Shown here: positions 1 through 64,000 of the stretch, in pieces
Layout of the letters: every line of letters starts with the position of its first letter
How positions within the stretch are numbered: the stretch's first letter is position 1
Source of the DNA: Nonomuraea angiospora
GTDB lineage: Bacteria; Actinomycetota; Actinomycetes; Streptosporangiales; Streptosporangiaceae
DNA: 64,000 nt
Assembly: GCF_014873145.1 (NCBI RefSeq)
Contig: NZ_JADBEK010000001.1
Span: 1,612,001 to 1,676,000 of the forward strand
Direction: 5' to 3'
Program-made: the position numbers and the translations under genes
The notes under the pieces: generated by a model
Seen by the model: the letters and a program-made list of their open reading frames with translations, nothing else
Told to the model about the DNA's origin: nothing
The model's database searches: none

Positions 1-332
1 GCGGCGGCGACCACGGTGTCACCGCGGTCCGCGTCGGCGGTGCTGCCCCGGTTGAAGTCGATCTCGTACGACTTGTGCGCGCTGCTGTTGCTGGAGTTGC
101 CCGTCCACGTCTGGCCACAGGGGAACGGGAGCTGGAAGCTCGGCGCCGCCAGGGTGGAGACCGGCGGGACGTCCACCTGGTTCGCCGGGTTGCCCATCTC
201 CCCCTCGTCCTCCTTCGAGGTGGACGTCGGGGACGGAGACGGGGTGGGAGCGGCCCACGCGGTCGCGATCGGGCCGGTCGTGAGGCTGAAGAGCAGGGCG
301 AACCCGGCCGTAAGCACCCCTCTGGGTCTCAT
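1..332 (-). CDS. Secreted M23-type metallopeptidase, N-terminal part (cut by window edge)
   Basis: The reading frame starts with ATG at 332 and is still open at base 1, so only the first 110 codons are present. It opens with a Sec-type signal peptide (MRPRG, a hydrophobic stretch, then a cut near AWA-AP). A Pro/Ser/Thr-rich linker follows, and then the stretch LPFPCGQTWTGNSSNSSAH with IDFNRG just after it. That pattern opens the catalytic domain of actinobacterial secreted M23 (lysostaphin-like) peptidases, in which the asparagine-rich turn and IDFNRG precede the zinc ligands. The zinc-binding HxH is outside the window, so activity cannot be judged. It is divergent from the AfsR-like regulator gene; the 210 bp between them must hold both promoters. 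Confidence 0.6.
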   Translation of the reverse strand, partial: MRPRGVLTAGFALLFSLTTGPIATAWAAPTPSPSPTSTSKEDEGEMGNPANQVDVPPVSTLAAPSFQLPFPCGQTWTGNSSNSSAHKSYEIDFNRGSTADADRGDTVVAA

Positions 333-542
333 GCGGATACCTTTCTGCACGCGCCGGAGGGGCGATGTCCCCCCGGCGCCGCGAATCTGTCCGTTGGATC
401 TCTCGAAGCGCTCTTGCTGGGGATCAAGATTGCGAGTCCGGCATACAAAGAACATCCAAAATCGGTATAAAAGGCCTTCCAGCTTGAACGCTTCACCCAA
501 CGGACGCCCCGCACGGCGCCCAGCTCAGGAGAACGCGCGGTC

Positions 543-3371
543 ATGGTGGTTGAACAGCCCGTATTCAGTGTTCTTGGGCCGTTACAGGTCCGGGGCCAGG
601 AAGGGCCCCTGCGCATCGCGGGGAGGAAGCCCAGGCTCCTGCTCGCCTCGCTGCTGCTGGAGGCCAACGAGGTGGTCAGCTCGGAGGCCCTCGTCGAGGT
701 GCTGTGGCCGCGGGCACAGCCGTCGTCGGCCGTGGCGAACCTGCGCACGTACGTGAGCACGCTGCGCTCGGCCGGCGTCCAGATCGAGGCCCGCGCCTCC
801 GGTTACGCGATGCAGCTCGACACGGAGCGGCTGGACGCCCTGGAGTTCGAGGACCTGGTGGCCAGGGCGCGGGCGGCGGGGCGGAGCGACGAGGCGGCGG
901 AGCACTTGCGGCGGGCGCTGGCGTTGTGGCGCGGCACCCCGCTCGGCGACCTGCCCGCCAGCCCGCTGTGGGACGGGCGGCTGCGCGCGCTCACCCAGGC
1001 CCGGCTGGCCGCGGTCGAGGACCTGGTGGCGCTGAAACTGGCCCGCGGCGAGCACGCCGCCGCGATCGACGACCTGCGCGACCTGATCGGCGAGCACCCC
1101 TACCGCGAGGACCTGTGGCAGCAGCTGATCCTCGCCCTGCACCACAGCGGCCGGCGGGCCGAGGCCCTGAACGCCTACGCCACGATCAGGCGGCAGCTCG
1201 TGGACGAGCTGGGCATCGAACCGGGCCAGGACTTGCGTGACGTGCACGCGTCCGTGCTGGCGGGCGACGCCCCGCCCGCGCCCGTCGCGGCGGCGCCGCA
1301 CCAGCTGCCCGCGGACGTGCCGGACTTCACCGGCAGGGCGCGGGACGTCGCGGCCGTGACGAGCGCCCTGTCCGCCGGGGCGCACCGGCCGGACGGGCCG
1401 CCCGCGATCGCCGTGGTGACCGGGCCGCCGGGAGTGGGCAAGTCCGCGCTGGCCGTGCACTGCGCCCACGCGTTACGGGCGGGCTACCCCGCCGGCCAGC
1501 TCTACCTGTGCCTGGGCGGCACCGACGCCGAACCCGCCGATCCGCTCGCCCTCCTGGCCGAGGCGCTGCGCGCGCTGGGCGTCGCGGAGGCGGCGCTGCC
1601 GCCGACCGTGCGCGAGCGGGCCTCCCTCTACCGTTCCCTGCTGTCCGAGCGCCCGATGCTCGTCCTCCTCGACGACGCCGCCGACACCGCCCAGGTACGC
1701 GCCCTGCTGCCCGGCAGCGGCAGCGCGGTGCTCGTCACGAGCCGCCGGCGGATCGCCGAGCTGCCCGGCGCGCTCCAGCTCGAACTCGACGTGCTGCCGC
1801 CCGCGGAGGCCGAGCAGCTCCTGGGCCGGATCGTCGGCCCCGAGCGGGTGGCCGAGGAGCGCGAGGCCGCCCAGGCGATCGTGCGCTCCTGCGGCCACTT
1901 ACCGCTGGCCGTCCGGGTGGCCGGAGCCCGTCTGGCCGGACGGCCCGGATGGTCGCTGGGCGTGCTGCGGCAGCGGCTGGAGGACGAGGCCGGCCGCCTC
2001 GACGAGTTACGCGCCGGCGACCTGGAGGTACGCGGCTCGTTCGAGCTCAGCTACCGGCGGCTGTCCGACGACGCCGCCCTGGCCTTCCGCGCGATCGGCC
2101 TGCTCGGCGAGCAGTCCGTGCCGGGCTGGGTGGCCGACGCGGTGCTCGACCGGCCCCGGTCCGACGCCGTCGTGGACACCCTGGTGGACGCGAACCTGCT
2201 GCGGCTGGCCGGCACCGACCCCGTCGGCCAGCCCCGCTACCGGCTCCACGACCTGATCCGCTGCGCCGCCAAGGAGAAGGCGGGCGGCGACACCGAGCGG
2301 AACGCGCTGGCCCGGGTGCTCGGCGGCTGGCTGACCGCCGCCGAGCACGCCTCCTTGCGGCTGCCCACGACTCTCTTCGGGCTGACGTCCGACCTCGCGC
2401 CCCGCTGGAGCCTGGAGCGGGAGACCCTCGGCCGCCTGACCGCCCAGCCGCTGTCGTGGTTCGACGCCGAGCGGGAGTCCCTGGTCGAGGCCGTACGGCT
2501 GGCCGCCGGCGCGGGCCTGGCCCAGTCCGCGTGGGGGCTGGCCGCCACCCTGGTCCCCTACTTCGACCTGCACTGCCTGCTGGAGGAGTGGCAGCTGACG
2601 CACCGCCTCGCCCTCGACAGCGCCCGCGCGGCCGGCGACCGCCACGGGGAGGCCGCCATGCTGCGCGGCCTGGCCCAGGTCTGCCTCTACCAGGACCGGT
2701 ACGCCGAGGCCGAGGACATGTTCAAGCGGGCCCGCGCCATCTTCCGCGAGCTGGGCGACACCCGGAGCGAGGCCATCTCGATCTGCGGGCTGGCGGCGGT
2801 CAGCCAGTTCTCCGGCCGGCATCTCAAGGCGCTCGGGTCCTTCCGGCACGCGCTGGCCATGTTCCTGGCCATCGGCGACCGCAGCGGCGAGGCGTACGCG
2901 CGGCAGGCGATCGGGCGCGTCTACCTGTCGCTGCGGGACCTGCAGCAGGCGTCCAGGTGGCTGGGGGACGCGCTGCGGCTGGCCGAGGAGCTCGGCGACA
3001 CCCACCGCGAGGGCTGCGTGTCGATGCAGCTCGGCCGCATGTACGACCTGTTCGCCCAGTCGGAGCGGGCCATGCGCTACCAGGGGCACGCGCTGGACAT
3101 CTTCGAGGCGCTCGGCGACCGGCACTGCGGCGCGTACGCGATGCGGAACCTGGGCGGCCTCCAGGTGGCCAGGGGCGACCGTTCGGACGGCTCCGACCAG
3201 CTGGAGCGCTCGCTGGTGATCTTCCAGCAGCTGGGGGATCGCAGCGGGGAGGCGGACACGTACCAGACGCTCGGCGAGCTGTACCGCTCGTCCGGGCGCA
3301 CCACGCTGGCCACCCATTACCTGCACCAGGCCCGCGAGCTGCGCAGGGAGCTCAGCGAGTCGTTCGCGTGA
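543..3371 (+). CDS. AfsR/SARP-family transcriptional regulator with NB-ARC and TPR domains
   Basis: A 942-residue regulator with the full AfsR layout. It has an OmpR-like winged-helix DNA-binding domain (about 5-95), a bacterial transcriptional activation domain (BTAD, about 100-245, containing EALNAYATIRRQLVDELGIE), an NB-ARC ATPase with Walker A GPPGVGKS at 294-301 and LVLLDDA as Walker B, and a C-terminal run of tetratricopeptide repeats from about residue 650 (repeated GDRxGEA motifs). Such proteins usually activate secondary metabolism or morphology genes in response to ATP and phosphorylation. The ATG at 543 follows AGGAGA at 525-530. No biosynthetic cluster adjoins it, so its target is unknown. 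The last 20 bp overlap the tail of the convergent tenA. Confidence 0.9.
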   Translation: MVVEQPVFSVLGPLQVRGQEGPLRIAGRKPRLLLASLLLEANEVVSSEALVEVLWPRAQPSSAVANLRTYVSTLRSAGVQIEARASGYAMQLDTERLDALEFEDLVARARAAGRSDEAAEHLRRALALWRGTPLGDLPASPLWDGRLRALTQARLAAVEDLVALKLARGEHAAAIDDLRDLIGEHPYREDLWQQLILALHHSGRRAEALNAYATIRRQLVDELGIEPGQDLRDVHASVLAGDAPPAPVAAAPHQLPADVPDFTGRARDVAAVTSALSAGAHRPDGPPAIAVVTGPPGVGKSALAVHCAHALRAGYPAGQLYLCLGGTDAEPADPLALLAEALRALGVAEAALPPTVRERASLYRSLLSERPMLVLLDDAADTAQVRALLPGSGSAVLVTSRRRIAELPGALQLELDVLPPAEAEQLLGRIVGPERVAEEREAAQAIVRSCGHLPLAVRVAGARLAGRPGWSLGVLRQRLEDEAGRLDELRAGDLEVRGSFELSYRRLSDDAALAFRAIGLLGEQSVPGWVADAVLDRPRSDAVVDTLVDANLLRLAGTDPVGQPRYRLHDLIRCAAKEKAGGDTERNALARVLGGWLTAAEHASLRLPTTLFGLTSDLAPRWSLERETLGRLTAQPLSWFDAERESLVEAVRLAAGAGLAQSAWGLAATLVPYFDLHCLLEEWQLTHRLALDSARAAGDRHGEAAMLRGLAQVCLYQDRYAEAEDMFKRARAIFRELGDTRSEAISICGLAAVSQFSGRHLKALGSFRHALAMFLAIGDRSGEAYARQAIGRVYLSLRDLQQASRWLGDALRLAEELGDTHREGCVSMQLGRMYDLFAQSERAMRYQGHALDIFEALGDRHCGAYAMRNLGGLQVARGDRSDGSDQLERSLVIFQQLGDRSGEADTYQTLGELYRSSGRTTLATHYLHQARELRRELSESFA

Positions 3372-4059
3372 GCTCGGGCCGCAGCCACTGCCCCGTGGGC
3401 CAGGTCTCCAGGCGCCAGGCGCTGTCCCAGAACATCCACTCGTACTCGGTGGCCCGGCAGAACGCCTCGTCCATCGCCCGGCGCGTCTCGGCGTCGGCGC
3501 TGTCGGCCAGCCGGTCGGCGATGGCCTTGGCCTGCTCCACCGAGGCGGCGAAGGCGGGGTCGGAGTAGGTGGCGATCCAGGTCCGGTACGGGTGGTCGGC
3601 CGCGCCCGCCGTACGCCGGAGCAGCGCCGCGCCGACGTCCTGGTAGACCCAGAAGCACGGCAGCACGGCGGCGGCGAGCACGGGCAGGGGCGCGGCCAGG
3701 GCCGTGGCCTGGAGGTAGGAGGAGTAGGCCAGGCACGTCGGCGAGGTGGCCACGGCCGCCGTCTCGCCGGCCGTCAGCCCGAACTCCTCCAGGTAGCCGG
3801 TGTGCAGGGCCCGCTCGACGACCAGCGCCGTGTGGGCGCTCTGCGCGAAGAACGCGGCGTCGGCCGGGGAGGTGGCGCGGGCCGAGGCGGTCGCGAGGAC
3901 CTTGGCGTAGGCCACCAGGTAGCGCCCGTCCTGGACCAGGTAGAACGCGAAGCGCTCGCGGTCGAGGGTGCCGTCGCCGAGCGCGGCGTTGAACGGGTGG
4001 TCGTGGATCGCCTGGAGCAGCGTCTCCGTGCGCGCCCAGATCGTGTCACAGAAGGTCAC
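3352..4059 (-). CDS. tenA: Thiaminase II / aminopyrimidine aminohydrolase
   Basis: 235 residues, normal TenA length. TenA hydrolyses aminopyrimidines (thiamine breakdown products) to hydroxymethylpyrimidine for thiamine salvage, in the cytosol. The active-site cysteine is in VLPCFWVYQDVG, at residue 135 with this start (the same number as in B. subtilis TenA), and the conserved glutamate is in YEWMFW near the C terminus. The start is the GTG at 4059, chosen because GAAGGGA (4074-4068) lies 8 nt upstream and is also the 3' end of a TPP riboswitch; longer starts would run into the riboswitch. Transcription is from the strand of the upstream MFS gene. The stop overlaps the convergent regulator gene by 20 bp. 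Confidence 0.9.
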   Translation of the reverse strand: MTFCDTIWARTETLLQAIHDHPFNAALGDGTLDRERFAFYLVQDGRYLVAYAKVLATASARATSPADAAFFAQSAHTALVVERALHTGYLEEFGLTAGETAAVATSPTCLAYSSYLQATALAAPLPVLAAAVLPCFWVYQDVGAALLRRTAGAADHPYRTWIATYSDPAFAASVEQAKAIADRLADSADAETRRAMDEAFCRATEYEWMFWDSAWRLETWPTGQWLRPELTRTTR

Positions 4060-4062
4060 CGG

Positions 4063-4147
4063 TGACGTCCCTTCGCTAGTGCGAACTAGATCAGGTTCGA
4101 CGGGTGTGATCTCAGCCCGGCAGCCCGGGCACCCCGCGTCGCGGCCA
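4063..4147 (-). promoter_or_regulatory. TPP riboswitch (THI element) of tenA
   Basis: Read on the minus strand, the element shows the conserved TPP-aptamer blocks in order: GGGGTGCCC, then GGCTGAGATCACACCC, GAACCTGATCTAGTTCG, CACTAGCGAAGGGA. The last block contains the GAAGGGA that also serves as the tenA Shine-Dalgarno. Ligand binding should therefore hide the ribosome-binding site directly, giving translational repression of thiamine salvage when thiamine pyrophosphate is abundant. Confidence 0.95.
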
Positions 4148-4171
4148 ACGCTAGCAGAACGCGCGACCCCG

Positions 4172-5377
4172 TCAGAGGCGAGGGGCCGCCTCTCGCACAC
4201 CGCCCGGGCGCAGCGCGCCCGCCAGCGCCAGCGCGACCAGGATCCCGGCACCGCCCGCCACCGCGATCGCGGGCCCGGGCGCGATCAGCTCGCCGAGCGC
4301 CCCGACCAGCGCCGCCCCGGCCGCCTGTCCCGTCATCAGCCCGGACGACTGCAGCCCGAACGCCTGCCCCCGCACCTCCTCGGGCACCGACTCCACGAAC
4401 CGCCGCTGCAACCCCAGCTGGTACGACAGCCCCGCGGTCGCCACGGCGGCCAGCACGGCGGCCCACACGATCCCCGGCCCGAGCGCGAACCCCACCCAGG
4501 GCACGCCGAGCAGCACCGCCAGCGGGAACGACAGCCGCTCCCGCAGCCCCGGCGCGGCGAACCGGCCCACCGCGAACTCCCCCACCGCCATCCCGCCGGC
4601 CGCCGCCGCGAGCACCACCCCGGCCTTCCCCTGCCCGCCCAGGTAGGGCACCACCATGGCCTCGGCCCCGGCCAGGCACACGCACGGCAGCCACCCCGCC
4701 AGCAGCAGCCCGCGCACCCGCCCGTCGACCAGCAGCCGCCGGTTGACCCGCAGCGTCTGGCGCACCGCGCCCGCTCGCGCCGCGCCCCGGGCGGGCCGGT
4801 ACGGCAGTCCGGCCCGCAGCACCACGGCGGCCACCGCGGCCAGGCCCGCGGTCGTGGCCAGCGCCCCGGAAGGCCCGGCGACGGCCAGGAACGCGCCCCC
4901 GGCCGCCAGCCCGGCGATCTGCGCGCTCGCGGAGGCCACGTTCAGGACCGACCGCCCCAGCACGAACGCGTCGCCGGGCAGCACGTCGGGCAGCATCGCC
5001 GCCCGCGCGGCGAAGAAGACCGGCGTGAACAGCCCCGTGACCAGCACCAGCGCCAGCATCGCCCAGACCGGCAGCCCCCCGAACGCCAGCAGCAGGCACG
5101 TCACCGCCCTGACCACCTCGCCGGTCACCATCAGCGCCCGCGGCGGCAGCCGGTCGGCCAGCGAGAGCAGCAGCAGCCCGCCCACGATGAACGGCAGCCA
5201 GCCCGCCATGTACGCCGCGGCCGACAGGCCGGCCGAGCCGGTCCGCGCGTAGACCAGCACGGACAGGGCCAGCATCTTGATCGAGTCCCCGCCGACCAGC
5301 AGCGCGAAGCTGCCGAACAGGACCCGGAACTCCTTGACGGCGAACACCTCGCCGAACGTCGCCCCTTGCACGTCCAC
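4172..5377 (-). CDS. MFS transporter (drug/siderophore exporter type)
   Basis: 401 residues, about 12 predicted membrane helices. The N-terminal half holds the typical cytoplasmic loop LLSLADRLPPRALM, equivalent to the GxxxDRxGRR signature, after the second helix. The closest general type is the small-molecule or enterobactin-exporter branch (EntS-like). The annotated start is the GTG at 5377; no strong Shine-Dalgarno is visible, so the start is uncertain. It is divergent from a DUF5937/ArsR-type regulator across only 53 bp with a palindrome, which suggests the regulator controls it. Whether it moves a thiamine-related compound is not shown; tenA downstream has its own riboswitch. Confidence 0.8.
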   Translation of the reverse strand: MDVQGATFGEVFAVKEFRVLFGSFALLVGGDSIKMLALSVLVYARTGSAGLSAAAYMAGWLPFIVGGLLLLSLADRLPPRALMVTGEVVRAVTCLLLAFGGLPVWAMLALVLVTGLFTPVFFAARAAMLPDVLPGDAFVLGRSVLNVASASAQIAGLAAGGAFLAVAGPSGALATTAGLAAVAAVVLRAGLPYRPARGAARAGAVRQTLRVNRRLLVDGRVRGLLLAGWLPCVCLAGAEAMVVPYLGGQGKAGVVLAAAAGGMAVGEFAVGRFAAPGLRERLSFPLAVLLGVPWVGFALGPGIVWAAVLAAVATAGLSYQLGLQRRFVESVPEEVRGQAFGLQSSGLMTGQAAGAALVGALGELIAPGPAIAVAGGAGILVALALAGALRPGGVREAAPRL

Positions 5378-5411
5378 GATGGTGCGGACCGGACCGGCGA
5401 GCTGGCGATTG

Positions 5412-5429
5412 TTTCGGATATAACCGAAA
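5412..5429. promoter_or_regulatory. Palindromic operator overlapping the promoter of the DUF5937 regulator
   Basis: TTTCGG-ATATAA-CCGAAA is a perfect 6+6 inverted repeat. A -10-like TATAAC (5419-5424) lies inside it, 6 nt before the GTG at 5431, the spacing expected for a leaderless mRNA starting at the start codon. The site is also upstream of the divergent MFS gene, so one bound repressor could silence both. Confidence 0.55.
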
Positions 5430-5430
5430 G

Positions 5431-6405
5431 GTGCCGGTAAGAATCGAGGTCACGCCACAGGACCTGGTGGCCACCAGGTTCGCGATCTCGCCGCTGATCG
5501 AGACCATGCACGCGCAGTGGGTGCTGGCGGGCCGGCTGGAGGCGGGCGTGCACGGCCGGTGGGCCGCGCGGTGGCGGGGCGCGTACCGGGAGCTCGAACG
5601 CGCCCACCCCGTGCTGCGGGCCGCGGCCGCGATCAGCGGCAACCGGCGCGGCACGAACGTCGCCTTCATCGCCCCGCCGCCGACGGCGGTGGACGTGCCG
5701 TTCGAGGCGGAGCTGGCCGCCATGCGCGCGACGCCGCTGGAGCAGGCGCACGCGGAGATCGCCAGGGCGCTGGCCGGGCGGCCGGCGGCGGGTGAGGCCG
5801 GGGAGCTGCTGGCGGGGCCGCGGGTGGTGGAGCGGTTCGCCGACGCGTACGAGGCGCTCTGGACGCGGATCCTCTCCCACGACTGGCCGCGCTTGCGCGC
5901 GATCCTGCAGCGCGACGTCGCCCATCGGGCGGGCCGGCTGGCGGCCTACGGCTGGGCGGCGGCGCTGGAGGACCTCAGCCCGCAGGTCCACTGGCGGCCC
6001 CGGGGGCAGATCGAGGTCGAGCTGACCACCCTCCACGGGCTGCGCCGGCTCGGCGGCAAGGGGCTGCTCTTCCTGCCGTCGGCGTTCACGACCGCCGTCG
6101 GGGCGTACCTGGAGGACGCCTGGCCGTACGCGATGATCTACCCCGCGCGGGGCGCCCTGGCCGCGCCCGCCGCGGCCGACGACGGCCTGTCGGCCCTGAT
6201 CGGCCGCAGCCGCGCCCGCATCCTCGCCGAGCTGGCCGAGCCCGCCACCACCACCCAGCTCGCGGCCCTGCTGGGGCAGAGCGTGGGCACCACGGGCGGC
6301 CACGTGGCGGCGCTGCGCAGGACGCGCCTGATCGCGGGCACCCGCGTCGGCCGCGGCGTGCTGTACGCGCGCACCCCCCTCGGCGACGCTCTGGTCAACG
6401 GGTGA
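5431..6405 (+). CDS. DUF5937 domain / ArsR-type winged-helix transcriptional regulator
   Basis: 324 residues. The N-terminal 200 residues match the DUF5937 ligand-sensing region that precedes ArsR-type HTH domains in actinobacteria (RFAISPLIETMHAQWVL near the start is typical). The C-terminal 75 residues form a winged helix (ARILAELAEPATTTQLAALL, then GQSVGTTGGHVAALRRTRLI). No metal-binding cysteine pair is visible, so it is probably a small-molecule sensor rather than a metal sensor. It starts with GTG at 5431, has no Shine-Dalgarno and is probably leaderless. The divergent MFS exporter is the likely target. Confidence 0.8.
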   Translation: MPVRIEVTPQDLVATRFAISPLIETMHAQWVLAGRLEAGVHGRWAARWRGAYRELERAHPVLRAAAAISGNRRGTNVAFIAPPPTAVDVPFEAELAAMRATPLEQAHAEIARALAGRPAAGEAGELLAGPRVVERFADAYEALWTRILSHDWPRLRAILQRDVAHRAGRLAAYGWAAALEDLSPQVHWRPRGQIEVELTTLHGLRRLGGKGLLFLPSAFTTAVGAYLEDAWPYAMIYPARGALAAPAAADDGLSALIGRSRARILAELAEPATTTQLAALLGQSVGTTGGHVAALRRTRLIAGTRVGRGVLYARTPLGDALVNG

Positions 6406-6473
6406 TAAAAAAGACAAACACCACTAAATCCTCCCTCGACGCCATATCCAGGTAAATCCTACTGATACAGTCG

Positions 6474-6570
6474 CTTATGTCACGAGTCCAGTGCGAAGCC
6501 CCGGCTTGCTGGACGGCAACCCTCCCACCGCGGCGGGGTGCCCCGGGTGATGACACGGTCGTCGAGCTGA
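6474..6570 (+). promoter_or_regulatory. SAM-IV riboswitch
   Basis: The sequence carries the SAM-IV aptamer core: a P1 strand TGTCA near 6478, GAAGCCCCGGCTTGCTGG, ACGGCAACCCTCC, CACCGCGGCGGGGTGCCCC and GGGTGATGACA closing P1. This matches the actinobacterial SAM-IV consensus (GCCAGC-AAGCCCCGGCUUGCUGGC-CGGCAACCCUCC-GGUGGGGUGCCCCGGGUGAUGAC) almost base for base. It lies about 80 nt ahead of the binding-protein start, in the same direction, so S-adenosylmethionine should lower expression of the whole downstream transporter/hydantoinase operon. The expression platform was not resolved. Confidence 0.93.
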
Positions 6571-6652
6571 ATGGTGCTCCTGGCGGCAAGCGCGGATGTC
6601 GAGTCGTGCTGCCACGCGCCCTTGGCCGGCTGCTCGAAAAGGGAAGGTAAAG

Positions 6653-7768
6653 ATGAAGGGCGGATTCACTCGCCTCGCGGGACTGGGCATGGTGGTCGCG
6701 CTGGCGGTCACGGCCTGCGGCGGCGTCGACACGGCCGGATCCACTGGCGGTTCCACGGGCGGTTCGCCGGGCACGGGCGCGGCCAGGCAGGAGCTCACGG
6801 TGACCGCGTTCGCGGGCGCGTGGGGAGAGCTGTTCAAGAAGTCGTTCGTGGAGCCGTTCGAACGCGACACCGGCGCCAAGGTGAACCTCGTCTACGGCGC
6901 GAACGCCGAATGGCTCACCAAGCTGCGCGCGGCCGGCGGCAAGAACCCGCCGTTCGACGTCATCGCGTTCACGCCGGACGCGTCGCTGCCCGCGGCCTCC
7001 GCCGGGCTGCTCCAGCCGCTGGCCACCGACCGGCTGGCGCACTTCAAGGAGCTGGACCCGGTGCTCGCCGGCAAGTCCGCGTACGACGGCAAGCAGTACG
7101 GCGTGCCGCTGACCACCGGCTCCACCGGCCTCCTCTACCGCACCGACAAGATCAAGACGCCGCCCGCGGACTGGGCGGACCTCTTCGACAAGCAGTACTG
7201 CGGCCACATCGCCCTCCCGCCGCTCACCTACAACCCCGGCCTGGAGTTCTTCTCCGCCCTGGTCACCTCCCAGGGCGGCACGCTGTCCGACCCGGCCGCC
7301 GTGGACAAGGCGTTCGACAAGCTCGCCACGCTGAAGGGCTGCGTGTCCTCCTTCCCCGCCAACGCGGGCAACGCCGCCACCGTCATCGAGAACGGCGACG
7401 CCTGGATCATGCCCTTCTGGGACGGCCGCGCCTTCGCCATGGCCCAGGCCGGCTCCCCGATCGGCTTCACCTACCCCAAGTCCGGCCCCGTCGGCGCGCT
7501 GACCTCGTACTTCGTCGCCGCGGGCACCCAGAAGAGCGACCTGGCGAACAAGTTCCTCGACCACCTGACGGCCGCGCAGAACCAGAAGCCGTTCGCCGAG
7601 GGCACCTGGTACGCCGCGGGCAACGACTCGATCTCCTACAGCGAGCCGTTCGAGCAGAAGGTGAAGCACGGTCCCGACGTCTTCAAGAAGTTCATCTGGG
7701 TGGACTACGCGGTCGCCACCCCCAAGCTGAACGAATGGCAGCAGCGGTGGAACCAGATCTTCGGCTGA
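6653..7768 (+). CDS. ABC importer substrate-binding lipoprotein (PotD-like)
   Basis: 371 residues with a lipoprotein signal whose lipobox is LAVTAC; a Gly/Ser/Thr linker follows (GSTGGSTGGSPG). The mature part is a family-1/PotD-type solute-binding protein (TVTAFAGAWGELFKKSFVEP and GVPLTTGSTGLLYRTDKI are typical). It captures the substrate outside the membrane and passes it to the two permeases downstream. Two cysteines (in QYCGHI and LKGCVSS) may form a disulfide. The ATG at 6653 follows GGGAAGG (6641-6647). It is the first gene behind the SAM-IV riboswitch. The ligand cannot be read from the sequence; polyamine-type binding proteins also accept amino acids and opine-like molecules. Confidence 0.88.
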   Translation: MKGGFTRLAGLGMVVALAVTACGGVDTAGSTGGSTGGSPGTGAARQELTVTAFAGAWGELFKKSFVEPFERDTGAKVNLVYGANAEWLTKLRAAGGKNPPFDVIAFTPDASLPAASAGLLQPLATDRLAHFKELDPVLAGKSAYDGKQYGVPLTTGSTGLLYRTDKIKTPPADWADLFDKQYCGHIALPPLTYNPGLEFFSALVTSQGGTLSDPAAVDKAFDKLATLKGCVSSFPANAGNAATVIENGDAWIMPFWDGRAFAMAQAGSPIGFTYPKSGPVGALTSYFVAAGTQKSDLANKFLDHLTAAQNQKPFAEGTWYAAGNDSISYSEPFEQKVKHGPDVFKKFIWVDYAVATPKLNEWQQRWNQIFG

Positions 7769-8850
7769 CCCCGGAAGAAGGCGGCGGGCACGTCGAGATC
7801 GAGGGGCTCGCCGCCGGGTACGACGGCGCGCGCGTCCTCGACCTGGACCGGCTGTCGATCCGCAAGGGCGAGTTCCTGTCGATCCTCGGGCCCAGCGGCT
7901 GCGGCAAGACGACGCTGCTCAACTGCGTCGCCGGCTTCGTCCAGCCCACGGCCGGGCGGATCGTGATCGACGGCTCCGACGTGACCGCGCGGCCCCCGTA
8001 CCGGCGGGGCCTGGGCATGGTGTTCCAGAACTACGCGCTCTTCCCGCACATGACCGTGGCCGCCAACGTGGCGTACGGGCTGCGCGTGCGCCGGCTCGAC
8101 CGGCGGGAGCGGGACGAGCGGGTGCGGGAGGCGCTGAGCCTGGTCGGCCTGGAGGAGTACGCCGGGCGGCGGCCCCGCCAGCTGTCCGGCGGGCAGCAGC
8201 AGCGGGTCGCCCTGGCCCGCGCGCTGGCCATCCGGCCCGCCGTGCTGCTGCTGGACGAGCCGCTGTCCAACCTGGACGCCAAGCTGCGCAGGGAGATGCG
8301 GGTGGAGCTGCGCGCCATCCAGCGGCGCATCGGCACCACCATGGTCTTCGTCACGCACGACCAGGAGGAGGCGCTCGCGCTGTCCGACCGGGTGGCCGTC
8401 ATGAACGGCGGCCGGGTCGAGCAGCTCGGCACCCCCGACGAGGTCTACCGGCGGCCGGCGACCCGGTTCGTCGCGCAGTTCATCGGCGCGGCCAACGTCC
8501 TGGAGGGCACGGTGACCGCCTCGGGCGCGCTCGACTCCGGCGGGATCGTCGTCGAGTGCGGCCTCCCCTCGCCGCGGCCGGGCGCGCGCGCCGTCGTCGC
8601 CGTCCGCCCCGAACGCATCCGCCTCACCACACCGGGCCCCGGGGCCACTGGGGTGGCCGGGACGGTCGGGTATCGGGCCTTCGCCGGGGACGCCTGGCAC
8701 GTCGAGGTGCGGCTGGCCGACGGGCGCACCCTGAGCGTGCAGGTCGCCGACACCGGCGCGGGCGCCGAGGACCCGCCCGGCGCGGGCACGTCCGTGCTCG
8801 CGCACTGGGATCCGGCCGACGTCATCCTCCTGGAAACGGAGGCGCCATGA
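7735..8850 (+). CDS. ABC importer ATPase (PotA-like)
   Basis: 371 residues with every ABC motif: Walker A GPSGCGKTT, Q-loop FQNYALFPHM, signature LSGGQQQRVALARAL, Walker B VLLLDEPLSNLD and H-loop VTHDQEEAL. A C-terminal TOBE-like domain (about 280-370) follows, as in polyamine and Fe(III) importers. It energises uptake by the two permeases. The ATG at 7735 makes a 34-bp overlap with the binding-protein gene; a GTG at 7747 is equally possible, since neither has a good Shine-Dalgarno and translation is probably coupled. The stop overlaps the next start (ATGA). Confidence 0.88.
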   Translation: MAAAVEPDLRLTPEEGGGHVEIEGLAAGYDGARVLDLDRLSIRKGEFLSILGPSGCGKTTLLNCVAGFVQPTAGRIVIDGSDVTARPPYRRGLGMVFQNYALFPHMTVAANVAYGLRVRRLDRRERDERVREALSLVGLEEYAGRRPRQLSGGQQQRVALARALAIRPAVLLLDEPLSNLDAKLRREMRVELRAIQRRIGTTMVFVTHDQEEALALSDRVAVMNGGRVEQLGTPDEVYRRPATRFVAQFIGAANVLEGTVTASGALDSGGIVVECGLPSPRPGARAVVAVRPERIRLTTPGPGATGVAGTVGYRAFAGDAWHVEVRLADGRTLSVQVADTGAGAEDPPGAGTSVLAHWDPADVILLETEAP

Positions 8851-9704
8851 CCCGCCGCCGGGCGGGCCTGCCGTACGCGCTGCCGCTCGTCGCCTTCCTG
8901 GCCGCCCTGTTCCTGGTCCCCCTCGTCCGGCTGCTGCGGCTCAGCTTCAGCCCCGTCGACGCCTTCAACGCGGCGCTGCCCGGATTCACCTTCGAGCAGT
9001 ACGCCCGGGTGTTCACCGAGCCGTACTTCTACGGCTCCCTGCTCCGGACGCTGGCCACCGCGCTCCTGGTGGCGGTGCTGTGCGTGGCGCTGGCGTACCC
9101 GGCCGCCTACCTCCTGGCCCGCCGGCGCCCCGGCGTGCTGCGGACCCTGCTGTTCGTCATCGTGATCTCGCCGCTGCTGACCAGCGTGGTGGTCCGCACC
9201 TACGGGTGGGTCGTGCTGCTGTCCGGCAACGGGCTCGTCAACCGGGCGCTCGTCGGCTCCGGGCTGCGTGACCAGCCCGCCCAGCTGCTCACCAGCTACC
9301 CGGCCGTCGTGGTCGCGGTGACGCACGTGCTGCTGCCGTTCGCGATCATCCCGCTCACGACGGCGCTCGGCGGGCTGGACCGCAACCTGCACCGGGCCTC
9401 GCAGACGCTCGGGGCCGGGCCGATCAGGACGTTCCTGCGGGTCACGGTCCCGCTCAGCCTGCCCGGCGCGGTCACCGGCGCCCTCATCGTCTTCGCGCTG
9501 GCCATGGGCATCTACATCACGCCGCTGCTGGTCGGCGGGGTGACCCAGCCGCTGACCGGCATCCGGGTCTACGACCAGGTGACGACGGTGTTCGACTACC
9601 CGGTGGCGGCGGCGCTGAGCTTCGCGCTGCTCGCGCTGACCGTCGTGTCCACGGGGCTGCTGGCGGGCGTGTTCCGGATCTGGGAGAGGCGCCTTCATGG
9701 GTGA
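8847..9704 (+). CDS. ABC importer permease 1 (PotB-like)
   Basis: 285 residues, about six membrane helices, with the permease coupling motif around TLGAGPIRTFLRVTVPLSLPG (the EAA loop that contacts the ATPase). The type is the polyamine/2-aminoethylphosphonate branch of binding-protein-dependent permeases. The start ATG overlaps the ATPase stop (ATGA), and its end overlaps permease 2 by 8 bp, so the set is translationally coupled. Confidence 0.88.
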   Translation: MTRRRAGLPYALPLVAFLAALFLVPLVRLLRLSFSPVDAFNAALPGFTFEQYARVFTEPYFYGSLLRTLATALLVAVLCVALAYPAAYLLARRRPGVLRTLLFVIVISPLLTSVVVRTYGWVVLLSGNGLVNRALVGSGLRDQPAQLLTSYPAVVVAVTHVLLPFAIIPLTTALGGLDRNLHRASQTLGAGPIRTFLRVTVPLSLPGAVTGALIVFALAMGIYITPLLVGGVTQPLTGIRVYDQVTTVFDYPVAAALSFALLALTVVSTGLLAGVFRIWERRLHG

Positions 9705-10497
9705 GCGGGGCTACGACAGGATCGTGCGGCTGGTGGCCGCGGCCCTGGCGGCACTGGTGTTCCTGTTCCTGATCGCGCCGCTGGTCGTGCTGGTGACGAG
9801 CTCGTTCAACCAGGCGGGCTCGATGGCGTTCCCGCCGTCGGGGCTGTCGCTGCGCTGGTACGCCGAGGTGCTCGGCTCGCCCGACTGGCAGGTCTCGTTC
9901 CGGCTGAGCGGCCTGCTGGTCCTCCTGGTGGTGCCGACGACCGTGGTCATCGGGACGCTGGCGGCGTACGGGCTGACGCAGGGGTCGTTCCCCGGCCGGC
10001 GGCTGCTGCAGGGGTTCGCGCTGTCGCCGCTGATGGTCCCGGAGATCATCGTCGCGCTCGGCCTGCTCTACTACTTCCACGGCGTCGGCCTCGTCAACTC
10101 GGTGACCGGGCTGTGGCTGGCGCACTCGCTGGTGGCGCTGCCGTTCGTGGTGCGGGCGGTCATGGTGAGCGCCGCGCAGCTCGACCCGGCGCTGGAGCGG
10201 GCCGCCCTGAGCCTGGGCGCCGGCCGGGTCCGGGTGTTCCTGACCGTGACGCTGCCGCTGCTGCGGCCCGGCATCCTCGCGGGCGCGATCCTCGCCGCGG
10301 TCACGTCGCTGGGCGAGGTCGCCGTCACGGCCCTGGTGGCGGGCGCGAACACCACGACGGTGCCGCTGCGCATCTTCTCGGCCGTGCAGTACCAGCTCGA
10401 CCCGTCGATGGCCGCGGTGTCCACGCTGCTCATGGCGGCGAGCGTGGTGGTGATGGTGGTCGCGGACCGATTCGCTCGCATTTCGGAGGCCCTGTGA
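9697..10497 (+). CDS. ABC importer permease 2 (PotC-like)
   Basis: 266 residues, about six membrane helices, with the EAA loop SLGAGRVRVFLTVTLPLLRPG. It pairs with permease 1 to form the channel of the importer. The start at 9697 lies inside the end of permease 1, and the stop TGA at 10495-10497 is part of the GTGA that begins the hydantoinase gene. The tight coupling implies that imported substrate goes directly to the enzymes encoded next. Confidence 0.88.
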   Translation: MGERGYDRIVRLVAAALAALVFLFLIAPLVVLVTSSFNQAGSMAFPPSGLSLRWYAEVLGSPDWQVSFRLSGLLVLLVVPTTVVIGTLAAYGLTQGSFPGRRLLQGFALSPLMVPEIIVALGLLYYFHGVGLVNSVTGLWLAHSLVALPFVVRAVMVSAAQLDPALERAALSLGAGRVRVFLTVTLPLLRPGILAGAILAAVTSLGEVAVTALVAGANTTTVPLRIFSAVQYQLDPSMAAVSTLLMAASVVVMVVADRFARISEAL

Positions 10498-12671
10498 CAA
10501 GCACAGTGACAAGCACGGGTGCGGTGACCGCGACCGGCGCGCGGATCGGCATCGACGTCGGGGGAACGTTCACCGACCTCGTGGCCTCCGTGCCGGAACG
10601 CGGCCTCGTGGTGCACCACAAGGAGCCGAGCACGCCCGCCGACCCGTCCCTGGCGGTCGCGGACGGGCTGGCGGCCCTCCTCGCCCGCGCGGACCTGCGG
10701 CCGGAGGAGGTCACGGGCCTCGTCCACGGCACCACGATCGGCCTGAACGCCGTCATCCAGCGGCGCGGCGCGCGCATCGCCCTGGTCGTGACCGAGGGCT
10801 ACCGCGACATCCTGGAGATCGGCCGCAGCCGCATGCCGTCCTCCTTCGACCTGTACGCGGGCAAGGAGGAGCCCCTCGTCCCCCGCAACCTCATCGTCGA
10901 GATCTCCGCCCGGCTGGGCCCGGGTGGCGCGCCCGTGGCCGAGCCGGACGCGGCCGAGCTGGACCGCGTCGCCGCGCGGCTGCGGGCCACCGGGGCCGAC
11001 GCGGCGGCGGTCGTGATCCTGCACGGCTATACCGACCCGGCCTTCGAGGAGGGCGTCGCGGCGGGCCTGCGCGAGCGGCTGCCCTTGCTGCCGGTGACGG
11101 CCTCGGCGACCGTGTGGCCCGAGGTGCGCGAGTACGAGCGGGCCCTGGTGGCCTGCATGAACGCCTACATCCAGCCGCTCATGCGCGACTACTTCGCCCG
11201 CCTGGAGGGCCGGGTGCGCGGGCTCGGGGTGTCGGCGCCGATCTTCATCAGCGCGTCCAACGGCGGCTCGATGAGCCTGCGCTCGGCCGCTGAACGGCCC
11301 GTCGAGACCGTGCTGTCGGGGCCGGCCGCCGGTGTGGCCGCGGCCGCCCGGCTGGGCGCTGGGGCCATCGTCACGTTCGACATGGGCGGGACCAGCAGCG
11401 ACATCGCCGTGTCCGTGGACGGCTCGCCCGAGCTGGCCACCCACACCACGGTGGGCGGGCTGCCGCTGATCGTGCCGGTCGTGGCCGTGCACGCGATCGG
11501 GGCCGGGGGCGGGTCGGTCATCCGGGTGGACGGGCAGGGCGTGCTCAAGGTCGGGCCGGGCAGCGCGGGCGCCGACCCCGGGCCGGCGGCGTACGGGCGG
11601 GGCGGCGACCGGCCGACCGTGACGGACTGCTACCTGGCGACCGGGCTGATCGACCCGCGCACGTTCCTCGGCGGCCGGATGCCCCTCGACGCCGGCGCCT
11701 CGTTCAAGGCCCTGTCGGGCGTCGCCTCCCACCTCGCCTCCGGGGGCGAGCGCGGGGAGCTCCCCGGCGGCGACGCGGCCGGGCCGGATGGCGATGTGGC
11801 CGGGCTGGACGGACCGGGTGGCGATGTGGCCGCGTACCGGGTGGCGGCGTCGGCGCTGCGGGTGGCGACGGCGGGGATGGCGACCGAGCTGCAGAAGATC
11901 ATGGCGCAGCGCGGGCTGGACCCGCGGCGGTTCGCGCTCGTGCCGTTCGGCGGCGCGGGCCCGACGCACGCCGCCATGCTCGCCGAGGAGGTCGGGATCG
12001 CGCACATCGTGGTCCCGCCGACCGCCGCCACGTTCTGCGCCCTGGGCGCGGCGGGCGCGGACCTGCGCCGCGACTTCGCCCGCAGCCTGCGCCGCCCCCT
12101 GGACGCCGCGAGCGCCACCCGCCTGGCGGGCGTGCTGGCCGAGCTGTCCGCCCAGGCCCGGGAGTGGCTGGCCGAGCAGGACGGCGGGGCCCGGTCTCGG
12201 GGACGGCTGTCGTTCGCGGCCGACATGCGCTATTCCGGCCAGGCGTACGAGCTCCGCGTCGCCCTCGACCCCGGCCGCCTGGACGCCGGGACGGTCTCCG
12301 AGGCCTTCCACGCCGAGCACGAGCGCCTGTACGGCTTCCGCGACCAGGGCGCGACCGTCGAGCTCGGCACCGCCAGGCTCGGCGTGGTCGGTCCGGCGGC
12401 CGAGCTGCCGCCCGCCGCCGTCCCCCCGGGCACGGGCGCGCCCCGTCCAGCGGCCCGCAGGCGGGTCCTGCTGGCCGGCGCCTGGCACGACGCCCGCGTC
12501 CACCTGCGCGAGTCCCTCGGCGTGGGGGACGCGTTCGACGGCCCGGCGATCGTCGAGCAGGACGACACCACCGTGGTCGTGCCGCCCGGCTGGTCGGCGG
12601 ACGTGGACGAGGCCGGCAACCTGCACCTGCGCCGGACGGACGGCGCCCAGAATCCTCGTCGGAAGGCCTGA
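10494..12671 (+). CDS. hyuA: Hydantoinase/oxoprolinase subunit A
   Basis: 725 residues, normal for HyuA. It has the ASKHA-type ATP site: GIDVGGTFTDL at the N terminus, VHGTTIGLNAVIQRRGA, and FDMGGTSSDIA in the second half. Together with subunit B it uses ATP to open a cyclic amide (hydantoin, N-methylhydantoin, 5-oxoproline or a related ring) in the cytosol. The GTG at 10494 follows GGAGG (10485-10489). Around residue 420 a Gly/Asp-rich insertion has the near-repeat GGDAAGPDGDVAGLDGPGGD, which looks like a low-complexity expansion. Which ring is the substrate cannot be told; the SAM-IV riboswitch in front argues for a sulfur compound. Confidence 0.9.
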   Translation: MTSTVTSTGAVTATGARIGIDVGGTFTDLVASVPERGLVVHHKEPSTPADPSLAVADGLAALLARADLRPEEVTGLVHGTTIGLNAVIQRRGARIALVVTEGYRDILEIGRSRMPSSFDLYAGKEEPLVPRNLIVEISARLGPGGAPVAEPDAAELDRVAARLRATGADAAAVVILHGYTDPAFEEGVAAGLRERLPLLPVTASATVWPEVREYERALVACMNAYIQPLMRDYFARLEGRVRGLGVSAPIFISASNGGSMSLRSAAERPVETVLSGPAAGVAAAARLGAGAIVTFDMGGTSSDIAVSVDGSPELATHTTVGGLPLIVPVVAVHAIGAGGGSVIRVDGQGVLKVGPGSAGADPGPAAYGRGGDRPTVTDCYLATGLIDPRTFLGGRMPLDAGASFKALSGVASHLASGGERGELPGGDAAGPDGDVAGLDGPGGDVAAYRVAASALRVATAGMATELQKIMAQRGLDPRRFALVPFGGAGPTHAAMLAEEVGIAHIVVPPTAATFCALGAAGADLRRDFARSLRRPLDAASATRLAGVLAELSAQAREWLAEQDGGARSRGRLSFAADMRYSGQAYELRVALDPGRLDAGTVSEAFHAEHERLYGFRDQGATVELGTARLGVVGPAAELPPAAVPPGTGAPRPAARRRVLLAGAWHDARVHLRESLGVGDAFDGPAIVEQDDTTVVVPPGWSADVDEAGNLHLRRTDGAQNPRRKA

Positions 12672-12673
12672 AC

Positions 12674-14677
12674 GTGCGGCTCGACCCCGTCACCATGGAG
12701 ATCGTCGGCAACCGGCTCAGCGCCATGACCGAGGAGATGTGCCTCACCCTCCAGCGCACCAGCCGCTCCCTGTACGTCAAGGAGACCGCCGACTTCTGCT
12801 GCGCCTTCGCGGGCCTGGACGGCGGCTTCGTCGCCTACCCGCGCGGCATCGGCGTCTCCGGCTTCGTCGGCCTCAACGTGCTGACCGCCGTACAGGCCGC
12901 CGGCCCGCTGGAGCCCGGCGACGTGATCATCACCAACGACCCGTACCGCTCCGGCGGCCTGGCCACCCACCTGACGGACATCCAGCTCATCGAGCCGTAT
13001 TTCCACGAGGGCGAGCTGGTCGGCTACGGCTGGGCGTTCATCCACTGCTCCGACATCGGCGGGCGGGTGCCGAGCAGCCTGTCGCCGGTCAACGACGAGA
13101 TCTTCCAGGAGGGCCTGCAGATCCCGCCGGTCAAGCTGGTACGCGCCGGGGAGCCGAGCCGCGACGTCGAGGCGCTGATCACGGCCAACAGCCGCACCCC
13201 CGAGGCGAACCTGGGCGACATCAGGGCCATGCGCGCGGCCCTGCGCACCGGCCGGGAGCGGCTGGCCGGCGTCGTCGCCCAGCACGGCCTGCCCACGGTG
13301 CTCGACGCGCAGCGCGACCTGGTCGAGTACACCGCGGGCAAGGCCCGCGCCGCCCTGGCCGCGCTCGGCGACGGCACCCACCGCTTCGTCGACTACCTCG
13401 ACGACGACGCCGTCTCCAGCCTCCCGGTCCGCCTGTCGGTCACCGCGACGCTGCGCGCGGGCGACCTGCACCTCGACTTCACCGGCACGGATCCGCAGGT
13501 CGCCGCGGCGTTCAACATCGCGACCCTGGGCCGGCCGCACGCCTGGATCACCACCAGGGTGCTCGCGCTCATCTGCACCCTCGACCCCGGCATCGCGCTC
13601 AACGCGGGGCTCATCGCCCCGATCACCGTCACCACGCCCGAGGGCTCGCTGGTCAACCCCGTGCACCCGGCCGCCGTGGGGGTGCGGCACGCCTCGGCCA
13701 ACCGCGTCAACGACGCCATCGGCGGCGCGCTCGGGCTGGCCGCCCCGCACGTGCTGCCGGCGGCCTCCAGCGGGCTGGTGGTGCCCGTGGTCGTCGCCGA
13801 GCAGCGCGGCTCCGGCCAGAACGTGCAGGTCCTGGAGCCGATGGTGGGCGGTACGGGGGCCCGCGAGGGCGCCGACGGGGTGGACGGCCGCGACAGCGGC
13901 ATCTCCAACCTGTCCAACAACCCGGTGGAGACCGTCGAGACGGAGATCGGGGTCGAGATCCTCAGGTACGGGCTGCGTACCGACTCGGGAGGCGCCGGGC
14001 GCTGGCGCGGCGGGTGCGGGCTGGAGCTGACGTTCCGGGTGCGCGGGGAGGGCTCGAAGCTGCTGGCCCGGGGGCTGGAGCGGATGTGCTTCCGCCCGTG
14101 GGGCGTGCGCGGCGGCGGCCCGGGCGCGGCCACCGAGCTGATCGTCAATCCGGGCACGGCCCGGGAGCGCAGGCACTTCAAGATCGACGTGCTGCCGCTG
14201 GAGCCCGGTGACGTCGTCACGCTGCTGACCTCGGGCGCGGGCGGCTACGGCGACCCGTACACCAGGGATCCGGAGGCGGTGCTGCGGGACGTGGAGCGGG
14301 GCGTGGTCTCCCGGGAGGCGGCGGCGCGCGCGTACGGGGTGGTGCTGGCGGAAGGGGATGGCGGCCTGGCCGTGGACGGCCCCGGCACGGCGCAGGCCCG
14401 CGGCGAGCACCGCCCGGACCTGGTCGTCAACGACGGCGGGCCGGAGCGGCGGGCGTGGGAGTCGGTGTTCGACACCGCCAGCGTCGACCGCCTGGTGGCC
14501 GCCCTGTTCCGGCTCCCCCGCCCGGCCCGCACCCCGCGCAGGACGGCCCTCTACACCGCGGTCCTGGCCGCCCTGCCGGCCGGCTTCCCCAGGACGCCCC
14601 CCACCCCCGATGAGCGCGACGCGGCCCGCCGTACCCTCGTCCAAGAGATCACCGAACTGGAACGGAGGTCGGCGTGA
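12674..14677 (+). CDS. hyuB: Hydantoinase/oxoprolinase subunit B
   Basis: 667 residues, somewhat longer than many HyuB proteins because of a C-terminal extension after GDVVTLLTSGAGGYGDP. The family start LDPVTMEIVGNRLSAMTEEM is intact, as are VDYLDDDAVSS and the RYGLRTDSGGAGRWRGGCG region. It forms the cyclic-amide-opening enzyme with subunit A. The GTG at 12674 follows GGAAGG (12661-12666), two bases after the subunit A stop. It ends in a GTGA overlap with the amidohydrolase. Confidence 0.9.
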   Translation: MRLDPVTMEIVGNRLSAMTEEMCLTLQRTSRSLYVKETADFCCAFAGLDGGFVAYPRGIGVSGFVGLNVLTAVQAAGPLEPGDVIITNDPYRSGGLATHLTDIQLIEPYFHEGELVGYGWAFIHCSDIGGRVPSSLSPVNDEIFQEGLQIPPVKLVRAGEPSRDVEALITANSRTPEANLGDIRAMRAALRTGRERLAGVVAQHGLPTVLDAQRDLVEYTAGKARAALAALGDGTHRFVDYLDDDAVSSLPVRLSVTATLRAGDLHLDFTGTDPQVAAAFNIATLGRPHAWITTRVLALICTLDPGIALNAGLIAPITVTTPEGSLVNPVHPAAVGVRHASANRVNDAIGGALGLAAPHVLPAASSGLVVPVVVAEQRGSGQNVQVLEPMVGGTGAREGADGVDGRDSGISNLSNNPVETVETEIGVEILRYGLRTDSGGAGRWRGGCGLELTFRVRGEGSKLLARGLERMCFRPWGVRGGGPGAATELIVNPGTARERRHFKIDVLPLEPGDVVTLLTSGAGGYGDPYTRDPEAVLRDVERGVVSREAAARAYGVVLAEGDGGLAVDGPGTAQARGEHRPDLVVNDGGPERRAWESVFDTASVDRLVAALFRLPRPARTPRRTALYTAVLAALPAGFPRTPPTPDERDAARRTLVQEITELERRSA

Positions 14678-15930
14678 GCGAACAGGACGCCGTCGACGCG
14701 ATCATGGCCGGGCTCGCGGGCCCGGCGCTCGACGAGCTCGCCGAGCTGTATCGGGACCTGCACCGGCACCCCGAGCCAGCCTTCGAGGAGGAGCGCACGG
14801 CGGGCATCGCCGCCGAGAGGCTGCGGGCGGCCGGGTTCGAGGTCGTCACGGGCCTCGGCGGCACAGGTGTGGCGGGCGTGCTGCGCAACGGCGACGGCCC
14901 CACGGTGGCATTACGGGCCGACATGGACGCGCTGCCGGTCCTGGAGGCCACGGGCCTGCCGTACGCGAGCACCGCCACCACGCCCGGCGGGGTGCCGCTC
15001 ATGCACGCCTGCGGCCACGACATGCACGTGGCGTGCCTGATTGGCGCGACGCACCTGCTGGCGGCCGGCCGGGACCGGTGGCGGGGCACGCTCGTGGCGC
15101 TGTTCCAGCCGGCGGAGGAGATCGCGGCCGGGGCGCGGGCCATGCTGGACGACGGGCTGTTCGACCGGATCGGCACCCCCGACGTCGTGCTCGGCCAGCA
15201 CGTCTTCCCCGACCCGGCCGGGACGCTGCTCGTCAGCCCCGGCGAGATCCTGGCCGCCGCCGACAGCATGGAGATCCGGCTGTACGGCCGGGGCGGCCAC
15301 GGCTCCCAGCCGGAGCGGACCGTCGACCCGGTCGTCCTGGCCGCCTCGACCGTCATGCGCCTGCAGACGGTCGTCTCGCGCGAGATCTCCCCGTTCGAGC
15401 GGGCGGTGCTGACGGTGGCCCAGATCCACGCGGGCCACAAGGAGAACATCATCCCCGACGAGGCGTCCATCACGGTCAACCTGCGCTCGTTCTCCCCCGA
15501 GGTGCGCCGCACCTTGCTGGCGGCCGTGGAGCGGGTGGTCAACGCCGAGGCGGCCGCCTCCGGCGCGCCCCGCCCCCCGGAGATCCGCACGCTCAGCGCC
15601 TTCCCGCTGACCGTCAACGACGGCGACGCCACGGCCCGGGTGCGCGAGGCGTTCGCCGGCCGGTTCGGCTCCGAGCGGGTGCCGGTCATGGAGCCGCTGA
15701 TGGGCAGCGAGGACTTCGGCCTGTTCGGCTCCGAGGCGGGCGCGCCGTCGGTCTTCTGGGGCCTCGGCGGCGCCGACCCCGAGCTGTACGCCCGCGCCGA
15801 GCGTGAGGGCCGGCTGCGCGAGGACGTGCCGGGCAATCACTCGCCCTTCTTCGCGCCCCAGCTCCTGCCCACGCTGCCCACGGGGGTCGAGGCCCTGGTC
15901 ACCGCCGCCCTGGCCTGGCTACCGGCGTGA
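14674..15930 (+). CDS. M20-family amidohydrolase (N-acyl amino acid deacylase type)
   Basis: 418 residues. Metal-site motifs are present: LRADMDALPV, HACGHDMHVACLIGA, EEIAAGARAML and the late MGSEDFGLF. The overall pattern is that of the aminoacylase/hippuricase/IAA-conjugate hydrolase branch of M20, not the N-carbamoyl amidase branch. It would release an amino acid from an N-acyl form, following import and ring opening by the upstream gene products. The start GTG at 14674 overlaps the HyuB stop. It is the last gene before the hairpin at 15939-15974. Confidence 0.88.
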   Translation: MSEQDAVDAIMAGLAGPALDELAELYRDLHRHPEPAFEEERTAGIAAERLRAAGFEVVTGLGGTGVAGVLRNGDGPTVALRADMDALPVLEATGLPYASTATTPGGVPLMHACGHDMHVACLIGATHLLAAGRDRWRGTLVALFQPAEEIAAGARAMLDDGLFDRIGTPDVVLGQHVFPDPAGTLLVSPGEILAAADSMEIRLYGRGGHGSQPERTVDPVVLAASTVMRLQTVVSREISPFERAVLTVAQIHAGHKENIIPDEASITVNLRSFSPEVRRTLLAAVERVVNAEAAASGAPRPPEIRTLSAFPLTVNDGDATARVREAFAGRFGSERVPVMEPLMGSEDFGLFGSEAGAPSVFWGLGGADPELYARAEREGRLREDVPGNHSPFFAPQLLPTLPTGVEALVTAALAWLPA

Positions 15931-15938
15931 CGGCCCGG

Positions 15939-15974
15939 CAGCTCGTGAGAGGCCCCCGGGCTTCTCACGAGCTG
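15939..15974 (+). terminator. Strong hairpin terminator of the SAM-IV operon
   Basis: The perfect 12-bp arms CAGCTCGTGAGA and TCTCACGAGCTG can be extended through GGCCC/GGGCT to about 17 pairs with a CC loop. It begins 8 bp after the M20 stop. No U-run follows, which is common for actinobacterial terminators. Confidence 0.75.
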
Positions 15975-16234
15975 AAAGTTTCACGTGCCGAGCTGGGCGG
16001 ACGTCGCCGGGCGAGCGCTCGGCTGGTGCCCGAGTCCGGCCCGATCTAGGGTGACGGTGCCTGTCCGGCGCCGGCCGTGCACCTCGTGGACGGGTGCCCC
16101 GACCGGTGCCGGAGCGGCATTCCTGGCGCGCCCCCACGCGAAAGGGCCCCCCGATGGCACCTCGCCACCGCCTCCCGGCGGCGTCCGGCACGTCTACGAC
16201 GTCACCGTCTTCGCGAACCGCGCCGGCTGACGCC
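15975..16234. other. Non-coding stretch ahead of the GH43-like gene
   Basis: No convincing gene is seen here. The one notable site is GAAAGGG at 16139-16145, 8 nt before an ATG at 16154 that is in frame with the GH43-like gene and would add 27 residues before its signal peptide. No clear promoter hexamers were found. Confidence 0.4.
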
Positions 16235-17656
16235 ATGTCCCGTCTCCTGACCCTGCTGGCCGGGCTGTGCCTGGCGCTCACGCTGACCCCCGTCGCCCCG
16301 GCGACGGCCGCACCCGTGACCGTGCCGGTCGGCGCGCAGTTCACCGACACCTCGGGCAACCTGCTGCACGCCCACGGCGGCGGCGTGATCAAGGTCGGCT
16401 CGTACTACTACTGGTTCGGGGAGAACCGCAACGCCGACGGCACCTTCCGCTACGTCTCCGCCTACCGCTCGGCCGACCTGCGCACCTGGGAGTTCCGCAA
16501 CCACGTGCTCACCCAGTCCAGCTCCGCCGAGCTGCAGGTCGCCAACATCGAGCGGCCCAAGGTCGTCTACAACGCCGCGACCGGCCGCTTCGTCATGTGG
16601 ATGCACAAGGAGAACGGCCGGGACTACGGCGAGGCGCGGGCCGCCGTGGCCGTCTCGGCCACGGTGGACGGCGCCTACACCTACCTGCGCAGCTTCCGGC
16701 CGCTCGGCCACATGTCGCGCGACATCACCGCGTTCGTCGACACCGACGGCACCGGCTACATGATCTCGGCCGCGAACGAGAACTACGACCTGCACGTCTA
16801 CCGGCTCAGCGCCGACTACACCGACGTGGCCGCGCTGGCGCGCGTGTGGTCCGGCGACCACCGGGAGGCGCCGGCGCTGTTCAAGCGCGACGGGGTGTAC
16901 TTCATGCTGACCTCGGGCGCGACCGGCTGGCAGCCCAACCAGGCCCAGTACGCCACCGCCACCAGCATCACCGGCACGTGGAGCGCCTGGCAGAACGCCG
17001 GCGACTCGCAGACGTTCGGCTCCCAGCCGGCCTACGTGCTGCCGGTGCAGGGCACGTCCGGCACGTCGTACCTGTATCTGGGCGACCGGTGGGCCGGCGC
17101 GTGGGGCGGGCCCGTCAACGACTCCCGGTACGTGTGGCTGCCGATCCAGTTCCCGAGCAGCACGTCCATGAGCCTGACCTACGCCCGCCAGCTCACCGTC
17201 GACGCGGCCGCCGGCACGATCGCCGCGACGGGCACCGGCTACGACCGGCTGGCGGTGCGGCACTCCGGCAAGTGCGCCGACGTACGCAACGCCTCCACCG
17301 CCAACGCGGCCGCGGTCATCCAGTACGCCTGCGGCGGCGGCGCCAACCAGCAGTGGCGCGTCCAGTCGATCAGCGGCGGCTACGTGCAGGTCGTGGCCCG
17401 CAACTCCGGCAAGTGCCTGGACGTCAACGGCGCCTCCACCGCCGACGGGGCGGCGCTGCAGCAGTACACGTGCGGCCCCGGCGCCAACCAGCAGTGGACG
17501 CTGCAGGACGCGGGCGGCGGCTACCTGCGCCTGGTGGCCAGGCACTCGGGCAAGTGCGCCGACCTGCCCGGCTCCGCACAGGCCGACGACGTGCAGTTCA
17601 AGCAGTATCTGTGCAACGGCGGCCAGAACCAGCAGTTCACCCGCACCCCACTGTGA
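16235..17656 (+). CDS. Secreted GH43-like glycosidase with C-terminal ricin-B (CBM13) domain
   Basis: 473 residues. A signal peptide (MSRLLTLLAGLCLALTLTPV, cut near ATA-AP) is followed by a five-bladed propeller domain (about 30-320). This begins QFTDTSGNLLHAHGGGVIKV, the pattern of GH43 subfamily 24 (exo-beta-1,3-galactanase-like) proteins. The C terminus (about 335-473) is a beta-trefoil lectin with three QxW-type repeats (NQQWRV, NQQWTL, NQQFTR) and paired cysteines. It probably trims galactan side structures of plant arabinogalactan outside the cell. Start choice: the ATG at 16235 gives a proper signal peptide but has no Shine-Dalgarno; the ATG at 16154 has one. No partner genes adjoin it. 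Confidence 0.72.
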   Translation: MSRLLTLLAGLCLALTLTPVAPATAAPVTVPVGAQFTDTSGNLLHAHGGGVIKVGSYYYWFGENRNADGTFRYVSAYRSADLRTWEFRNHVLTQSSSAELQVANIERPKVVYNAATGRFVMWMHKENGRDYGEARAAVAVSATVDGAYTYLRSFRPLGHMSRDITAFVDTDGTGYMISAANENYDLHVYRLSADYTDVAALARVWSGDHREAPALFKRDGVYFMLTSGATGWQPNQAQYATATSITGTWSAWQNAGDSQTFGSQPAYVLPVQGTSGTSYLYLGDRWAGAWGGPVNDSRYVWLPIQFPSSTSMSLTYARQLTVDAAAGTIAATGTGYDRLAVRHSGKCADVRNASTANAAAVIQYACGGGANQQWRVQSISGGYVQVVARNSGKCLDVNGASTADGAALQQYTCGPGANQQWTLQDAGGGYLRLVARHSGKCADLPGSAQADDVQFKQYLCNGGQNQQFTRTPL

Positions 17657-17756
17657 GCCAGCGAAAGCCTCAAACCACAGAAGAGCACGTCAAGCACGGG
17701 TAAATACCCACACCCCACCTCTTTCGCCACAAATCGTGACGTTAGAGTGACATATT

Positions 17757-18701
17757 GTGAACGAATCGAAGCGTGTGGAAATCACCTGGCCCAGCCTCGG
17801 CATCACCGTGGCCGCCGAACTCGACCAGCGCAACCGCGCCCTGGCCCAGTGCCTCTGGGACGCCCTCCCCTACCGCAGCCTGCAGGGGCACGCCCTGGTC
17901 GCCGGATATCACCTCTACCACCTCGCACCGGTCCATTCGCTGCTGCACACACCAGCGGAATACCGCGTGGACCGGCGTACCGTGCCCGACGGCACCCTGT
18001 TCTGCTCGCGGCTGCAGCATCTCGGCATCAAGTACGGCGAGCTCACCGAGCCCATGACCGCCACCCCGATCGGCCAGGTCGTCCCGGAGGACCTCGACGC
18101 CCTGGTCCAGGCCGGCCGCGACGTCTGGCACTCCGTCTACACCACCAAGAAGCCCGTCATCGCCGAAGTACGCCGCGAGGGCGAGCCCAGCGGCCACCAG
18201 CTCCCGCGCCTGCCCATCGGCGACCCGCAGCTCAACGAGCTGGTCAAGGACGTGCACGCCGAGACCGAGCGCATCTGGCTGGACCCGCCCCGCGAGCTGC
18301 TCGACCTGCACGCGGGCCGCATCCCGTCCGGCGCCGGCAGCTACGAGACGGTCCTGACCACGCTGCTGTTCGTCAACGGCGAGACCCGGCCGCTCGGCTA
18401 CAGCTGCTACGGCGGCCTCGTCCGCGCCGCCCTCGACGGCATGCCGATGCCGTGGCTGCGCCAGATGACCCGCCAGCTCGCGCACACGCCCGCCGAGTTC
18501 CTCGGCTACTGCGGCCTCGACACCCTGTGGGGCTTCACCCAGCGGCTGCTGGACGGGCTCGACCGGCTCGACGACCACGAGGACTTCGTCTCCGTCATGG
18601 CCCACATGGCCCTGTACTGCAACTGCCTCGGCGGCTGGAACCTGCACCTGTTCCCCTGGGAGGCGGGCGAGCACCTGCGCCGCGAAGAGGCGCCCGCATG
18701 A
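17757..18701 (+). CDS. Cucumopine-synthase-like cyclophilin-fold protein
   Basis: 314 residues. The N-terminal half (about 5-135) looks like the cyclophilin-like fold of the TM1367/DUF3830 group: VEITWPSLGITVAAELD, CLWDALPYRSLQGHALVAG, GTLFCSRLQHLGIKYGEL. The C-terminal half (about 140-314) is helical, like the helical bundle fused to this fold in cucumopine synthase. That enzyme joins L-histidine to 2-oxoglutarate by a Pictet-Spengler reaction. The assignment is from remembered family pattern, not from an alignment. The GTG at 17757 has no Shine-Dalgarno; a -10-like TAGAGT at 17743-17748 would suit a leaderless message. It is coupled by ATGA to the flavoprotein gene and followed by a P450, implying one pathway. 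Confidence 0.5.
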   Translation: MNESKRVEITWPSLGITVAAELDQRNRALAQCLWDALPYRSLQGHALVAGYHLYHLAPVHSLLHTPAEYRVDRRTVPDGTLFCSRLQHLGIKYGELTEPMTATPIGQVVPEDLDALVQAGRDVWHSVYTTKKPVIAEVRREGEPSGHQLPRLPIGDPQLNELVKDVHAETERIWLDPPRELLDLHAGRIPSGAGSYETVLTTLLFVNGETRPLGYSCYGGLVRAALDGMPMPWLRQMTRQLAHTPAEFLGYCGLDTLWGFTQRLLDGLDRLDDHEDFVSVMAHMALYCNCLGGWNLHLFPWEAGEHLRREEAPA

Positions 18702-19786
18702 GCGGTCCGCGGGTGGTGGTCGTCGGCGGCGGCGTGATCGGCCTGTCGATCGCGTACCACCTGGCCGAGGCCGGCGTCGACACCACGCTGCTGGAGCGGG
18801 ACACGCTCGGCTCCGGCGCCTCGCGCGCCACCGCCGACGTGGTCCGCTCCTACTTCGCCGGCAACCCGGTCAGCTCGGCGCTGGCCGTGCGCAGCCTCGC
18901 GGCCTACCACGCCTTCCCGACCAGGCCGGGGATCGACCTGCCGCTGCGGCAGGTCGGTTACCTGGTGCTGTTCACCGAGGCCGACCAGGTGAGCGCGTTC
19001 GAGGCCGACCTGCCCGCCCAGCACGCCGCCGGCGTCGACGTGAGCCTGATCAGCGCGCAGGAGGCCAGGGAGCGAAACCCGCTCATCGGGGACTTCCCGC
19101 TGGCCGCCGCCGCGTACTCGCCGCAGGCCTACATCTCCGACACCACGGCCATCGTCACCGCCTACGCGCGGGCGGCCGAGCAGGCGGGCGCGACGCTGCG
19201 CACCGGCTGCCCGGTCACCGCCATCGACACGCGGGCCGGGATCGTGCGGACCGCCGCCGGCGAGGTCAGCGCCGACGCCATCGTGTGCGCGGCCGGGGCC
19301 TGGTCGGCCTCGCTCGTCCGCGGGGCGGGCGTGGACCTGCCGCTCACCGAGCCCATCGAGCAGGAGCTGCTCACCACCGACCCGCTCCCGCCGGACACGC
19401 CGGACATCCCGGTCACCCTGCACGCGGCCACCGGCCTGCTCGTCCGGCTGCGCGGCGACCGGCTGCTCATCGGCATGGGCTACCCGGGGCCCGACCGGGA
19501 GGCGTGGCGGCGGCAGGTCGCCGAACGCCTCGCCGCCACGTACCCGAGCCTGGCCGGGCTCGCGCTGCACACCGCCGTCACCGGCCTGCGCGACGCCAGC
19601 CCCGACAAGACCGCCTTCATCGGCCACCACCCGGGACCGCCGGCCTTCCTGTACGCGACCGGCTTCTCCGGGCACGGCCTGTGCAACGCGCCCGCCGCCG
19701 GGGAGCTGGTCCGCGACCTGTACCTCGACCAGGACCCCGGCTTCGACGTGACCGCGCTGGCCTTGAGCCCGCGCCGCGCGGGATGA
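18698..19786 (+). CDS. FAD-dependent amine/amino acid oxidoreductase (DAO family)
   Basis: 362 residues. An N-terminal dinucleotide-binding motif VVVGGGVIGLSIAYHLAEAG is followed by an acidic end (LLERD), which binds the FAD ribose. The C-terminal DAO signature is YATGFSGHGLCNAPAAGEL. Members oxidise secondary or primary amines (sarcosine, D-amino acids, glycine). The covalent-flavin cysteine of monomeric sarcosine oxidase is not evident. It starts at 18698 inside the stop of the cucumopine-synthase-like gene and ends 27 bp before the P450. It may oxidise the cyclic amine made by the first enzyme, or supply an imine or keto substrate; the order of steps is not known. Confidence 0.85.
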   Translation: MSGPRVVVVGGGVIGLSIAYHLAEAGVDTTLLERDTLGSGASRATADVVRSYFAGNPVSSALAVRSLAAYHAFPTRPGIDLPLRQVGYLVLFTEADQVSAFEADLPAQHAAGVDVSLISAQEARERNPLIGDFPLAAAAYSPQAYISDTTAIVTAYARAAEQAGATLRTGCPVTAIDTRAGIVRTAAGEVSADAIVCAAGAWSASLVRGAGVDLPLTEPIEQELLTTDPLPPDTPDIPVTLHAATGLLVRLRGDRLLIGMGYPGPDREAWRRQVAERLAATYPSLAGLALHTAVTGLRDASPDKTAFIGHHPGPPAFLYATGFSGHGLCNAPAAGELVRDLYLDQDPGFDVTALALSPRRAG

Positions 19787-19813
19787 CCCAACGACAGACG
19801 GACGGGAAGACCC

Positions 19814-21121
19814 ATGAGCCAAGAAAGCCGCCTCGACCAGGACACTCTCGACGCTCGGGAACAACAAACCGCAGACGACTACGACCCGCACGCCGGCCCA
19901 GGGTGCCCGCATGCCCGGTTCGTCCTGGACCCGGCCACCCCGAGCCTGCACGCCGACAACGACCGGCTGCGTGCGGCCGGCCCGCTCGTGCCCGTGACGG
20001 CCGAGGGCGTGCCCGCCTGGGCCGCCACCCGCTACGCCACGCTGCTGACGGTCCTGACCCATCCGAACCTGTCCAGGGACATCCGCCACTGGGCCACCCG
20101 CGACACCTGCCCGGCCGGCACCGCCATCGACCGCATCGTCACCGACACCTCGATGCTCAACGCCGAAGGCGACGACCACCGCCGCCTGCGCACGCCCGTG
20201 GCCGGCGCGTTCACCGCGCGCCGGCTCCGGCAGCTGCGCCCCAAGATCGAGGCGCTCACCGACCGGCTCGTCGACGCCCTCGCCGAGCTGCCGCCCGACG
20301 AGCCGGTGGACCTGCGCAAGGAGTTCGCCTACCCGCTGCCGCGCGAGGTCATCTCCGAGCTCATCGGCATCCCGGCCGAGCACCAGGACGCGCTGCACGA
20401 GCTCTCCGACGCCGTGGCCCAGGTGTCCGACACCCTCGACGACTCGCCCGACGTGCGCCGGGCCCTGCACGAGCTGCTCGACCGGGTCATCGAGGAGCGC
20501 CGGGACACGCCCGGCGAGGACCTCATCACCGACCTGTTCAGGCTGCGCGAGAAGGACGGCGACCGGCTGTCGTCCGACGAGCTGTTCGCCACCATCGAGC
20601 TGCTGTTCATCGCCGGGCACGTGACCACCGTCAACCTCATCACCAACGCCATCGGCGCCCTGCTCAACCGGCCCGACCAGCTCGAACTGCTGCGCACCGG
20701 CCAGTGCGACTACAGCGCGGCGGTCGAGGAGACGCTGCGCTGGGACTCGCCGATCGCCTACTTCCCCATGCGCTACGCCGTACAGGACATCGAGATCGAC
20801 GGCGTGCGCCTGCGCACCGGCGAGCCCGTGCTGGCCTGCTTCGCCGCCACGGGCCGCGACCCCGGCCAGTTCGGCGAGAACGCCGACCGCTTCGACATCA
20901 CCAACCCGCCCAGCGCCCACCTGGCCTTCGGGCACGGGCCGCACTTCTGCCTCGGCGCGCCACTGGCCAGGATCGAGGCCGAGATCGCGCTGAAGGCGCT
21001 GTTCGAGGCGTTCCCCGAGATCGCGCCCGCCGCGCGGCCCGAGGACCTGGCCCCGCTGGACACGCTGCTGGGCAACAGCACCCGCAGCATGCCCGTCCTG
21101 CTCGGCCCGCGCGCCCGCTGA
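19814..21121 (+). CDS. Cytochrome P450 with atypical I-helix
   Basis: 435 residues, soluble bacterial type. The heme loop FGHGPHFCLG starts at residue 372 with the thiolate Cys at 379, and the ExxR motif is EETLR. The oxygen-activation motif in helix I reads AGHVTT (267-272): the usual acid before the threonine pair is valine. The first 30 residues are polar and not part of the normal fold. The ATG follows GGGAAG with good spacing. It sits as third gene with the cucumopine-synthase-like and DAO genes, so it probably tailors their product. No ferredoxin gene is nearby; electrons must come from elsewhere. Confidence 0.9.
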   Translation: MSQESRLDQDTLDAREQQTADDYDPHAGPGCPHARFVLDPATPSLHADNDRLRAAGPLVPVTAEGVPAWAATRYATLLTVLTHPNLSRDIRHWATRDTCPAGTAIDRIVTDTSMLNAEGDDHRRLRTPVAGAFTARRLRQLRPKIEALTDRLVDALAELPPDEPVDLRKEFAYPLPREVISELIGIPAEHQDALHELSDAVAQVSDTLDDSPDVRRALHELLDRVIEERRDTPGEDLITDLFRLREKDGDRLSSDELFATIELLFIAGHVTTVNLITNAIGALLNRPDQLELLRTGQCDYSAAVEETLRWDSPIAYFPMRYAVQDIEIDGVRLRTGEPVLACFAATGRDPGQFGENADRFDITNPPSAHLAFGHGPHFCLGAPLARIEAEIALKALFEAFPEIAPAARPEDLAPLDTLLGNSTRSMPVLLGPRAR

Positions 21122-21155
21122 AGCTCCCCGGACGGGCGGGCCTGCCCGTCCGAGG

Positions 21156-22052
21156 TCAGCCCACGCTCTGCGCGTCGCGGTCGTAGTGGCGCAGGAACAG
21201 CTCCTCCAGCGTCGGCGGCCGGCTCACCAGGCCGCGCACGCCCGCCTCCGCGAGCCGGCGCAGCGCCGGGTCCAGCGCCACGCCGTCCACGCTGAACCGC
21301 ACCCGCCCGTCACCGGCCCGCAGGTCGTGCACCCCGGGCAGCTCGGCCAGCCCGTCCGGCGGCCCCGCCAGCTCGGCCTCGATCGACGTGCGGGTCAGGT
21401 GCCGCAGCTCCGCCAGCGTGCCCGTCTCGACCGTGCGGCCGTCCCGGATGATCGTCACCCGGTCGCACAACGCCTCGACCTCGGCCAGGACGTGGCTCGA
21501 CAGCAGCACCGTACGCCGCTCCCGCTCCTGCCTGACGCAGTCCCGGAACACCTCCTCCATCAGCGGGTCCAGGCCGGAGGTGGGCTCGTCCAGGATCAGC
21601 AGCTCCGCCTCGGAGGCCAGCGCGGCGACCAGGGCCACCTTCTGGCGGTTGCCCTTCGAGTACGTCCGCGCCTTCTTGCGCGGATCCAGGTCGAACCGAT
21701 CCAGCAGGTCCGCCTTGCGCCGCGGGTCCAGCCCGCCGCGCAACCGGCCCAGCAGGTCGATCACCTCGCCGCCCGACAGGTGCGGCCACAGCGTCACGTC
21801 GCCCGGCACGTACGCCAGGCGGCGGTGCAGCTCGCTCGCCTCCGACCACGGGTCGCCGCCCAGCAGCCGGGCGGTGCCCCCGTCGGCCCGCACCATGCCC
21901 AGCAGGATCCGGATCGTGGTGCTCTTCCCCGCGCCGTTCGGCCCCAGGAAGGCGTGCACCTCGCCGGCGCGCACGCTGAGATCGAGCCCGTCCAGCGCCC
22001 TGGCCGTCCCGAACGACTTCACCAGCCCCTTCACCACGATGGCGTCAGTCAT
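21156..22052 (-). CDS. ABC exporter ATPase without adjacent permease
   Basis: 298 residues, DrrA/ABC-2-type ATPase: Walker [10 protein letters not shown], signature [15 protein letters not shown], Walker [14 protein letters not shown]-loop [18 protein letters not shown]-terminal domain of about 80 residues follows. The ATG at 22052 is preceded by GGAGG 8 nt away; an ATG 18 nt upstream is part of that Shine-Dalgarno region and was rejected. A TetR gene lies 18 bp upstream on the same strand. Normally an ABC-2 permease gene follows, but here the next gene is the convergent P450, so the permease is missing or elsewhere. Confidence 0.85.
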
Positions 22053-22070
22053 GGCGGTGAACCTCCACAT

Positions 22071-22694
22071 TCACGCGGTTGCGCCCCTATCGAGGGCCTT
22101 CCTGGCCTTCGCGGCCTCTTCCAGGCTGAGCAGCGGGTGGGAGTAGAGGTCCACGATCACCCGCATCAGCTTGACCTGCCCCTCCGGGCTGGTCAGATCC
22201 ACTCCCATGGCACGCTCGACATGTTGGCGCAGCACCGTGGCCGACAGCGCCATCGCCGCGATCATCGCCGAACGGGACCGGGCGTCCACGTCGGGCGGAT
22301 CGGGACGGCTCCTGTCCGCCTCGGCGACCCACCCCTCGCCGAGATCGACCATCTCGTCGAACAGCGGCGCCGCCCACCCCTCCGTCAGCGCCCGCGCCAG
22401 GTAGGGCTGGTACGGCCCCATGACCGCGGCCGGGTTGAGCCCGGCGCCGTAGGGGTCGTCCGCGGCCTGCTCGCTCAGCCTGCGGATCGTCTTCATCAGG
22501 TGCTCGTCGCACGCCTCGCGCAGCGCCTGCTTCGAGCCGAAATGATGGCGCACCAGCCCCAGGGACACGCCGGCGGTCTCCGCGATGCCGCGGATCGTCG
22601 CCCGCTCGAAACCGTGCTCGCCGATGTGCCGCATCGCCGCGTCCCTGATCCGCGCACGCGCGGTGAGATCCTCCGGATCCGGTACGGTCGTCAT
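22071..22694 (-). CDS. TetR-family transcriptional regulator
   Basis: 207 residues. The HTH is in the first 60 residues (ATIRGIAETAGVSLGLVRHHFGSKQALREACDEHL), followed by a helical ligand-binding domain. The ATG at 22694 follows GGGGAA. Only 18 bp separate it from the ABC ATPase gene, so they form one operon. A perfect 16-bp palindrome 42 bp upstream is the likely site of autorepression. The ligand is unknown; by context it would be the compound exported by the ATPase complex. Confidence 0.88.
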   Translation of the reverse strand: MTTVPDPEDLTARARIRDAAMRHIGEHGFERATIRGIAETAGVSLGLVRHHFGSKQALREACDEHLMKTIRRLSEQAADDPYGAGLNPAAVMGPYQPYLARALTEGWAAPLFDEMVDLGEGWVAEADRSRPDPPDVDARSRSAMIAAMALSATVLRQHVERAMGVDLTSPEGQVKLMRVIVDLYSHPLLSLEEAAKARKALDRGATA

Positions 22695-22735
22695 CCCGTT
22701 CCCCTGTATAGCTCGCTGTTCATCCGAAAAGCAGA

Positions 22736-22751
22736 CTATACCGGTGTATAG
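22736..22751. promoter_or_regulatory. Palindromic operator of the TetR/ABC operon
   Basis: CTATAC-CGGT-GTATAG is a perfect palindrome. A second half-site GTATAG occurs at 22706-22711, between the palindrome and the TetR start. It fits a TetR autoregulatory site; manA starts 82 bp to the other side and might also be affected. Confidence 0.6.
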
Positions 22752-22832
22752 CGGCCCCGCAACGCGACCCCCGGCTACGCACGGCGGCCCGTCTCGTTCT
22801 ACGCTCCATGCACGACGATCGGAGACCACGCC

Positions 22833-23990
22833 GTGCCACATCCCGACCCGGCGCCCATGCGCCTGGCCACCGCCATCCGCCCCTACGACTGGGGCTCGGT
22901 GACGGCCCTGCCGCAACTCTTCGGCACGCCGCCCACCGGCCGGCCCCAGGCCGAGCTCTGGATGGGCGCCCACCCCGGCGACCCCTCCACCGTCGGCGGC
23001 ACCCCGCTCAACGAGCTCATCGCCGACGACCCCGCCGGCACCCTCGGCGAGCCCGCCGCCGCCCGCTTCGGCCCCGCCCTCCCCTACCTGCTCAAGGTCC
23101 TGGCCATCGAACGGCCGCTCTCCCTCCAGGTCCACCCCACCACCGAGCAGGCCCGGGCCGGGTTCGCCGACGAGGACGCCCGCGGCGTCCCCATCGACGA
23201 CCCCGCACGCACGTACAAGGACACCTCGCACAAGCCCGAGATGGTCTGCGCGATCACCCCCTTCCACGGCCTGTGCGGCTTCCGCGACCCCGGCGAGACC
23301 GCCGACCTCCTCGACCGCCTCGCCGTGCCGGACCTGGCCCCCTGGATCGGCCTGCTGCGCGAGGGCGACCTGCGGACCGTGTTCGCCCAGATGCTCGACG
23401 ACGCCCACGAGCCGCTGCGCGCCCAGGTCGAGCAGGCCCTGCGCGAGTCCGACGACCCCGGCCTGGCCGTCTACGGCGACCTCGCCCGCGCCTGCCCCGG
23501 CGACCCCGGCGTCACCGCCGCGCTCCTGCTCCACCACGTCAATCTGGCCCCCGGCCAGGCCCTCTACCTCGGCGCCGGGATCCCTCACGCCTACCTCGGC
23601 GGCATCGGCGTCGAGATCATGGCCAACTCCGACAACGTGCTGCGCTGCGGCCTCACCACCAAGCACATCGACGTGCCCGAGCTCATGCGCGTCGTCGACT
23701 TCACGCCGTCCGCCCCGCACCTGGTCCGGCCGGAGCAGGACGCGCCCGGCGAGCACCACTACCGGCCGCCGGTCCCCGAGTTCGCCCTCACCCGCTACGA
23801 CCTCGACAGCCCCCACACGCTGCCCGGGGGCGCCCCCCAGATCGTCGTCTGCATCGACGGAGAGGCCCGCCTGGGCGATCTGACGCTGCGGCCGGGCGAG
23901 TCGGCGTTCGTCCCCGCGGTTGTTCGGTCGGTGCCGCTGGCCGGGAAGGGGACGGCGTACCGCGCCGCGCCGGGCGCCTTTACATTGTAG
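22833..23990 (+). CDS. manA: Mannose-6-phosphate isomerase, class I
   Basis: 385 residues, zinc-dependent type I phosphomannose isomerase, which interconverts mannose-6-phosphate and fructose-6-phosphate in the cytosol. Family landmarks are IRPYDWGS, AELWMGAHP, LSLQVHP (zinc ligands), HKPEMVCAITPFHGLCGFR and LGAGIPHAYLGG. The GTG at 22833 follows GGAG (22821-22824); an ATG at 22857 is an alternative. It stands alone between the TetR gene and a flavin-reductase-like gene. Confidence 0.93.
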   Translation: MPHPDPAPMRLATAIRPYDWGSVTALPQLFGTPPTGRPQAELWMGAHPGDPSTVGGTPLNELIADDPAGTLGEPAAARFGPALPYLLKVLAIERPLSLQVHPTTEQARAGFADEDARGVPIDDPARTYKDTSHKPEMVCAITPFHGLCGFRDPGETADLLDRLAVPDLAPWIGLLREGDLRTVFAQMLDDAHEPLRAQVEQALRESDDPGLAVYGDLARACPGDPGVTAALLLHHVNLAPGQALYLGAGIPHAYLGGIGVEIMANSDNVLRCGLTTKHIDVPELMRVVDFTPSAPHLVRPEQDAPGEHHYRPPVPEFALTRYDLDSPHTLPGGAPQIVVCIDGEARLGDLTLRPGESAFVPAVVRSVPLAGKGTAYRAAPGAFTL

Positions 23991-24045
23991 ATTCGCTACG
24001 ACGTTTCGGTCCGGGGTTGAACGTCCCGTTCCTAGGCTCGCCCGC

Positions 24046-24648
24046 ATGAACACTGTGACCATCGAGCCGAGCGTCCTCTACTTCGGGACCCCGGTCGTCC
24101 TGCTGTCCACGGAGAACCCGGACGGGACGGCCAACCTCGCCCCGATGTCCTCGGCCTGGGCGCTGGGCCAGGTGATCGTGCTGGGGCTGGGCGCCGAGGG
24201 GCAGAGCGCCCGCAACCTCATGAGCCGCCCGGAGGTGGTCGTCAACCTGCCCGCCCCCCACCAGTGGGAGGCGGTCGAACGGCTGGCGCCCCTGACCGGG
24301 CGGCACCCGGTGCCGGCGACCAAGCACGCGGGCTGCCGGTACGAGCCCGGCAAGTTCGCCGCGGCGGGGCTGCGCCCCGAGCTTTCCGAGACCGTGCGGC
24401 CGCCGCGCGTGGCCGAGTGCCCGCTGCAGTTCGAGGCGCGGGCGGAGCGGGTGGGCCACGACGTCTCGGGGTCGTTCGTGATCGTGGAGGCCGTCGTGAG
24501 CAGGGTGCACGCGGACCCGCGCATCGTGGTGCCCGGCACCCAGCACGTGGACCCGGGCGCGTGGAGCCCGCTCATCTACAACTTCCGCCACTACTTCGGC
24601 CTCGGCCCCGAGCTCGGCCACTCCTACCGCAGCCAGACGCCCCGCTAG
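24046..24648 (+). CDS. Flavin-reductase-like split-barrel protein
   Basis: 200 residues. It looks like the FMN-binding split barrel of the DIM6/NTAB flavin reductase group (PVVLLSTENPDGTANLAPMSSAWALG, then NLMSRPEVVVNLP). Such proteins bind FMN and reduce it or serve as flavin-dependent oxidoreductases in the cytosol. The ATG at 24046 has no clear Shine-Dalgarno. Its stop overlaps the stop of the convergent thioredoxin-reductase/methyltransferase gene by 4 bp. The substrate is unknown. Confidence 0.75.
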   Translation: MNTVTIEPSVLYFGTPVVLLSTENPDGTANLAPMSSAWALGQVIVLGLGAEGQSARNLMSRPEVVVNLPAPHQWEAVERLAPLTGRHPVPATKHAGCRYEPGKFAAAGLRPELSETVRPPRVAECPLQFEARAERVGHDVSGSFVIVEAVVSRVHADPRIVVPGTQHVDPGAWSPLIYNFRHYFGLGPELGHSYRSQTPR

Positions 24649-26210
24649 GGCAGTCTGCGGACCTTGAGCACGTTGTCCGTGTGGGTGCCGGGCCTGCCGT
24701 CCGGGTCGTCCAGGGTGCGCTCGTACTCCTCGCAGACCTGCACCTCCCACTCCCCCTCCGGCAGCCGGAGCGCGTCCAGGACCTCCTGCGGCGTGGGGAA
24801 GTGCACCTCGGCGGGCGGGTTGTGCGTCCAGGACGGCCATCCCGCGTGCCCGACGACCAGCAGCACCCCGCCGGGGGCGACCGCCGCGGCGGCGGAGCGC
24901 AGGATCTCCTCGCGCGGCAGGTTCACGAACGAGTGCAGGAAGCAGGCCGAGACGAGGTCGAAGACGCCTTCGGGGAAGGACACGCCCAGGTCGTGCCGCT
25001 GCCAGTCGATGCGGTCGGCGACCCCCGCCTCCCTGGCGTGCCCGGCGGCGCGTTCGAGCGCCACGCCGGAGACGTCGGCCGCGGTGACCCGCCATCCCCT
25101 GCCCGCGAGCCAGATCGCGTCGCCGCCCTCACCGGAGCCCAGGTCCAGCGCCGTACCGGGCTCGAGGTCCGACACCTCGCGGACCAGCATCACATTGGGG
25201 TTCCCGCTCCAGATCCGGGTCTTCTCGGAGTAACGGGAATCCCAGTACTCCTCCGGGGCGACCTCCATGGCGGCGACGGCGCGGCGGGTCTCCTCGGCGA
25301 CCAGGTCCGCGTTGATCGCCGCCGCCGCCCGCACGCCCGCCGCCGCGGCGCCGATGACCTGCTCGTTCGGGGTGGTGACGTTCCCGGCCACCCACACCCC
25401 GGGCACGCTGGTGGCGCCCGTCGGGTCGGCGGGCACGCGGGTGCCGATCACGTGCCCGGACATCTCCGTCTCCTCCGTCTCCAGCCCCAGCGCCGCGAGC
25501 AGCCCCGCCTGGGCGGTGAGCCGGCCGGCGGTGGCCAGCGCCCGGCAGGCGACCACGCGGCCGTCGGCGAGCCGCACCCCGGACAGCCTGCCGTCCGTCA
25601 CCTCCAGGCCCGCCACCTTGCCCTCGACCACGGTGACGCCCCTGGCGGCGAGCTGGCGCCGCTCGTCGTGGCCGGGCTCGGGCGCGGTGTGCGGGAAGTA
25701 GGTGACGTCGGCGCTCCACTGCCGCCACAGCAGCGCCTGGTGGACCGAGAGCGGCCCCGTGCCCAGGATCGCGATCGCCTGGTCGCGCACCTCCCAGCCG
25801 TGGCAGTACGGGCAGTGCAGCACGTCCTTGCCCCACAGCTCGGCCAGGCCCGGCACGTCCGGCAGCTCGTCGGTGAGGCCGGTGGTGACCAGCAACCGGT
25901 CCGCCTCGACCGTGGCGCCGTCCGCCAGCACCACACGGAAGCCCCCGCCGTCGAGCCGCTCGGCGGTGGTGACGGTGCCGGTCACGATCTCCCCGCCGTA
26001 CCCGATCACCTCCTCCCGGCCCACGGCCAGCAGCTCCAGCGGCGAGAGTCCCTCGCGCCCCAGGTAGGTGTGCACGCCCTCGGCGGGCGCGTTGCGCGGC
26101 CGGCCGGCGTCGACCACCAGCACCTTGCGCCGCGCCCGGCCCAGCGTGAGCGCCCCGCTCAGTCCCGCGGCCCCGCCCCCGACCACCACGACGTCGTACT
26201 TCGCGTCCAT
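24645..26210 (-). CDS. Fusion of thioredoxin-reductase-like flavoprotein and SAM-dependent methyltransferase
   Basis: 521 residues with two enzymes in one chain. Residues 1-310 form an FAD/NAD(P) oxidoreductase of thioredoxin-reductase type: YDVVVVGGGAAGLSGALTLG, a CxxC site HCPYCHGWE, an NAD(P) site AILGTGP and the final VWVAGNV. Residues about 320-521 form a class I methyltransferase with motif I ALDLGSGEGGDAIWLAGRGW. The two joined activities suggest detoxification or modification of a reactive thiol, selenium or metalloid compound; this is inference. The ATG at 26210 follows AAGAGGCGAG. It is divergent from an XRE-cupin regulator that probably controls it. Confidence 0.88.
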   Translation of the reverse strand: MDAKYDVVVVGGGAAGLSGALTLGRARRKVLVVDAGRPRNAPAEGVHTYLGREGLSPLELLAVGREEVIGYGGEIVTGTVTTAERLDGGGFRVVLADGATVEADRLLVTTGLTDELPDVPGLAELWGKDVLHCPYCHGWEVRDQAIAILGTGPLSVHQALLWRQWSADVTYFPHTAPEPGHDERRQLAARGVTVVEGKVAGLEVTDGRLSGVRLADGRVVACRALATAGRLTAQAGLLAALGLETEETEMSGHVIGTRVPADPTGATSVPGVWVAGNVTTPNEQVIGAAAAGVRAAAAINADLVAEETRRAVAAMEVAPEEYWDSRYSEKTRIWSGNPNVMLVREVSDLEPGTALDLGSGEGGDAIWLAGRGWRVTAADVSGVALERAAGHAREAGVADRIDWQRHDLGVSFPEGVFDLVSACFLHSFVNLPREEILRSAAAAVAPGGVLLVVGHAGWPSWTHNPPAEVHFPTPQEVLDALRLPEGEWEVQVCEEYERTLDDPDGRPGTHTDNVLKVRRLP

Positions 26211-26280
26211 CTCGCCTCTTTTCACGGTGATTCCGACGTCCGACACTGTCCGCCCCGCGCGGTCGATTTGACAAATTTCA

Positions 26281-26295
26281 TTGCCGAAATGGCAA
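26281..26295. promoter_or_regulatory. Inverted repeat between the fusion gene and the XRE-cupin regulator
   Basis: TTGCC-GAAAT-GGCAA is a perfect 5+5 inverted repeat 11 bp before the regulator start. A TTGACA (26268-26273) lies just upstream and could be a -35 box. It is the likely operator for the divergent pair. Confidence 0.5.
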
Positions 26296-26305
26296 AGTGG
26301 GTGGC

Positions 26306-26896
26306 ATGGACGACCTCGACGACGTACTCCAGTCCGTGGGGCCGCGGCTGCGGTCGGCGCGCCAGGAGCGTGGCGAGACGCTGGCGCAGCTGTCCGCGAG
26401 CACCGGCATCTCCGTCAGCACCCTGTCCCGCCTGGAGTCCGGTCAGCGCAAACCGACCCTGGAGCTGCTCCTGCTGCTGGCCCGGGCGCACCAGGTGCAG
26501 CTCGACGAGCTGATCGACGCGCCGGTGACCGGTGACCCGCGCGTGCATCTGCGACCCTTCAAGCGCCACGGCACGACGTTCATCCCGCTGAGCCGCCGGC
26601 CCGGCGGGGTGCAGGCGTACAAGCAGATCCTCCCGCCGCACTGGCCGGGCTACGAGCCGGGGCCGTCGGACCAGAAGGTCCACGAGGGCTACGAGTGGCT
26701 GTACGTGCTGTCCGGCCGCATGCGGCTGCTCCTCGGGGAGCACGACGTGATCCTGACGCAGGGGGAGGTGGCGGAGTTCGACACGCGGACGCCGCACGCG
26801 TTCTCCAACCCCGGCCCTGAGCCGGCCGAGGTCCTCGCCCTGTTCGGCCCCCAGGGGGAGCGCATGCACGTCCGCGCCCGCCCGGCGGCCCGGTGA
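26306..26896 (+). CDS. XRE-family regulator with cupin sensor domain
   Basis: 196 residues. An N-terminal Cro/C1-type HTH (LRSARQERGETLAQLSASTG, ISVSTLSRLESGQRKPTLE) is joined to a C-terminal cupin (HEGYEWLYVLSGRMRLLLGE and the second motif DTRTPHAFSNPG). This class usually senses a small ligand and regulates the neighbouring metabolic gene, here the divergent thioredoxin-reductase/methyltransferase fusion. The ATG at 26306 is preferred over the GTG at 26297, since family proteins begin just before this point. No Shine-Dalgarno is seen. Confidence 0.87.
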   Translation: MDDLDDVLQSVGPRLRSARQERGETLAQLSASTGISVSTLSRLESGQRKPTLELLLLLARAHQVQLDELIDAPVTGDPRVHLRPFKRHGTTFIPLSRRPGGVQAYKQILPPHWPGYEPGPSDQKVHEGYEWLYVLSGRMRLLLGEHDVILTQGEVAEFDTRTPHAFSNPGPEPAEVLALFGPQGERMHVRARPAAR

Positions 26897-26915
26897 ACAC
26901 CCGGTGATCTGGTGC

Positions 26916-27512
26916 ATGATGATGCACGTGACCGAGTCGGTGATGCGGTGGGTGCGGCGGCACCGGCCGGACGGCAACCCGCTGCGGCGGCGCTCCGACC
27001 GCCTGGAGAGCGCCGCGCTGCTCGTGACGGTGGTCCTCGTCCTGCTCAGCGTGTGGCCCGCGGCGGCGGCGGGACGGCAGTCGTACGAGCACGCGCTGCC
27101 GGCGCTCGGCGACGGGCGCCGGGAGGTGGTGGCGACGTTGCTGGCGGACGCGCCGGTCACGCGCCTGTCGTTCGGGGAGGCGCCCCGGAGCGAGCCGGCC
27201 CCCGCGCACTGGACGACGCCGTCCGGCCTGGAGCGGACCGGCCGGGTGATGGCGCCGCCCCTGGCCAGGGCGGGCACGGAGGTGCGGATCTGGGTCGATC
27301 CCGGCGGCCTGCGGGTCGGCGCGCCACCGAGCCCCGGCGACCTGCGGGTCACGGCCGTGGCGACGGCGCTGCTGCTGGTGCTGGTGGCGGCGGTGGTCGC
27401 GGTGCTGGGGTTCGCGGGCTTCCGGCTGCTGCTCGACCGGAGACGTTACCGCGAGTGGGAGGCCGCCTGGTCGCTGGCCGACGCGCGGTGGCGGCGCCGG
27501 CGCTCGTCGTAG
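26916..27512 (+). CDS. Rv1733c-like two-helix membrane protein
   Basis: 198 residues. It resembles actinobacterial Rv1733c-type proteins: NPLRRRSDRLESAALLVTVV begins the first membrane helix, an extracytoplasmic domain of about 90 residues follows, and a second helix (AVATALLLVLVAAVVAVLGF) leads to a short basic tail. The function is not known in the family. Several starts are possible (GTG 26904; ATG 26916, 26919, 26922); none has a good Shine-Dalgarno. Confidence 0.6.
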   Translation: MMMHVTESVMRWVRRHRPDGNPLRRRSDRLESAALLVTVVLVLLSVWPAAAAGRQSYEHALPALGDGRREVVATLLADAPVTRLSFGEAPRSEPAPAHWTTPSGLERTGRVMAPPLARAGTEVRIWVDPGGLRVGAPPSPGDLRVTAVATALLLVLVAAVVAVLGFAGFRLLLDRRRYREWEAAWSLADARWRRRRSS

Positions 27513-27590
27513 GCGCCGGGCCGCCGATCGCGTCCTATACCGAAATCGCATGCCCGGTCAGGGCCCCAGTCAAGGGCCTGCCCAGGTCAA

Positions 27591-27605
27591 GGGCGATTTT
27601 CGCCC
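27591..27605. other. Small hairpin in the 280-bp gap before the VOC gene end
   Basis: GGGCGA-TTT-TCGCCC forms a six-pair stem with a three-base loop. It lies 80 bp after the Rv1733c-like gene and could terminate it, but no U-run follows. The rest of the gap shows no gene apart from the repeat at 27721-27810. Confidence 0.3.
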
Positions 27606-27720
27606 GAATCGCGGTGATCTCCGGGCGTCTAAGGTGTAGGGGATGGGATGCGTCACCCGGACGACGGGGTGCGGGCGCGGGGCGTCCTGCCCGGCCAGGC
27701 GGAGCTGGAGCCGCCGCGGC

Positions 27721-27810
27721 CGGTGCGGGCGCCCCGCTGACGCGCAACAGGCGTCCGGAAGCCGGTCGGTGCGGGCGCCCGCTCACGCGCTCAGGCGTCC
27801 GGGAGCCGGT
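27721..27810. repeat. 46/44-bp imperfect tandem duplication at the 3' end of the VOC gene
   Basis: Copy 1 (27721-27766) and copy 2 (27767-27810) share CGGTGCGGGCG, then CGTCCGG and AGCCGGT, differing by a few substitutions and short indels. Copy 2 contains the last codons and stop of the VOC gene; copy 1 is an echo beyond the stop. A third partial start (CGGTGCCGAA) follows inside the gene. Confidence 0.75.
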
Positions 27811-28261
27811 CGGTGCCGAAGCCGTCGAGCGTCTGGCGCTCCTCCAGGTCGCGCAGCTCCTCGAAGACCGTGATGTGCAGGCCCGCGGGCGCGTCCAGCC
27901 GGGCGTTCAGCGACTCCCAGGGCGTGACCGTGGGCGGCGCCACCTCCGTCGCGCCCGCCGCCACCAGCCGCTCGGTGGTGCCCCGCGCGTCGTCCACCTC
28001 GAACGCCACCCGCAGCTTCGGCGCCACCTGCCGGCCCACCTCGACCTCGTCGATCATCTTCTTCTGCGCCGGGTTGGCGATCTCCAGCGTGGCCCGCCCG
28101 GCGTCCAGGATCGCCACCCGCGCGCCGTCCCCGCCGGAGAACGCGGCCTGCTCGGGAAGGCCCAGCACGTCACGGTAGAAGGCCAGCGCGGCCTCGTAGT
28201 CCTCGGCCTCCACCACGAGCCGGAGCTGCCGTACGGGGCGGTCGTCGATGGGTGCGCTCAT
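27791..28261 (-). CDS. VOC-family (glyoxalase/bleomycin-resistance-fold) protein
   Basis: 156 residues with paired beta-alpha-beta-beta-beta modules: LRLVVEAEDYEAALAFYRDV at the start and FEVDDARGTTERLVAAGATEV in the second module. VOC proteins are metal-dependent lyases, dioxygenases or drug-binding proteins; ARVAILDAGRATLEI supplies the usual glutamate ligand. The ATG at 28261 follows GGAG. The C-terminal tail (GFGTDRLPDA) is not part of the fold and lies in the tandem repeat, so the end of the protein may have been reshaped by duplication. Substrate unknown. Confidence 0.82.
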   Translation of the reverse strand: MSAPIDDRPVRQLRLVVEAEDYEAALAFYRDVLGLPEQAAFSGGDGARVAILDAGRATLEIANPAQKKMIDEVEVGRQVAPKLRVAFEVDDARGTTERLVAAGATEVAPPTVTPWESLNARLDAPAGLHITVFEELRDLEERQTLDGFGTDRLPDA

Positions 28262-28426
28262 GCGATCTCCTCAGCGGGAATGCGGGCCTTCATTGCCTCG
28301 TGCAACCCACCTGCCCCGCCCGTTCATCCCGCTCCCACGGTTCGAGAAACCTCTAAGTGTTCGCGGGAACCCTCACGGCTCCGGAAGAGTCCTTCATGCT
28401 AAAGGGGCTGCCTCTGGGGAGGCTGT

Positions 28427-29455
28427 ATGAACGGGGTTTTACACGCGGCTGCCATCGTGCTTCTCGCGCTGGTCGTCCTCACCGCGATCCGGACGCAATT
28501 CGCGTTGTCCCGGGCGCGCTCCGTCGCGGCGCGCGGGGGCGAGGGGCTGAGCGTCTACGAGGCCGCGTTCCTCGCGGGCGGGCCGCGGCGGGTCATCAAC
28601 ACGGCGCTGGTGTCGCTGGTCGCGCAGGGCGGGGTGCGGGTGTCGAGCGAGGGGCTGGTGACGCCGGTGAAGGGGTTCCGCGTGACCAAGTCGGTGCCGG
28701 TCGAGCGGGCGCTCTACCGGCACGTGCGCTCGGGCGGGGGCCCGCACACGACGGCCGAGCTGCGGCACCAGACGGTCCGCGATCACGCGATGCGGCGGCT
28801 GGCGACGCCGTTGTGGCGGCAGGGGTTCCTGATGTCGCCGGCCGTCCGGACGCGGTCGCGGCGGCGTACGAGCTGGCTGGCCGTCTTCGCCGGGCTGGCG
28901 GCGGTCGTGGCGGTGGTGAGCCTGCTGCTGCGCGCCCCGCTCGGCACGATCGTGATCGCCGGGACGGCGGCCGCCGTCGGCGTGCTCTGTTTCTTCCTGC
29001 TGCGGCGCTCCATGGCGAACCCGGTGACCAGGGCCGGGCGGGCCGCTCTGCGGCAGGCCGAGGGCGGCGACCTGGCGGACGGGTTCTGGAAGGTCTCGGA
29101 CGACGTCGGGGTGGTGGCGCTGCGGGGCCTCACCGAGCTGCCGGACCGGCGGCTGGCCGACTCGCTGGCCCGCGACACGCGGACCAGGAGCAACGGCGGG
29201 CTGCGGGCGGCGTGCTGCGCGCCCGGCCACTGCGGGTCGTACGGCAGCCCCGCCTACTCCTACGGGTCCTACGGGTCCTGCGGGGATGCCTCGGGCGGGG
29301 GCGGGTTCTTCGACTTCGGCGGCCTGTTCGACGGGGGCGGCGGGTCCCACGGCCATGACGGCGGCGGCGGAGGCTGGGGCGGCTCCGACGGTGGAGGCGG
29401 CGGGTCCGACAGCGGGGGCGGTGGCGGTGGGTGCGGCGGTGGCGGAAGCCCGTGA
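28427..29455 (+). CDS. TIGR04222-type membrane protein with Gly-rich Cys/His tail
   Basis: 342 residues. The landmark is VYEAAFLAGGPRRVINTALV, typical of TIGR04222 proteins. One membrane helix is at the N terminus (about 5-22) and two more lie at about 145-190. The last 75 residues are a glycine-rich, disordered tail (GGGGGWGGSDGGGGGSDSGG) with CCAPGHCGS before it and histidines within; secretion or polymerisation may depend on it. Function unknown. The ATG at 28427 follows a GGGGAGG-like stretch. It is divergent from the VOC gene. Confidence 0.75.
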   Translation: MNGVLHAAAIVLLALVVLTAIRTQFALSRARSVAARGGEGLSVYEAAFLAGGPRRVINTALVSLVAQGGVRVSSEGLVTPVKGFRVTKSVPVERALYRHVRSGGGPHTTAELRHQTVRDHAMRRLATPLWRQGFLMSPAVRTRSRRRTSWLAVFAGLAAVVAVVSLLLRAPLGTIVIAGTAAAVGVLCFFLLRRSMANPVTRAGRAALRQAEGGDLADGFWKVSDDVGVVALRGLTELPDRRLADSLARDTRTRSNGGLRAACCAPGHCGSYGSPAYSYGSYGSCGDASGGGGFFDFGGLFDGGGGSHGHDGGGGGWGGSDGGGGGSDSGGGGGGCGGGGSP

Positions 29456-29471
29456 CAACCGCCGTTCCCGG

Positions 29472-30365
29472 TCAGCCCCGCCCGTACCGATCCTCGGCCC
29501 GCCAGAAGTACCAGAACCCGAAGATCAGCGCGAACACCGCCCAGAACACGCACGACAGCCACACCGCCCGCGGCGGGACGTGGCTGCCGATCAGGATGTC
29601 GCGCATCCACTCGATGTAGGAGGCCGCCGGGTTGAGGTACATCACCGTCGCCACCCACTCCGGCAGGCGCGCGCTGTTGACGACCTTGTCGTGGATGGCG
29701 AAGAACACCCCGGACGCGTACAGCCACGTCCGCATGATGAACGGCAGCAACTGGCTGAGGTCCCGCATCGTGGACCCCAGCCTGGCCAGCACCAGCCCCG
29801 CCCCGATGTTGAACGACGTCTGCAGCGCCAGCACGACCGGCACCATCAGCCAGAACCACGTGGGGAACTCCCCCGTCACCGTCACGATCAGCAGCAGCAC
29901 CCCCATGGAGATGGTGAGCTGCTGCAGCTCCTGGATCGTGTACGCCAGGGGCAGCGACGCCCGGGGGAAGTGCAGGGCGCGGATCAGCGACAGGTTGCCG
30001 GAGATCGACTTGGCGCCGGCGGTGACGGTCCGCTGCGTGTAGGTGAACACGAACATCCCGGTGAGCAGGAACGCCGGGTAGTTGTGGATGTTCTTGCTGC
30101 CGCCGAGGATGAGACCGAACATCACGTAGTAGATGGCCGCGTTCAGCAGCGGCGTCAGGACCTGCCACAGCTGGCCCAGCGCGGACCCCGAGTATTTGGA
30201 GACGTTGCGCGAGGTCGCGTACGTCAGGATGAAGTGCCGCCGCTCCCACAGCTGGCGCGAGTAGACGGGCAGTCTCGGGCGCGCGATGGCGGGGCGCAGC
30301 CCGTGTCGCCTGGCGAGTTCGGCCAGTGACCCGCTCTCCGGCGGGGCGTTGTCCAGTTGGCTCAT
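29472..30365 (-). CDS. ABC-2-type permease (polysaccharide/teichoic acid export type), orphan
   Basis: 297 residues with about six membrane helices. It is of the TagG/Wzm kind: LTYATSRNVSKYSGSALGQL, WQVLTPLLNAAIYYVMFGLI and MYLNPAASYIEWMRDIL are typical. Such permeases move lipid-linked polymers outward with a TagH/Wzt ATPase, but no ATPase gene adjoins this one. The ATG at 30365 follows GAGG; a GTG two codons upstream was not chosen. The gap of 424 bp upstream must hold its promoter. Confidence 0.85.
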   Translation of the reverse strand: MSQLDNAPPESGSLAELARRHGLRPAIARPRLPVYSRQLWERRHFILTYATSRNVSKYSGSALGQLWQVLTPLLNAAIYYVMFGLILGGSKNIHNYPAFLLTGMFVFTYTQRTVTAGAKSISGNLSLIRALHFPRASLPLAYTIQELQQLTISMGVLLLIVTVTGEFPTWFWLMVPVVLALQTSFNIGAGLVLARLGSTMRDLSQLLPFIMRTWLYASGVFFAIHDKVVNSARLPEWVATVMYLNPAASYIEWMRDILIGSHVPPRAVWLSCVFWAVFALIFGFWYFWRAEDRYGRG

Positions 30366-30789
30366 GAGCACCTCGCTGCGTTGCGGTCTCCGGCCCCGGT
30401 CCTGGCGGCGCGCGGCGGGCGCGCGCCCGTTCCAGATGCCGAGGCTAACGGATCAACCGGCGTCATCGCAGCTAGCGAGGGGTAGCTGTTTCCGTGCGGC
30501 GTCGCCGGGGCGGTGCCCTTATCGGGCGATGCGGGGACGCACCATCTCATCCCGCCCCGCCCGCGCCCGGCTTCGTTGGAGCGGCGCTCGGCCATGAGCC
30601 CCGGCGCCTCGCGTTCGCGCGGCGTCCCTCATCGTCTCTCGTGACGTCCGAGCGGCGGGGCCGGGCGCGGCCGCCCCTGCGGTGGCGCTGGATCCGCAGG
30701 CGGGCGGCCGGCCGAGGGAGATCTGCCGCCGGGCTGCGACGTGCGGCGCCCGGCCCGGAGCCGACGGGGGCGGCCGGGAAGGGAGGCGG
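30366..30789. other. Non-coding 424-bp gap
   Basis: Both flanking genes are on the minus strand. Open frames here are opposite-strand or GC-driven and have no recognisable content. I see no clear hairpin, repeat or conserved leader; a promoter for the orphan permease is expected in the half near 30370-30480. Confidence 0.4.
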
Positions 30790-32010
30790 TCAGGGACGGA
30801 TGAGCCGGTCCAGCGGGGTCGCGGGGTCGGCGAGTGCGGCGCGGTCGAGCGGGGAGGCGGCTTGGACGAGTGCCTTGAGCTCGTCGGTCTGGTCCCAGAT
30901 GTCGACGTTCATCGCGGCGATCACCGTGTCGTCCCGGAGCCAGAACGCGAGGAACTCCCGCTTGGCCAGGTCGCCGCGGATGACGACGTCGTGGGCGTGG
31001 CCGGGCGGGACGTGGCCGACGTACTCCATGCCCAGGTCGTACTGGTCGGTGTAGAAGTAGGGCAGCTCGTCGTAGGCGGCCCGCCGGCCGAGCATGGAGC
31101 GGGCGGCCACGGCGGGCTGGTTGAGCGCGTTGGCCCAGTGCTCGACACGCAGGTGCCCGCCCAGGCGGGGGTGGTAGGCGTTGGCGACGTCACCGGCGGC
31201 GAAGATGTCGGGATCGCTGGTGCGCAGGTCGGCCGTGGTCGTGACGCCGTTGTCGACGGCCAGCCCCGCGGCGGCGGCCAGGTCGGTCTCCGGGACGGCG
31301 CCGATGCCGACCACCACGGCGTCCGCGTCGAGGTGTGTGCCGTCGGCCAGCCGTACGCCGGTCTCGGTGACCGCGGCGACACGGGCGCCGAGCCGCAGGT
31401 CGACGCCCTGCTCGCGGTGCAGGCCGGCGAAGACGGCGCCGATCTCAGGGCCGAGGACGCCGAGCAGCGGCTGCCGCTCCTGCTCCACCACGGTGACCTC
31501 GACGCCGGCGGCGCGGGCCGCGGCGGCGGTCTCCAGGCCGATCCAGCCGGCGCCGACGACGACGATCCTGCCGGCGCCGGACAGCGTGGCGCGCAGGCGG
31601 TCGGAGTCGTCGACGGTACGCAGGTACAGCACGTGGTCGCGATCGTGACCGGGGACGGTCAGGCGGCGCGGACGGGCCCCGGTGGCCAGCAGCAGCTTGT
31701 CGTACCGGAGCCGCTCGCCGTCGGACAGGGTCACCTGATGAGCGGCCCGGTCGAGGTCGGTGACCGTGACGCCGGTGCGCAGGTCGACGGCATGGGCGCG
31801 GTACCAGCCCGCGTCGTGCACGAAGATCTTCTCTCGTTCGCCGCCGCTCTGCAGATAGGTCTTCGACAGCGGGGGCCGCTCGTAGGGCAGGTGCGGTTCC
31901 CGGCCGACCAGGACGATCGCACCGTCGAACCCTTCCTCGCGCAGGGCCTCGGCGGCCTTGGCCGCGGCCAGGCCGCCTCCGGCGATCACGAACGTGGCTG
32001 GTGCCGGCAT
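30790..32010 (-). CDS. Ferredoxin/rubredoxin-reductase-type flavoprotein
   Basis: 406 residues. FAD site FVIAGGGLAAAKAAEALREEG, LPYERPPLSK, a second nucleotide site IVVVGAGWIGLETAAAARAAG for NAD(P)H, and the DPDIFAAGDVA motif; the C-terminal domain is of reductase type. It passes electrons from NAD(P)H to a ferredoxin that would feed P450s or oxygenases, though no such partner is adjacent. The ATG at 32010 follows GGAG with 7 nt spacing; a TTG two codons earlier was rejected. It is 52 bp downstream of folE on the same strand, so the two are probably co-transcribed. Confidence 0.88.
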   Translation of the reverse strand: MPAPATFVIAGGGLAAAKAAEALREEGFDGAIVLVGREPHLPYERPPLSKTYLQSGGEREKIFVHDAGWYRAHAVDLRTGVTVTDLDRAAHQVTLSDGERLRYDKLLLATGARPRRLTVPGHDRDHVLYLRTVDDSDRLRATLSGAGRIVVVGAGWIGLETAAAARAAGVEVTVVEQERQPLLGVLGPEIGAVFAGLHREQGVDLRLGARVAAVTETGVRLADGTHLDADAVVVGIGAVPETDLAAAAGLAVDNGVTTTADLRTSDPDIFAAGDVANAYHPRLGGHLRVEHWANALNQPAVAARSMLGRRAAYDELPYFYTDQYDLGMEYVGHVPPGHAHDVVIRGDLAKREFLAFWLRDDTVIAAMNVDIWDQTDELKALVQAASPLDRAALADPATPLDRLIRP

Positions 32011-32062
32011 CGTCAATCTCCTGTCTGCTCGTCGGTGGAAGGAAGGGGCCCCGTACGAGGGG

Positions 32063-32701
32063 CTAGGCGTGCACTCCGGTCAGCGCGAAGAACTCCTGCC
32101 GGGAGCGCGGATCCTCGCGGAGCACCCCCTGCAACGCCGACGTCACCGTGCGGGACCCGCGGGCCTGCACGCCGCGCATCGACATGCACAGGTGCTCGGC
32201 CTCGATCACCACGCCGACGCCCTTGGGCTCCAGGTGCTGCTCCAGCCAGTCGGCCACCTGCTTGGTCAGCCGTTCCTGCACCTGCAGGTCGCGGGCGAAC
32301 AGCTCGACGACGCGGGCGAGCTTCGACAACCCGAGGATGCGGTCGCCGGGCAGGTAGCCCACGTGCGCCACGCCCTGGAACGGCAGCAGGTGGTGCTCGC
32401 ACAGCGACTGCACCGGAATGTCGCGGGCCAGGACGAGCTCGTCGTACCCCTCCTCGTTGGGGAAGGTCGTCAGGTTGAACTCGCGCGGCGCCAGCAGCTC
32501 GGCATAGGCGTGCGCCACCCGCCTCGGCGTGTCGGCCAGGTGCTCGGACCCCGCGTCCCGGCCCAATGCGATCAGCAGATCGGTGACCGCGCGTTGCGCG
32601 GCCTCGAGGTCCACGTCGCCGCGTCCCCGGACCACCCGCAGGCGTCGCTGCTGGTGATCGGGCGACGAACCACTGCTCGGCTGCGCCACGGACTCGCTCA
32701 T
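32063..32701 (-). CDS. folE: GTP cyclohydrolase I
   Basis: 212 residues. It makes 7,8-dihydroneopterin triphosphate from GTP, the first step of folate/pterin synthesis. Zinc-site and catalytic motifs are present: VQSLCEHHLLPFQGVAHVGY, ILGLSKLARVVELFARDLQ and QHLEPKGVGVVIEAEHLCM. The chosen ATG at 32701 overlaps the stop of a 13-codon leader ORF (ATGA), so it is probably translated by coupling; its own upstream region lacks a strong Shine-Dalgarno. It is divergent from a Cys-rich HTH regulator. Folate synthesis genes are not adjacent, so this may be a second, regulated copy. Confidence 0.93.
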   Translation of the reverse strand: MSESVAQPSSGSSPDHQQRRLRVVRGRGDVDLEAAQRAVTDLLIALGRDAGSEHLADTPRRVAHAYAELLAPREFNLTTFPNEEGYDELVLARDIPVQSLCEHHLLPFQGVAHVGYLPGDRILGLSKLARVVELFARDLQVQERLTKQVADWLEQHLEPKGVGVVIEAEHLCMSMRGVQARGSRTVTSALQGVLREDPRSRQEFFALTGVHA

Positions 32702-32739
32702 GCCGCCCGCCCGCAGTCGTCGGATGCGCAGCGCATCAT
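32698..32739 (-). CDS. 13-residue leader ORF coupled to folE
   Basis: ATG at 32739 has a strong Shine-Dalgarno (AGAAGGAGGG) and reads MMRCASDDCGRAA; its TGA stop shares bases with the folE ATG. It is the best-placed ribosome entry on the folE message, so folE translation should depend on it. The peptide has two cysteines in a CxxxxC spacing. It is too short to be recognised by homology. A role as a regulatory leader is inferred. Confidence 0.55.
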   Translation of the reverse strand: MMRCASDDCGRAA

Positions 32740-32766
32740 GGACCCTCCTTCTATTGACAAGTTTCG

Positions 32767-32799
32767 CTAACATTAGAAGGTGCCCAGCGATTTAGTCAA
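32767..32799 (-). promoter_or_regulatory. folE promoter with palindromic operator
   Basis: On the minus strand, TTGACT (32799-32794) and TAATGT (32775-32770) are separated by 18 bp, a good sigma-70-type promoter. The palindrome CTAACATTAG (32767-32776) covers the -10 box, so a bound regulator would block folE. The divergent HTH regulator is the obvious candidate. Confidence 0.6.
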
Positions 32800-32816
32800 C
32801 AGAAATGGGTTTTAGA

Positions 32817-33527
32817 ATGAGCGAGGTCGACGAGGCATGGCCGGCACGCGTCTCCGCCGTCGCGGCGCTGGACGAGCCGACGCGGCGCCGCTTGTATGAG
32901 TTCGTGGTGAGACAGCCCGCGCCGGTGAGCCGCGACGAGGCCGCCGACGCCGTGCAGGCGCCACGCAACACGGTCTCGTTCCACCTGGACAAGCTGGTGG
33001 CCGAAGGGCTGCTCGAAGCCGTCTACGAACGCCGCACCGGCCGCACCGGCCCCGGCGCCGGCCGCCCGGCCAAGCTCTACCGGCGCGCGCTCGGGCAGAT
33101 CACGATCTCCCTGCCGGACCGGCGCTACGAAACCGCCGCCCACCTGCTCGCCGACGCCCTCCAGGAGGCGCAGACCTCAGGAGAACCGCCCCGCGCCGTG
33201 CTCGACCGGCGCGCCCGCGAGCTGGGCAGAGAGCTCGGCCACGAGGCCCGCCCCAGCGACTCGGCGCCCGACCCCCGCGCCGCCGTCGTGCCGGCCCTGG
33301 AAGCCCTCGGGTTCGAGCCCCGCGCCGAGGGCGCGGCCATCACCCTCGTCAACTGCCCCTTCCACAGCCTGGCCCGGCGGCACACCGAACTGGTCTGCGG
33401 CATGAACCTCTGCCTCCTCACCGGCCTCCTCGAAGGGCTCGCCGCGACAGGCGTCACCGCCCGCCTGGAACCCGCCCCCGGACACTGCTGCGTCCGCCTC
33501 CACCCGACCGGCCCGGACTCCCGTTGA
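32817..33527 (+). CDS. HTH regulator with C-terminal cysteine cluster (probable Fe-S sensor)
   Basis: 236 residues. The N-terminal winged helix (VSAVAALDEPTRRRLYEFVV, SRDEAADAVQAPRNTVSFHL) is of the ArsR/SufR type. The C-terminal domain has five cysteines: NCPFH, CGMNLC and HCCVRL, spaced as in actinobacterial SufR-like regulators that hold an iron-sulfur cluster. It therefore probably senses iron-sulfur status or oxidants. The ATG at 32817 is preferred; ATG at 32805 adds four residues. It is divergent from folE across a promoter with a palindrome. Confidence 0.8.
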   Translation: MSEVDEAWPARVSAVAALDEPTRRRLYEFVVRQPAPVSRDEAADAVQAPRNTVSFHLDKLVAEGLLEAVYERRTGRTGPGAGRPAKLYRRALGQITISLPDRRYETAAHLLADALQEAQTSGEPPRAVLDRRARELGRELGHEARPSDSAPDPRAAVVPALEALGFEPRAEGAAITLVNCPFHSLARRHTELVCGMNLCLLTGLLEGLAATGVTARLEPAPGHCCVRLHPTGPDSR

Positions 33528-33584
33528 GACCGGGTCTCGCGGCGCGACGAAGACGGCACCCCCACCCCGCCGCGACCGGCGGGG

Positions 33585-33654
33585 GACGCACGGGTCGCCT
33601 GCCCCCATCGGCGGGGTGACGCGCGGATCGGACCTGCCCGCATCGGCGGAGGGT
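33585..33654. repeat. Imperfect tandem repeat in the gap after the Cys-rich regulator
   Basis: Two units, 33585-33617 and 33618-33654, both run GACGC-CGG-TCG, then CCTGCCC-CATCGGCGG, with several differences. The stretch lies between two convergent genes and shows no hairpin better than its surroundings. Confidence 0.45.
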
Positions 33655-33677
33655 GCCCCCAGCCCCCGGACGGGTGT

Positions 33678-34484
33678 TCAGGAGGGGGCGACGTTCACGC
33701 CCGTCACCGCGAAGCGTTCGACGGTCGCCACGTGGCCGCCGGTGGACGCCACGACGGTCAGCGTGCGCCCTGGGGGCGCCTTGAAGGAGACCCGGGCCGA
33801 CCACGGCGAGCCGGTCCCCCCGGCGCCCACGCAGCACGCCTCCCCCACCGGGGCGTCCGAGCCGGGCCGGCGGACCTGGACCTTGACGCTCTCGTCGACG
33901 CCCGTGATCCGGCCGCCCACGGTCAGCGGGGACCGCACGGTGGAGCCGTAGGGCGGTCTGGTGAGCGAGAGCGAGGTGTCGTCCGTGCCCACCACCTCCC
34001 ACGGCGCGTCCTCGCCCGAGCCGTACCTGACCAGATGGACGACGGCCGCCACCAGCAGCCGCGGCCCCTCCTCGGCCTGGTAGGCGACGTGCACCCGCGC
34101 GTGGTCGCCCTGCCGGACGGACTCGGCGACCCGGTCGATCTCGGTGAAGCCCAGGAAGTCGCGGGTGAAGGCGAGCGCGGTGCGGCGGGCGTCGAGGTGC
34201 CACGCCTCGCGGCCGTCCCTGCGGTGCGCCTCCCGCCACGCCGTCGCCTCGCCAGGGGTGGAGAACGGCCACAGCGGCTGGTAGCGGCCGGCGACCAGGC
34301 CCCCGCGAGGGGTCGGCGTGCCGGTGCCGGGAGGCGTGGTCCTGGGGCTGCCCTCCGGAGTGGTCTCCTCGGGTGAGGCCGTCACGGTGACCGAGCCCCG
34401 CGGGTCTCTCACGGCCCCGCAGCCGGCGGCCGCCACCGCGAGCACGATCAGCACCGGAAGGGCTGGGCCGGTGAAGCGTTTCAT
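33678..34484 (-). CDS. Lipoprotein with Gmad2-like immunoglobulin domain
   Basis: 268 residues. A lipoprotein signal (MKRFTGPALPVLIVLAVAAAGC) is followed by a Thr/Pro-rich linker. The C-terminal 90 residues resemble the Gmad2 Ig-like domain (LTRPPYGSTVRSPLTVGGRI, then KVQVRRPGSDAPVGEACCVG). The middle domain is not recognised. It is likely anchored outside the membrane; function unknown. The ATG at 34484 follows AGGAGG with good spacing. Confidence 0.65.
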   Translation of the reverse strand: MKRFTGPALPVLIVLAVAAAGCGAVRDPRGSVTVTASPEETTPEGSPRTTPPGTGTPTPRGGLVAGRYQPLWPFSTPGEATAWREAHRRDGREAWHLDARRTALAFTRDFLGFTEIDRVAESVRQGDHARVHVAYQAEEGPRLLVAAVVHLVRYGSGEDAPWEVVGTDDTSLSLTRPPYGSTVRSPLTVGGRITGVDESVKVQVRRPGSDAPVGEACCVGAGGTGSPWSARVSFKAPPGRTLTVVASTGGHVATVERFAVTGVNVAPS

Positions 34485-34574
34485 GCGGCACCTCCTGACA
34501 GTGGCGATCATGCCCGGCCGGCTACCGAAGTATCCCAGCCGACCGCCTCTGATCAGCAGCGAAACGCCGGAATC

Positions 34575-35231
34575 CTACATGCCGTGGATGCGCCGGCCCG
34601 CGATCTGCTGGGGCACGATACGGATGTAGAGGCGGCGCTCGCCGCCCGCCCAGGGCGTGACGCCCGAGCCGGCCACCTCCTCCGTCTCCTCCGGCGTCAC
34701 GTGGTGGGCGGCCCCCTGCACCAGGACGCTCCAGCCTTCGCGGTTGGTCTCGTCGATCTTGTCGACCTCGAACGCGATCTTGATGTCCACCCCTTCCAGC
34801 CCCGAGCGGAGGTCCTGGTCCATCGGGCCGCCGGACGCGGTGCGGAAGACGATCACGCCGTGGTGCAGCTTGTAGTTGACGGGCAGCACGGTGGGCCCGC
34901 GCGAGCCGCTGAACGCCACCCGCCCGATCCCGCCCGGCGAGATCAGCCGCAGGCACTCCTCCGGGTCCAGCACCTCCATCGTCGGGTTGGCCATGGCGGG
35001 GCCGTGCCCGGGCGGGCGGTCCAGGCCGCCGCCCAGCAGCTCGTGCACCGTGGTCTGCAGCGCGTCCGCCAGGCGGTAGAGGGCGCCGGTGTCCGGCATA
35101 TCGGGATTTTCCTCCAGATATCGCAGGTAGCCGGCCGACATGGCCGCGCGCTCGGCGACCTGCTCACGGGTCAGGCCGAGGCGTTCGCGGCAGTGGATGA
35201 GGCGGCGTCCGAGATCTCCGGTGCCAGTCAT
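34575..35231 (-). CDS. XRE-type HTH plus pyridoxamine-oxidase-like flavin-binding domain
   Basis: 218 residues. Residues 1-75 are a Cro/C1-type HTH (RLIHCRERLGLTREQVAERA). The rest is a split barrel of the pyridoxamine-5-phosphate-oxidase group (GRVAFSGSRGPTVLPVNYKL, KIAFEVDKIDETNREGWSVL), binding FMN or F420. Such fusions are common in actinobacteria and may link flavin state to transcription. The ATG at 35231 follows GAGGAG. No divergent target gene is near. Confidence 0.83.
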   Translation of the reverse strand: MTGTGDLGRRLIHCRERLGLTREQVAERAAMSAGYLRYLEENPDMPDTGALYRLADALQTTVHELLGGGLDRPPGHGPAMANPTMEVLDPEECLRLISPGGIGRVAFSGSRGPTVLPVNYKLHHGVIVFRTASGGPMDQDLRSGLEGVDIKIAFEVDKIDETNREGWSVLVQGAAHHVTPEETEEVAGSGVTPWAGGERRLYIRIVPQQIAGRRIHGM

Positions 35232-35363
35232 GATCGTTTCTCCTCGCGTGTGGCTACGGCGCGCGGTGCCGTTCACGCGTGCCTCGTGCTGGTCGGCGTC
35301 GGTGAAGAGCCGGCGTCCGCGGTAACGCATCGGCGTAGGCGCCCGGCCGGCGCGGCTCGCCGT

Positions 35364-36152
35364 TCATGGCCGTCCCACCGGTACGCGGCCGGAGACGTCG
35401 GTGTCGGCCAGGTCGGCGACCACGACGTCCGCCCCCGCGGCCCGCATCGCCCGGGCGCCGGTCCCCGCGGCGGCCCGCGGCCCGTCCCCCGGCGCCCCGG
35501 ACCCGCTCCTGTCCACCCCGACGACCAGGCCGAACCCGCCCTTTCGCGCGGCTTCGACGCCAGGCAGCGCGTCCTCCACGATCGCGACCACCCCGGGGGC
35601 CAGCTCCAGGCGGCGCGCGGCCTCCAGGAACAGCGCGGGATCCGGCTTGCCGGGCAGCCCCAGCTCGGCGGCGTCCTCGCCGCCGACCACCACGTCGAAC
35701 AGGTGCAGCAGGCCCGCCGACGACACCACCGCCCGGCAGTGCCGGCCGGCCGAGACGACGCCGGTGCGGCAGCCGCGCTGCCGCAGCTCGTGCAGCAGGG
35801 CGACGGTGGAGGGGAAGGCGGCCACGCCGTGGTGCGCGATCGCCTCCACGAACAGCGCGTCCTTGGCCGACCCCAGCCCGTGTACGGTCTCCGCCCCCGG
35901 CTCGTCCTGCGGGCCGCCCTCGGGGATCGAGATGCCGCGCGAGGCCAGGAACGTGCGCACCCCGTCCAGCCGGGAGCGCCCGTCCACGAAGGCCAGGTAG
36001 TCGGCGCGCACGTCGAACGGCGCGGAGCGGCCCCGCAGGAACGCGTCGAACACGTGCTTCCACGCGGCGGCGTGCACCCGCGCCGTGTCGGTGACCACGC
36101 CGTCGGTGTCGAAGACGACCGCCCGGAGCCTGGTCAGGTCGAAAGTGGCCAT
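35364..36152 (-). CDS. HAD hydrolase of beta-phosphoglucomutase type
   Basis: 262 residues. Catalytic motif I is VVFDTDGVVTDTARVHAAAW, with the cap domain inserted after it; motif II is GVVSAGR, and EDALPGVEAARKGGFGLVVG marks motif IV. The pattern DGVVTDTAxxHxxAW is that of beta-phosphoglucomutases, which usually accompany maltose/trehalose phosphorylases; none is adjacent, so a general sugar-phosphatase is also possible. The ATG at 36152 was chosen because the HAD core begins seven residues later. Confidence 0.78.
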   Translation of the reverse strand: MATFDLTRLRAVVFDTDGVVTDTARVHAAAWKHVFDAFLRGRSAPFDVRADYLAFVDGRSRLDGVRTFLASRGISIPEGGPQDEPGAETVHGLGSAKDALFVEAIAHHGVAAFPSTVALLHELRQRGCRTGVVSAGRHCRAVVSSAGLLHLFDVVVGGEDAAELGLPGKPDPALFLEAARRLELAPGVVAIVEDALPGVEAARKGGFGLVVGVDRSGSGAPGDGPRAAAGTGARAMRAAGADVVVADLADTDVSGRVPVGRP

Positions 36153-36230
36153 ATCCAGCACGCTACCCACGCTCGCGGCGGCCAGCCCTGCCGCCTGACC
36201 AGGCACGACACGCCCCCGGGGCCGACGGCC

Positions 36231-37373
36231 TCATGGGCACCCCGTGGCGGCGAAGGCGAGGAACTGGGTCACCTCGCGCTGGTCGAAGTTGTCGTCCGAG
36301 CCGATCACCAGCGTGCACTCCCCGTCGGCCAGGCGCGGCCCCCAGGCCAGGCTCTCGAGGTTCTGCACCGGAGGCCGGAAGGAGCCGAGGTCGTAGACCA
36401 GCCGCTTGGTCACCGGCCGGTATGGCGCGCCCTGCGCCAGGTCGTCCCTGCTCAGCACGTTCGTGGCGCCGCGCAGGTCGATCTCGTAGAGCTTGACCCG
36501 GTAGTTGACGCCCTGGATCCAGGACCGCTCCAGCGCCAGATAGCGGTCGTCGTCGATGGCCAGGATCTCCGACACCCCGCTGTCGGCATCGCCGTCGGGC
36601 GGGATCGGCGCGGTCGGCAGGGGATCCAGCGGGTAGACGTACTGGGCGCGCGCGATGCCCATGCGGTTCCACACGGTCAGCCGGGCGGGCGCGCCGCGCG
36701 CCACCGAGGGCACGGGCCCGTCCTCGTGGCGCGGGCCCTCGGTGACGGCGGTGATGCCGCTTTCCGTGACCGCCACCCCTTCAAAGCCGAAATTACGCCT
36801 GGGCCCTCTTTCGGTGTCGGTCAGCCGCAAATTCGGCGGCACCCGCAATTCTCCGGCATTACGCCCCTGAAGGTCGGTCGTGTGCACCGCGGAGGCGGAA
36901 ATCGGAATGGCCCGATTGGCGCTGTCCGGCCGGTCGCCCTCGTCTCCCCATATCAGCCGCCCGCTCCACCGGTCGTACCTGATCGACTCGGGGTCGGCCG
37001 AGCCCGGCTGGCCGTACGCCGCGTACGGCGTGCCGTCGGCCCTGGTCAGCGTCCTGACCCCGGTCACCCGCACGCCGACGAACTCCCCGGTGTCCCGGTC
37101 GAAGTCCAGCCGCCCGGTGTAGAAGCGGGCGGGGTTGTAGCGCCAGCGGTCGTCGGAGACGAAGTACCAGGTGCCGGTGCCGGGATCGCGGTCGATCCCC
37201 GACAGCCCGCCCACCGTGGTGTCCTCGAACTTCAGCAGGTGCGCCAGCCGCTGCTCCCCGAGGAAACGCGTGATCCGCACGGGATCGCGCTGCGCCGCCG
37301 AGGCCGGAGGGGCGGCGCTCGCCGCCACCGTGAAAGCGACGGCGATGTGCATGATTCGCCGCGAACGAGCCAT
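36231..37373 (-). CDS. Secreted esterase-like phytase-fold protein
   Basis: 380 residues. A signal peptide (cut near ASA-AQ) precedes a beta-propeller of the phytase-like/esterase-like family: GGLSGIDRDPGTGTWYFVSD, DPESIRYDRWSGRLIWGDEG, NFGFEGVAVTESG and the final TLVIGSDDNF. The family is annotated as having esterase-like activity of phytase type; the true substrate is unknown. It is probably exported. The ATG at 37373 follows GGGGG. Confidence 0.78.
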   Translation of the reverse strand: MARSRRIMHIAVAFTVAASAAPPASAAQRDPVRITRFLGEQRLAHLLKFEDTTVGGLSGIDRDPGTGTWYFVSDDRWRYNPARFYTGRLDFDRDTGEFVGVRVTGVRTLTRADGTPYAAYGQPGSADPESIRYDRWSGRLIWGDEGDRPDSANRAIPISASAVHTTDLQGRNAGELRVPPNLRLTDTERGPRRNFGFEGVAVTESGITAVTEGPRHEDGPVPSVARGAPARLTVWNRMGIARAQYVYPLDPLPTAPIPPDGDADSGVSEILAIDDDRYLALERSWIQGVNYRVKLYEIDLRGATNVLSRDDLAQGAPYRPVTKRLVYDLGSFRPPVQNLESLAWGPRLADGECTLVIGSDDNFDQREVTQFLAFAATGCP

Positions 37374-37550
37374 CTGACCCCCGTAATTCGATGCCGAACC
37401 GACGGAGAAAATAAAAGCGCGGATCAGAGGCGAAGTCCACGGATAAATAACAGCACGCCGCCCATCAAAAGGGGCGATTCACTCCAAGAAAGTGCTCCCG
37501 CAAAGCGTCGTCCACGCTGCTCGGCCGCGTACGCCGGCAGCGGTACGGCG

Positions 37551-38384
37551 TCAAGCGCGCGTCCCGATCACGGCGGTGGCGTCCAGCTCGTCCGAGCTCG
37601 CCACCCGGGCGGCCAGCCCCGCCCGGGCGACGGCCTCGGCGGTGGCGGCGGCCTGCCGCTCGCTGGTCTCGACCAGGAGGTGGCCGCCGGGCGCGAGCCA
37701 GCGGGGCGCGCCCGCGATCACCCGCCGCACGACGTCGAGGCCGTCGCCGCCGCCGTCGAGCGCCATGAGCGGCTCGTGCAGCCGGGCCTCGGGGGGCAGC
37801 AGGTCGATGGAGGACGAGGGGACGTACGGGGGGCTGGCGATCACGAGGTCCACCCGGCCCAGCAGCGAGGCGGGCAGCGGCTCGTACAGGTCGCCCTGGT
37901 AGACCCGGCCCGCGAGCGTGCCGCCGGACGGGAGGGGCACGGCGGCGAGGTTGCGGCGGGCGCACCGCACGGCGGCGGGGTCGAGGTCCACGGCGTGCAG
38001 CTCGGCCTCCCCCAGCCCCGCGGCCAGCGCGGCCCCCGCCGCGCCGCTGCCGCAGCACAGGTCGAGGAGGACCGGCGGCCCCGCGACATGGCGGGCCAGC
38101 GCGGCGGCCCGGCCGATGAGGAACTCGGTGCGCGGCCTGGGCACGAACACCCCCGGCTCCACGACCATCCGCAGGCCGCAGAACTCCGCCCAGCCGAGGA
38201 CGTGCTGGAGGGGTTCGCCGGCGACGCGGCGCTCGACCATCGCGGCGAGCTCCGCGGGGGTGCGGGCGGTGGAGACGAGCAGCTCGGCCTCGTCCTCGGC
38301 GAACACGCAGCCGGCGGCGCGCAGCCTGGCGACGACGGCGGGGAGGGAGAGAGCTGAGGGGACAGATGACGAAAAAACCGACAT
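37551..38384 (-). CDS. PrmC/HemK-like N5-glutamine methyltransferase paralogue
   Basis: 277 residues. The N-terminal helical part and GEPLQHVLGWAEFCGLRM, VFVPRPRTEFLI and LLDLCCGSGAAGAALA match PrmC (release-factor glutamine methyltransferase). The catalytic NPPY motif reads SPPY (in DLVIASPPYVPSSSIDLLPP), so the asparagine that binds the target glutamine is serine. Actinomycetes carry such a second copy with unknown target; it may not methylate release factors. The ATG at 38384 follows GAAAGG at longer spacing. A short ORF with a strong Shine-Dalgarno-like AGGAGG lies in the leader. Confidence 0.8.
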   Translation of the reverse strand: MSVFSSSVPSALSLPAVVARLRAAGCVFAEDEAELLVSTARTPAELAAMVERRVAGEPLQHVLGWAEFCGLRMVVEPGVFVPRPRTEFLIGRAAALARHVAGPPVLLDLCCGSGAAGAALAAGLGEAELHAVDLDPAAVRCARRNLAAVPLPSGGTLAGRVYQGDLYEPLPASLLGRVDLVIASPPYVPSSSIDLLPPEARLHEPLMALDGGGDGLDVVRRVIAGAPRWLAPGGHLLVETSERQAAATAEAVARAGLAARVASSDELDATAVIGTRA

Positions 38385-38424
38385 GAGAGCCTTTCGGGAT
38401 GCCGATGGGCGCTCCCGCGGTCAC

Positions 38425-38481
38425 CTAATCCTGATCGTGGGGAGGGAGCACCCGGCCTGCCACAGCGTTGATGGGTCTCAC
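38425..38481 (-). CDS. Short leader ORF upstream of the PrmC-like gene
   Basis: On the minus strand AGGAGGTGAGACCCATC precedes an 18-codon frame, read from GTG at 38481 as MRPINAVAGRVLPPHDQD before TAG. The GTG abuts the AGGAGG too closely for efficient use; an in-frame ATC at the ideal 8-nt distance is unusual as a start. A hairpin (GGGGA-GATCG-TCCC) lies just upstream. It may be a regulatory leader, but coding is unproven. Confidence 0.3.
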   Translation of the reverse strand: MRPINAVAGRVLPPHDQD

Positions 38482-38611
38482 CTCCTAGGGACGATCTCCC
38501 CGTGAGCGTACCAGAGCTTTTCTCGCGGGCCGGAGGGGTCCCGGGCAGGGTCTGAGTGGCGCTGTGGACGGCGGGGACGGCCGGTCCTTGCGACAGTGCT
38601 AACCTTGGCTA

Positions 38612-38629
38612 TCTAGGAAGACAACTAGA
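38612..38629. promoter_or_regulatory. Inverted repeat upstream of the TetR/FBP operon
   Basis: TCTAG-GAAGACAA-CTAGA is a 5+5 inverted repeat 24 bp before the TetR start. It is a plausible autoregulatory site. Confidence 0.4.
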
Positions 38630-38652
38630 AGGCTTAGGTTCAGGAGGTGGCC

Positions 38653-39252
38653 ATGGCTCGTGCCGGGCTGACGGCGGACCGGGTGACCGAGGCGGCCGCG
38701 GAGCTGGCCGACGAGGTCGGGTTCGACAACATCACCGTGTCCGCGCTGGCCCGCCGGTTCGGGGTCAAGGACGCGAGTCTGTACTCGCACGTCAAGAACC
38801 TCAAGGACCTGCGGGTCCGGGTGGCGATCCTGGCCGCCCGCGACCTGGCCGACCGGCTCGCCGACGCGACGGCGGGGCGGGCGGGCAAGGAATCGCTGGC
38901 CGGGTTCGCCAGCGCGTGGCGCGAGTTCGCGCGGACCCGGCCCGGCCGCTACCAGGCCACCCAGCTGCCCCTGGACGCGGCCGTGGTGGCCGGGTCCGCG
39001 GGGCATCTGCGGATCATGTCCATCACGTACGCGCACCTGAGCGCGTACGGGCTGGCCGAGCCGGACCTGACCGACGCCATCCGCCTGCTGCGCAGCACGT
39101 ACCAGGGATTCTTCAGCCTGGAGGCGGGCGCCGGGTTCAATCACCCGCGCGACCTCCAGGACACCTGGACGAAGATCCTCGACGTGCTCGACGTCGCGCT
39201 GAGGCACTGGCCGAGCAACCCCCAAGGAAACGATCATGAATCCCCTCACTGA
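38653..39252 (+). CDS. TetR-family regulator (WHG-domain type)
   Basis: 199 residues. HTH: NITVSALARRFGVKDASLYS, with HVKNLKDLRVRVAI following. The C-terminal domain has the TetR_C_33/WHG pattern (ARTRPGRYQATQLPLD, LLRSTYQGFFSLEAGAGF). The ATG at 38653 follows AGGAGG. The end overlaps the FBP gene by 17 bp, so both are one operon; the regulator probably controls expression of the ribosome-protection-like protein. Confidence 0.87.
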   Translation: MARAGLTADRVTEAAAELADEVGFDNITVSALARRFGVKDASLYSHVKNLKDLRVRVAILAARDLADRLADATAGRAGKESLAGFASAWREFARTRPGRYQATQLPLDAAVVAGSAGHLRIMSITYAHLSAYGLAEPDLTDAIRLLRSTYQGFFSLEAGAGFNHPRDLQDTWTKILDVLDVALRHWPSNPQGNDHESPH

Positions 39253-39742
39253 GAACGACATCCGCGCGTCCTTCGTCAACTGCTCCAAGGGCGAGGCCCG
39301 CCGGCTCGGCCTCCCGCGCGGCCTGTCCCAGTCCCCCTGGACCGACCTCGACTTCCTGGGCTGGCGTGACCCGGGGGCGCCCGAGCGGGCATACCTGGTG
39401 GCCGAGCGGGACGGCCGGGCGGTCGGCGTGGCGCTGCGCCTGGCGCAGGAGGCGCGCAGGAGCTTCACGAAGTCCACGCTCTGCTCGGTCTGCGTGACGC
39501 CGCACTCGGGCACCGGGGTGGCGCTGTTCACCGCGGCCAGGATCGGGGCGGCGGGCCGCCAGGGCAACACGGTCGGCGCCTACATGTGCGCGGACCTGGC
39601 CTGCTCCCTCTACGTCCGCGACAAGAAGCGGACGGAGCTGGGCACCCGTTTCGAGTCGCTCACGGTGGCGGAGCGGATCGTGCGGGCCGCCGCCAACCTG
39701 GACGGGTTCCTGGAACGGGTACTCGACGGCGACCTGAGGTGA
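39236..39742 (+). CDS. FBP (FusB-like) zinc-finger protein
   Basis: 168 residues. It matches the FBP treble-clef zinc-finger family related to FusB, which binds elongation factor G and frees it from stalled, fusidic-acid-blocked ribosomes: ENDIRASFVNCSKGEARRLG, FLGWRDPGAPERAYLV, and zinc ligands CSVC and CADLAC. It could guard translation against an EF-G inhibitor. It starts inside the TetR gene with AAGGAAACGATC before the ATG. Its last codons begin the tandem repeat at 39733. Confidence 0.85.
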   Translation: MNPLTENDIRASFVNCSKGEARRLGLPRGLSQSPWTDLDFLGWRDPGAPERAYLVAERDGRAVGVALRLAQEARRSFTKSTLCSVCVTPHSGTGVALFTAARIGAAGRQGNTVGAYMCADLACSLYVRDKKRTELGTRFESLTVAERIVRAAANLDGFLERVLDGDLR

Positions 39743-39874
39743 CGCGGCTCGGGCGGGGGTTTGAGGGGACGCGGCTTGGGCGGGGGCCTGAGGTGACGCG
39801 GCTCGGCGACCGCGATCTGCGGTGACGCGGCTCGGCGACGGCGGCCTGAAGTGACGCGGCTTGGCGGGGGCGAC
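39733..39874. repeat. Five-unit minisatellite starting at the FBP gene stop
   Basis: Five units of 27-30 bp (39733, 39761, 39787, 39817, 39845) each contain a form of CTGAGGTGACGCGGCTCGG. The first holds the last Leu-Arg-stop of the FBP gene; the others continue past it. Unit identity is roughly 75-90 per cent. The units abut with no spacer, so it is not a CRISPR array. Confidence 0.8.
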
Positions 39875-40183
39875 GTCCAGCGCGCGTCCGCGGGCGGGAA
39901 GGGCCGTCCGCGGCGCCGTCCGGGCGCTCTGTGAGGCGCCGGTGCGGGCGTCGCCCATGGCTTGGACAGCGATTGCCCGCCCGGCGGTTCCATCGAAACG
40001 CCGGCGAACCCGCACCCGCGTCATCCAGGCAGCTCAGGCGGTGAGCCCTGAGCGTCTCGACGGGGGCCTTCGCGCCGCCGCGGGTCCGCCCGGCAGAGCG
40101 GCGCCAAGCCTGACCGCCCAGAACCGGGGAGGCCCGCCGGCTCGGCCTGGACCCCGGCACGGGCCCCTCACCTCCTCGAGCGG
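39875..40183. other. Non-coding stretch between the minisatellite and the broken gene
   Basis: No supported gene, promoter or hairpin was found here. Long opposite-strand frames exist but lack family content. Confidence 0.4.
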
Positions 40184-40607
40184 TCAAGGTGTCATCGTGG
40201 CCTCCATGAAGCTGACCGAGGCGGGGTCCCGGGGATCGCCGTGGATCTCCTCGCCCGCGAAGACCGCGAACTGGTGCCACCAGCCGCTCAGCTGACCGCC
40301 CGGGAACTTGGCGGCCGTCCAGGGCTTGGCGTCGGCGAAGACGTACTCGGCCCACGGGTTGGCGGGGTTGGGCGGGGCGGCGAAGTAGGCGGAGCCCGCC
40401 TTGGGCCAGAGGACCGCCTGGCCGCCCTGCCCGCCCGGCCCCGGGTTGTTCGTGTCGACCCGGTAGGACCAGATGCTGTATCCGGTGCCGGTGGTGGGCC
40501 CGGGGATCGCGGCCCGGCCGGCGAAGGTGACTATCAGCGTCGAACACCACTCCCTCGTGCGAAGACCTCTCGCTGACCAGCGTCAGGGCCGGCCGGGCGC
40601 GGCGCAT
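40184..40607 (-). pseudogene. Frameshifted fragment of an unknown protein downstream of groL
   Basis: Two frames add up to one protein-like sequence. From ATG 40607, MRRARPALTLVSERSSHEGV continues to VFD; then at about 40540-40530 sense shifts by one base, and the second frame reads VTFAGRAAIPG, IWSYRVDTNNPG, and ends KFPGGQLSGWWHQFAVFAGE, ASVSFMEATMTP before the stop at 40184. The second frame has no start codon of its own. It resembles a secreted or lipoprotein domain but I do not recognise it. Either a true frameshift or a sequencing error could explain it; the 5' part with any signal peptide is missing. Confidence 0.5.
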
Positions 40608-40682
40608 GAGTACGGCCTGCTCAACGTGCGCCCGCGGCAGCGGAATGTCACCCCCGGAGGGAGGGCCCGGGCTAGAAGCGGG

Positions 40683-42320
<1,638 letters not shown>

Positions 42321-42410
42321 TCACGATGGGGGTTCGCCGGGACGGCGCCCGCGACGGACGGCCCGCGGGCAGGCGGCATGACCTGCGCGCGGGACCTCGC
42401 CGTCCCGGCG

Positions 42411-42439
42411 GCTGGCACTCTCCAGGGGCGAGTGCCAGC
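42411..42439. promoter_or_regulatory. CIRCE element (HrcA operator) of groL
   Basis: GCTGGCACTC and GAGTGCCAGC are perfect 10-bp arms around a 9-bp spacer (TCCAGGGGC). This is the standard CIRCE spacing, with the first bases changed from TTAGCACTC to CTGGCACTC. It implies HrcA-controlled heat induction. Confidence 0.93.
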
Positions 42440-42464
42440 CGTCCTCCCGCACTTTACCCACAAC

Positions 42465-42497
42465 TTGCGTGCCACGCACATAGTGCGCGGGACGCAA
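42465..42497. promoter_or_regulatory. 33-bp near-perfect palindromic operator of a TetR gene
   Basis: The arms TTGCGTGCCACGCAC and GTGCGCGGGACGCAA match at 12 of 15 positions around the 3-bp centre ATA. It lies 19 bp before the TetR ATG at 42517 and next to a -10-like GATAAAGT. A double-dimer TetR site is likely. Confidence 0.7.
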
Positions 42498-42516
42498 TCT
42501 CGGATAAAGTCATCCC

Positions 42517-43128
42517 ATGAACGACGACACCGTTGACCTCCGGGCCCGCAACAAGCAGGCCACCAGGGAGGCGATCAGCCATGCCGCCCTGCGCCTGGCC
42601 ATCGAACAGGGGCCCCACGGGCTGGCCCTCGTCCGCGTCCATGACATCGCCACGGCCGCGGGCGTCTCACCGCGCACGTACAACAACTACTTCTCCAGCA
42701 GGGAGGAGGCGATCTGCGCCTTCCACGCCGACCAGGCCAGGCGCGCGGGGCAGGCGCTGCGGGCCCGGCCCGCCGGCGAGCCGCTGGACGAGGCCGTCAT
42801 CGCGGCCGTGGTCGAGCTCTACACCGACCCCGAGCCCGACCGGGCCGGGCTGCGCATGATCATGTCGACGCCGGCGCTGGAGGGAGAGGCGCTGAAGACG
42901 TTCACCATGGCAGAGGGGCCGCTCGCCGAGGCGATCGCGGCGCGCACCGGCGCCGATCCCGGGCACGACCTCTTCCCCGCCGTCATGGCCGCGGCGGTGG
43001 CCGGCGCCATCCGGGTGGCGGGGCGGCGCTGGCTGGAGCCCGGCAACACCGACTCGTTCGCGGCGATCCTGCGCAGCGCCCTGTCCGTCGTCCTGCCAGC
43101 CGCGCCGCCCGGAGGATCCCGTGGGTAG
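42517..43128 (+). CDS. TetR-family regulator
   Basis: 203 residues. The HTH (VRVHDIATAAGVSPRTYNNY, FSSREEAI) follows ARNKQATREAISHAALRLAI. The C-terminal domain is typical of drug-efflux repressors. No Shine-Dalgarno is evident before the ATG at 42517. It is convergent with a DHA2 MFS efflux gene with 6 bp between stops, and is a candidate second regulator of that pump. A 33-bp palindrome covers its own promoter. Confidence 0.87.
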   Translation: MNDDTVDLRARNKQATREAISHAALRLAIEQGPHGLALVRVHDIATAAGVSPRTYNNYFSSREEAICAFHADQARRAGQALRARPAGEPLDEAVIAAVVELYTDPEPDRAGLRMIMSTPALEGEALKTFTMAEGPLAEAIAARTGADPGHDLFPAVMAAAVAGAIRVAGRRWLEPGNTDSFAAILRSALSVVLPAAPPGGSRG

Positions 43129-43134
43129 GGGCGC

Positions 43135-44622
43135 TCAGTGCTGCGCCGAGGCCAGGTCCAGCCGGGCGGGGGTGCGCCACCAGACGGCCACGGCCGCCAG
43201 CAGCATCAGGACGGCGCCGTACAGGCTGGTCGTCCGCAGCGATTCGGTGAAGGAGAGCATGGCCTGGGCGGCCAGATCGGAGGAGCCGAGCGCGCGGGCG
43301 GCCGCCAGCGCGCCGCCGAGCGACTCGCGGACCGCGTCGGTGGCGCCCTCGGGCAGTTCGGCCCGGTAGAGGGCGGCGGCCAGGCTGCCCAGCACCGCGA
43401 CGCCGAAGGTGCCGCCGATCTCGTACGAGGTCTCCTCGATGGCGGCCGCGCTGCCCGCCTTCTCCGCCGGGGCGCCCGCCATGATCACGGCGGAGGCGAT
43501 GGCCAGCGAGCCCATGCCCGCCCCGATCAGCAGGAGCGACACGGCCACCCAGAGGTAGGTCGTCGGGGAGACCCAGAGCACCGCGAAGCCGAGCGCGCCG
43601 ATCACCAGCCCGCCGGCCAGCACCGTACGCGCGCCGATCCGGGTGGCCAGGGCCGGCGCCAGCGGCGAGAGGACCGCGGAGCCGACCGCCATGGGCAGCA
43701 TGGCCAGGCCCGTCTGCAGCGGCGAGTAGCCCTGGACCAGCTGCGCCCACTGGACCATGAGCAGCATCATGCCCGCCATGGCGATCGAGGTGGTGAAGGC
43801 GGCCAGGGTGCCGGCGGTGAAGGCGCCGCCGCGGAACAGCCGGATCTCCAGGAGGGGGTCGGGGCGGCTCAGGCACCGCCGGACGAACCAGGCCAGCGCG
43901 ATCGCGGCCAGGACGGCCGTCAGGGCGGTCCAGGCGTCCAGGCCCTCGGTGGCCACGTGCTTGATGGCGTAGACCAGGGCGATCATGCCGACCATCGACA
44001 GCACCGTGCCCAGGGCGTCCCAGCGGCCCGGGTTCGGGTTGCGCGACTCGGGCAGCAGGAGCAGCGCGGCGACGACGGCGACGGCCATGATCGGCACGTT
44101 CACCAGGAACGCGGCGTGCCAGCTGAAGGCCTCCAGCAGCAGGCCGCCCACGATCGGGCCGAGCGCGCCGCCCACCGCCGCCATCGCGGCCCACACGCCC
44201 AGCGCGGTGGCCCGCTCGCGGGCGTCGGTGAACAGGTTGCGGATCATCGACAGGGTGGACGGCATGATCATCGCGCCGCCGACGCCGAGCAGCGCCCGTA
44301 CGGCGATCACCTCGGCCGGGCTGTCGGCCCACAGCACGGCGACGGAGGCCAGGCCGAAGAGGGTGAAGCCGGAGACGAGCATGCGCTTGCGCCCCCAGCG
44401 GTCGCCCAGCGCGCTGACGGCCACCAGCAGGCCCGCCACGACCAGGGAGTAGACGTCGATCATCCACAACAGCTCGACCGCGCCCGGCTGCAGGTCGGCC
44501 GAAATCTGCGGCAGCGCCACGTTGAGGATGGTCATGTCCATCGTGATCAGCAACAGGCTGGCCGACAGGACGGCCAGCGCCGCCCAGCGTCTGGGGTTCA
44601 GCTCGGTCACGGTGTTCGTCAT
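43135..44622 (-). CDS. DHA2-type MFS multidrug exporter
   Basis: 495 residues with about 14 membrane helices. It has motif A ALGDRWGRKRMLVSGF, and the start LSASLLLITMDMTILNVALP is characteristic of EmrB/QacA-type proton-driven exporters. The ATG at 44622 follows GGAGGACCCC; the longer start at 44706 would add an unrelated stretch. A TetR gene lies 124 bp upstream on the same strand, with a poly-G run of nine between them. Confidence 0.9.
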   Translation of the reverse strand: MTNTVTELNPRRWAALAVLSASLLLITMDMTILNVALPQISADLQPGAVELLWMIDVYSLVVAGLLVAVSALGDRWGRKRMLVSGFTLFGLASVAVLWADSPAEVIAVRALLGVGGAMIMPSTLSMIRNLFTDARERATALGVWAAMAAVGGALGPIVGGLLLEAFSWHAAFLVNVPIMAVAVVAALLLLPESRNPNPGRWDALGTVLSMVGMIALVYAIKHVATEGLDAWTALTAVLAAIALAWFVRRCLSRPDPLLEIRLFRGGAFTAGTLAAFTTSIAMAGMMLLMVQWAQLVQGYSPLQTGLAMLPMAVGSAVLSPLAPALATRIGARTVLAGGLVIGALGFAVLWVSPTTYLWVAVSLLLIGAGMGSLAIASAVIMAGAPAEKAGSAAAIEETSYEIGGTFGVAVLGSLAAALYRAELPEGATDAVRESLGGALAAARALGSSDLAAQAMLSFTESLRTTSLYGAVLMLLAAVAVWWRTPARLDLASAQH

Positions 44623-44746
44623 GGGGTCCTCCGGAGAAAAGGGGTGGTGGCGCAGGGTCACACGGCGAACCCCGGCGAGCTGGACGAACGCCGGGGTGCT
44701 GGGCACGTATGGGGGGGGGTGGAGGACGCCTGCTCGGGATCCTGCT

Positions 44747-45298
44747 TCAGCCGGCGTCGGCGTCCCGCGCCGCCACCAGCTTGAGCAGGCGGTCGTGGAG
44801 TGCCTGCCGGACCGGCTCGGACAGGGGGATCATGCTCGTGGCCCGCCACAGCCACAGCCCGTCTACGGCCAGCTGGGCCAGGAGCAGGTCGATGTCGCGA
44901 GGGTCGGTCGAGGTGGGCGGCGGGGCCCAGCGGCCGATGAGGTCGTCCCACACCTCGGCCAGCTCCGGCCTGGTGACCGACTCGACCATGAACGCCAGGT
45001 CCGCCTTGCTCACCGATCCGTGCACGCCCAGCCGTACGTAGGCCTCGAGGGCCTCCTGCGGCGACGCCTGCGCCAGCGGCTTGCCCAGCTCGGCGACGAG
45101 CTGAGCCTCCCACGCGTCGGTCAGATGCCGCTGGATCGCCAGCAGCAGCTCGTCGCGCGTGCGGAAGTGGTACATGAGCCCGCCCTTGGTCACTCCGGCC
45201 TCCTCGGCCGCCGACTCCAGCGTCAGGGCGGTGATGCCGTCGCGCTCCGTCACGCGGATGGCGGCGTCGAGGATCCGGGTCCTCTGGCTCGGTCGCAT
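44747..45298 (-). CDS. TetR-family repressor of the MFS exporter
   Basis: 183 residues. HTH: LTLESAAEEAGVTKGGLMYH, then FRTRDELLLAI; the C-terminal domain is of the TetR_C_37-like kind. It starts at 45298, three bases after a 32-bp palindrome. The MFS gene follows in the same direction, so the pair is a classical repressor-pump unit. Confidence 0.88.
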   Translation of the reverse strand: MRPSQRTRILDAAIRVTERDGITALTLESAAEEAGVTKGGLMYHFRTRDELLLAIQRHLTDAWEAQLVAELGKPLAQASPQEALEAYVRLGVHGSVSKADLAFMVESVTRPELAEVWDDLIGRWAPPPTSTDPRDIDLLLAQLAVDGLWLWRATSMIPLSEPVRQALHDRLLKLVAARDADAG

Positions 45299-45301
45299 AG
45301 C

Positions 45302-45333
45302 CGTAACTGTACCATCCAGAAGGTACAGTTACG
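45302..45333. promoter_or_regulatory. 32-bp palindromic operator of the TetR-MFS unit
   Basis: CGTAACTGTACC and GGTACAGTTACG are perfect 12-bp arms around the 8-bp spacer ATCCAGAA. It is only three bases from the TetR start, and matches the usual form of TetR pump-operator sites. Confidence 0.8.
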
Positions 45334-45371
45334 CGCCGACGCAGCGGCCGCCCGGTATCAGGCGGCCGAGG

Positions 45372-45962
45372 TCAGGCGGGGCGCAGGGCCTTGAGGGCGA
45401 GGTCGACGAGGGCGTCGGCGTACTCGGGGGTGAGCGGGCCCGAGCGGTGCAGCCAGCGCTGGAACAGGGGGGCGTACAGGAGCTCCAGGGCCAGGTCGAG
45501 ATCGGCGTCCGCGTCGATCTGGCCGGCCCGCTGCGCGCTGCGCAGCCGGGCCTTCTTGGCCTCGTCGACCGGGCCCGCCAGCTTCTCCCGATACTGGGCG
45601 GCGAGGTCGGGATCGTTGACGATCTCCATGGTGAGCGCCCGGATCGGCGCCTCGAACCCCGGATCGGCGAACTCGGCCACCGTGGCCCGCATCACGAGCT
45701 TGAGATCGGCCTCGATGTCGCCCGTGTCGGGCAGCGTGATGCTGTCGCCGACCTGGCTGAGGGCGAGGAAGGCGTCGAAGATCACGGCACCCTTGGAGCG
45801 CCACCACCGGTAGATCGTCTGCTTGCCCACGCCCGCGCGGGCGGCGATGGCCTCGATCGAGACCTTGGCGTATCCCATTTCGGAGACCAGCTCGCGGGCC
45901 GCTTCGAGAACGGCCTGCCGGGAGCGCTCACTGCGGCGGGCGGGGTCGGGGCTCTTGGACAT
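45372..45962 (-). CDS. TetR/AcrR-family regulator
   Basis: 196 residues. HTH: VSIEAIAARAGVGKQTIYRW, then WRSKGAVIFDAF; the C-terminal domain has LYAPLFQRWLHRSGPLTPEY, as in the TetR_C_11-like group. The ATG at 45962 is preferred. A 13-bp palindrome lies 30 bp upstream. No obvious target gene adjoins it apart from other TetR genes. Confidence 0.85.
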   Translation of the reverse strand: MSKSPDPARRSERSRQAVLEAARELVSEMGYAKVSIEAIAARAGVGKQTIYRWWRSKGAVIFDAFLALSQVGDSITLPDTGDIEADLKLVMRATVAEFADPGFEAPIRALTMEIVNDPDLAAQYREKLAGPVDEAKKARLRSAQRAGQIDADADLDLALELLYAPLFQRWLHRSGPLTPEYADALVDLALKALRPA

Positions 45963-45991
45963 ACGGGTCAGCATAGCAGCGAAGCGAGACG

Positions 45992-46004
45992 AGACGGTCC
46001 GTCT
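45992..46004. promoter_or_regulatory. Short palindrome between two TetR genes
   Basis: AGACGG-T-CCGTCT is a perfect 6+6 palindrome. It lies between the start of the 45372-45962 TetR gene and the stop of the next, and could serve the former. Confidence 0.5.
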
Positions 46005-46006
46005 TG

Positions 46007-46594
46007 CTAGCGCTCGACACCGGCGATGACGGCGCTGACCATCTTGCGGACGGCGGCGGGCTCCGGCGGAGCGCCCGTCCGGTCGGCGAACAGCAGGTGC
46101 CCGGCCCCGATCAGGGTCGGGGCGAGCGTGTCGACGTCGGCGTCCGCCGCGACGCGCCCCAGGTCCCGCTCCGCGCGCAGGTAGGAGGCGATCATGGCGC
46201 CGGCCTCCGTCAGGACCGGGAGGCCGACCGGCCAGGACCGGCGCAGCCGGGCGCGCAGCTCGTCGCGGAAGGTGACGAGGGCGACGATCCCCACGGCGAC
46301 CGACTCGAACAGGCCCGTCAGCGCATCGGCGAGATTGCCGGCCACGGTGCCGGTCCCGGCGGACCCGCGCAGCGCGGCGGCCTGGGCGTCCATCCGGGCG
46401 ACGCGATCGAGCACGAGCTCGGCGAGGAAGGCGTCGAAGTCCTCGAAGTGCCGGTGCAGGACGCCCTTGGCGCAGCCGGCCTCCGCGGTGACCGCCCGGC
46501 TGGTCAGCGCGCTGGGCCCGTCACGCAACAGGATCCGCTCGGCGGCGTCGAACAGCTGCTCACGTACGTCGCGGAGGGCCACCCCTGTCGGCAC
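46007..46594 (-). CDS. TetR-family regulator divergent from a methyltransferase
   Basis: 195 residues from the GTG at 46594 (VPTGVALRDVREQLFDAAER); this has GGAAGGCGGG upstream. An in-frame ATG at 46657 would add 21 unrelated residues and sit inside an operator repeat. HTH: LTSRAVTAEAGCAKGVLHRH, then FEDFDAFLAEL. The divergent methyltransferase is the likely target, by the pair of operator copies at its promoter. Confidence 0.78.
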   Translation of the reverse strand: MPTGVALRDVREQLFDAAERILLRDGPSALTSRAVTAEAGCAKGVLHRHFEDFDAFLAELVLDRVARMDAQAAALRGSAGTGTVAGNLADALTGLFESVAVGIVALVTFRDELRARLRRSWPVGLPVLTEAGAMIASYLRAERDLGRVAADADVDTLAPTLIGAGHLLFADRTGAPPEPAAVRKMVSAVIAGVER

Positions 46595-46630
46595 CGCGCA
46601 TCCCGCCTTCCATCGTCCGTCATCGCCGGG

Positions 46631-46673
46631 TTGACGAGTGGGCACATGCCCATTCATAGTGGGCGCATGCCCA
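46631..46673 (+). promoter_or_regulatory. Leaderless promoter with two tandem operator copies
   Basis: TTGACG (46631-46636), a 17-bp spacer and TCATAG (46654-46659) give a promoter whose start would fall on the ATG at 46667. Two copies of GTGGGC-R-CATGCCCA (46638-46652 and 46659-46673) are spaced 21 bp apart, two helical turns, each with a GGGC-RCA-TGCCC palindromic core. They flank the -10 box. Confidence 0.75.
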
Positions 46674-47476
46674 CTATATCTCAGCCCGGAACCGGGCCCG
46701 AGCCGCACCAGGCTCGGCAGATGGCGGAATCGTTCGGCGTGGACGCCGAGCGCTACGACCGGACCCGGCCCCGCTACCCCGACGCCATGGTGGCCCGGAT
46801 CGTCGCCGGCAGCCCCGGACCCGACGTCCTCGACGTCGGCTGCGGCACCGGCATCGAGGCCCGGCAGTTCCAGGCGGCCGGCTGCAAGGTGCTCGGGGTC
46901 GATCCCGACGCGCGGATGGCCGACTTCGCGCGGCGCGAAGGGCTCGAGGTCGAGGTGTCGACGTTCGAGACCTGGGAGCCCGCCGGCCGGGACTTCGACG
47001 CGGTCGTCGCCGGGCAGGCCTGGCACTGGGTGGACCCGGTCGCCGGCGCGGCCAGGGCGGCGCGGGTGCTGCGTCCCGGCGGACGGCTGGCGGTGTTCTG
47101 GAACGCGTTCCAGGCCCCGCCCGATCTCGGCGCGGCCATCGCCGCGGTCTACCGCAGGATCATGCCCGACGCGCCGATCTACCAGCACATGATGTCCGAC
47201 GCGGACGCGTACGTGTCGCTGAGCGCCAAGGCCGCCGACGGCATCCGGCAGGCGGGCGCGTTCGGCGACCTGGAGGAGTGGCGCTTCGACTGGGAGCGGC
47301 CCTACACCCGCGACGAGTGGCTGGACCTGCTGCCCACCACCGGCGTCCACACCCGGCTCCCGGCGGCCACGCTGCGGGAGGTGCTCGCGGGCGTCGGCGC
47401 CGCCGTCGACGCGGCGGGGGGCGGCTTCACGATGCGCTACACCACGGTGGTGGTCACCGCGGCGCGCGAGTCATGA
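46667..47476 (+). CDS. Class I SAM-dependent methyltransferase
   Basis: 269 residues. Motif I is VLDVGCGTGIEARQFQAAG, and AWHWVDPVAGAARAARVLRP is the post-II region. FGVDAERYDRTRPRYPDAMV at the start is typical of small-molecule methyltransferases of the UbiE/type 11 kind. The ATG at 46667 lies at the predicted transcript start, so it is likely leaderless; a second ATG (46721) is possible. The divergent TetR gene and twin operators suggest induction by the compound it methylates. Stop overlaps the convergent P450 by 6 bp. Confidence 0.87.
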   Translation: MPTISQPGTGPEPHQARQMAESFGVDAERYDRTRPRYPDAMVARIVAGSPGPDVLDVGCGTGIEARQFQAAGCKVLGVDPDARMADFARREGLEVEVSTFETWEPAGRDFDAVVAGQAWHWVDPVAGAARAARVLRPGGRLAVFWNAFQAPPDLGAAIAAVYRRIMPDAPIYQHMMSDADAYVSLSAKAADGIRQAGAFGDLEEWRFDWERPYTRDEWLDLLPTTGVHTRLPAATLREVLAGVGAAVDAAGGGFTMRYTTVVVTAARES

Positions 47477-48664
47477 CGCTCCCACCCTGACCACCAGCCC
47501 GCGGATCTCGTAGCCGCCGACGTCGTTGTTGAAGCTCACGCGCGGCGCCGAGGCCATCCGGACGCCGTCCATGGCGAACAGGCGGCCGAGGAAGACGTCC
47601 GTCTCCAGGATGGCGATGTTCGATCCCGGGCACCGGTGCGGCCCGTCGCCGAAGGACAGCGCCGCGGCGCTCGTGCCCCCGTCGATGGCGCGGCCGGGGC
47701 AGATCGACAGCGGCCGCGAGCCCACGGCCCGGGGATCGGTGTTGGCAGCGTCGACGAACACCTCGATCACCGCGCCCGCCGGCACCGTGACCGGCCCGTC
47801 GGCGCCGGCCAGGTCGAGGGCGGCCGTGGTGCGCCGGCGCAGCCGCCCGACCACGGGTTCGAGCCGCAGGATCTCGTGCAGGACGGCGAGGCGGCCGGGC
47901 TCGTCCGCCGCGCGGTAGCGCTCCAGCAGCGCCTCATCGGTGAACAGGTGCCAGGCGGCGACGCAGATGAACTCGCGCGTGGTCACCATGCCGGCCGCGG
48001 CGAAGGTCAGGCACTCGCCGAGGATCTCGGCGTCCGTGCACCCTTCGGAGATCAGGTGCGAGATGAGGTCGTCGCGCGGCTCGCGGCGGTGGGCGCGGAT
48101 CGCCGGGCGCACGTCGGCCAGGTAGACGCGCAGCCAGTTGACGTTCTGCCTGACCAGCCAGTAGATCCCGGTCAAGCTGGTCAGGCCGGGCCGGCCGAAC
48201 TTCTCCGGGAAGAACCGTTCCAGCCTGCCGCGGATCCCGGGCCTGCTGGACGTGAGGCCGATGATCGCGCTCGCCACCTCGATCGCCATGCCGAAGCTCA
48301 GCTCCGACAGGTGCGCCTCCCCCGTCTCCCGCAGCTCGGCGAGCCGGCTGTCCGCGACCCGCGCCATCAGGCCGCGGTACTGCTCGTCCACCCTGCGGGG
48401 GGTGAAGTAGCGCGCGGTCTGGCGGCGGTCCTCGCGGTGCTCGGGCCCGTCGCGGTAGAGGACCGGCCGCCGGACCCTGGCGGGCAGCTTCTCCACGGTC
48501 TCGATGCCCAGCCCGGCCTGGACGGTGTCGTGGCTGCGCAGCACGGCGCGGGCCTGCGCGTGGCCGCGGACCTCCCACGTTCCGTCGTCGGCACGCCGGA
48601 CCGGGCAGTCCCCGGGTGCGGCCGGGCGCGGGATCTTGCGCGGGTCTTCGGTGTGGTCGTTCAC
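47471..48664 (-). CDS. Cytochrome P450, second copy with non-acidic I-helix
   Basis: 397 residues. Heme loop FGDGPHRCPG, ExxR as EILR, and helix I reads AAGMVTT with Val at about 227 in place of the usual acid. The N terminus has DCPVRRADDGTWEVRGH. It starts with GTG at 48664; GGGAGAG lies 11 nt upstream. No redox partner gene is close. It is divergent from a secreted protein gene across 186 bp. Substrate unknown. Confidence 0.88.
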   Translation of the reverse strand: MNDHTEDPRKIPRPAAPGDCPVRRADDGTWEVRGHAQARAVLRSHDTVQAGLGIETVEKLPARVRRPVLYRDGPEHREDRRQTARYFTPRRVDEQYRGLMARVADSRLAELRETGEAHLSELSFGMAIEVASAIIGLTSSRPGIRGRLERFFPEKFGRPGLTSLTGIYWLVRQNVNWLRVYLADVRPAIRAHRREPRDDLISHLISEGCTDAEILGECLTFAAAGMVTTREFICVAAWHLFTDEALLERYRAADEPGRLAVLHEILRLEPVVGRLRRRTTAALDLAGADGPVTVPAGAVIEVFVDAANTDPRAVGSRPLSICPGRAIDGGTSAAALSFGDGPHRCPGSNIAILETDVFLGRLFAMDGVRMASAPRVSFNNDVGGYEIRGLVVRVGAS

Positions 48665-48850
48665 GCCGGCACGTCTCTCCCTGTCGTTTCTCCCTGTCGA
48701 TGGCCGCCGTTGACCATGCTCGTCCCCGGTCGGCGCGAGATCAAGGGAACGAGGTGTCCGGGAAATACCGGATGTCATGATTCGACTTGACTGATGATCT
48801 TCGATGCACCAGATTGTTCGCGACTTTTCGGACCGTTCCCAAGGAAACCC

Positions 48851-49687
48851 ATGAAGCGAGCCATCATCGGTGCCGCCGTGGTCGCGGGCGTGGCATGCCT
48901 CACCGCCACGCCCGCGCAAGCGGCACCCCAGATCGACCCGGTCAAGGCGCTCAAGGCCGAGTCAGTCGCCGGCAGAGCCGTCAACGTGCAGTCCACGGCG
49001 AAGGTGACGTACACGCCCAGCCTGGTCGTCACCACGGGGCTGGAGGGCACGATCGGGTTCGACCGGCGCGGCGCGGCCGCGTCCGATGTGGCCCAGACCC
49101 TGCAGTACAGCAAGGACCTACTGCGCAGCGTGAAGAAGTCGAAGCCGCAGGAGGTCGAGGCCCTGGGGCAGGGGCCCATCAGGATGATCTCCAGCCGGGA
49201 CGCGAGCTATGTCTCCGGCCCGATCGTCGATCCCGCGCTGCCCCAGGGCACGAGCTGGGTGCGCTACAGCCCGGCCGGTCTGCCGCCGAGCAATCTGGTG
49301 CTGAACGTCCTGGAGCCCGCCACCCTCAAGACGCTCGTGTCCCACCGCACCTCGTGGCGTGACGGCGTGCTCAAGGGCTCCATCAAGGCCAGCAAGCTCG
49401 CGGCGGCCTCCCCCTCGTACGCGTCGCGCTTCGGCACGCGTTCCAGGAGCGGCCGCGACGGCAAGATCACCTACACCCTCTGGTTCGGCGGTGGCGGCCT
49501 GGTCGAGCGGGTGTCCGCCAAGGCCGTCCTGCCCTACGGCAAGAGCTCCATGACGGTCGAGTCGAGCACCCGCTTCTCGGACTGGGGCCGCGAGGTCACC
49601 GTCCTGCTGCCCCTGCGGGGAGACGTGCTCGACCGGGGCCAGCTCGGGGACAAGGTCCCGGCCGAGGTCCCGGGGATCTGGAACTAG
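48851..49687 (+). CDS. Secreted protein of unknown function
   Basis: 278 residues. A signal peptide (MKRAIIGAAVVAGVACLTAT, cut near AQA-AP) precedes a beta-rich domain that resembles LppX/LprG-like lipid-binding folds in outline (YTLWFGGGGLVERVSAKAVL and MTVESSTRFSDWGREVTVLL are typical of that group). Function is not established. The ATG follows AAGGAAACCC. It lies upstream of a sulfatase in the same direction, but 154 bp apart. Confidence 0.62.
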   Translation: MKRAIIGAAVVAGVACLTATPAQAAPQIDPVKALKAESVAGRAVNVQSTAKVTYTPSLVVTTGLEGTIGFDRRGAAASDVAQTLQYSKDLLRSVKKSKPQEVEALGQGPIRMISSRDASYVSGPIVDPALPQGTSWVRYSPAGLPPSNLVLNVLEPATLKTLVSHRTSWRDGVLKGSIKASKLAAASPSYASRFGTRSRSGRDGKITYTLWFGGGGLVERVSAKAVLPYGKSSMTVESSTRFSDWGREVTVLLPLRGDVLDRGQLGDKVPAEVPGIWN

Positions 49688-49841
49688 CCGCCGGTCCTCC
49701 GCCCGGCCGTGCCCCATGAGGGCCGGCCGGGACTTCCCAGCTCCGGCGGGGTGGTATGAAGTTGGTTGAGTGCTTTGTCCTGATTTGCTGTGCATCGCAC
49801 CTCCAACCTCCTGTCCCCTGCCAAAGAGGCTGTTCTCCCCG

Positions 49842-51431
49842 ATGCCCGGATATATCAGGAAAAGCTTGGCGGTGGCGCTGGCCGTCGTCCTCGCCTTGAC
49901 CGTCGCGTCCCCGGCCGGCGCCGGCGCGGCCGCCGCGCCCAAGCGGCCGAACATCATCTTCTTCCTCGTGGACGACATGTCCGCCGAGCTGCTCCAGTAC
50001 ATGGACACGGTCAAGAGCCTGGGCCGCGACGGCACCACGTTCACCGGCTACTACGTGGCCGACTCGCTCTGCTGCCCGTCCCGCGCCACCATGTTCACCG
50101 GCGAGTTCCCGCACAACACGGGCGTGCGGACCAACCAGGGCTACGACCACGGCGGCTACGGGGCGTTCGCGAAGCACGAGGGCAGGACGTACGCCGTCGC
50201 CCTGCGTCAGGCCGGATATCGCACGGGCTACCTCGGCAAGTACATCAACGAGTATCCCGCGGGCCCCGGCTACCGCGTCCCGGCCGGCTGGGACGAGTGG
50301 CACGTGACGGCGAGCGGCGGCTACAACGAGTTCAGGTACGAGCTCACCCGCTACATCAAGGAGGAAGCGGGCGGCCGGCGGCCGATCGACGCCTCCCGGG
50401 GCCGGTACCTGGTGGACGAGCTGGGACAGCGGGCGGCCGGCTTCATCGAGCGGTCCCGCCGGTACGCCCCCGGCGAGCCGTTCTTCCTCCAAGTCTCGCC
50501 GTTCTCACCGCACAACAGGGTCGACGTCAAGCCCGGCGACACGGAGCCGCGCTTCCCGCCCGCGCCGCGCGACCGGCCGAAGGACCGCTTCCCCGCCGGA
50601 GAGTTCCCCCATGGCGACTGCGGCGGCCCCGACTGCGACTCCATCGACGTCACCACCCTGCCGTCGTTCAACGAGGACACCGCCGACAAGCCCTCCTGGG
50701 TACGCCGGGAGCCCATCGGCCCGAAGATCACCGAGAAGCTCCGCGAGGACTTCCGCGACCGGATCCGCATGGTGCAGTCGATCGACGACATGGTGCAGCG
50801 CGTCCTGTCCGCGCTGACCGAGGAGGACAGGCTGAACACGTACGTCGTGTTCACCAGCGACAACGGCTTCCACCTCGGGCAGCACCGCCTGGTGCGCGGC
50901 AAGGCCACGGCCTACGACCACGACGTGCGGGTGCCGCTCCTGGTCAGGCGCCCGGCCTCGGGGCCGCGCGGCGACCTGGTGACGCCCGCCATCGCCCAGA
51001 ACGTGGACCTGTTCGCGACCTTCCTCGACATGGCCGGCGTCGGCGCGGCGACGCGCGACAGCCGCGACGGCCGCAGCCTGCTGCCCCTCATCCAGGGCCG
51101 CGCCGTCACCGGCTGGCGCGACGCGGCGCTGATCGAGCACGTCAAGCCGAACCCCCGCGTGCCCGGCCAGCCCGACCCCGACGCCGACGCCATGAAGAAG
51201 GGCAACTCCCGGCCGCCCAGCTACTCCGCCGTGCGCACGGCCGGGGAGCTCTACGTCGAGTACAAGGGCGATCCGCGGCCCGAGTACTACAACACCGTCA
51301 CCGATCCGCGCCAGGAGTCCAACGACCCCGGCAACGCCAGGACGGCCGCCCTGAGCAAGGTCCTCGACGGCCTGAAGGGGTGCGGCAAGCCGGGCGCGGC
51401 GGACTGCTGGTCGGCCGCCCACCTGCGCTGA
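49842..51431 (+). CDS. Secreted type I sulfatase
   Basis: 529 residues. A signal peptide (MPGYIRKSLAVALAVVLALT) precedes a sulfatase domain: metal-binding RPNIIFFLVDDM, the formylglycine signature CCPSRATMFTGEF (C77 in CxPSR to be oxidised), GKYINEY, and TYVVFTSDNGFHLGQHRL. It removes sulfate from an extracellular ester, probably a glycan, and needs a formylglycine-generating enzyme encoded elsewhere. The ATG at 49842 follows AAAGAGG at long spacing. It could supply a polysaccharide route such as the one at 52.9-64 kb, but that is inference. Confidence 0.9.
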   Translation: MPGYIRKSLAVALAVVLALTVASPAGAGAAAAPKRPNIIFFLVDDMSAELLQYMDTVKSLGRDGTTFTGYYVADSLCCPSRATMFTGEFPHNTGVRTNQGYDHGGYGAFAKHEGRTYAVALRQAGYRTGYLGKYINEYPAGPGYRVPAGWDEWHVTASGGYNEFRYELTRYIKEEAGGRRPIDASRGRYLVDELGQRAAGFIERSRRYAPGEPFFLQVSPFSPHNRVDVKPGDTEPRFPPAPRDRPKDRFPAGEFPHGDCGGPDCDSIDVTTLPSFNEDTADKPSWVRREPIGPKITEKLREDFRDRIRMVQSIDDMVQRVLSALTEEDRLNTYVVFTSDNGFHLGQHRLVRGKATAYDHDVRVPLLVRRPASGPRGDLVTPAIAQNVDLFATFLDMAGVGAATRDSRDGRSLLPLIQGRAVTGWRDAALIEHVKPNPRVPGQPDPDADAMKKGNSRPPSYSAVRTAGELYVEYKGDPRPEYYNTVTDPRQESNDPGNARTAALSKVLDGLKGCGKPGAADCWSAAHLR

Positions 51432-51446
51432 CCGCGCCGGGGGTCC

Positions 51447-51514
51447 TCAGAAACCGGGAGCCGTCAGAAGCCGGGAGCGGTCAGAAGGCGAGGGCTGTCA
51501 GAAGGCGAAGCCGC
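51447..51514. repeat. Four 17-bp tandem units at the 3' end of the xdhC-like gene
   Basis: Units at 51447, 51464, 51481 and 51498 begin TCAGAA and are mostly (A/G)(C/G)CG-G-G-G-C. The last unit is the reverse of the final codons and stop of the xdhC-like gene (TCAGAAGGCGAAGCC); the others echo it beyond the stop. Confidence 0.8.
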
Positions 51515-52016
51515 CCGGGCGGGCGTTGCGGTCGGCGATCAGGCCGGCCAGGGTGGCGACGGCGATCTCGGGCGGGGTGCGCGAGCCGATGTTGAGCCCG
51601 ATGGGCCGGCGCACCCGCGCGATCTCCTCTGGCGGCACGCCGAGGTCGGCCAGCGCCCGTACGTGCGGCGCGGTGTGGCGGGCGCTGCCCATGATGCCGA
51701 CCCACCGGACGGGGTACTTGAGCACGTCGCGCAGGACCGGGCCGATCTCCTCGCGGTGATGGTCGGTGAGCACCACGTCGGCCGTGGCGTCGAGCCAGCC
51801 GCCGAGCTCGGTCACCGCGGTGAATCCCCCGAGGCGGCGCCCGGGGTCGGGCTCGAAGAGGATCGGGCGGAAGCCGAGCTCGGCGCCGAACCTCAGCAGG
51901 CACTCGGCCACCGGGGAGGCGAAGACGGCGACCAGCGTCCGCCCGGCGGGCTCGGCGGGAGCCTCGCTGTGGGCCACCGCACACGCCGGGTCCTCTGCGT
52001 CATGGGTGTGGGCCAT
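51498..52016 (-). CDS. XdhC-like Rossmann protein
   Basis: 172 residues. The C-terminal domain of XdhC/CoxF: VRWVGIMGSARHTAPHVRAL, then VRRPIGLNIGSRTPPEIAVA. The N-terminal Cys-containing domain of full XdhC is largely absent. XdhC inserts or matures molybdenum cofactor for xanthine dehydrogenase, but no molybdenum hydroxylase gene adjoins. The ATG at 52016 has no evident Shine-Dalgarno. It is divergent from a DUF574 methyltransferase gene. Confidence 0.8.
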   Translation of the reverse strand: MAHTHDAEDPACAVAHSEAPAEPAGRTLVAVFASPVAECLLRFGAELGFRPILFEPDPGRRLGGFTAVTELGGWLDATADVVLTDHHREEIGPVLRDVLKYPVRWVGIMGSARHTAPHVRALADLGVPPEEIARVRRPIGLNIGSRTPPEIAVATLAGLIADRNARPGGFAF

Positions 52017-52058
52017 AATCGCAGTCTGACACACGAAGATCCCCGCTAGGCTTCGGCC

Positions 52059-52847
52059 ATGGACGCCGACCCCAGGATCGACCGTACGAAGCCGCATTCC
52101 GCCCGGGTCTGGAACTACCTGCTCGGCGGGCAGGACAACTACGACGTGGACCGCGAGGCCGGGGACACCCTGCTGCGCGTGTTCCCCGATTTCGCGCAGG
52201 TGGCCACGCTCCAGCGCGAGTTCCTCCGGCGCGCGGTGACCTACCTCGTCACCGAGGCGGGCGTGCGGCAGTTCCTGGACATCGGCTCGGGCCTGCCCAC
52301 CGCCGACAACACGCACGAGGTGGCGCAGCGCCTCGCGCCCGAGTGCCGCGTCGTCTACGTCGACAACGACCCCCTGGTGCTCGCGCACGCCCGCGCCCTG
52401 CTCGCCGGCACCCCGGAGGGCAGGACCGCCTACGTCGAGGCCGACGTGCGCGACCCCGGCACCATCCTCGCGGCGGCGGCCGAGACCCTGGACTTCTCCC
52501 GGCCGATCGGCCTGATGATGCTCAGCATCGCCGGCCAGATCCCCGACGACGACCTCGCCGCCGACCTCGTCCGCCGCCACGTCGCGGCGCTGCCGTCCGG
52601 CAGCCACCTGGCGCTGTCCGACGGCGCCGACGTCAACCCCTCGCTGGTGGCGGCGGTGAGCTCCTACAACGAGCGGGCCGCCTTCCCCTACACGCTGCGC
52701 AGCCCCGAGCGGCTCGCCGTCCACTTCGAGGGGCTCGAACTCGTGGACCCGGGCGTGGTCTCCACGCCGCTCTGGCGGCCCCCGGCCGGAGCGCCGCCCC
52801 AGCCGGGGGTGATCAACGCGGTCTGCGGCGTGGGCCGCAAACCCTGA
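52059..52847 (+). CDS. DUF574-type S-adenosyl methyltransferase
   Basis: 262 residues. The actinomycete-specific DUF574 (Methyltransf_19) pattern is clear: HSARVWNYLLGGQDNYDVDR, GVRQFLDIGSGLPTADNTHE, CRVVYVDNDPLVLAHARALL. The target is unknown in the family. ATG at 52059 has only a weak upstream site. It lies at the border of the polysaccharide locus and is convergent with the clan-A glycosidase. Confidence 0.9.
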   Translation: MDADPRIDRTKPHSARVWNYLLGGQDNYDVDREAGDTLLRVFPDFAQVATLQREFLRRAVTYLVTEAGVRQFLDIGSGLPTADNTHEVAQRLAPECRVVYVDNDPLVLAHARALLAGTPEGRTAYVEADVRDPGTILAAAAETLDFSRPIGLMMLSIAGQIPDDDLAADLVRRHVAALPSGSHLALSDGADVNPSLVAAVSSYNERAAFPYTLRSPERLAVHFEGLELVDPGVVSTPLWRPPAGAPPQPGVINAVCGVGRKP

Positions 52848-52867
52848 CGTACGGGCGGTCCGGCGGG

Positions 52868-54565
52868 TCAGGTGAGCTGGATGTAGTCCAGCTCGGCGTA
52901 TCCGGTGCCGCCCGAGAAGAACGGCGAGCCCTTGGCCAGGCGGATCACGTTGTACCCGGCCCGGAGCGTGACGGTGGTGCTGACGGTGGCGCCGAACTCG
53001 CCCCACGCCGAGGTGGGCGGGTAGCTGACCGTGCTCCAGGCGCCGCCGTTGTAGGCCAGGCCCTGGGTCGCGGTGGCGCCGGTGCCGTTGGCGTAGCCGA
53101 TGGTCATCGTGTACGAGCGCGCCGCGGGCACGTTCACCACGAAGTCGACGTAGCTGTCGGTACGCGGCGTGCCCGAGTTGTCGATGCGGCCCACGTAGCC
53201 GCCGCCCGACGCGCTGGACGCGCTCAGCCGCTGGGCGCGGAAGACGGAGGCGTTCTCGGCCTCGTACCGCTGCTGGTAGGCGGGCACCCCGCTGACCGGC
53301 TCGACGACGAGCTGGTAGGCGCTGGTGGCCACCATGCCGGGCACGGACACGCTGAGCCGGCCGCCGCTGACCGTCTGGGTCGTCGTGGAGATCGTGGTGG
53401 GGGCGGTGACCGCGGTGAAGCGGCCGCTGGACGGCGTAGAGGTCAGCGTGACGCGGACGCTGGAGCCGAGCGCGCCGAGGCCGGTCAGGTTGACGGTGTT
53501 GGTGCCGGCCTCGTTGCCGAACACCACGTTGACGATCTTGCGGGTGCCGTCATAAGAGGCGAACCCGTCCAGGCCGGTCGTCGTGGTCGTCGTGGTCGTG
53601 ACCATGTTCCCGGCCATGTCGCCGTACCACTTGTACAGCCACCAGGTGCCGGTGGGCTGGTTGTTGTTGACGACCAGGCCGTTCATGGTGCCGTACTCGT
53701 ACCAGAAGGCCCGGTGCGCGGACTCCACGCCGCCGCGCTCCAGCTTGGCGACGTAGCTGGCGATCCGGCCGGGCACGTCGACCTCGCCGGTGGCGGCGTA
53801 CTCGTTGATGGAGATGCGGCGCGGGCTGATGCCGAGCGAGGACTCCAGGTTGCGGTAGTCGGCGATGTCGGAGGCGATCCTGGTGGGGTTCTGGAGCTCG
53901 TGCCAGCAGATGATGTCCGGCAGAGTGCCGGTGTTCTTGGCGTTGGTGAGGAACGACTGCATCCAGGAGCGGTTGTAGGTGGCGGTGCTGGGGCCGACGA
54001 TCGGCGTCAGCGTGTCGAGCGCGCGCACCGCCCGGTGCGTACGCACCCAGGCGTCGTTGAAGTTGCCCGCCGCGGCGGTGTTCCAGGTGTAGTCGGGCTC
54101 GTTCCAGAGCTCCCAGCCGATGACGTTCGAGACCGTGGTGGCCGACAGCCGGGCGTTGACCATGGTGTTGACCTTGGCCAGCCAGTCGTCCCAGCTCACC
54201 CACCGGTAGGGGAAGTCGGGATAGATGTCGGGCATCCGGATGAACTCGCCCGCGCCGACCCGGGTGGCCTGCGGGGACACCAGCAGGGAGTCGCCGCCGG
54301 GCGGCTGGCCGTTGGGGCGCTGGCCGACGCCGGGCGCGGGCTGGGTCAGGGAGTTGACCTTGATCGGGAGAAGGGTGGAGTCGGCCGGCCGGGAGTTCTC
54401 GGCCAGGCCGTACAGGCCGCCGGAGGCGACGTGGGTGACCGGCCGGAACGGCTGCGCGACGTCGACGGTCAGCGTCGCGCCGGCGGCCGCGGCCGGGGGT
54501 GAGGCGGTCACCAGGGCAGTGGCCGTGGTGACCAGGGCTAAGGCGAGCACTCGGAATCGGGACAT
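52868..54565 (-). CDS. Secreted clan-A glycosidase with C-terminal CBM6/35-like domain
   Basis: 565 residues. A signal peptide (cut near AAA-AG) precedes a TIM-barrel domain of GH39/clan-A type: acid/base Glu156 in GWELWNEPDYTW and nucleophile Glu255 in ISINEYAATGE. A Thr-rich linker (eight Thr) leads to beta domains, and the last 125 residues (RYEAENASVFRAQRLSASS) are a carbohydrate-binding module of CBM6/35 type. It is last in the importer operon; its Shine-Dalgarno AGGAG overlaps the GH127 stop region. It is homologous to the catalytic domain of the divergent large enzyme at 61044. A plant pentose-containing glycan is likely, exact linkage unknown. Confidence 0.78.
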   Translation of the reverse strand: MSRFRVLALALVTTATALVTASPPAAAAGATLTVDVAQPFRPVTHVASGGLYGLAENSRPADSTLLPIKVNSLTQPAPGVGQRPNGQPPGGDSLLVSPQATRVGAGEFIRMPDIYPDFPYRWVSWDDWLAKVNTMVNARLSATTVSNVIGWELWNEPDYTWNTAAAGNFNDAWVRTHRAVRALDTLTPIVGPSTATYNRSWMQSFLTNAKNTGTLPDIICWHELQNPTRIASDIADYRNLESSLGISPRRISINEYAATGEVDVPGRIASYVAKLERGGVESAHRAFWYEYGTMNGLVVNNNQPTGTWWLYKWYGDMAGNMVTTTTTTTTGLDGFASYDGTRKIVNVVFGNEAGTNTVNLTGLGALGSSVRVTLTSTPSSGRFTAVTAPTTISTTTQTVSGGRLSVSVPGMVATSAYQLVVEPVSGVPAYQQRYEAENASVFRAQRLSASSASGGGYVGRIDNSGTPRTDSYVDFVVNVPAARSYTMTIGYANGTGATATQGLAYNGGAWSTVSYPPTSAWGEFGATVSTTVTLRAGYNVIRLAKGSPFFSGGTGYAELDYIQLT

Positions 54566-54569
54566 CGTG

Positions 54570-56480
54570 TCACTCTCCTTCGATGGGCAACCAGACACGC
54601 ATGCTCGACGGGCCGCGGCGGGCCCACGAGTGGTACGGCCGCAGCGGCACGTCGAACCACTCGACGTCCGCCGCGGGGGCGGCCGCGGCGCCGGAATAGG
54701 CCCACGGCCGGTCGGGGGGCGCGGCCAGGCGGCCGCGGACCAGCACTTCGCCGGGCTCGGCCCGGGGGCCGGATCGGGGGCCGGATCGGGGGACCGACCG
54801 GGGGTCGATCGCCAGGGCGTCGAGCCCGCCGGGGTGCGGCAGGTCGTGGGACTCGGCGCACAAAACCTCCGGGCCGCGCTCGACGGCGACGCAGCCGCGT
54901 ACGGCGTCGATGCGGGGGTCCGGCCAGGTGAAGCGGGGCTCCATCGGCAGTTCGAGCGTGATCACCTCGCCCGCCCGGAACGCCCGCCGCACCGTGGCCA
55001 GGCCGGGCTCGACCGGCCGCGCCCGCCCGTCCTCGGCGAGCGTGGCCCCGGCCGCCCAGGCGGGGACCCGCAGCGACAGCGTCCAGAGCCCGTCGGCGAG
55101 GATCCGGACGCGGACGGTCCCACCGGCGGGGTAGTCGGTCTCGACCTCCACGGCGATCTCCCGCCCGTCCGGCAGCTCGGCGCGGACGGTCGAGGGGGCG
55201 TACTGGTGGAGCTGCAGGCCGTCGTCGTCGGTGGTGGCGAGGTAGCCCTGGAGGCCGGCCAGGGTGCGGGCGACGTTGGTGGGGCAGCAGGACACGTCGA
55301 ACCACGCGGCCCTCGCGCCGGCCTCGGCGCGCGGGCTCACCTCGTCCGGGTCGGCCGGCCGGCCCGGGGCCCGCTGGTGGAGGGGGTTGGCGTAGAAGAA
55401 CGCCGTGCCGTCGGGGCTCGGGGAGGTCGCGATGACGTTGTAGAGCGTGCGCTCGATCAGGTCGGTGTAGCGGACGTCGCCGGTGGCGAGGTGGAGCCGC
55501 CAGGAGACCATGATCGAGCCGACGCCGGCGCACGTCTCGCAGTACGCCCGGTCCGGCGGCAGCTCCCAGTCCTCGCCGAAGCCCTCGTCCTGGTGGCGCG
55601 AGCCCATGCCGCCCGTGATGTACGTGCGGCGCGCGACCGAGCGCTCCCACTGCCGCTCCACGGCCCGCAGCAGCTCGTCGTCCCCGCGCTCGACGGCGAC
55701 GTCCACGGCGGCGGCGGTCAGGTAGAGCGCGCGGACCGCGTGGCCGCGCCACACGCCGGCCTCCCGGATCGGGAGGTCGTCCTGGAAGTAGGCGCGGCCC
55801 AGCGGGATGTCCCTGAGCGTGCCGTGCCCGCGGCGGTCGAGGAAGATCCGCGCCTGCTCGACGTAGCGCTCCTCCCCCAGCGCCCGGCCGAACTCGGCCA
55901 GGCCGACCTCGATCTCCGGGTGCCCGCAGATCCCGGGCCGGCCGTCCGGGCCGAAGGTCTCGCACACGTGGTCGGCGGCGCGGCGCGCGACCCGTACGAG
56001 CTCGTCCTCGCCGTGCGTGCGCAGGCGGGCCACCGCGGCCTGCAGGAGGTGGCCGGTGTTGTAGAGCTCGTGGCCCATCTCCAGGTCGCTGTAGCGCGGC
56101 GGTTGCGTGCCGTGCCCGAAGCAGGTGTTGAGGTAGCCGTCCGGGTCCTGGGCGCGGGCGATCCGCCCGGTGAGTCGCTTGATCGCCACCTCCGCCCCCG
56201 GGTCGCCGGTACGGCCGCTCTCCCAGGCCAGGGCCTCCAGGAGCTTGTAGACCTCCGAGTCGGAGAACGACCAGCCGGGGCGGTCGGGCGCGGTCGTCCC
56301 GTCGGCGACCCGGTCGAAGTTGGCGAGCCAGCCGAGGCGCTCCATCCACGCCTCGCAGTGGGCCAGCGTCGCCGCGGCGTTCACGGCCTGCCGGCTCCCC
56401 CAGAACCCTCCGGTTATGGAGACCTGCGCGAGCCCGAGGGGGCGTACCCGGCCGTGCGACGGCAGCACGGGGCTGGTCAT
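54570..56480 (-). CDS. GH127-family beta-L-arabinofuranosidase-like enzyme
   Basis: 636 residues, no signal peptide, so cytosolic. It matches GH127: ITGGFWGSRQAVNAAATLAH, EDWELPPDRAYCETCAGVGS, and FDVSCCPTNVARTLAGLQGY. The zinc-binding Glu/Cys set (Glu about 305, Cys about 312, Cys-Cys about 398-399) is complete; the first of the Cys pair would be the nucleophile. It would cleave beta-L-arabinofuranosides brought in by the importer. A short Pro-Arg-Ser-Gly repeat (VPRSGPRSGPR) is seen near residue 560. The ATG at 56480 follows AAAGG. Confidence 0.9.
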   Translation of the reverse strand: MTSPVLPSHGRVRPLGLAQVSITGGFWGSRQAVNAAATLAHCEAWMERLGWLANFDRVADGTTAPDRPGWSFSDSEVYKLLEALAWESGRTGDPGAEVAIKRLTGRIARAQDPDGYLNTCFGHGTQPPRYSDLEMGHELYNTGHLLQAAVARLRTHGEDELVRVARRAADHVCETFGPDGRPGICGHPEIEVGLAEFGRALGEERYVEQARIFLDRRGHGTLRDIPLGRAYFQDDLPIREAGVWRGHAVRALYLTAAAVDVAVERGDDELLRAVERQWERSVARRTYITGGMGSRHQDEGFGEDWELPPDRAYCETCAGVGSIMVSWRLHLATGDVRYTDLIERTLYNVIATSPSPDGTAFFYANPLHQRAPGRPADPDEVSPRAEAGARAAWFDVSCCPTNVARTLAGLQGYLATTDDDGLQLHQYAPSTVRAELPDGREIAVEVETDYPAGGTVRVRILADGLWTLSLRVPAWAAGATLAEDGRARPVEPGLATVRRAFRAGEVITLELPMEPRFTWPDPRIDAVRGCVAVERGPEVLCAESHDLPHPGGLDALAIDPRSVPRSGPRSGPRAEPGEVLVRGRLAAPPDRPWAYSGAAAAPAADVEWFDVPLRPYHSWARRGPSSMRVWLPIEGE

Positions 56481-56507
56481 GTGGCGAACCTTTCGACGAG
56501 TTGCTGA

Positions 56508-57314
56508 TCAGTCCTTCACGGCGCCCGCGGTGACCCCGGCGGCGATGTAGCGCTGCGCGAGGACCAGCAGGAAGGCCGCGGGGACGGACGCGATCACGGC
56601 GGTCGCCATGATCGAGTTCCACTGCGTGGTGTTGTTGCCGATGTAGCGGAAGATGCCGAGCGTGATCGGGATCACGTCGCTGTTGCGGTTGAGGGTCGAG
56701 GCGAAGATGAAGTCCGACCACGCCCACAGGAACGCGAAGAGCGAGACCGTGATCACCGAGTTGCGGCTCAGCGGCAGGATGATCGACCGGAACGTCCGCC
56801 AGGTGCTCGCCCCGTCGATCTGCGCCGCGGCCATGAGCTCGCCGGGGATGCTCGCCATGAACGCCCGGAAGAGCAGCACCCCGAACGGCACGGCCAGCGT
56901 CGAGTCGGCCACGATCAGGCCGGGGACGGTGTTGAGCATCCCGAGCCTGATGTAGATGGCGTAGAACCCCATGGCCATGACGACGGCGGGGATCATCTGC
57001 GCGACGAGGAGCAGGAAGTCGATCCCGCGCGCGCCGCGCGGGCGCAGCTTGGCCAGCGAGTAGCCCGCGGGCAGGGCGACGACCAGCGTGAGCGCGACCG
57101 TGCCGAGGCCGATGAACAGGCTCGTGGCCAGGGCCGGCAGCTGCTGGGCGAGCGCCGCCGCGTACCCCTCGAAGGTGGGGTTCCAGGGGAACCAGTGGGG
57201 CGGGTCGGCCCGCATGTCGCCCGTTCTGGTGAGCGAGACGTTGAACATCCAGTAGACCGGGAACAGCATCACCCCGACGAGGACGACGCCCGCCGCGGTC
57301 TTCCAGCGCTTCAT
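56508..57314 (-). CDS. Sugar ABC importer permease 2 (CUT1 type)
   Basis: 268 residues, six membrane helices; EAA loop AAQIDGASTWRTFRSIILPL. It is of MalG type. The ATG at 57314 overlaps permease 1 by 4 bp. No ATPase gene is in the operon; actinomycete sugar importers of this class use the shared ATPase MsiK. Confidence 0.9.
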   Translation of the reverse strand: MKRWKTAAGVVLVGVMLFPVYWMFNVSLTRTGDMRADPPHWFPWNPTFEGYAAALAQQLPALATSLFIGLGTVALTLVVALPAGYSLAKLRPRGARGIDFLLLVAQMIPAVVMAMGFYAIYIRLGMLNTVPGLIVADSTLAVPFGVLLFRAFMASIPGELMAAAQIDGASTWRTFRSIILPLSRNSVITVSLFAFLWAWSDFIFASTLNRNSDVIPITLGIFRYIGNNTTQWNSIMATAVIASVPAAFLLVLAQRYIAAGVTAGAVKD

Positions 57315-58252
57315 GCGCGCTCCTCCTTGCGCTGCAGGTGCACGTGCAGGAGCCCGGCGGCGAAGGCGATGAGGATGAGCAGGTTGCCGACGGCCGCCGC
57401 GGGCGAGAAGTCGGGCTGGCCGGTGCCGAACGCCTCCCGGTACGACCAGGTGGCCAGCGTCGTCGAGGCGTCCGCCGGCCCGCCCTTCGTCATGATCCAG
57501 ATGATGTCGACGACCTTGAGCGTGTAGATCAGGCCGAGCAGCAGCGTGATCGCCGACACCGGGCGCAGCAGCGGGAAGGTGATGCGCCAGAAGCGTTGCC
57601 AGCCGTTCGCGCCGTCCAGGCCGGCGGCCTCGTACAGGTCGGCGGAGATGGTCTGCAGCCCGGCGTACAGGATCACCAGGTTGAACGGGACGCCGAGCCA
57701 GATGTTGGCGATCGTGACCGCCAGCAGCGAGGTGTCCGGGGAGGTGAGCCAGTTGATCTGGCCGATCCCGAACGCCTCCAGCGCCGCGTTCACGATGCCG
57801 TTGTCGCTGTTGAGCATCCACGACCAGGTCGAGGCGGAGACGATCAGCGGCAGCAGCCACGGGACCAGGAACATCGCGCGCAGCACCGCCGACAGGCGGA
57901 AGTTGCGCTGGAAGAAGACCGCGAGGGCCAGGCCCAGGGCGTACTGCGCCGCGATGGACACCAGCGTGAACAGGGCCGTGTTGCGCAACGCCCGCAGGAA
58001 GGTGTCGTCGGACAGGATGTCGCGGTAGTTGTCCAGCCCGGTGAACTCCGGGTCGCCCCGCACGAACGCCCGCGGCGTGTAGTCGTGCACGCTGAGGTCG
58101 ATGTTGCGGTAGAGCGGATAGGCGTAGAAGACGAGCAGGTAGATCACGAGCGGCGCGAGGAACGCGTAGGCCGTCCACTGCCGCGAGCGCCGCCGGGGGG
58201 CCGCGTGCGCCGCCCTGCCCACCGTCATCGCCTGGCTGCTGAGAGAGGTCAT
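57311..58252 (-). CDS. Sugar ABC importer permease 1 (CUT1 type)
   Basis: 313 residues, six membrane helices, MalF/UgpA type; EAA loop AAGLDGANGWQRFWRITFPL. A long, basic N-terminal tail (APRRRSRQW) precedes helix 1. The ATG at 58252 is 4 bp from the binding-protein stop, so it is coupled. Confidence 0.9.
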   Translation of the reverse strand: MTSLSSQAMTVGRAAHAAPRRRSRQWTAYAFLAPLVIYLLVFYAYPLYRNIDLSVHDYTPRAFVRGDPEFTGLDNYRDILSDDTFLRALRNTALFTLVSIAAQYALGLALAVFFQRNFRLSAVLRAMFLVPWLLPLIVSASTWSWMLNSDNGIVNAALEAFGIGQINWLTSPDTSLLAVTIANIWLGVPFNLVILYAGLQTISADLYEAAGLDGANGWQRFWRITFPLLRPVSAITLLLGLIYTLKVVDIIWIMTKGGPADASTTLATWSYREAFGTGQPDFSPAAAVGNLLILIAFAAGLLHVHLQRKEERA

Positions 58253-58256
58253 CGGA

Positions 58257-59534
58257 TCAGCCGCCGGTGGCCTGCTTCGCCTGGGCCTGCGCCTCCTTGA
58301 GCGCGTCGGCCGGGGTGGCCGAGCCGCTCAGCGCCTTCTGCACCCCGGTCCACAGCGCCTCGGAGATCTTCGGGTACTTGGTGCCGAGATTGTCGCTGGT
58401 GCGGCCCTTGGCCGACTTCACGGCGTCGACCCACGGCTTGAGACCCGGCTCCTTGGCGAGGATGGCCTGCTGGCCCTCGGCGGTGGAGGGGATGTAGTAC
58501 GCGAACGTCGTACCGGTCTCCACCAGGCCCTCGGGCGTCGTCATGCACTCGAGGATCTTCTTGGTGGTGGCGTAGCGCTTGGTGTCCTTCTGCACCGGGA
58601 CCGTGATGAACTCGCCGCCCGTGGGCGTCGGGGCGGTGCCGCCGTCCTTGCCGGGGATCTGCACGATGCCAGTGGGGAAACCCGCCTTCTTGGCGCTGTC
58701 GATCTGCCAGGTGCCGTTCTCGGCGAACGCGAACTCCCCGGTCAGGAACTGCTCCCAGGTGGTGTTCTGGGAGTTGCTGATGACGGAGTTGGGGGCGGTG
58801 CCGTCCTTGACCCACGTGGTCCACAGGTCGAGCGCCGCGACGGCCTGGGGCGAGTCGAGCTGGGTCAGCTGCGCGCCGGAGCCCCAGAACCACGGCAGGA
58901 ACTGGAACGAGCCCTCCTCCGTGCCGATGGCCGCGAACGTGATCGGCTTCTTGCCCGCGGCCTTGACCTTCTTCAGCGCCGCGTTGAGCGTGGCCCAGTC
59001 CTTGATCGAGCCGGGGTCGACGCCGGCCGCGTCGAGGATCTTCTTGTTGTAGTAGAGGGCGAGGGTGTTCGCGCCGATGGGGATGCCGTACGTCTTGCCG
59101 TCCAGCTCGCCGGCGGCGATGAGGTTCTTGTCGAAGCGGGCGGTGTCGAGGCCGAAGTCGGACATCGTGGTGAGCATCCCGGCGTCCGCCAGCGTCGAGA
59201 CGGCGGGGTTGTCGAGGAGGATGACGTCCGGCGCGTTGCCCTCCTGGCCGGCGAGCAGCGCCTGGTTGGTCAGCGCGGTGGTGTCGTAGGCGGTGCGCTG
59301 GATGGTGACGCCGGCCTGCTTGCCGCAGGCGTCCACCCGCTTGGCCCAGGCGGAGGACGGGTCGTGCTGCGGGTAGGGGTCCCACCAGGTGTACGCGCCG
59401 GCGCCGCCCGCGGAGGCGCCGGTGGTGGCGCCACCGGTCTGCGGGGCGGACGCGCAGGCGGACGCGCTGACTGACAGGGCCAGGACGGCGGTTCCGAGGA
59501 CCGCCGCCTTCGCGGAAACCGACGTGCGGTTCAT
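58257..59534 (-). CDS. Sugar-binding lipoprotein of the CUT1 importer
   Basis: 425 residues. Lipobox ASAC, then a Gly/Thr/Ala linker. The mature part is a family-1 solute-binding protein (YGIPIGANTLALYYNKKILD, GEFAFAENGTWQIDSAKKAG). It binds an oligosaccharide, by context an arabinose-containing fragment. The ATG at 59534 follows GGAGG. A LacI-type operator lies 13 bp upstream of the start. Confidence 0.9.
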   Translation of the reverse strand: MNRTSVSAKAAVLGTAVLALSVSASACASAPQTGGATTGASAGGAGAYTWWDPYPQHDPSSAWAKRVDACGKQAGVTIQRTAYDTTALTNQALLAGQEGNAPDVILLDNPAVSTLADAGMLTTMSDFGLDTARFDKNLIAAGELDGKTYGIPIGANTLALYYNKKILDAAGVDPGSIKDWATLNAALKKVKAAGKKPITFAAIGTEEGSFQFLPWFWGSGAQLTQLDSPQAVAALDLWTTWVKDGTAPNSVISNSQNTTWEQFLTGEFAFAENGTWQIDSAKKAGFPTGIVQIPGKDGGTAPTPTGGEFITVPVQKDTKRYATTKKILECMTTPEGLVETGTTFAYYIPSTAEGQQAILAKEPGLKPWVDAVKSAKGRTSDNLGTKYPKISEALWTGVQKALSGSATPADALKEAQAQAKQATGG

Positions 59535-59546
59535 CGAGGCCTCCAA

Positions 59547-59560
59547 TGTTAGCGCTCACA
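59547..59560. promoter_or_regulatory. LacI-type operator of the importer operon
   Basis: TGTTAGCGCTCACA is a 14-bp operator with central AGCGCT, between lacI and the binding-protein gene. Nearly the same sequence occurs upstream of the large enzyme (61012-61025). Confidence 0.78.
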
Positions 59561-59601
59561 TCAGAGCGCGGCCGGAAGGTGTGGGGGGTCAGGCCCGCGA
59601 A

Positions 59602-60672
59602 CTAGCGGGCGGCAGAGGGCGCGGTCGGGGACGCGGTCGGCGGCACGGTCGGGGGCGCGGTCGGGGGCGCGGTGCTTCCGCGCGAGACCAGTTCGGGAGA
59701 GATGAAGCGCACGACGAACGGCTCGTCGCGGGCCGCCGGCGATTCGACGCGGCGCACGAGCTGGCGTACCGCCATGGCGCCGAGCCGGTCGGGCGCGCTC
59801 TCGATGAACGAGTAGGGCAGGGAGAAGGTCGCGGCGAACTCGGCGGAGTAGCGCCCGATGACCGACAGGTCCTCGGGCACCCGCAGGCCCCGCTGGTGGG
59901 CGACGGAGGGCAGGGCCGCGGTGGCGGCCTCGTTGTTGAGCAGCAGGCCGGTCGCCGACGGGTAGGCGTCGAGCAGGGCGTTGAGCATGCGTCCGACCGC
60001 GGGCTGGCGGGACTCGCCGTACACGGCGTGCAGGGTGACGCCGAGCTGGCGGGCCCGTTCGAGCGCGGCGTCGCGCAGGCGCCACACGTACGCGCCGCCG
60101 CGCTCGACGACGTGCTCGGGCTGCGAGATCAGGATGAGCTCGCGGTGGCCGAGCCGGTGGAGGTGCTCCACCATGGCCCGGCCGGCCTCCTCGAAGTCGA
60201 GGTCGAACACGTCGAGCCCCGAGCAGTCGCCCGGCAGGCCGACCAGGGCGCCCGGCTGCGGCGCGGCCCGCAGGATGGGCAGCCTCGGGTCGATCTGCGC
60301 GATGTTCATCAGGACGACGCCGTCGACCATGCGCGAGTCGGTGATGCGCCGCAGCGCCCGCACGCCGTCGGCCTCGGTGACCAGCAGCGTGTCGTAGCCC
60401 AGGTCGCGGGCGGTGTTCGTGACGCCCAGGATGTACTGCATCATCGCGGGCGCGAACTCGTCTTCGTGGAACTGGGCGAGCAGACCGAGGACCTTGGTCT
60501 GGGAGGTGGCCAGCGCCCGGGCGCCCGCGTTCGGCGTGTAGTCGAGCGCCTCGGCGGCCGCCAGCACGCGACGGCGGACCTCCTCCGAGATGGGCCGCTT
60601 GCCCGACAGCGCGTAGGACGCGGTGCTGCGGCTCACCCCGGCCTCCCGGGCCACGTCTCCGATCGTCGCCAC
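59602..60672 (-). CDS. LacI-family repressor of the polysaccharide locus
   Basis: 356 residues. HTH and hinge: ATIGDVAREAGVSRSTASYA, LSGKRPISEEVRRRVLAAAE; the sugar-sensing domain is of periplasmic-binding type. It starts with GTG at 60672, preceded by AGGAGG. The C terminus has an added Thr/Pro tail (TAPPTAPPTVPPTASPTAP) from a tandem repeat in the gene. It should repress the importer operon and the divergent large enzyme through the shared operator, with sugar as inducer. Confidence 0.9.
   Translation of the reverse strand: MATIGDVAREAGVSRSTASYALSGKRPISEEVRRRVLAAAEALDYTPNAGARALATSQTKVLGLLAQFHEDEFAPAMMQYILGVTNTARDLGYDTLLVTEADGVRALRRITDSRMVDGVVLMNIAQIDPRLPILRAAPQPGALVGLPGDCSGLDVFDLDFEEAGRAMVEHLHRLGHRELILISQPEHVVERGGAYVWRLRDAALERARQLGVTLHAVYGESRQPAVGRMLNALLDAYPSATGLLLNNEAATAALPSVAHQRGLRVPEDLSVIGRYSAEFAATFSLPYSFIESAPDRLGAMAVRQLVRRVESPAARDEPFVVRFISPELVSRGSTAPPTAPPTVPPTASPTAPSAAR
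59605..59670. repeat. 12-bp tandem repeats encoding the LacI Pro/Thr tail
   Basis: Units close to GGCGCGGTCGGG recur about five times (12-bp period) at the extreme 3' end of lacI. In the protein this gives repeating PT(A/V)PPT(A/V). The tail is beyond the normal LacI end. Confidence 0.75.
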
Positions 60673-60691
60673 TCTCACCTCCTGTAGGTCA

Positions 60692-60705
60692 TTGAACCGG
60701 TTCGA
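60692..60705. promoter_or_regulatory. Palindromic site 1 upstream of lacI
   Basis: TTGAACCGGTTCGA has the perfect core GAACCGGTTC (60694-60703) with a central CCGG. It is 20 bp before the lacI start and is probably an autoregulatory site. Confidence 0.6.
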
Positions 60706-60834
60706 CAGTCGCGTCGCGGAAAACCCTCGGATCGCTGGCCGGCCTGCGCCTTTTCCTGGGGATCCGCAGGGTCGATCGGCCCGCCGCCGGTCAGGACCGG
60801 GAACGGGCTCCTCCTGCGGGCCGCCGGAATCAGC

Positions 60835-60844
60835 GAACCGGTTC
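60835..60844. promoter_or_regulatory. Palindromic site 2 in the lacI/large-enzyme gap
   Basis: GAACCGGTTC, in the context GCGAACCGGTTCAAC, repeats site 1 in inverted orientation 141 bp away. The pair could allow DNA looping over the divergent promoters. The remainder of the 371-bp gap (60673-61043) shows no gene. Confidence 0.55.
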
Positions 60845-61011
60845 AACGATGTGGCTCGACTGTCGCGCCGCCGTCGAGCGGGCGTCAAGAGTGAGGACGG
60901 TCGGCGATATCGAATCGTGACCTGCTGGAAACGCCCATTGACGGGCAGGGCACGGCTACGTAACCTACGCGAAACCCTCAGTTGCGTTCGCCGATCACCC
61001 TCCCTGAGATT

Positions 61012-61025
61012 TGTTAACGCTCACA
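61012..61025. promoter_or_regulatory. LacI-type operator of the large secreted enzyme
   Basis: TGTTAACGCTCACA differs from the site at 59547-59560 in one base (A for G). It lies 19 bp before the ATG at 61044, so the enzyme shares control with the importer. Confidence 0.75.
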
Positions 61026-61043
61026 CCTCCCAGGGACATCGTC

Positions 61044-64000
61044 ATGACCATCAAGGCCATGTCGGCCGGGTTACTCCCGGCCGTCCTCCTCGCCGCATTG
61101 ACCACGGGCGTCGCTGATGCGCGGACCGTGGATCCGCCCTCTCCCGTGCTCCTCTACACCTTCGACTCCGACGACCTCGCCACCGGCTCCATCACCGACT
61201 CCTCCGGCAACGGCCTGAACGGGACGCTGGTCAACGGCTCCACCGCCGCGCTGATCGACGGCGCCGGCGATGGCCGGGCGCTGAGCCTGCCCGGCGGCGC
61301 GCCGGCCTCCGACGGCGCCTACGTCCGGCTGCCGCTGGACGCGATCAAGGGCAGGACCGACCTGACGGTGTCGGCGCGGGTGAAGTGGGACGGCACCGCC
61401 GCCCCCTGGCAGTGGATCTACGCGCTCGGCAAGGACACCAACCGCTACCTGTTCAGCACGCCGTACAACGGGGACGGCGTGCTGCGCACGGCGGTCACCA
61501 CCTCGGGCGGCGGCGGCGAGGCCAAGGTCACGGGCTATGCCCCGCTGCCGGCCGGCGCCTGGAAGACGCTGACCGTCACCCTCGACACCGCCGCCAAGCG
61601 CGTCACCACCTACCTCGACGGCGCCGCCGTGGCCTCGGCCCCCACCACCATCAGCGCCGCGCAGCTGATCGACGCCGCCACGACCTCCGCCGGGTTCATC
61701 GGGCGCTCGTTCTACCAGGACCCGCTCTTCGACGGCGCGATCGACGACTTCCGCGTCTACGCCACCGCGCTGTCGGCCGAGCAGGTGGCCGCCGTCACCG
61801 GCGGACAGACGCCCACCCCGACGGGCCTCGCCCAGAGCGCGTTCTCCGTCCGGACGACCATCGGCACCGCGCCGGCCCTGCCGGCCGCCGTCCGCGCCAC
61901 CTTCACCGACGGCTACGACCGCGAGCTGCCCATCGCCTGGTCACCCGTGGATCCCGGGGACTACGCCGCCGCCGGGACCTTCACCGTGACCGGCACGGCG
62001 GGCGGCAGGCCCGTCACGGCCGAGGTCACCGTGATCCGCGAGGGCCAGCTCGTCATCGACCTCGCCACGGACACCGGCCCCTTCCACGGGGGCGCGTCCG
62101 GCACGCTGTACGGCCTCTACGGGCCGGGGGTGCCGACCGGCAACCTCATCGAGGGGATGCGCCTGCGCACCGTCTCGACCAAGGCCCAGGACGGCCCGCA
62201 GCACCCCGGCGCCGACGCCCTGGAAGTGGTCAAGCCGCTGGCCGACAGCACCGACGGCGACGTGTACATCTACATGACCGACATCCACCGCGGCTTCCCC
62301 TACCAGTGGCCCGGCGGCACGCCGCAGGAGAAGCTCGACCTGTACAAGCAGAAGATCGCCAAGCAGGTGGACCAGGTCCTCCAGCTCGACCCGAAGTATC
62401 AGGACAACATTGTCTTTGTGCCGTTCAACGAGCCCGAGGGCAACATGTTCGGCACGGGCGAGTGGAGCTACAACCGGGTCAGCTGGCTCAGCGACCCGCG
62501 CGACTATTTCAAGGCGTGGGACGACGTCTACGCCCTCATCAAGGGCAGAATGCCGGCCGCCCGGATCGCCGGGCCCAACACCAGCGTGCTGTACTCCCAG
62601 GTCAAGGGCTACCTGGAGCACGTCGTCGAGGCCGGCACCGTGCCCGACGTGATGACCTGGCACGAGCTCAGCCACCCCGAGCAGGTCAGGGCGAGCGTCA
62701 AGCGCTACCGCGAGATGGAGGCCGAGGTCTTCGCCGGCACGAAGTACGCCGGGAAGCGGCTGCCCATCAACGTCAACGAGTACGCCTTCAACTACCACAC
62801 CTCGGTGCCCGGCCAGATGATCCAGTGGGTGTCGGCCATCGAGGAGTCGAAGGTCGACGCCGACATCGCGTACTGGAACATCGACGGCAACCTCAGCGAC
62901 TCCGCCGTGCAGGCCAACCGGGGCAACGGCCAGTGGTGGCTCTTCAACGCCTACGGCGGCATGAGCGGCCACACCGTGCGGGTCACGCCGCCGTACCCGG
63001 GGCAGAACTACACCCTGCAGGGCGTCGCCACGCTCGACCCCGGAAAGAAGCAGGCCCGCGCGATCTTCGGCGGCGCCGACAGCGCCGGGCACATCCGCTT
63101 CGAGAACGTCCCCGCCAAGGTCTTCGGGCGTAACGTGCACGCCTGGGTGCGGGAGATCCCGTGGACCGGCCAGGTCGGCGACTCGGCGCAGCCGGAGATC
63201 GTCGCCGAGCGCGACGTCGCGGTCAAGGACGGCACTGTGGTCTTCGACTTCGGCTCGGGTGACCTGCCGAGGCTCAAGGAGTCGTCGGCGTACGAGATCG
63301 TCCTCACCCCCGCCGGCTCGGGCACCGCGACGGCGCCCGCGCCCAAGCTGTGGGAGGGGTCGTACGAGGCCGAGGACGCGAAGTACACCGGCGGCGGCTA
63401 CAGCCGCAACGGCCCGGAGGGCTCCCCCTCGGACGTGTCGAAGTTCTACACCTCCGGCCGCTACGACGTGGGCGGGCTGCGCACCGGCTCGGACGGTGTG
63501 CTCGACTTCACCGTCGAGGTGCCGAAAGCCGGCCGCTACGACCTCAGCGTGTTCGCCAACTCGCTGAACACCTTCGACCGGGTGCGCGAGCAGGGTCCGA
63601 CCAACGTCTTCGTCCGCGTGGACGGGGGCGCGGAGCAGGAGCTGTTCCTGCCGCTGGGCTACAAGTGGGTGGTGTGGGACCACGCGGACACCACGGTGGA
63701 GCTCACGGCGGGCAAGCACGTGCTCTCCCTGGCCGCGCGGAGCCTCGACGGCGCCAAGGCCACCAAGGGTGACGCGATCGTCGACCGGATCCGGCTCTCG
63801 CTGCCCAACCCGGCGGCGGCGACCTCGATCTACGAGGCCGAGCTGGCCGACCTGCGCGGCGCCCGCCCGTCCTACTCCGCGCACGGCGCCGCGCTCTCGG
63901 GCTCCGGCGTCGTCGAGGCCCGGCGCGGGGAGTCGGCCACCTTCTGGGTGTACTCCGCCCAGGACGCCCCGGCCGAACTGGACCTCAAGCTGCTCGGCTC
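61044..64000 (+). CDS. Large secreted multidomain glycosidase (runs off the window)
   Basis: At least 985 residues; still open at 64000. Order: signal peptide (about 1-26); LamG/concanavalin-like lectin domain (35-250; DSSGNGLNGTLVNGST, IDDFRVYATALS); bacterial Ig domain of Big_4 type (about 262-330); clan-A catalytic domain (about 335-700) with acid/base Glu463 in FVPFNEPEGN and nucleophile Glu579 in PINVNEYAFN; a beta domain; a CBM6/35-like module from about 770 (WEGSYEAEDAKYTGGGYS); and the start of another module at about 930 (IYEAELADLRGA). It is probably an extracellular depolymerising enzyme whose products are taken up by the divergent importer. It shares WHEL, NEP and NEY positions with the 52868-54565 enzyme. 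Confidence 0.85.
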   Translation, partial: MTIKAMSAGLLPAVLLAALTTGVADARTVDPPSPVLLYTFDSDDLATGSITDSSGNGLNGTLVNGSTAALIDGAGDGRALSLPGGAPASDGAYVRLPLDAIKGRTDLTVSARVKWDGTAAPWQWIYALGKDTNRYLFSTPYNGDGVLRTAVTTSGGGGEAKVTGYAPLPAGAWKTLTVTLDTAAKRVTTYLDGAAVASAPTTISAAQLIDAATTSAGFIGRSFYQDPLFDGAIDDFRVYATALSAEQVAAVTGGQTPTPTGLAQSAFSVRTTIGTAPALPAAVRATFTDGYDRELPIAWSPVDPGDYAAAGTFTVTGTAGGRPVTAEVTVIREGQLVIDLATDTGPFHGGASGTLYGLYGPGVPTGNLIEGMRLRTVSTKAQDGPQHPGADALEVVKPLADSTDGDVYIYMTDIHRGFPYQWPGGTPQEKLDLYKQKIAKQVDQVLQLDPKYQDNIVFVPFNEPEGNMFGTGEWSYNRVSWLSDPRDYFKAWDDVYALIKGRMPAARIAGPNTSVLYSQVKGYLEHVVEAGTVPDVMTWHELSHPEQVRASVKRYREMEAEVFAGTKYAGKRLPINVNEYAFNYHTSVPGQMIQWVSAIEESKVDADIAYWNIDGNLSDSAVQANRGNGQWWLFNAYGGMSGHTVRVTPPYPGQNYTLQGVATLDPGKKQARAIFGGADSAGHIRFENVPAKVFGRNVHAWVREIPWTGQVGDSAQPEIVAERDVAVKDGTVVFDFGSGDLPRLKESSAYEIVLTPAGSGTATAPAPKLWEGSYEAEDAKYTGGGYSRNGPEGSPSDVSKFYTSGRYDVGGLRTGSDGVLDFTVEVPKAGRYDLSVFANSLNTFDRVREQGPTNVFVRVDGGAEQELFLPLGYKWVVWDHADTTVELTAGKHVLSLAARSLDGAKATKGDAIVDRIRLSLPNPAAATSIYEAELADLRGARPSYSAHGAALSGSGVVEARRGESATFWVYSAQDAPAELDLKLLG

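Follow-up and report, generated by a model that had tools for sequence, protein, structure and literature searches.

Organization of the riboswitch-associated operon

In the Nonomuraea angiospora DNA analyzed here (a stretch of 64,000 nt, hereafter the window), a SAM-IV riboswitch aptamer is followed by a packed run of seven genes encoding a binding lipoprotein, an ATPase, two permeases, HyuA, HyuB, and an M20D amidohydrolase. With the assigned starts, neighboring genes overlap by 4–22 nt, and HyuA and HyuB are 2 nt apart. All features lie on the forward strand:

6478..6598, +, SAM-IV riboswitch aptamer (RF00634); full-length model match, covariation in 14 homologues
6599..6652, +, leader from aptamer to start codon; contains GGGAAGG, which resembles a Shine-Dalgarno sequence; putative expression platform without a terminator (from sequence)
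6653..7768, +, solute-binding lipoprotein (SBP) of the PotD fold class, probably no polyamine binder (SBP_bac_8; lipobox by eye)
about 7747..8850 (start codon uncertain), +, ABC importer ATPase, PotA subfamily (ABC_tran and TOBE_2; TIGR01187, 369.4 bits against a cut-off of 355.6)
8847..9704, +, ABC importer permease, PotB type (BPD_transp_1)
9697..10497, +, ABC importer permease, PotC type (BPD_transp_1)
10494..12671, +, HyuA, ATP-binding subunit of a predicted ATP-dependent cyclic amidase (Hydant_A_N, Hydantoinase_A, Hydant_A_C; Asp21, Asp296)
12674..14677, +, HyuB, predicted metal hydrolase subunit (Hydantoinase_B; Asp40, His99, Asp102, His124)
14674..15930, +, M20D amidohydrolase of the aminoacylase type, a lineage-specific accessory (Peptidase_M20 and M20_dimer; TIGR01891)
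about 15939..15974, +, stable hairpin 3' of the last gene, possibly a terminator, though it lacks a T tract (folding)

The tight overlap of the genes and their content, given in a first-pass annotation of this DNA as a PotD-type importer, hydantoinase A/B, and an M20 hydrolase, were borne out, the latter by domain matches. Further along the window, a glycine/sarcosine-oxidase-like DAO gene is found at 18707–19786.

The aptamer had been called SAM-IV by inspection, and a covariance-model search confirmed this, with RF00634 matching positions 6478–6598 at 92.9 bits (gathering score 38, E 1.5e-15, model positions 1–116), 54 nt from the start codon of the binding protein. Among the 14 homologues, double changes were seen in 9 of 30 pairs, a figure equalled by none of 500 shuffles, with slid controls giving 1–4 such pairs; the number of further pair types, one of five measures, was unexceptional (69 of 500 shuffles), and the outermost P1 pair is broken in 8 of the 14. 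From this match, the window aptamer is predicted to bind SAM and to repress the genes behind it.

A pattern scan of positions 6200–16400 detected no terminator-like sites, and thus none that separates the riboswitch from the transporter, in keeping with the joint control first proposed. The leader itself is not unusually stable (z +1.48, 188 of 200 shuffles equally or more stable), and single folds of the 14 leaders revealed no common switch. When SAM is abundant, the aptamer would bind it and the operon would be kept off, most likely, since a terminator is absent, through a hidden ribosome-binding site. At the other end, the terminator said to close the operon stands as a very stable hairpin past the last gene (region 15925–15990, −40.2 kcal/mol, z −5.55), but it has no T tract and was not called by the pattern scan.

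Conservation of the riboswitch–importer–HyuAB core

An orthologous importer–HyuAB operon is present in each of 24 actinomycete genomes, and in the 22 with upstream DNA, where the riboswitch could be tested, SAM-IV lies directly 5' of the binding-protein gene in 16, versus 0 of 12 paralogous HyuAB loci, which excludes chance placement. It is absent from the remaining 6 of 22 operons and from all four proteobacterial relatives, so the pathway's link to SAM is not universal. Evolutionarily, the riboswitch is clustered on the tree (4 changes versus a shuffled mean of 11.1), and the Nocardia group, one of those without it, is the sister of Amycolatopsis (100/100 support). Absence from the Nocardia group and from one Nonomuraea is read most simply as loss, though a tree that requires four changes could also accommodate repeated gains.

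The gene order SBP–ATPase–PermB–PermC–HyuA–HyuB is the same at all actinomycete loci, as far as their contigs extend. A window-type M20D follows HyuB at all 12 Streptosporangiales-type loci with downstream sequence, but at none of 11 loci elsewhere (Streptomyces, Amycolatopsis, Actinopolymorpha, Nocardia, Tessaracoccus, Brachybacterium, and Granulicoccus). The survey suggested earlier, for co-occurrence of riboswitch, hyuA/hyuB, and M20, therefore held for the riboswitch with HyuAB and not for M20, which is a lineage accessory rather than the integral pathway member it was taken to be. The conserved core is riboswitch–importer–HyuAB; a conserved seven-gene unit was ruled out, with only the first six genes belonging to it.

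Catalytic subunits and candidate substrates

The HyuA/HyuB family is large, and the substrates of its members are mostly unknown. HyuA matches Hydant_A_N (148.7 bits) and Hydantoinase_A (269.8 bits) above cut-off and also carries Hydant_A_C, and HyuB matches Hydantoinase_B above cut-off (485.3 bits). Judged by alignment, the catalytic residues of both subunits are intact: phosphate-site Asp21 and Asp296 of HyuA are invariant in 7 of 7 sequences, and Asp40, His99, Asp102, and His124 of HyuB are invariant in 8 of 8 and align to the metal ligands of CapB, from the ATP-dependent caprolactamase CapAB of the hydantoinase/oxoprolinase family (residues as given in the pertinent sections of PMC8453981). 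HyuAB is thus predicted to open a cyclic amide at the expense of ATP.

One candidate ring is 5-(2-methylthioethyl)hydantoin, which HyuAB would open to N-carbamoyl-methionine for M20 to decarbamoylate to methionine. The nearest solved structure to both HyuA and HyuB is N-methylhydantoinase (379.5 and 254.2 bits), and in Actinopolymorpha an isochorismatase-like gene adjoins HyuB (30.6 bits, cut-off 27), from a family that includes N-carbamoyl amidases. The HyuAB of Pseudomonas NS671 has been used for methionine hydantoin. It is described, in the parts of two sources that treat it, as an ATP-dependent hydantoinase (PMC8864220, PMC8453981). The window M20 is nonetheless a poor match to the carbamoylase model, scoring 23.7 bits against TIGR01879 (cut-off 204) but 285 bits against TIGR01891 (cut-off 153.75), which weakens the hydantoin ring of the first-pass annotation; in addition, a window-type M20 was not found at the 11 loci outside Streptosporangiales, and this pathway would have no need for the oxygenases found beside the operon (see below). 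We consider this route improbable.

A second possibility is that N-methylhydantoin or creatinine-type compounds are salvaged to sarcosine and glycine, supplying nitrogen or one-carbon units, with methyl groups going to methionine synthesis. The DAO gene downstream would fit, as would the tie between HyuB of Corynebacterium glutamicum ATCC 14067 and creatine/creatinine use, where hyuB and the creatine/creatinine genes are under AmtR according to the portion of PMC8864220 that concerns them. However, when 33 other loci (many of which end sooner) were searched, N. jabiensis alone had the DAO gene together with its partner, His124 of the window HyuB is replaced by Gln in the solved N-methylhydantoinase, and N-carbamoylsarcosine amidase is absent from the window's operon, so we rate this supply role as quite improbable, below the methionine hydantoin.

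The M20D itself retains C113, H115, E148, E149, H176, and H389, which we take to be metal or catalytic residues, in 8 of 8 sequences. Its homology to YxeP (1ysj, 216 bits), presumably the same protein as ScmP of the Bacillus scm (formerly yxe) cluster, suggests a special case of sulfur salvage in which a five- or six-membered sulfur lactam is opened and then deacylated to recover cysteine, as a counterpart of Bacillus scm/ytn; 2-oxothiazolidine-4-carboxylate and 5-oxothiomorpholine-3-carboxylate are guesses at the ring. A CreE-like flavin monooxygenase beside M20D at five loci adds to this, and makes the Firmicutes S-alkylcysteine salvage invoked in the first-pass annotation apt as an analogy. 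Against it, the best PDB match of M20D is an N-alpha-acyl-glutamine aminoacylase (6slf, 322.5 bits), and no N-acetyltransferase was found among the neighbor proteins given family scans. Cysteine recovery in this specific form appears unlikely to us, if less so than the methionine-hydantoin route.

Importer and binding protein

SAM is a precursor of spermidine, and a Pot-type importer could therefore point to SAM-tuned uptake of polyamine-like compounds, in which case HyuAB and M20 would work on polyamine conjugates. The SBP, though, scores only 80 bits against the PotD model (cut-off 582), and in a profile alignment two of the three acidic spermidine contacts of PotD, Glu171 and Asp257, are replaced by Leu197 and Thr284, with the third, Glu36, kept as Glu59 (contacts from the relevant part of PMC4096761). 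Structure prediction gave one model with a mean pLDDT of 75 (the other four 45–59), which matches the PotD fold class (3pu5, 4edp, the GABA receptor Atu4243, and opine binders) and whose fold matches indicate no particular ligand. The SBP is thus probably not a polyamine binder, and since polyamine import would also leave the ring-opening enzyme without a role, we hold it to be very improbable, the least credible of the readings weighed here.

Neighboring genes and a sulfur salvage model

Sulfur-oxygenase-like genes recur beside the operon in other lineages. In Amycolatopsis, another M20D and an SfnB-like oxidoreductase are present, the latter in 2 of 2 operons in two different arrangements; the SfnB-like neighbors score 98.6 and 102.5 bits, under the naming cut-off of 430.9, and also resemble nitrososynthases and plain acyl-CoA dehydrogenases. 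In all three Nocardia operons, none of which has the riboswitch, an AtsK/TauD-like dioxygenase is divergent from the SBP (203.5 bits, under the naming cut-off of 313), and for the one such protein searched the best PDB matches are a taurine dioxygenase (4j5i, 396.6 bits), the alkyl sulfatase Rv3406 (323.7), and AtsK (305.9). The named relatives of the CreE-like flavin monooxygenase are N-oxygenases, not S-oxygenases, and in the scanned parts of two proteobacterial neighborhoods no sulfur genes were recognized. A scan of three Nocardia genomes for the conserved palindrome ACCGATCGGT (≤2 mismatches) gave 7 sites, the 3 without a mismatch being those of the operon, versus 3 sites for its backwards control, and is uninformative about a sulfur regulon past the operon.

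Taken together, the conserved SAM-IV, importer, and HyuAB, with sulfur-oxygenase-like neighbors elsewhere, make sulfur salvage the best reading, and we think it rather likely that the operon is a SAM-repressed organosulfur scavenging system. The salvage of a sulfur amino acid derivative proposed earlier is retained in these respects, though its M20 step falls outside the core and its hydantoin is weakened. In this model, under sulfur or methionine shortage, the lipoprotein and PotABC-like importer would take up a small cyclic amide; HyuA would use ATP to activate the amide of the ring, which HyuB would hydrolyze at its metal site to an open amide or amino acid; and lineage-specific enzymes may then free a sulfur amino acid or sulfur in usable form. 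These last steps might fall to M20D in Streptosporangiales (with the CreE-like enzyme at five loci), to another M20D and the SfnB-like enzyme in Amycolatopsis, and to the AtsK/TauD-like enzyme in Nocardia. More tentatively, and here we stop short of even chances, we posit an undescribed modular actinomycete pathway in which SAM-IV, an importer, and the ATP-dependent opening of a sulfur-bearing soil cyclic amide are joined to a sulfur-releasing enzyme that differs by lineage.

A SAM-IV riboswitch before one orthologous group of HyuAB links these enzymes to SAM or sulfur status, so that the search for their substrate shrinks from cyclic amides at large to a short list, and recurrence of the arrangement in related bacteria points to an undescribed sulfur salvage route. 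If true, soil actinomycetes would have a new means of sulfur acquisition, and ATP-driven ring opening, known in nitrogen and carbon use, would extend to sulfur supply. In Nocardia, the apparent loss of the riboswitch and the alkylsulfatase-type gene in the shared intergenic region offer a testable case of regulatory replacement.

Comparison with known systems

We found no paper in the open-licence PMC literature that joins a SAM or SAM-IV riboswitch with a hydantoinase. Like CapAB and the wider hydantoinase/oxoprolinase family, the window HyuAB has a two-subunit build, the ATP-site aspartates, and the HyuB metal ligands, but it scores 439.1 and 227.5 bits, far under the caprolactamase NCBIfam equivalog cut-offs (1000), has Leu136 in place of CapB Tyr136, and lacks the vicinal disulfide Cys410-Cys411 of CapB, with Ser408-Gly409 at the aligned position. 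The AmtR-controlled hyuB of C. glutamicum is likewise a hydantoinase-family gene under nutrient control in an actinomycete; there, however, the control is by nitrogen through a protein repressor, and the partner genes are others. The AtsK/Rv3406 alkylsulfatases and TauD taurine dioxygenases have a relative, divergent from the SBP, beside the Nocardia version of the operon only and not beside that of the window.

Bacillus subtilis scm breaks down S-(2-succino)cysteine in three steps, with ScmP as N-acetylcysteine deacetylase, and so shares an M20-family deacylase and a flavin monooxygenase, which there serve cysteine recovery; as outlined in the relevant part of PMC12757645, that pathway has no HyuAB step. 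The window operon differs further in its Pot-type importer and in the acetyltransferase missing from the scanned neighbors. Finally, in Mycobacterium avium, SAM-IV precedes an O-acetylhomoserine sulfhydrylase (per the SAM-IV portion of PMC3774663); the window copy resembles such actinobacterial SAM-IV riboswitches in aptamer sequence and structure, 5' leader position, and host, but it fronts an importer and a cyclic amidase instead of a methionine-synthesis gene.

An importer and cyclic amidase operon behind a SAM-IV aptamer

The first-pass annotation had placed a sulfur amino acid salvage operon of importer, hydantoinase and M20 genes under a SAM-IV riboswitch, and a covariance-model check bore out the aptamer, with an Rfam match over the full model length (92.9 bits; gathering score, 38):

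6478-6598, + strand, full-length SAM-IV aptamer

Seven co-directional genes follow, overlapping by 4–22 nt with one 2-nt gap, given the assumed start codons, and their domain content is as claimed: a Pot-type binding lipoprotein, a PotA-type ATPase, two permeases (PermB, PermC), HyuA, HyuB, and M20. The aptamer ends 54 nt before the run's first start codon, ATG 6653, which is immediately preceded by a GGGAAGG stretch. A terminator between riboswitch and transporter, named earlier as refuting, was absent from the leader in a pattern scan of 6200–16400, and folding of the leaders yielded no common switch. Since the leader runs from aptamer to start codon without a terminator, control of the operon by SAM-IV is likely translational. 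The terminator said to close the operon stood only in part: a very stable hairpin lies 3′ of the last gene (−40.2 kcal/mol, z −5.55), but it lacks a T tract, and the scan of 6200–16400 found no match.

Across an alignment of 14 aptamers (those of L108 and L109, found afterwards, were left out), double-sided changes occurred in 9 of 30 model pairs, a value reached by 0 of 500 shuffles and compared with 1 to 4 in slid versions; further pair types were unexceptional (69/500 shuffles), and the outermost P1 pair was broken in 8/14. SAM-IV elsewhere is a repressing SAM sensor. The 13.1-Mb genome, congeneric with N. jabiensis, holds two SAM-IV elements, the second (L043 6124–6239) lying 5′ of a gene that by eye is class V aminotransferase/cysteine-desulfurase-like; three more genomes (L079, L084, L085) have a similar gene behind a SAM-IV element. 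A passage of PMC3774663 places SAM-IV before an O-acetylhomoserine sulfhydrylase gene in M. avium.

Two further features were seen in the window. A TPP riboswitch (4051–4146, − strand, 63.9 bits) falls within the 5′ part of ORF 3352–4251 (− strand), whose translation by eye resembles TenA-type thiaminase II and whose true start is therefore placed further downstream. At 17757–19786, a cucumopine-synthase C-terminal domain protein (152 bits) lies directly 5′ of a glycine/sarcosine-oxidase-like DAO, a pair recurring only in N. jabiensis among 33 other loci searched, many of them too short to reveal it.

Distribution of the operon and its riboswitch

Merging split contigs, we found the operon in 24 actinomycete genomes, with the order binding protein-ATPase-PermB-PermC-HyuA-HyuB kept wherever the contig covers these genes. 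A HyuA search of 297 genomes of the order gave 11 with a best match of at least 65% identity, all others among the matches listed being at most 47%, and contigs of named species, scanned with a HyuB profile, yielded 24 loci, including one non-orthologue (L075, 32%). Matches above 1270 bits came from 12/341 genomes of the family sample, with two more near 540 bits; genus samples gave 3/148 for Nocardia, 2/295 for Streptomyces, and 2/19 for Amycolatopsis (plus one match at 599 bits), and the phylum sample 1/396 at E 1e-200, the window's own.

In the genome survey for co-occurrence of riboswitch and hyuA/hyuB, 16 of 22 testable orthologous operons had SAM-IV 5′ of their binding-protein gene, against 0/12 paralogous HyuAB loci; the tally leaves out Marinitenerispora (L037) and Granulicoccus (L073), whose contigs end within or just 5′ of that gene.

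SAM-IV-carrying operons (L numbers denote compared loci)
Nonomuraea, five: window, L033, L036, L055, L109
Actinomadura-type, three: L035, L040, L041
Streptosporangium: L039
Nocardiopsis-type, two: L042, L038
Streptomyces, two: L060, L108
Amycolatopsis, two: L061, L062
Actinopolymorpha: L063
L036, L040, and L109 have the HyuB end on a separate contig of the same genome; L038 is counted from its binding-protein end, its HyuB end lying outside the data.

No SAM-IV was found upstream of the operons of Nonomuraea NEAU-A123 (L034, laxer search included), three Nocardia (L064, L065, L107), Tessaracoccus (L071), and Brachybacterium (L072), nor in four proteobacterial relatives. Elements do occur elsewhere in the genomes of NEAU-A123, two of the Nocardia, and Tessaracoccus, and none in that of Brachybacterium. 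A related set of HyuAB, ATPase, and permeases (L111 7023–13633; 38–52% identity), also without SAM-IV, is possibly a sister system with another trigger.

On the HyuB tree (33 rows) the SAM-IV label is clustered, needing 4 changes where shuffled labels averaged 11.1. Nocardia and Amycolatopsis are sister groups (100/100), and NEAU-A123 is the first branch among six Nonomuraea, within a clade of riboswitch carriers (100/98). The absences in Nocardia and NEAU-A123 thus read most simply as losses; repeated gains are a possible alternative on a tree with flagged long branches and open deep forks.

Lineage-specific accessory genes

The M20 partner proved to be a lineage trait: among loci with downstream DNA covered, a window-type M20D (search at E 1e-20) lies 3′ of HyuB in 12/12 of Streptosporangiales type and in 0/11 others. 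A CreE-like flavin monooxygenase adjoins five operons:

L035, L041, L059: 3′ of the M20 gene
L039: divergent, upstream
L042: convergent

It matches PDB 8cp2 (488.7 bits; titled only 'FAD-binding protein'), which we take to be CreE, and its homologues are named nitrosuccinate synthase. The window's genome encodes a 45% identical relative far from the operon (L078, G000:C1:2261581-2263278).

Both Amycolatopsis operons have a different M20D gene immediately 5′ of the riboswitch. Each also has an SfnB-like oxidoreductase, which lies upstream in one operon but downstream, in convergent orientation, in the second. A dioxygenase gene runs divergently from each of the three Nocardia operons, two of its copies sharing 88% identity with the third; the one searched matched taurine dioxygenase (396.6 bits), Rv3406 (323.7), and AtsK (305.9). 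The region that these operons, which lack SAM-IV, share with the divergent AtsK/TauD-like gene carries an identical block with a perfect palindrome, ACCGATCGGT, a candidate operator:

L064, about 3903-4230
L065, about 3926-4290
L107, about 12751-13115

A URO-D-family gene (family score, 46 bits; no match by PDB sequence search) lies 3′ of HyuB in Tessaracoccus (L071 11974–12969) and Granulicoccus (L073, about 8138–9130), the two being 76% identical; some URO-D proteins are methyltransferases. In Komagataeibacter (L074), genes for a TonB receptor, flavoprotein, LysR regulator, M19 dipeptidase, and SSF transporter lie with HyuAB; this may be a different way of handling import for the same enzyme. 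The common theme is repeated recruitment of an amidohydrolase and an oxygenase, although the oxygenases are not related to one another and either score below a naming cut-off or have none.

Proposed function and comparison with known systems

Given the conserved importer and ATP-driven ring opener behind SAM-IV, and the sulfur-scavenging-type oxygenase neighbors elsewhere, the system is best read from its genes as one that salvages sulfur or methionine from a cyclic amide: its importer would take up this compound, HyuAB would open its ring using ATP, and SAM would putatively repress the operon through SAM-IV. Riboswitch aside, the sulfur reading is at its weakest in that no sulfur gene was recognized in the scanned parts of two proteobacterial neighborhoods (L070, L074), and that the SfnB-like and TauD-like neighbors score below naming cut-offs. 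Among open-licence PMC papers, literature searching turned up none that links a SAM riboswitch to a hydantoinase.

Among characterized proteins, the M20 protein is a TIGR01891 member whose closest solved structures are N-alpha-acyl-glutamine aminoacylase, then YxeP. The latter, judging from the renamed cluster, would be Bacillus ScmP, an enzyme encoded in what was formerly called the yxe cluster and described in PMC12757645 as an N-acetylcysteine deacetylase. In the binding protein, which shares the PotD fold, two of the three acidic spermidine contacts listed in PMC4096761 are replaced. HyuAB scores higher with hydantoinase and caprolactamase than with carboxylases; caprolactamase identity was ruled out (439 and 227 bits versus a cut-off of 1000). 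Set against the CapAB active-site residues excerpted from PMC8453981, HyuB retains all four CapB metal ligands and HyuA the phosphate-site aspartates, whereas Tyr136 of CapB, proposed there as acid/base, is Leu136 in the operon's HyuB (8/8 sequences).
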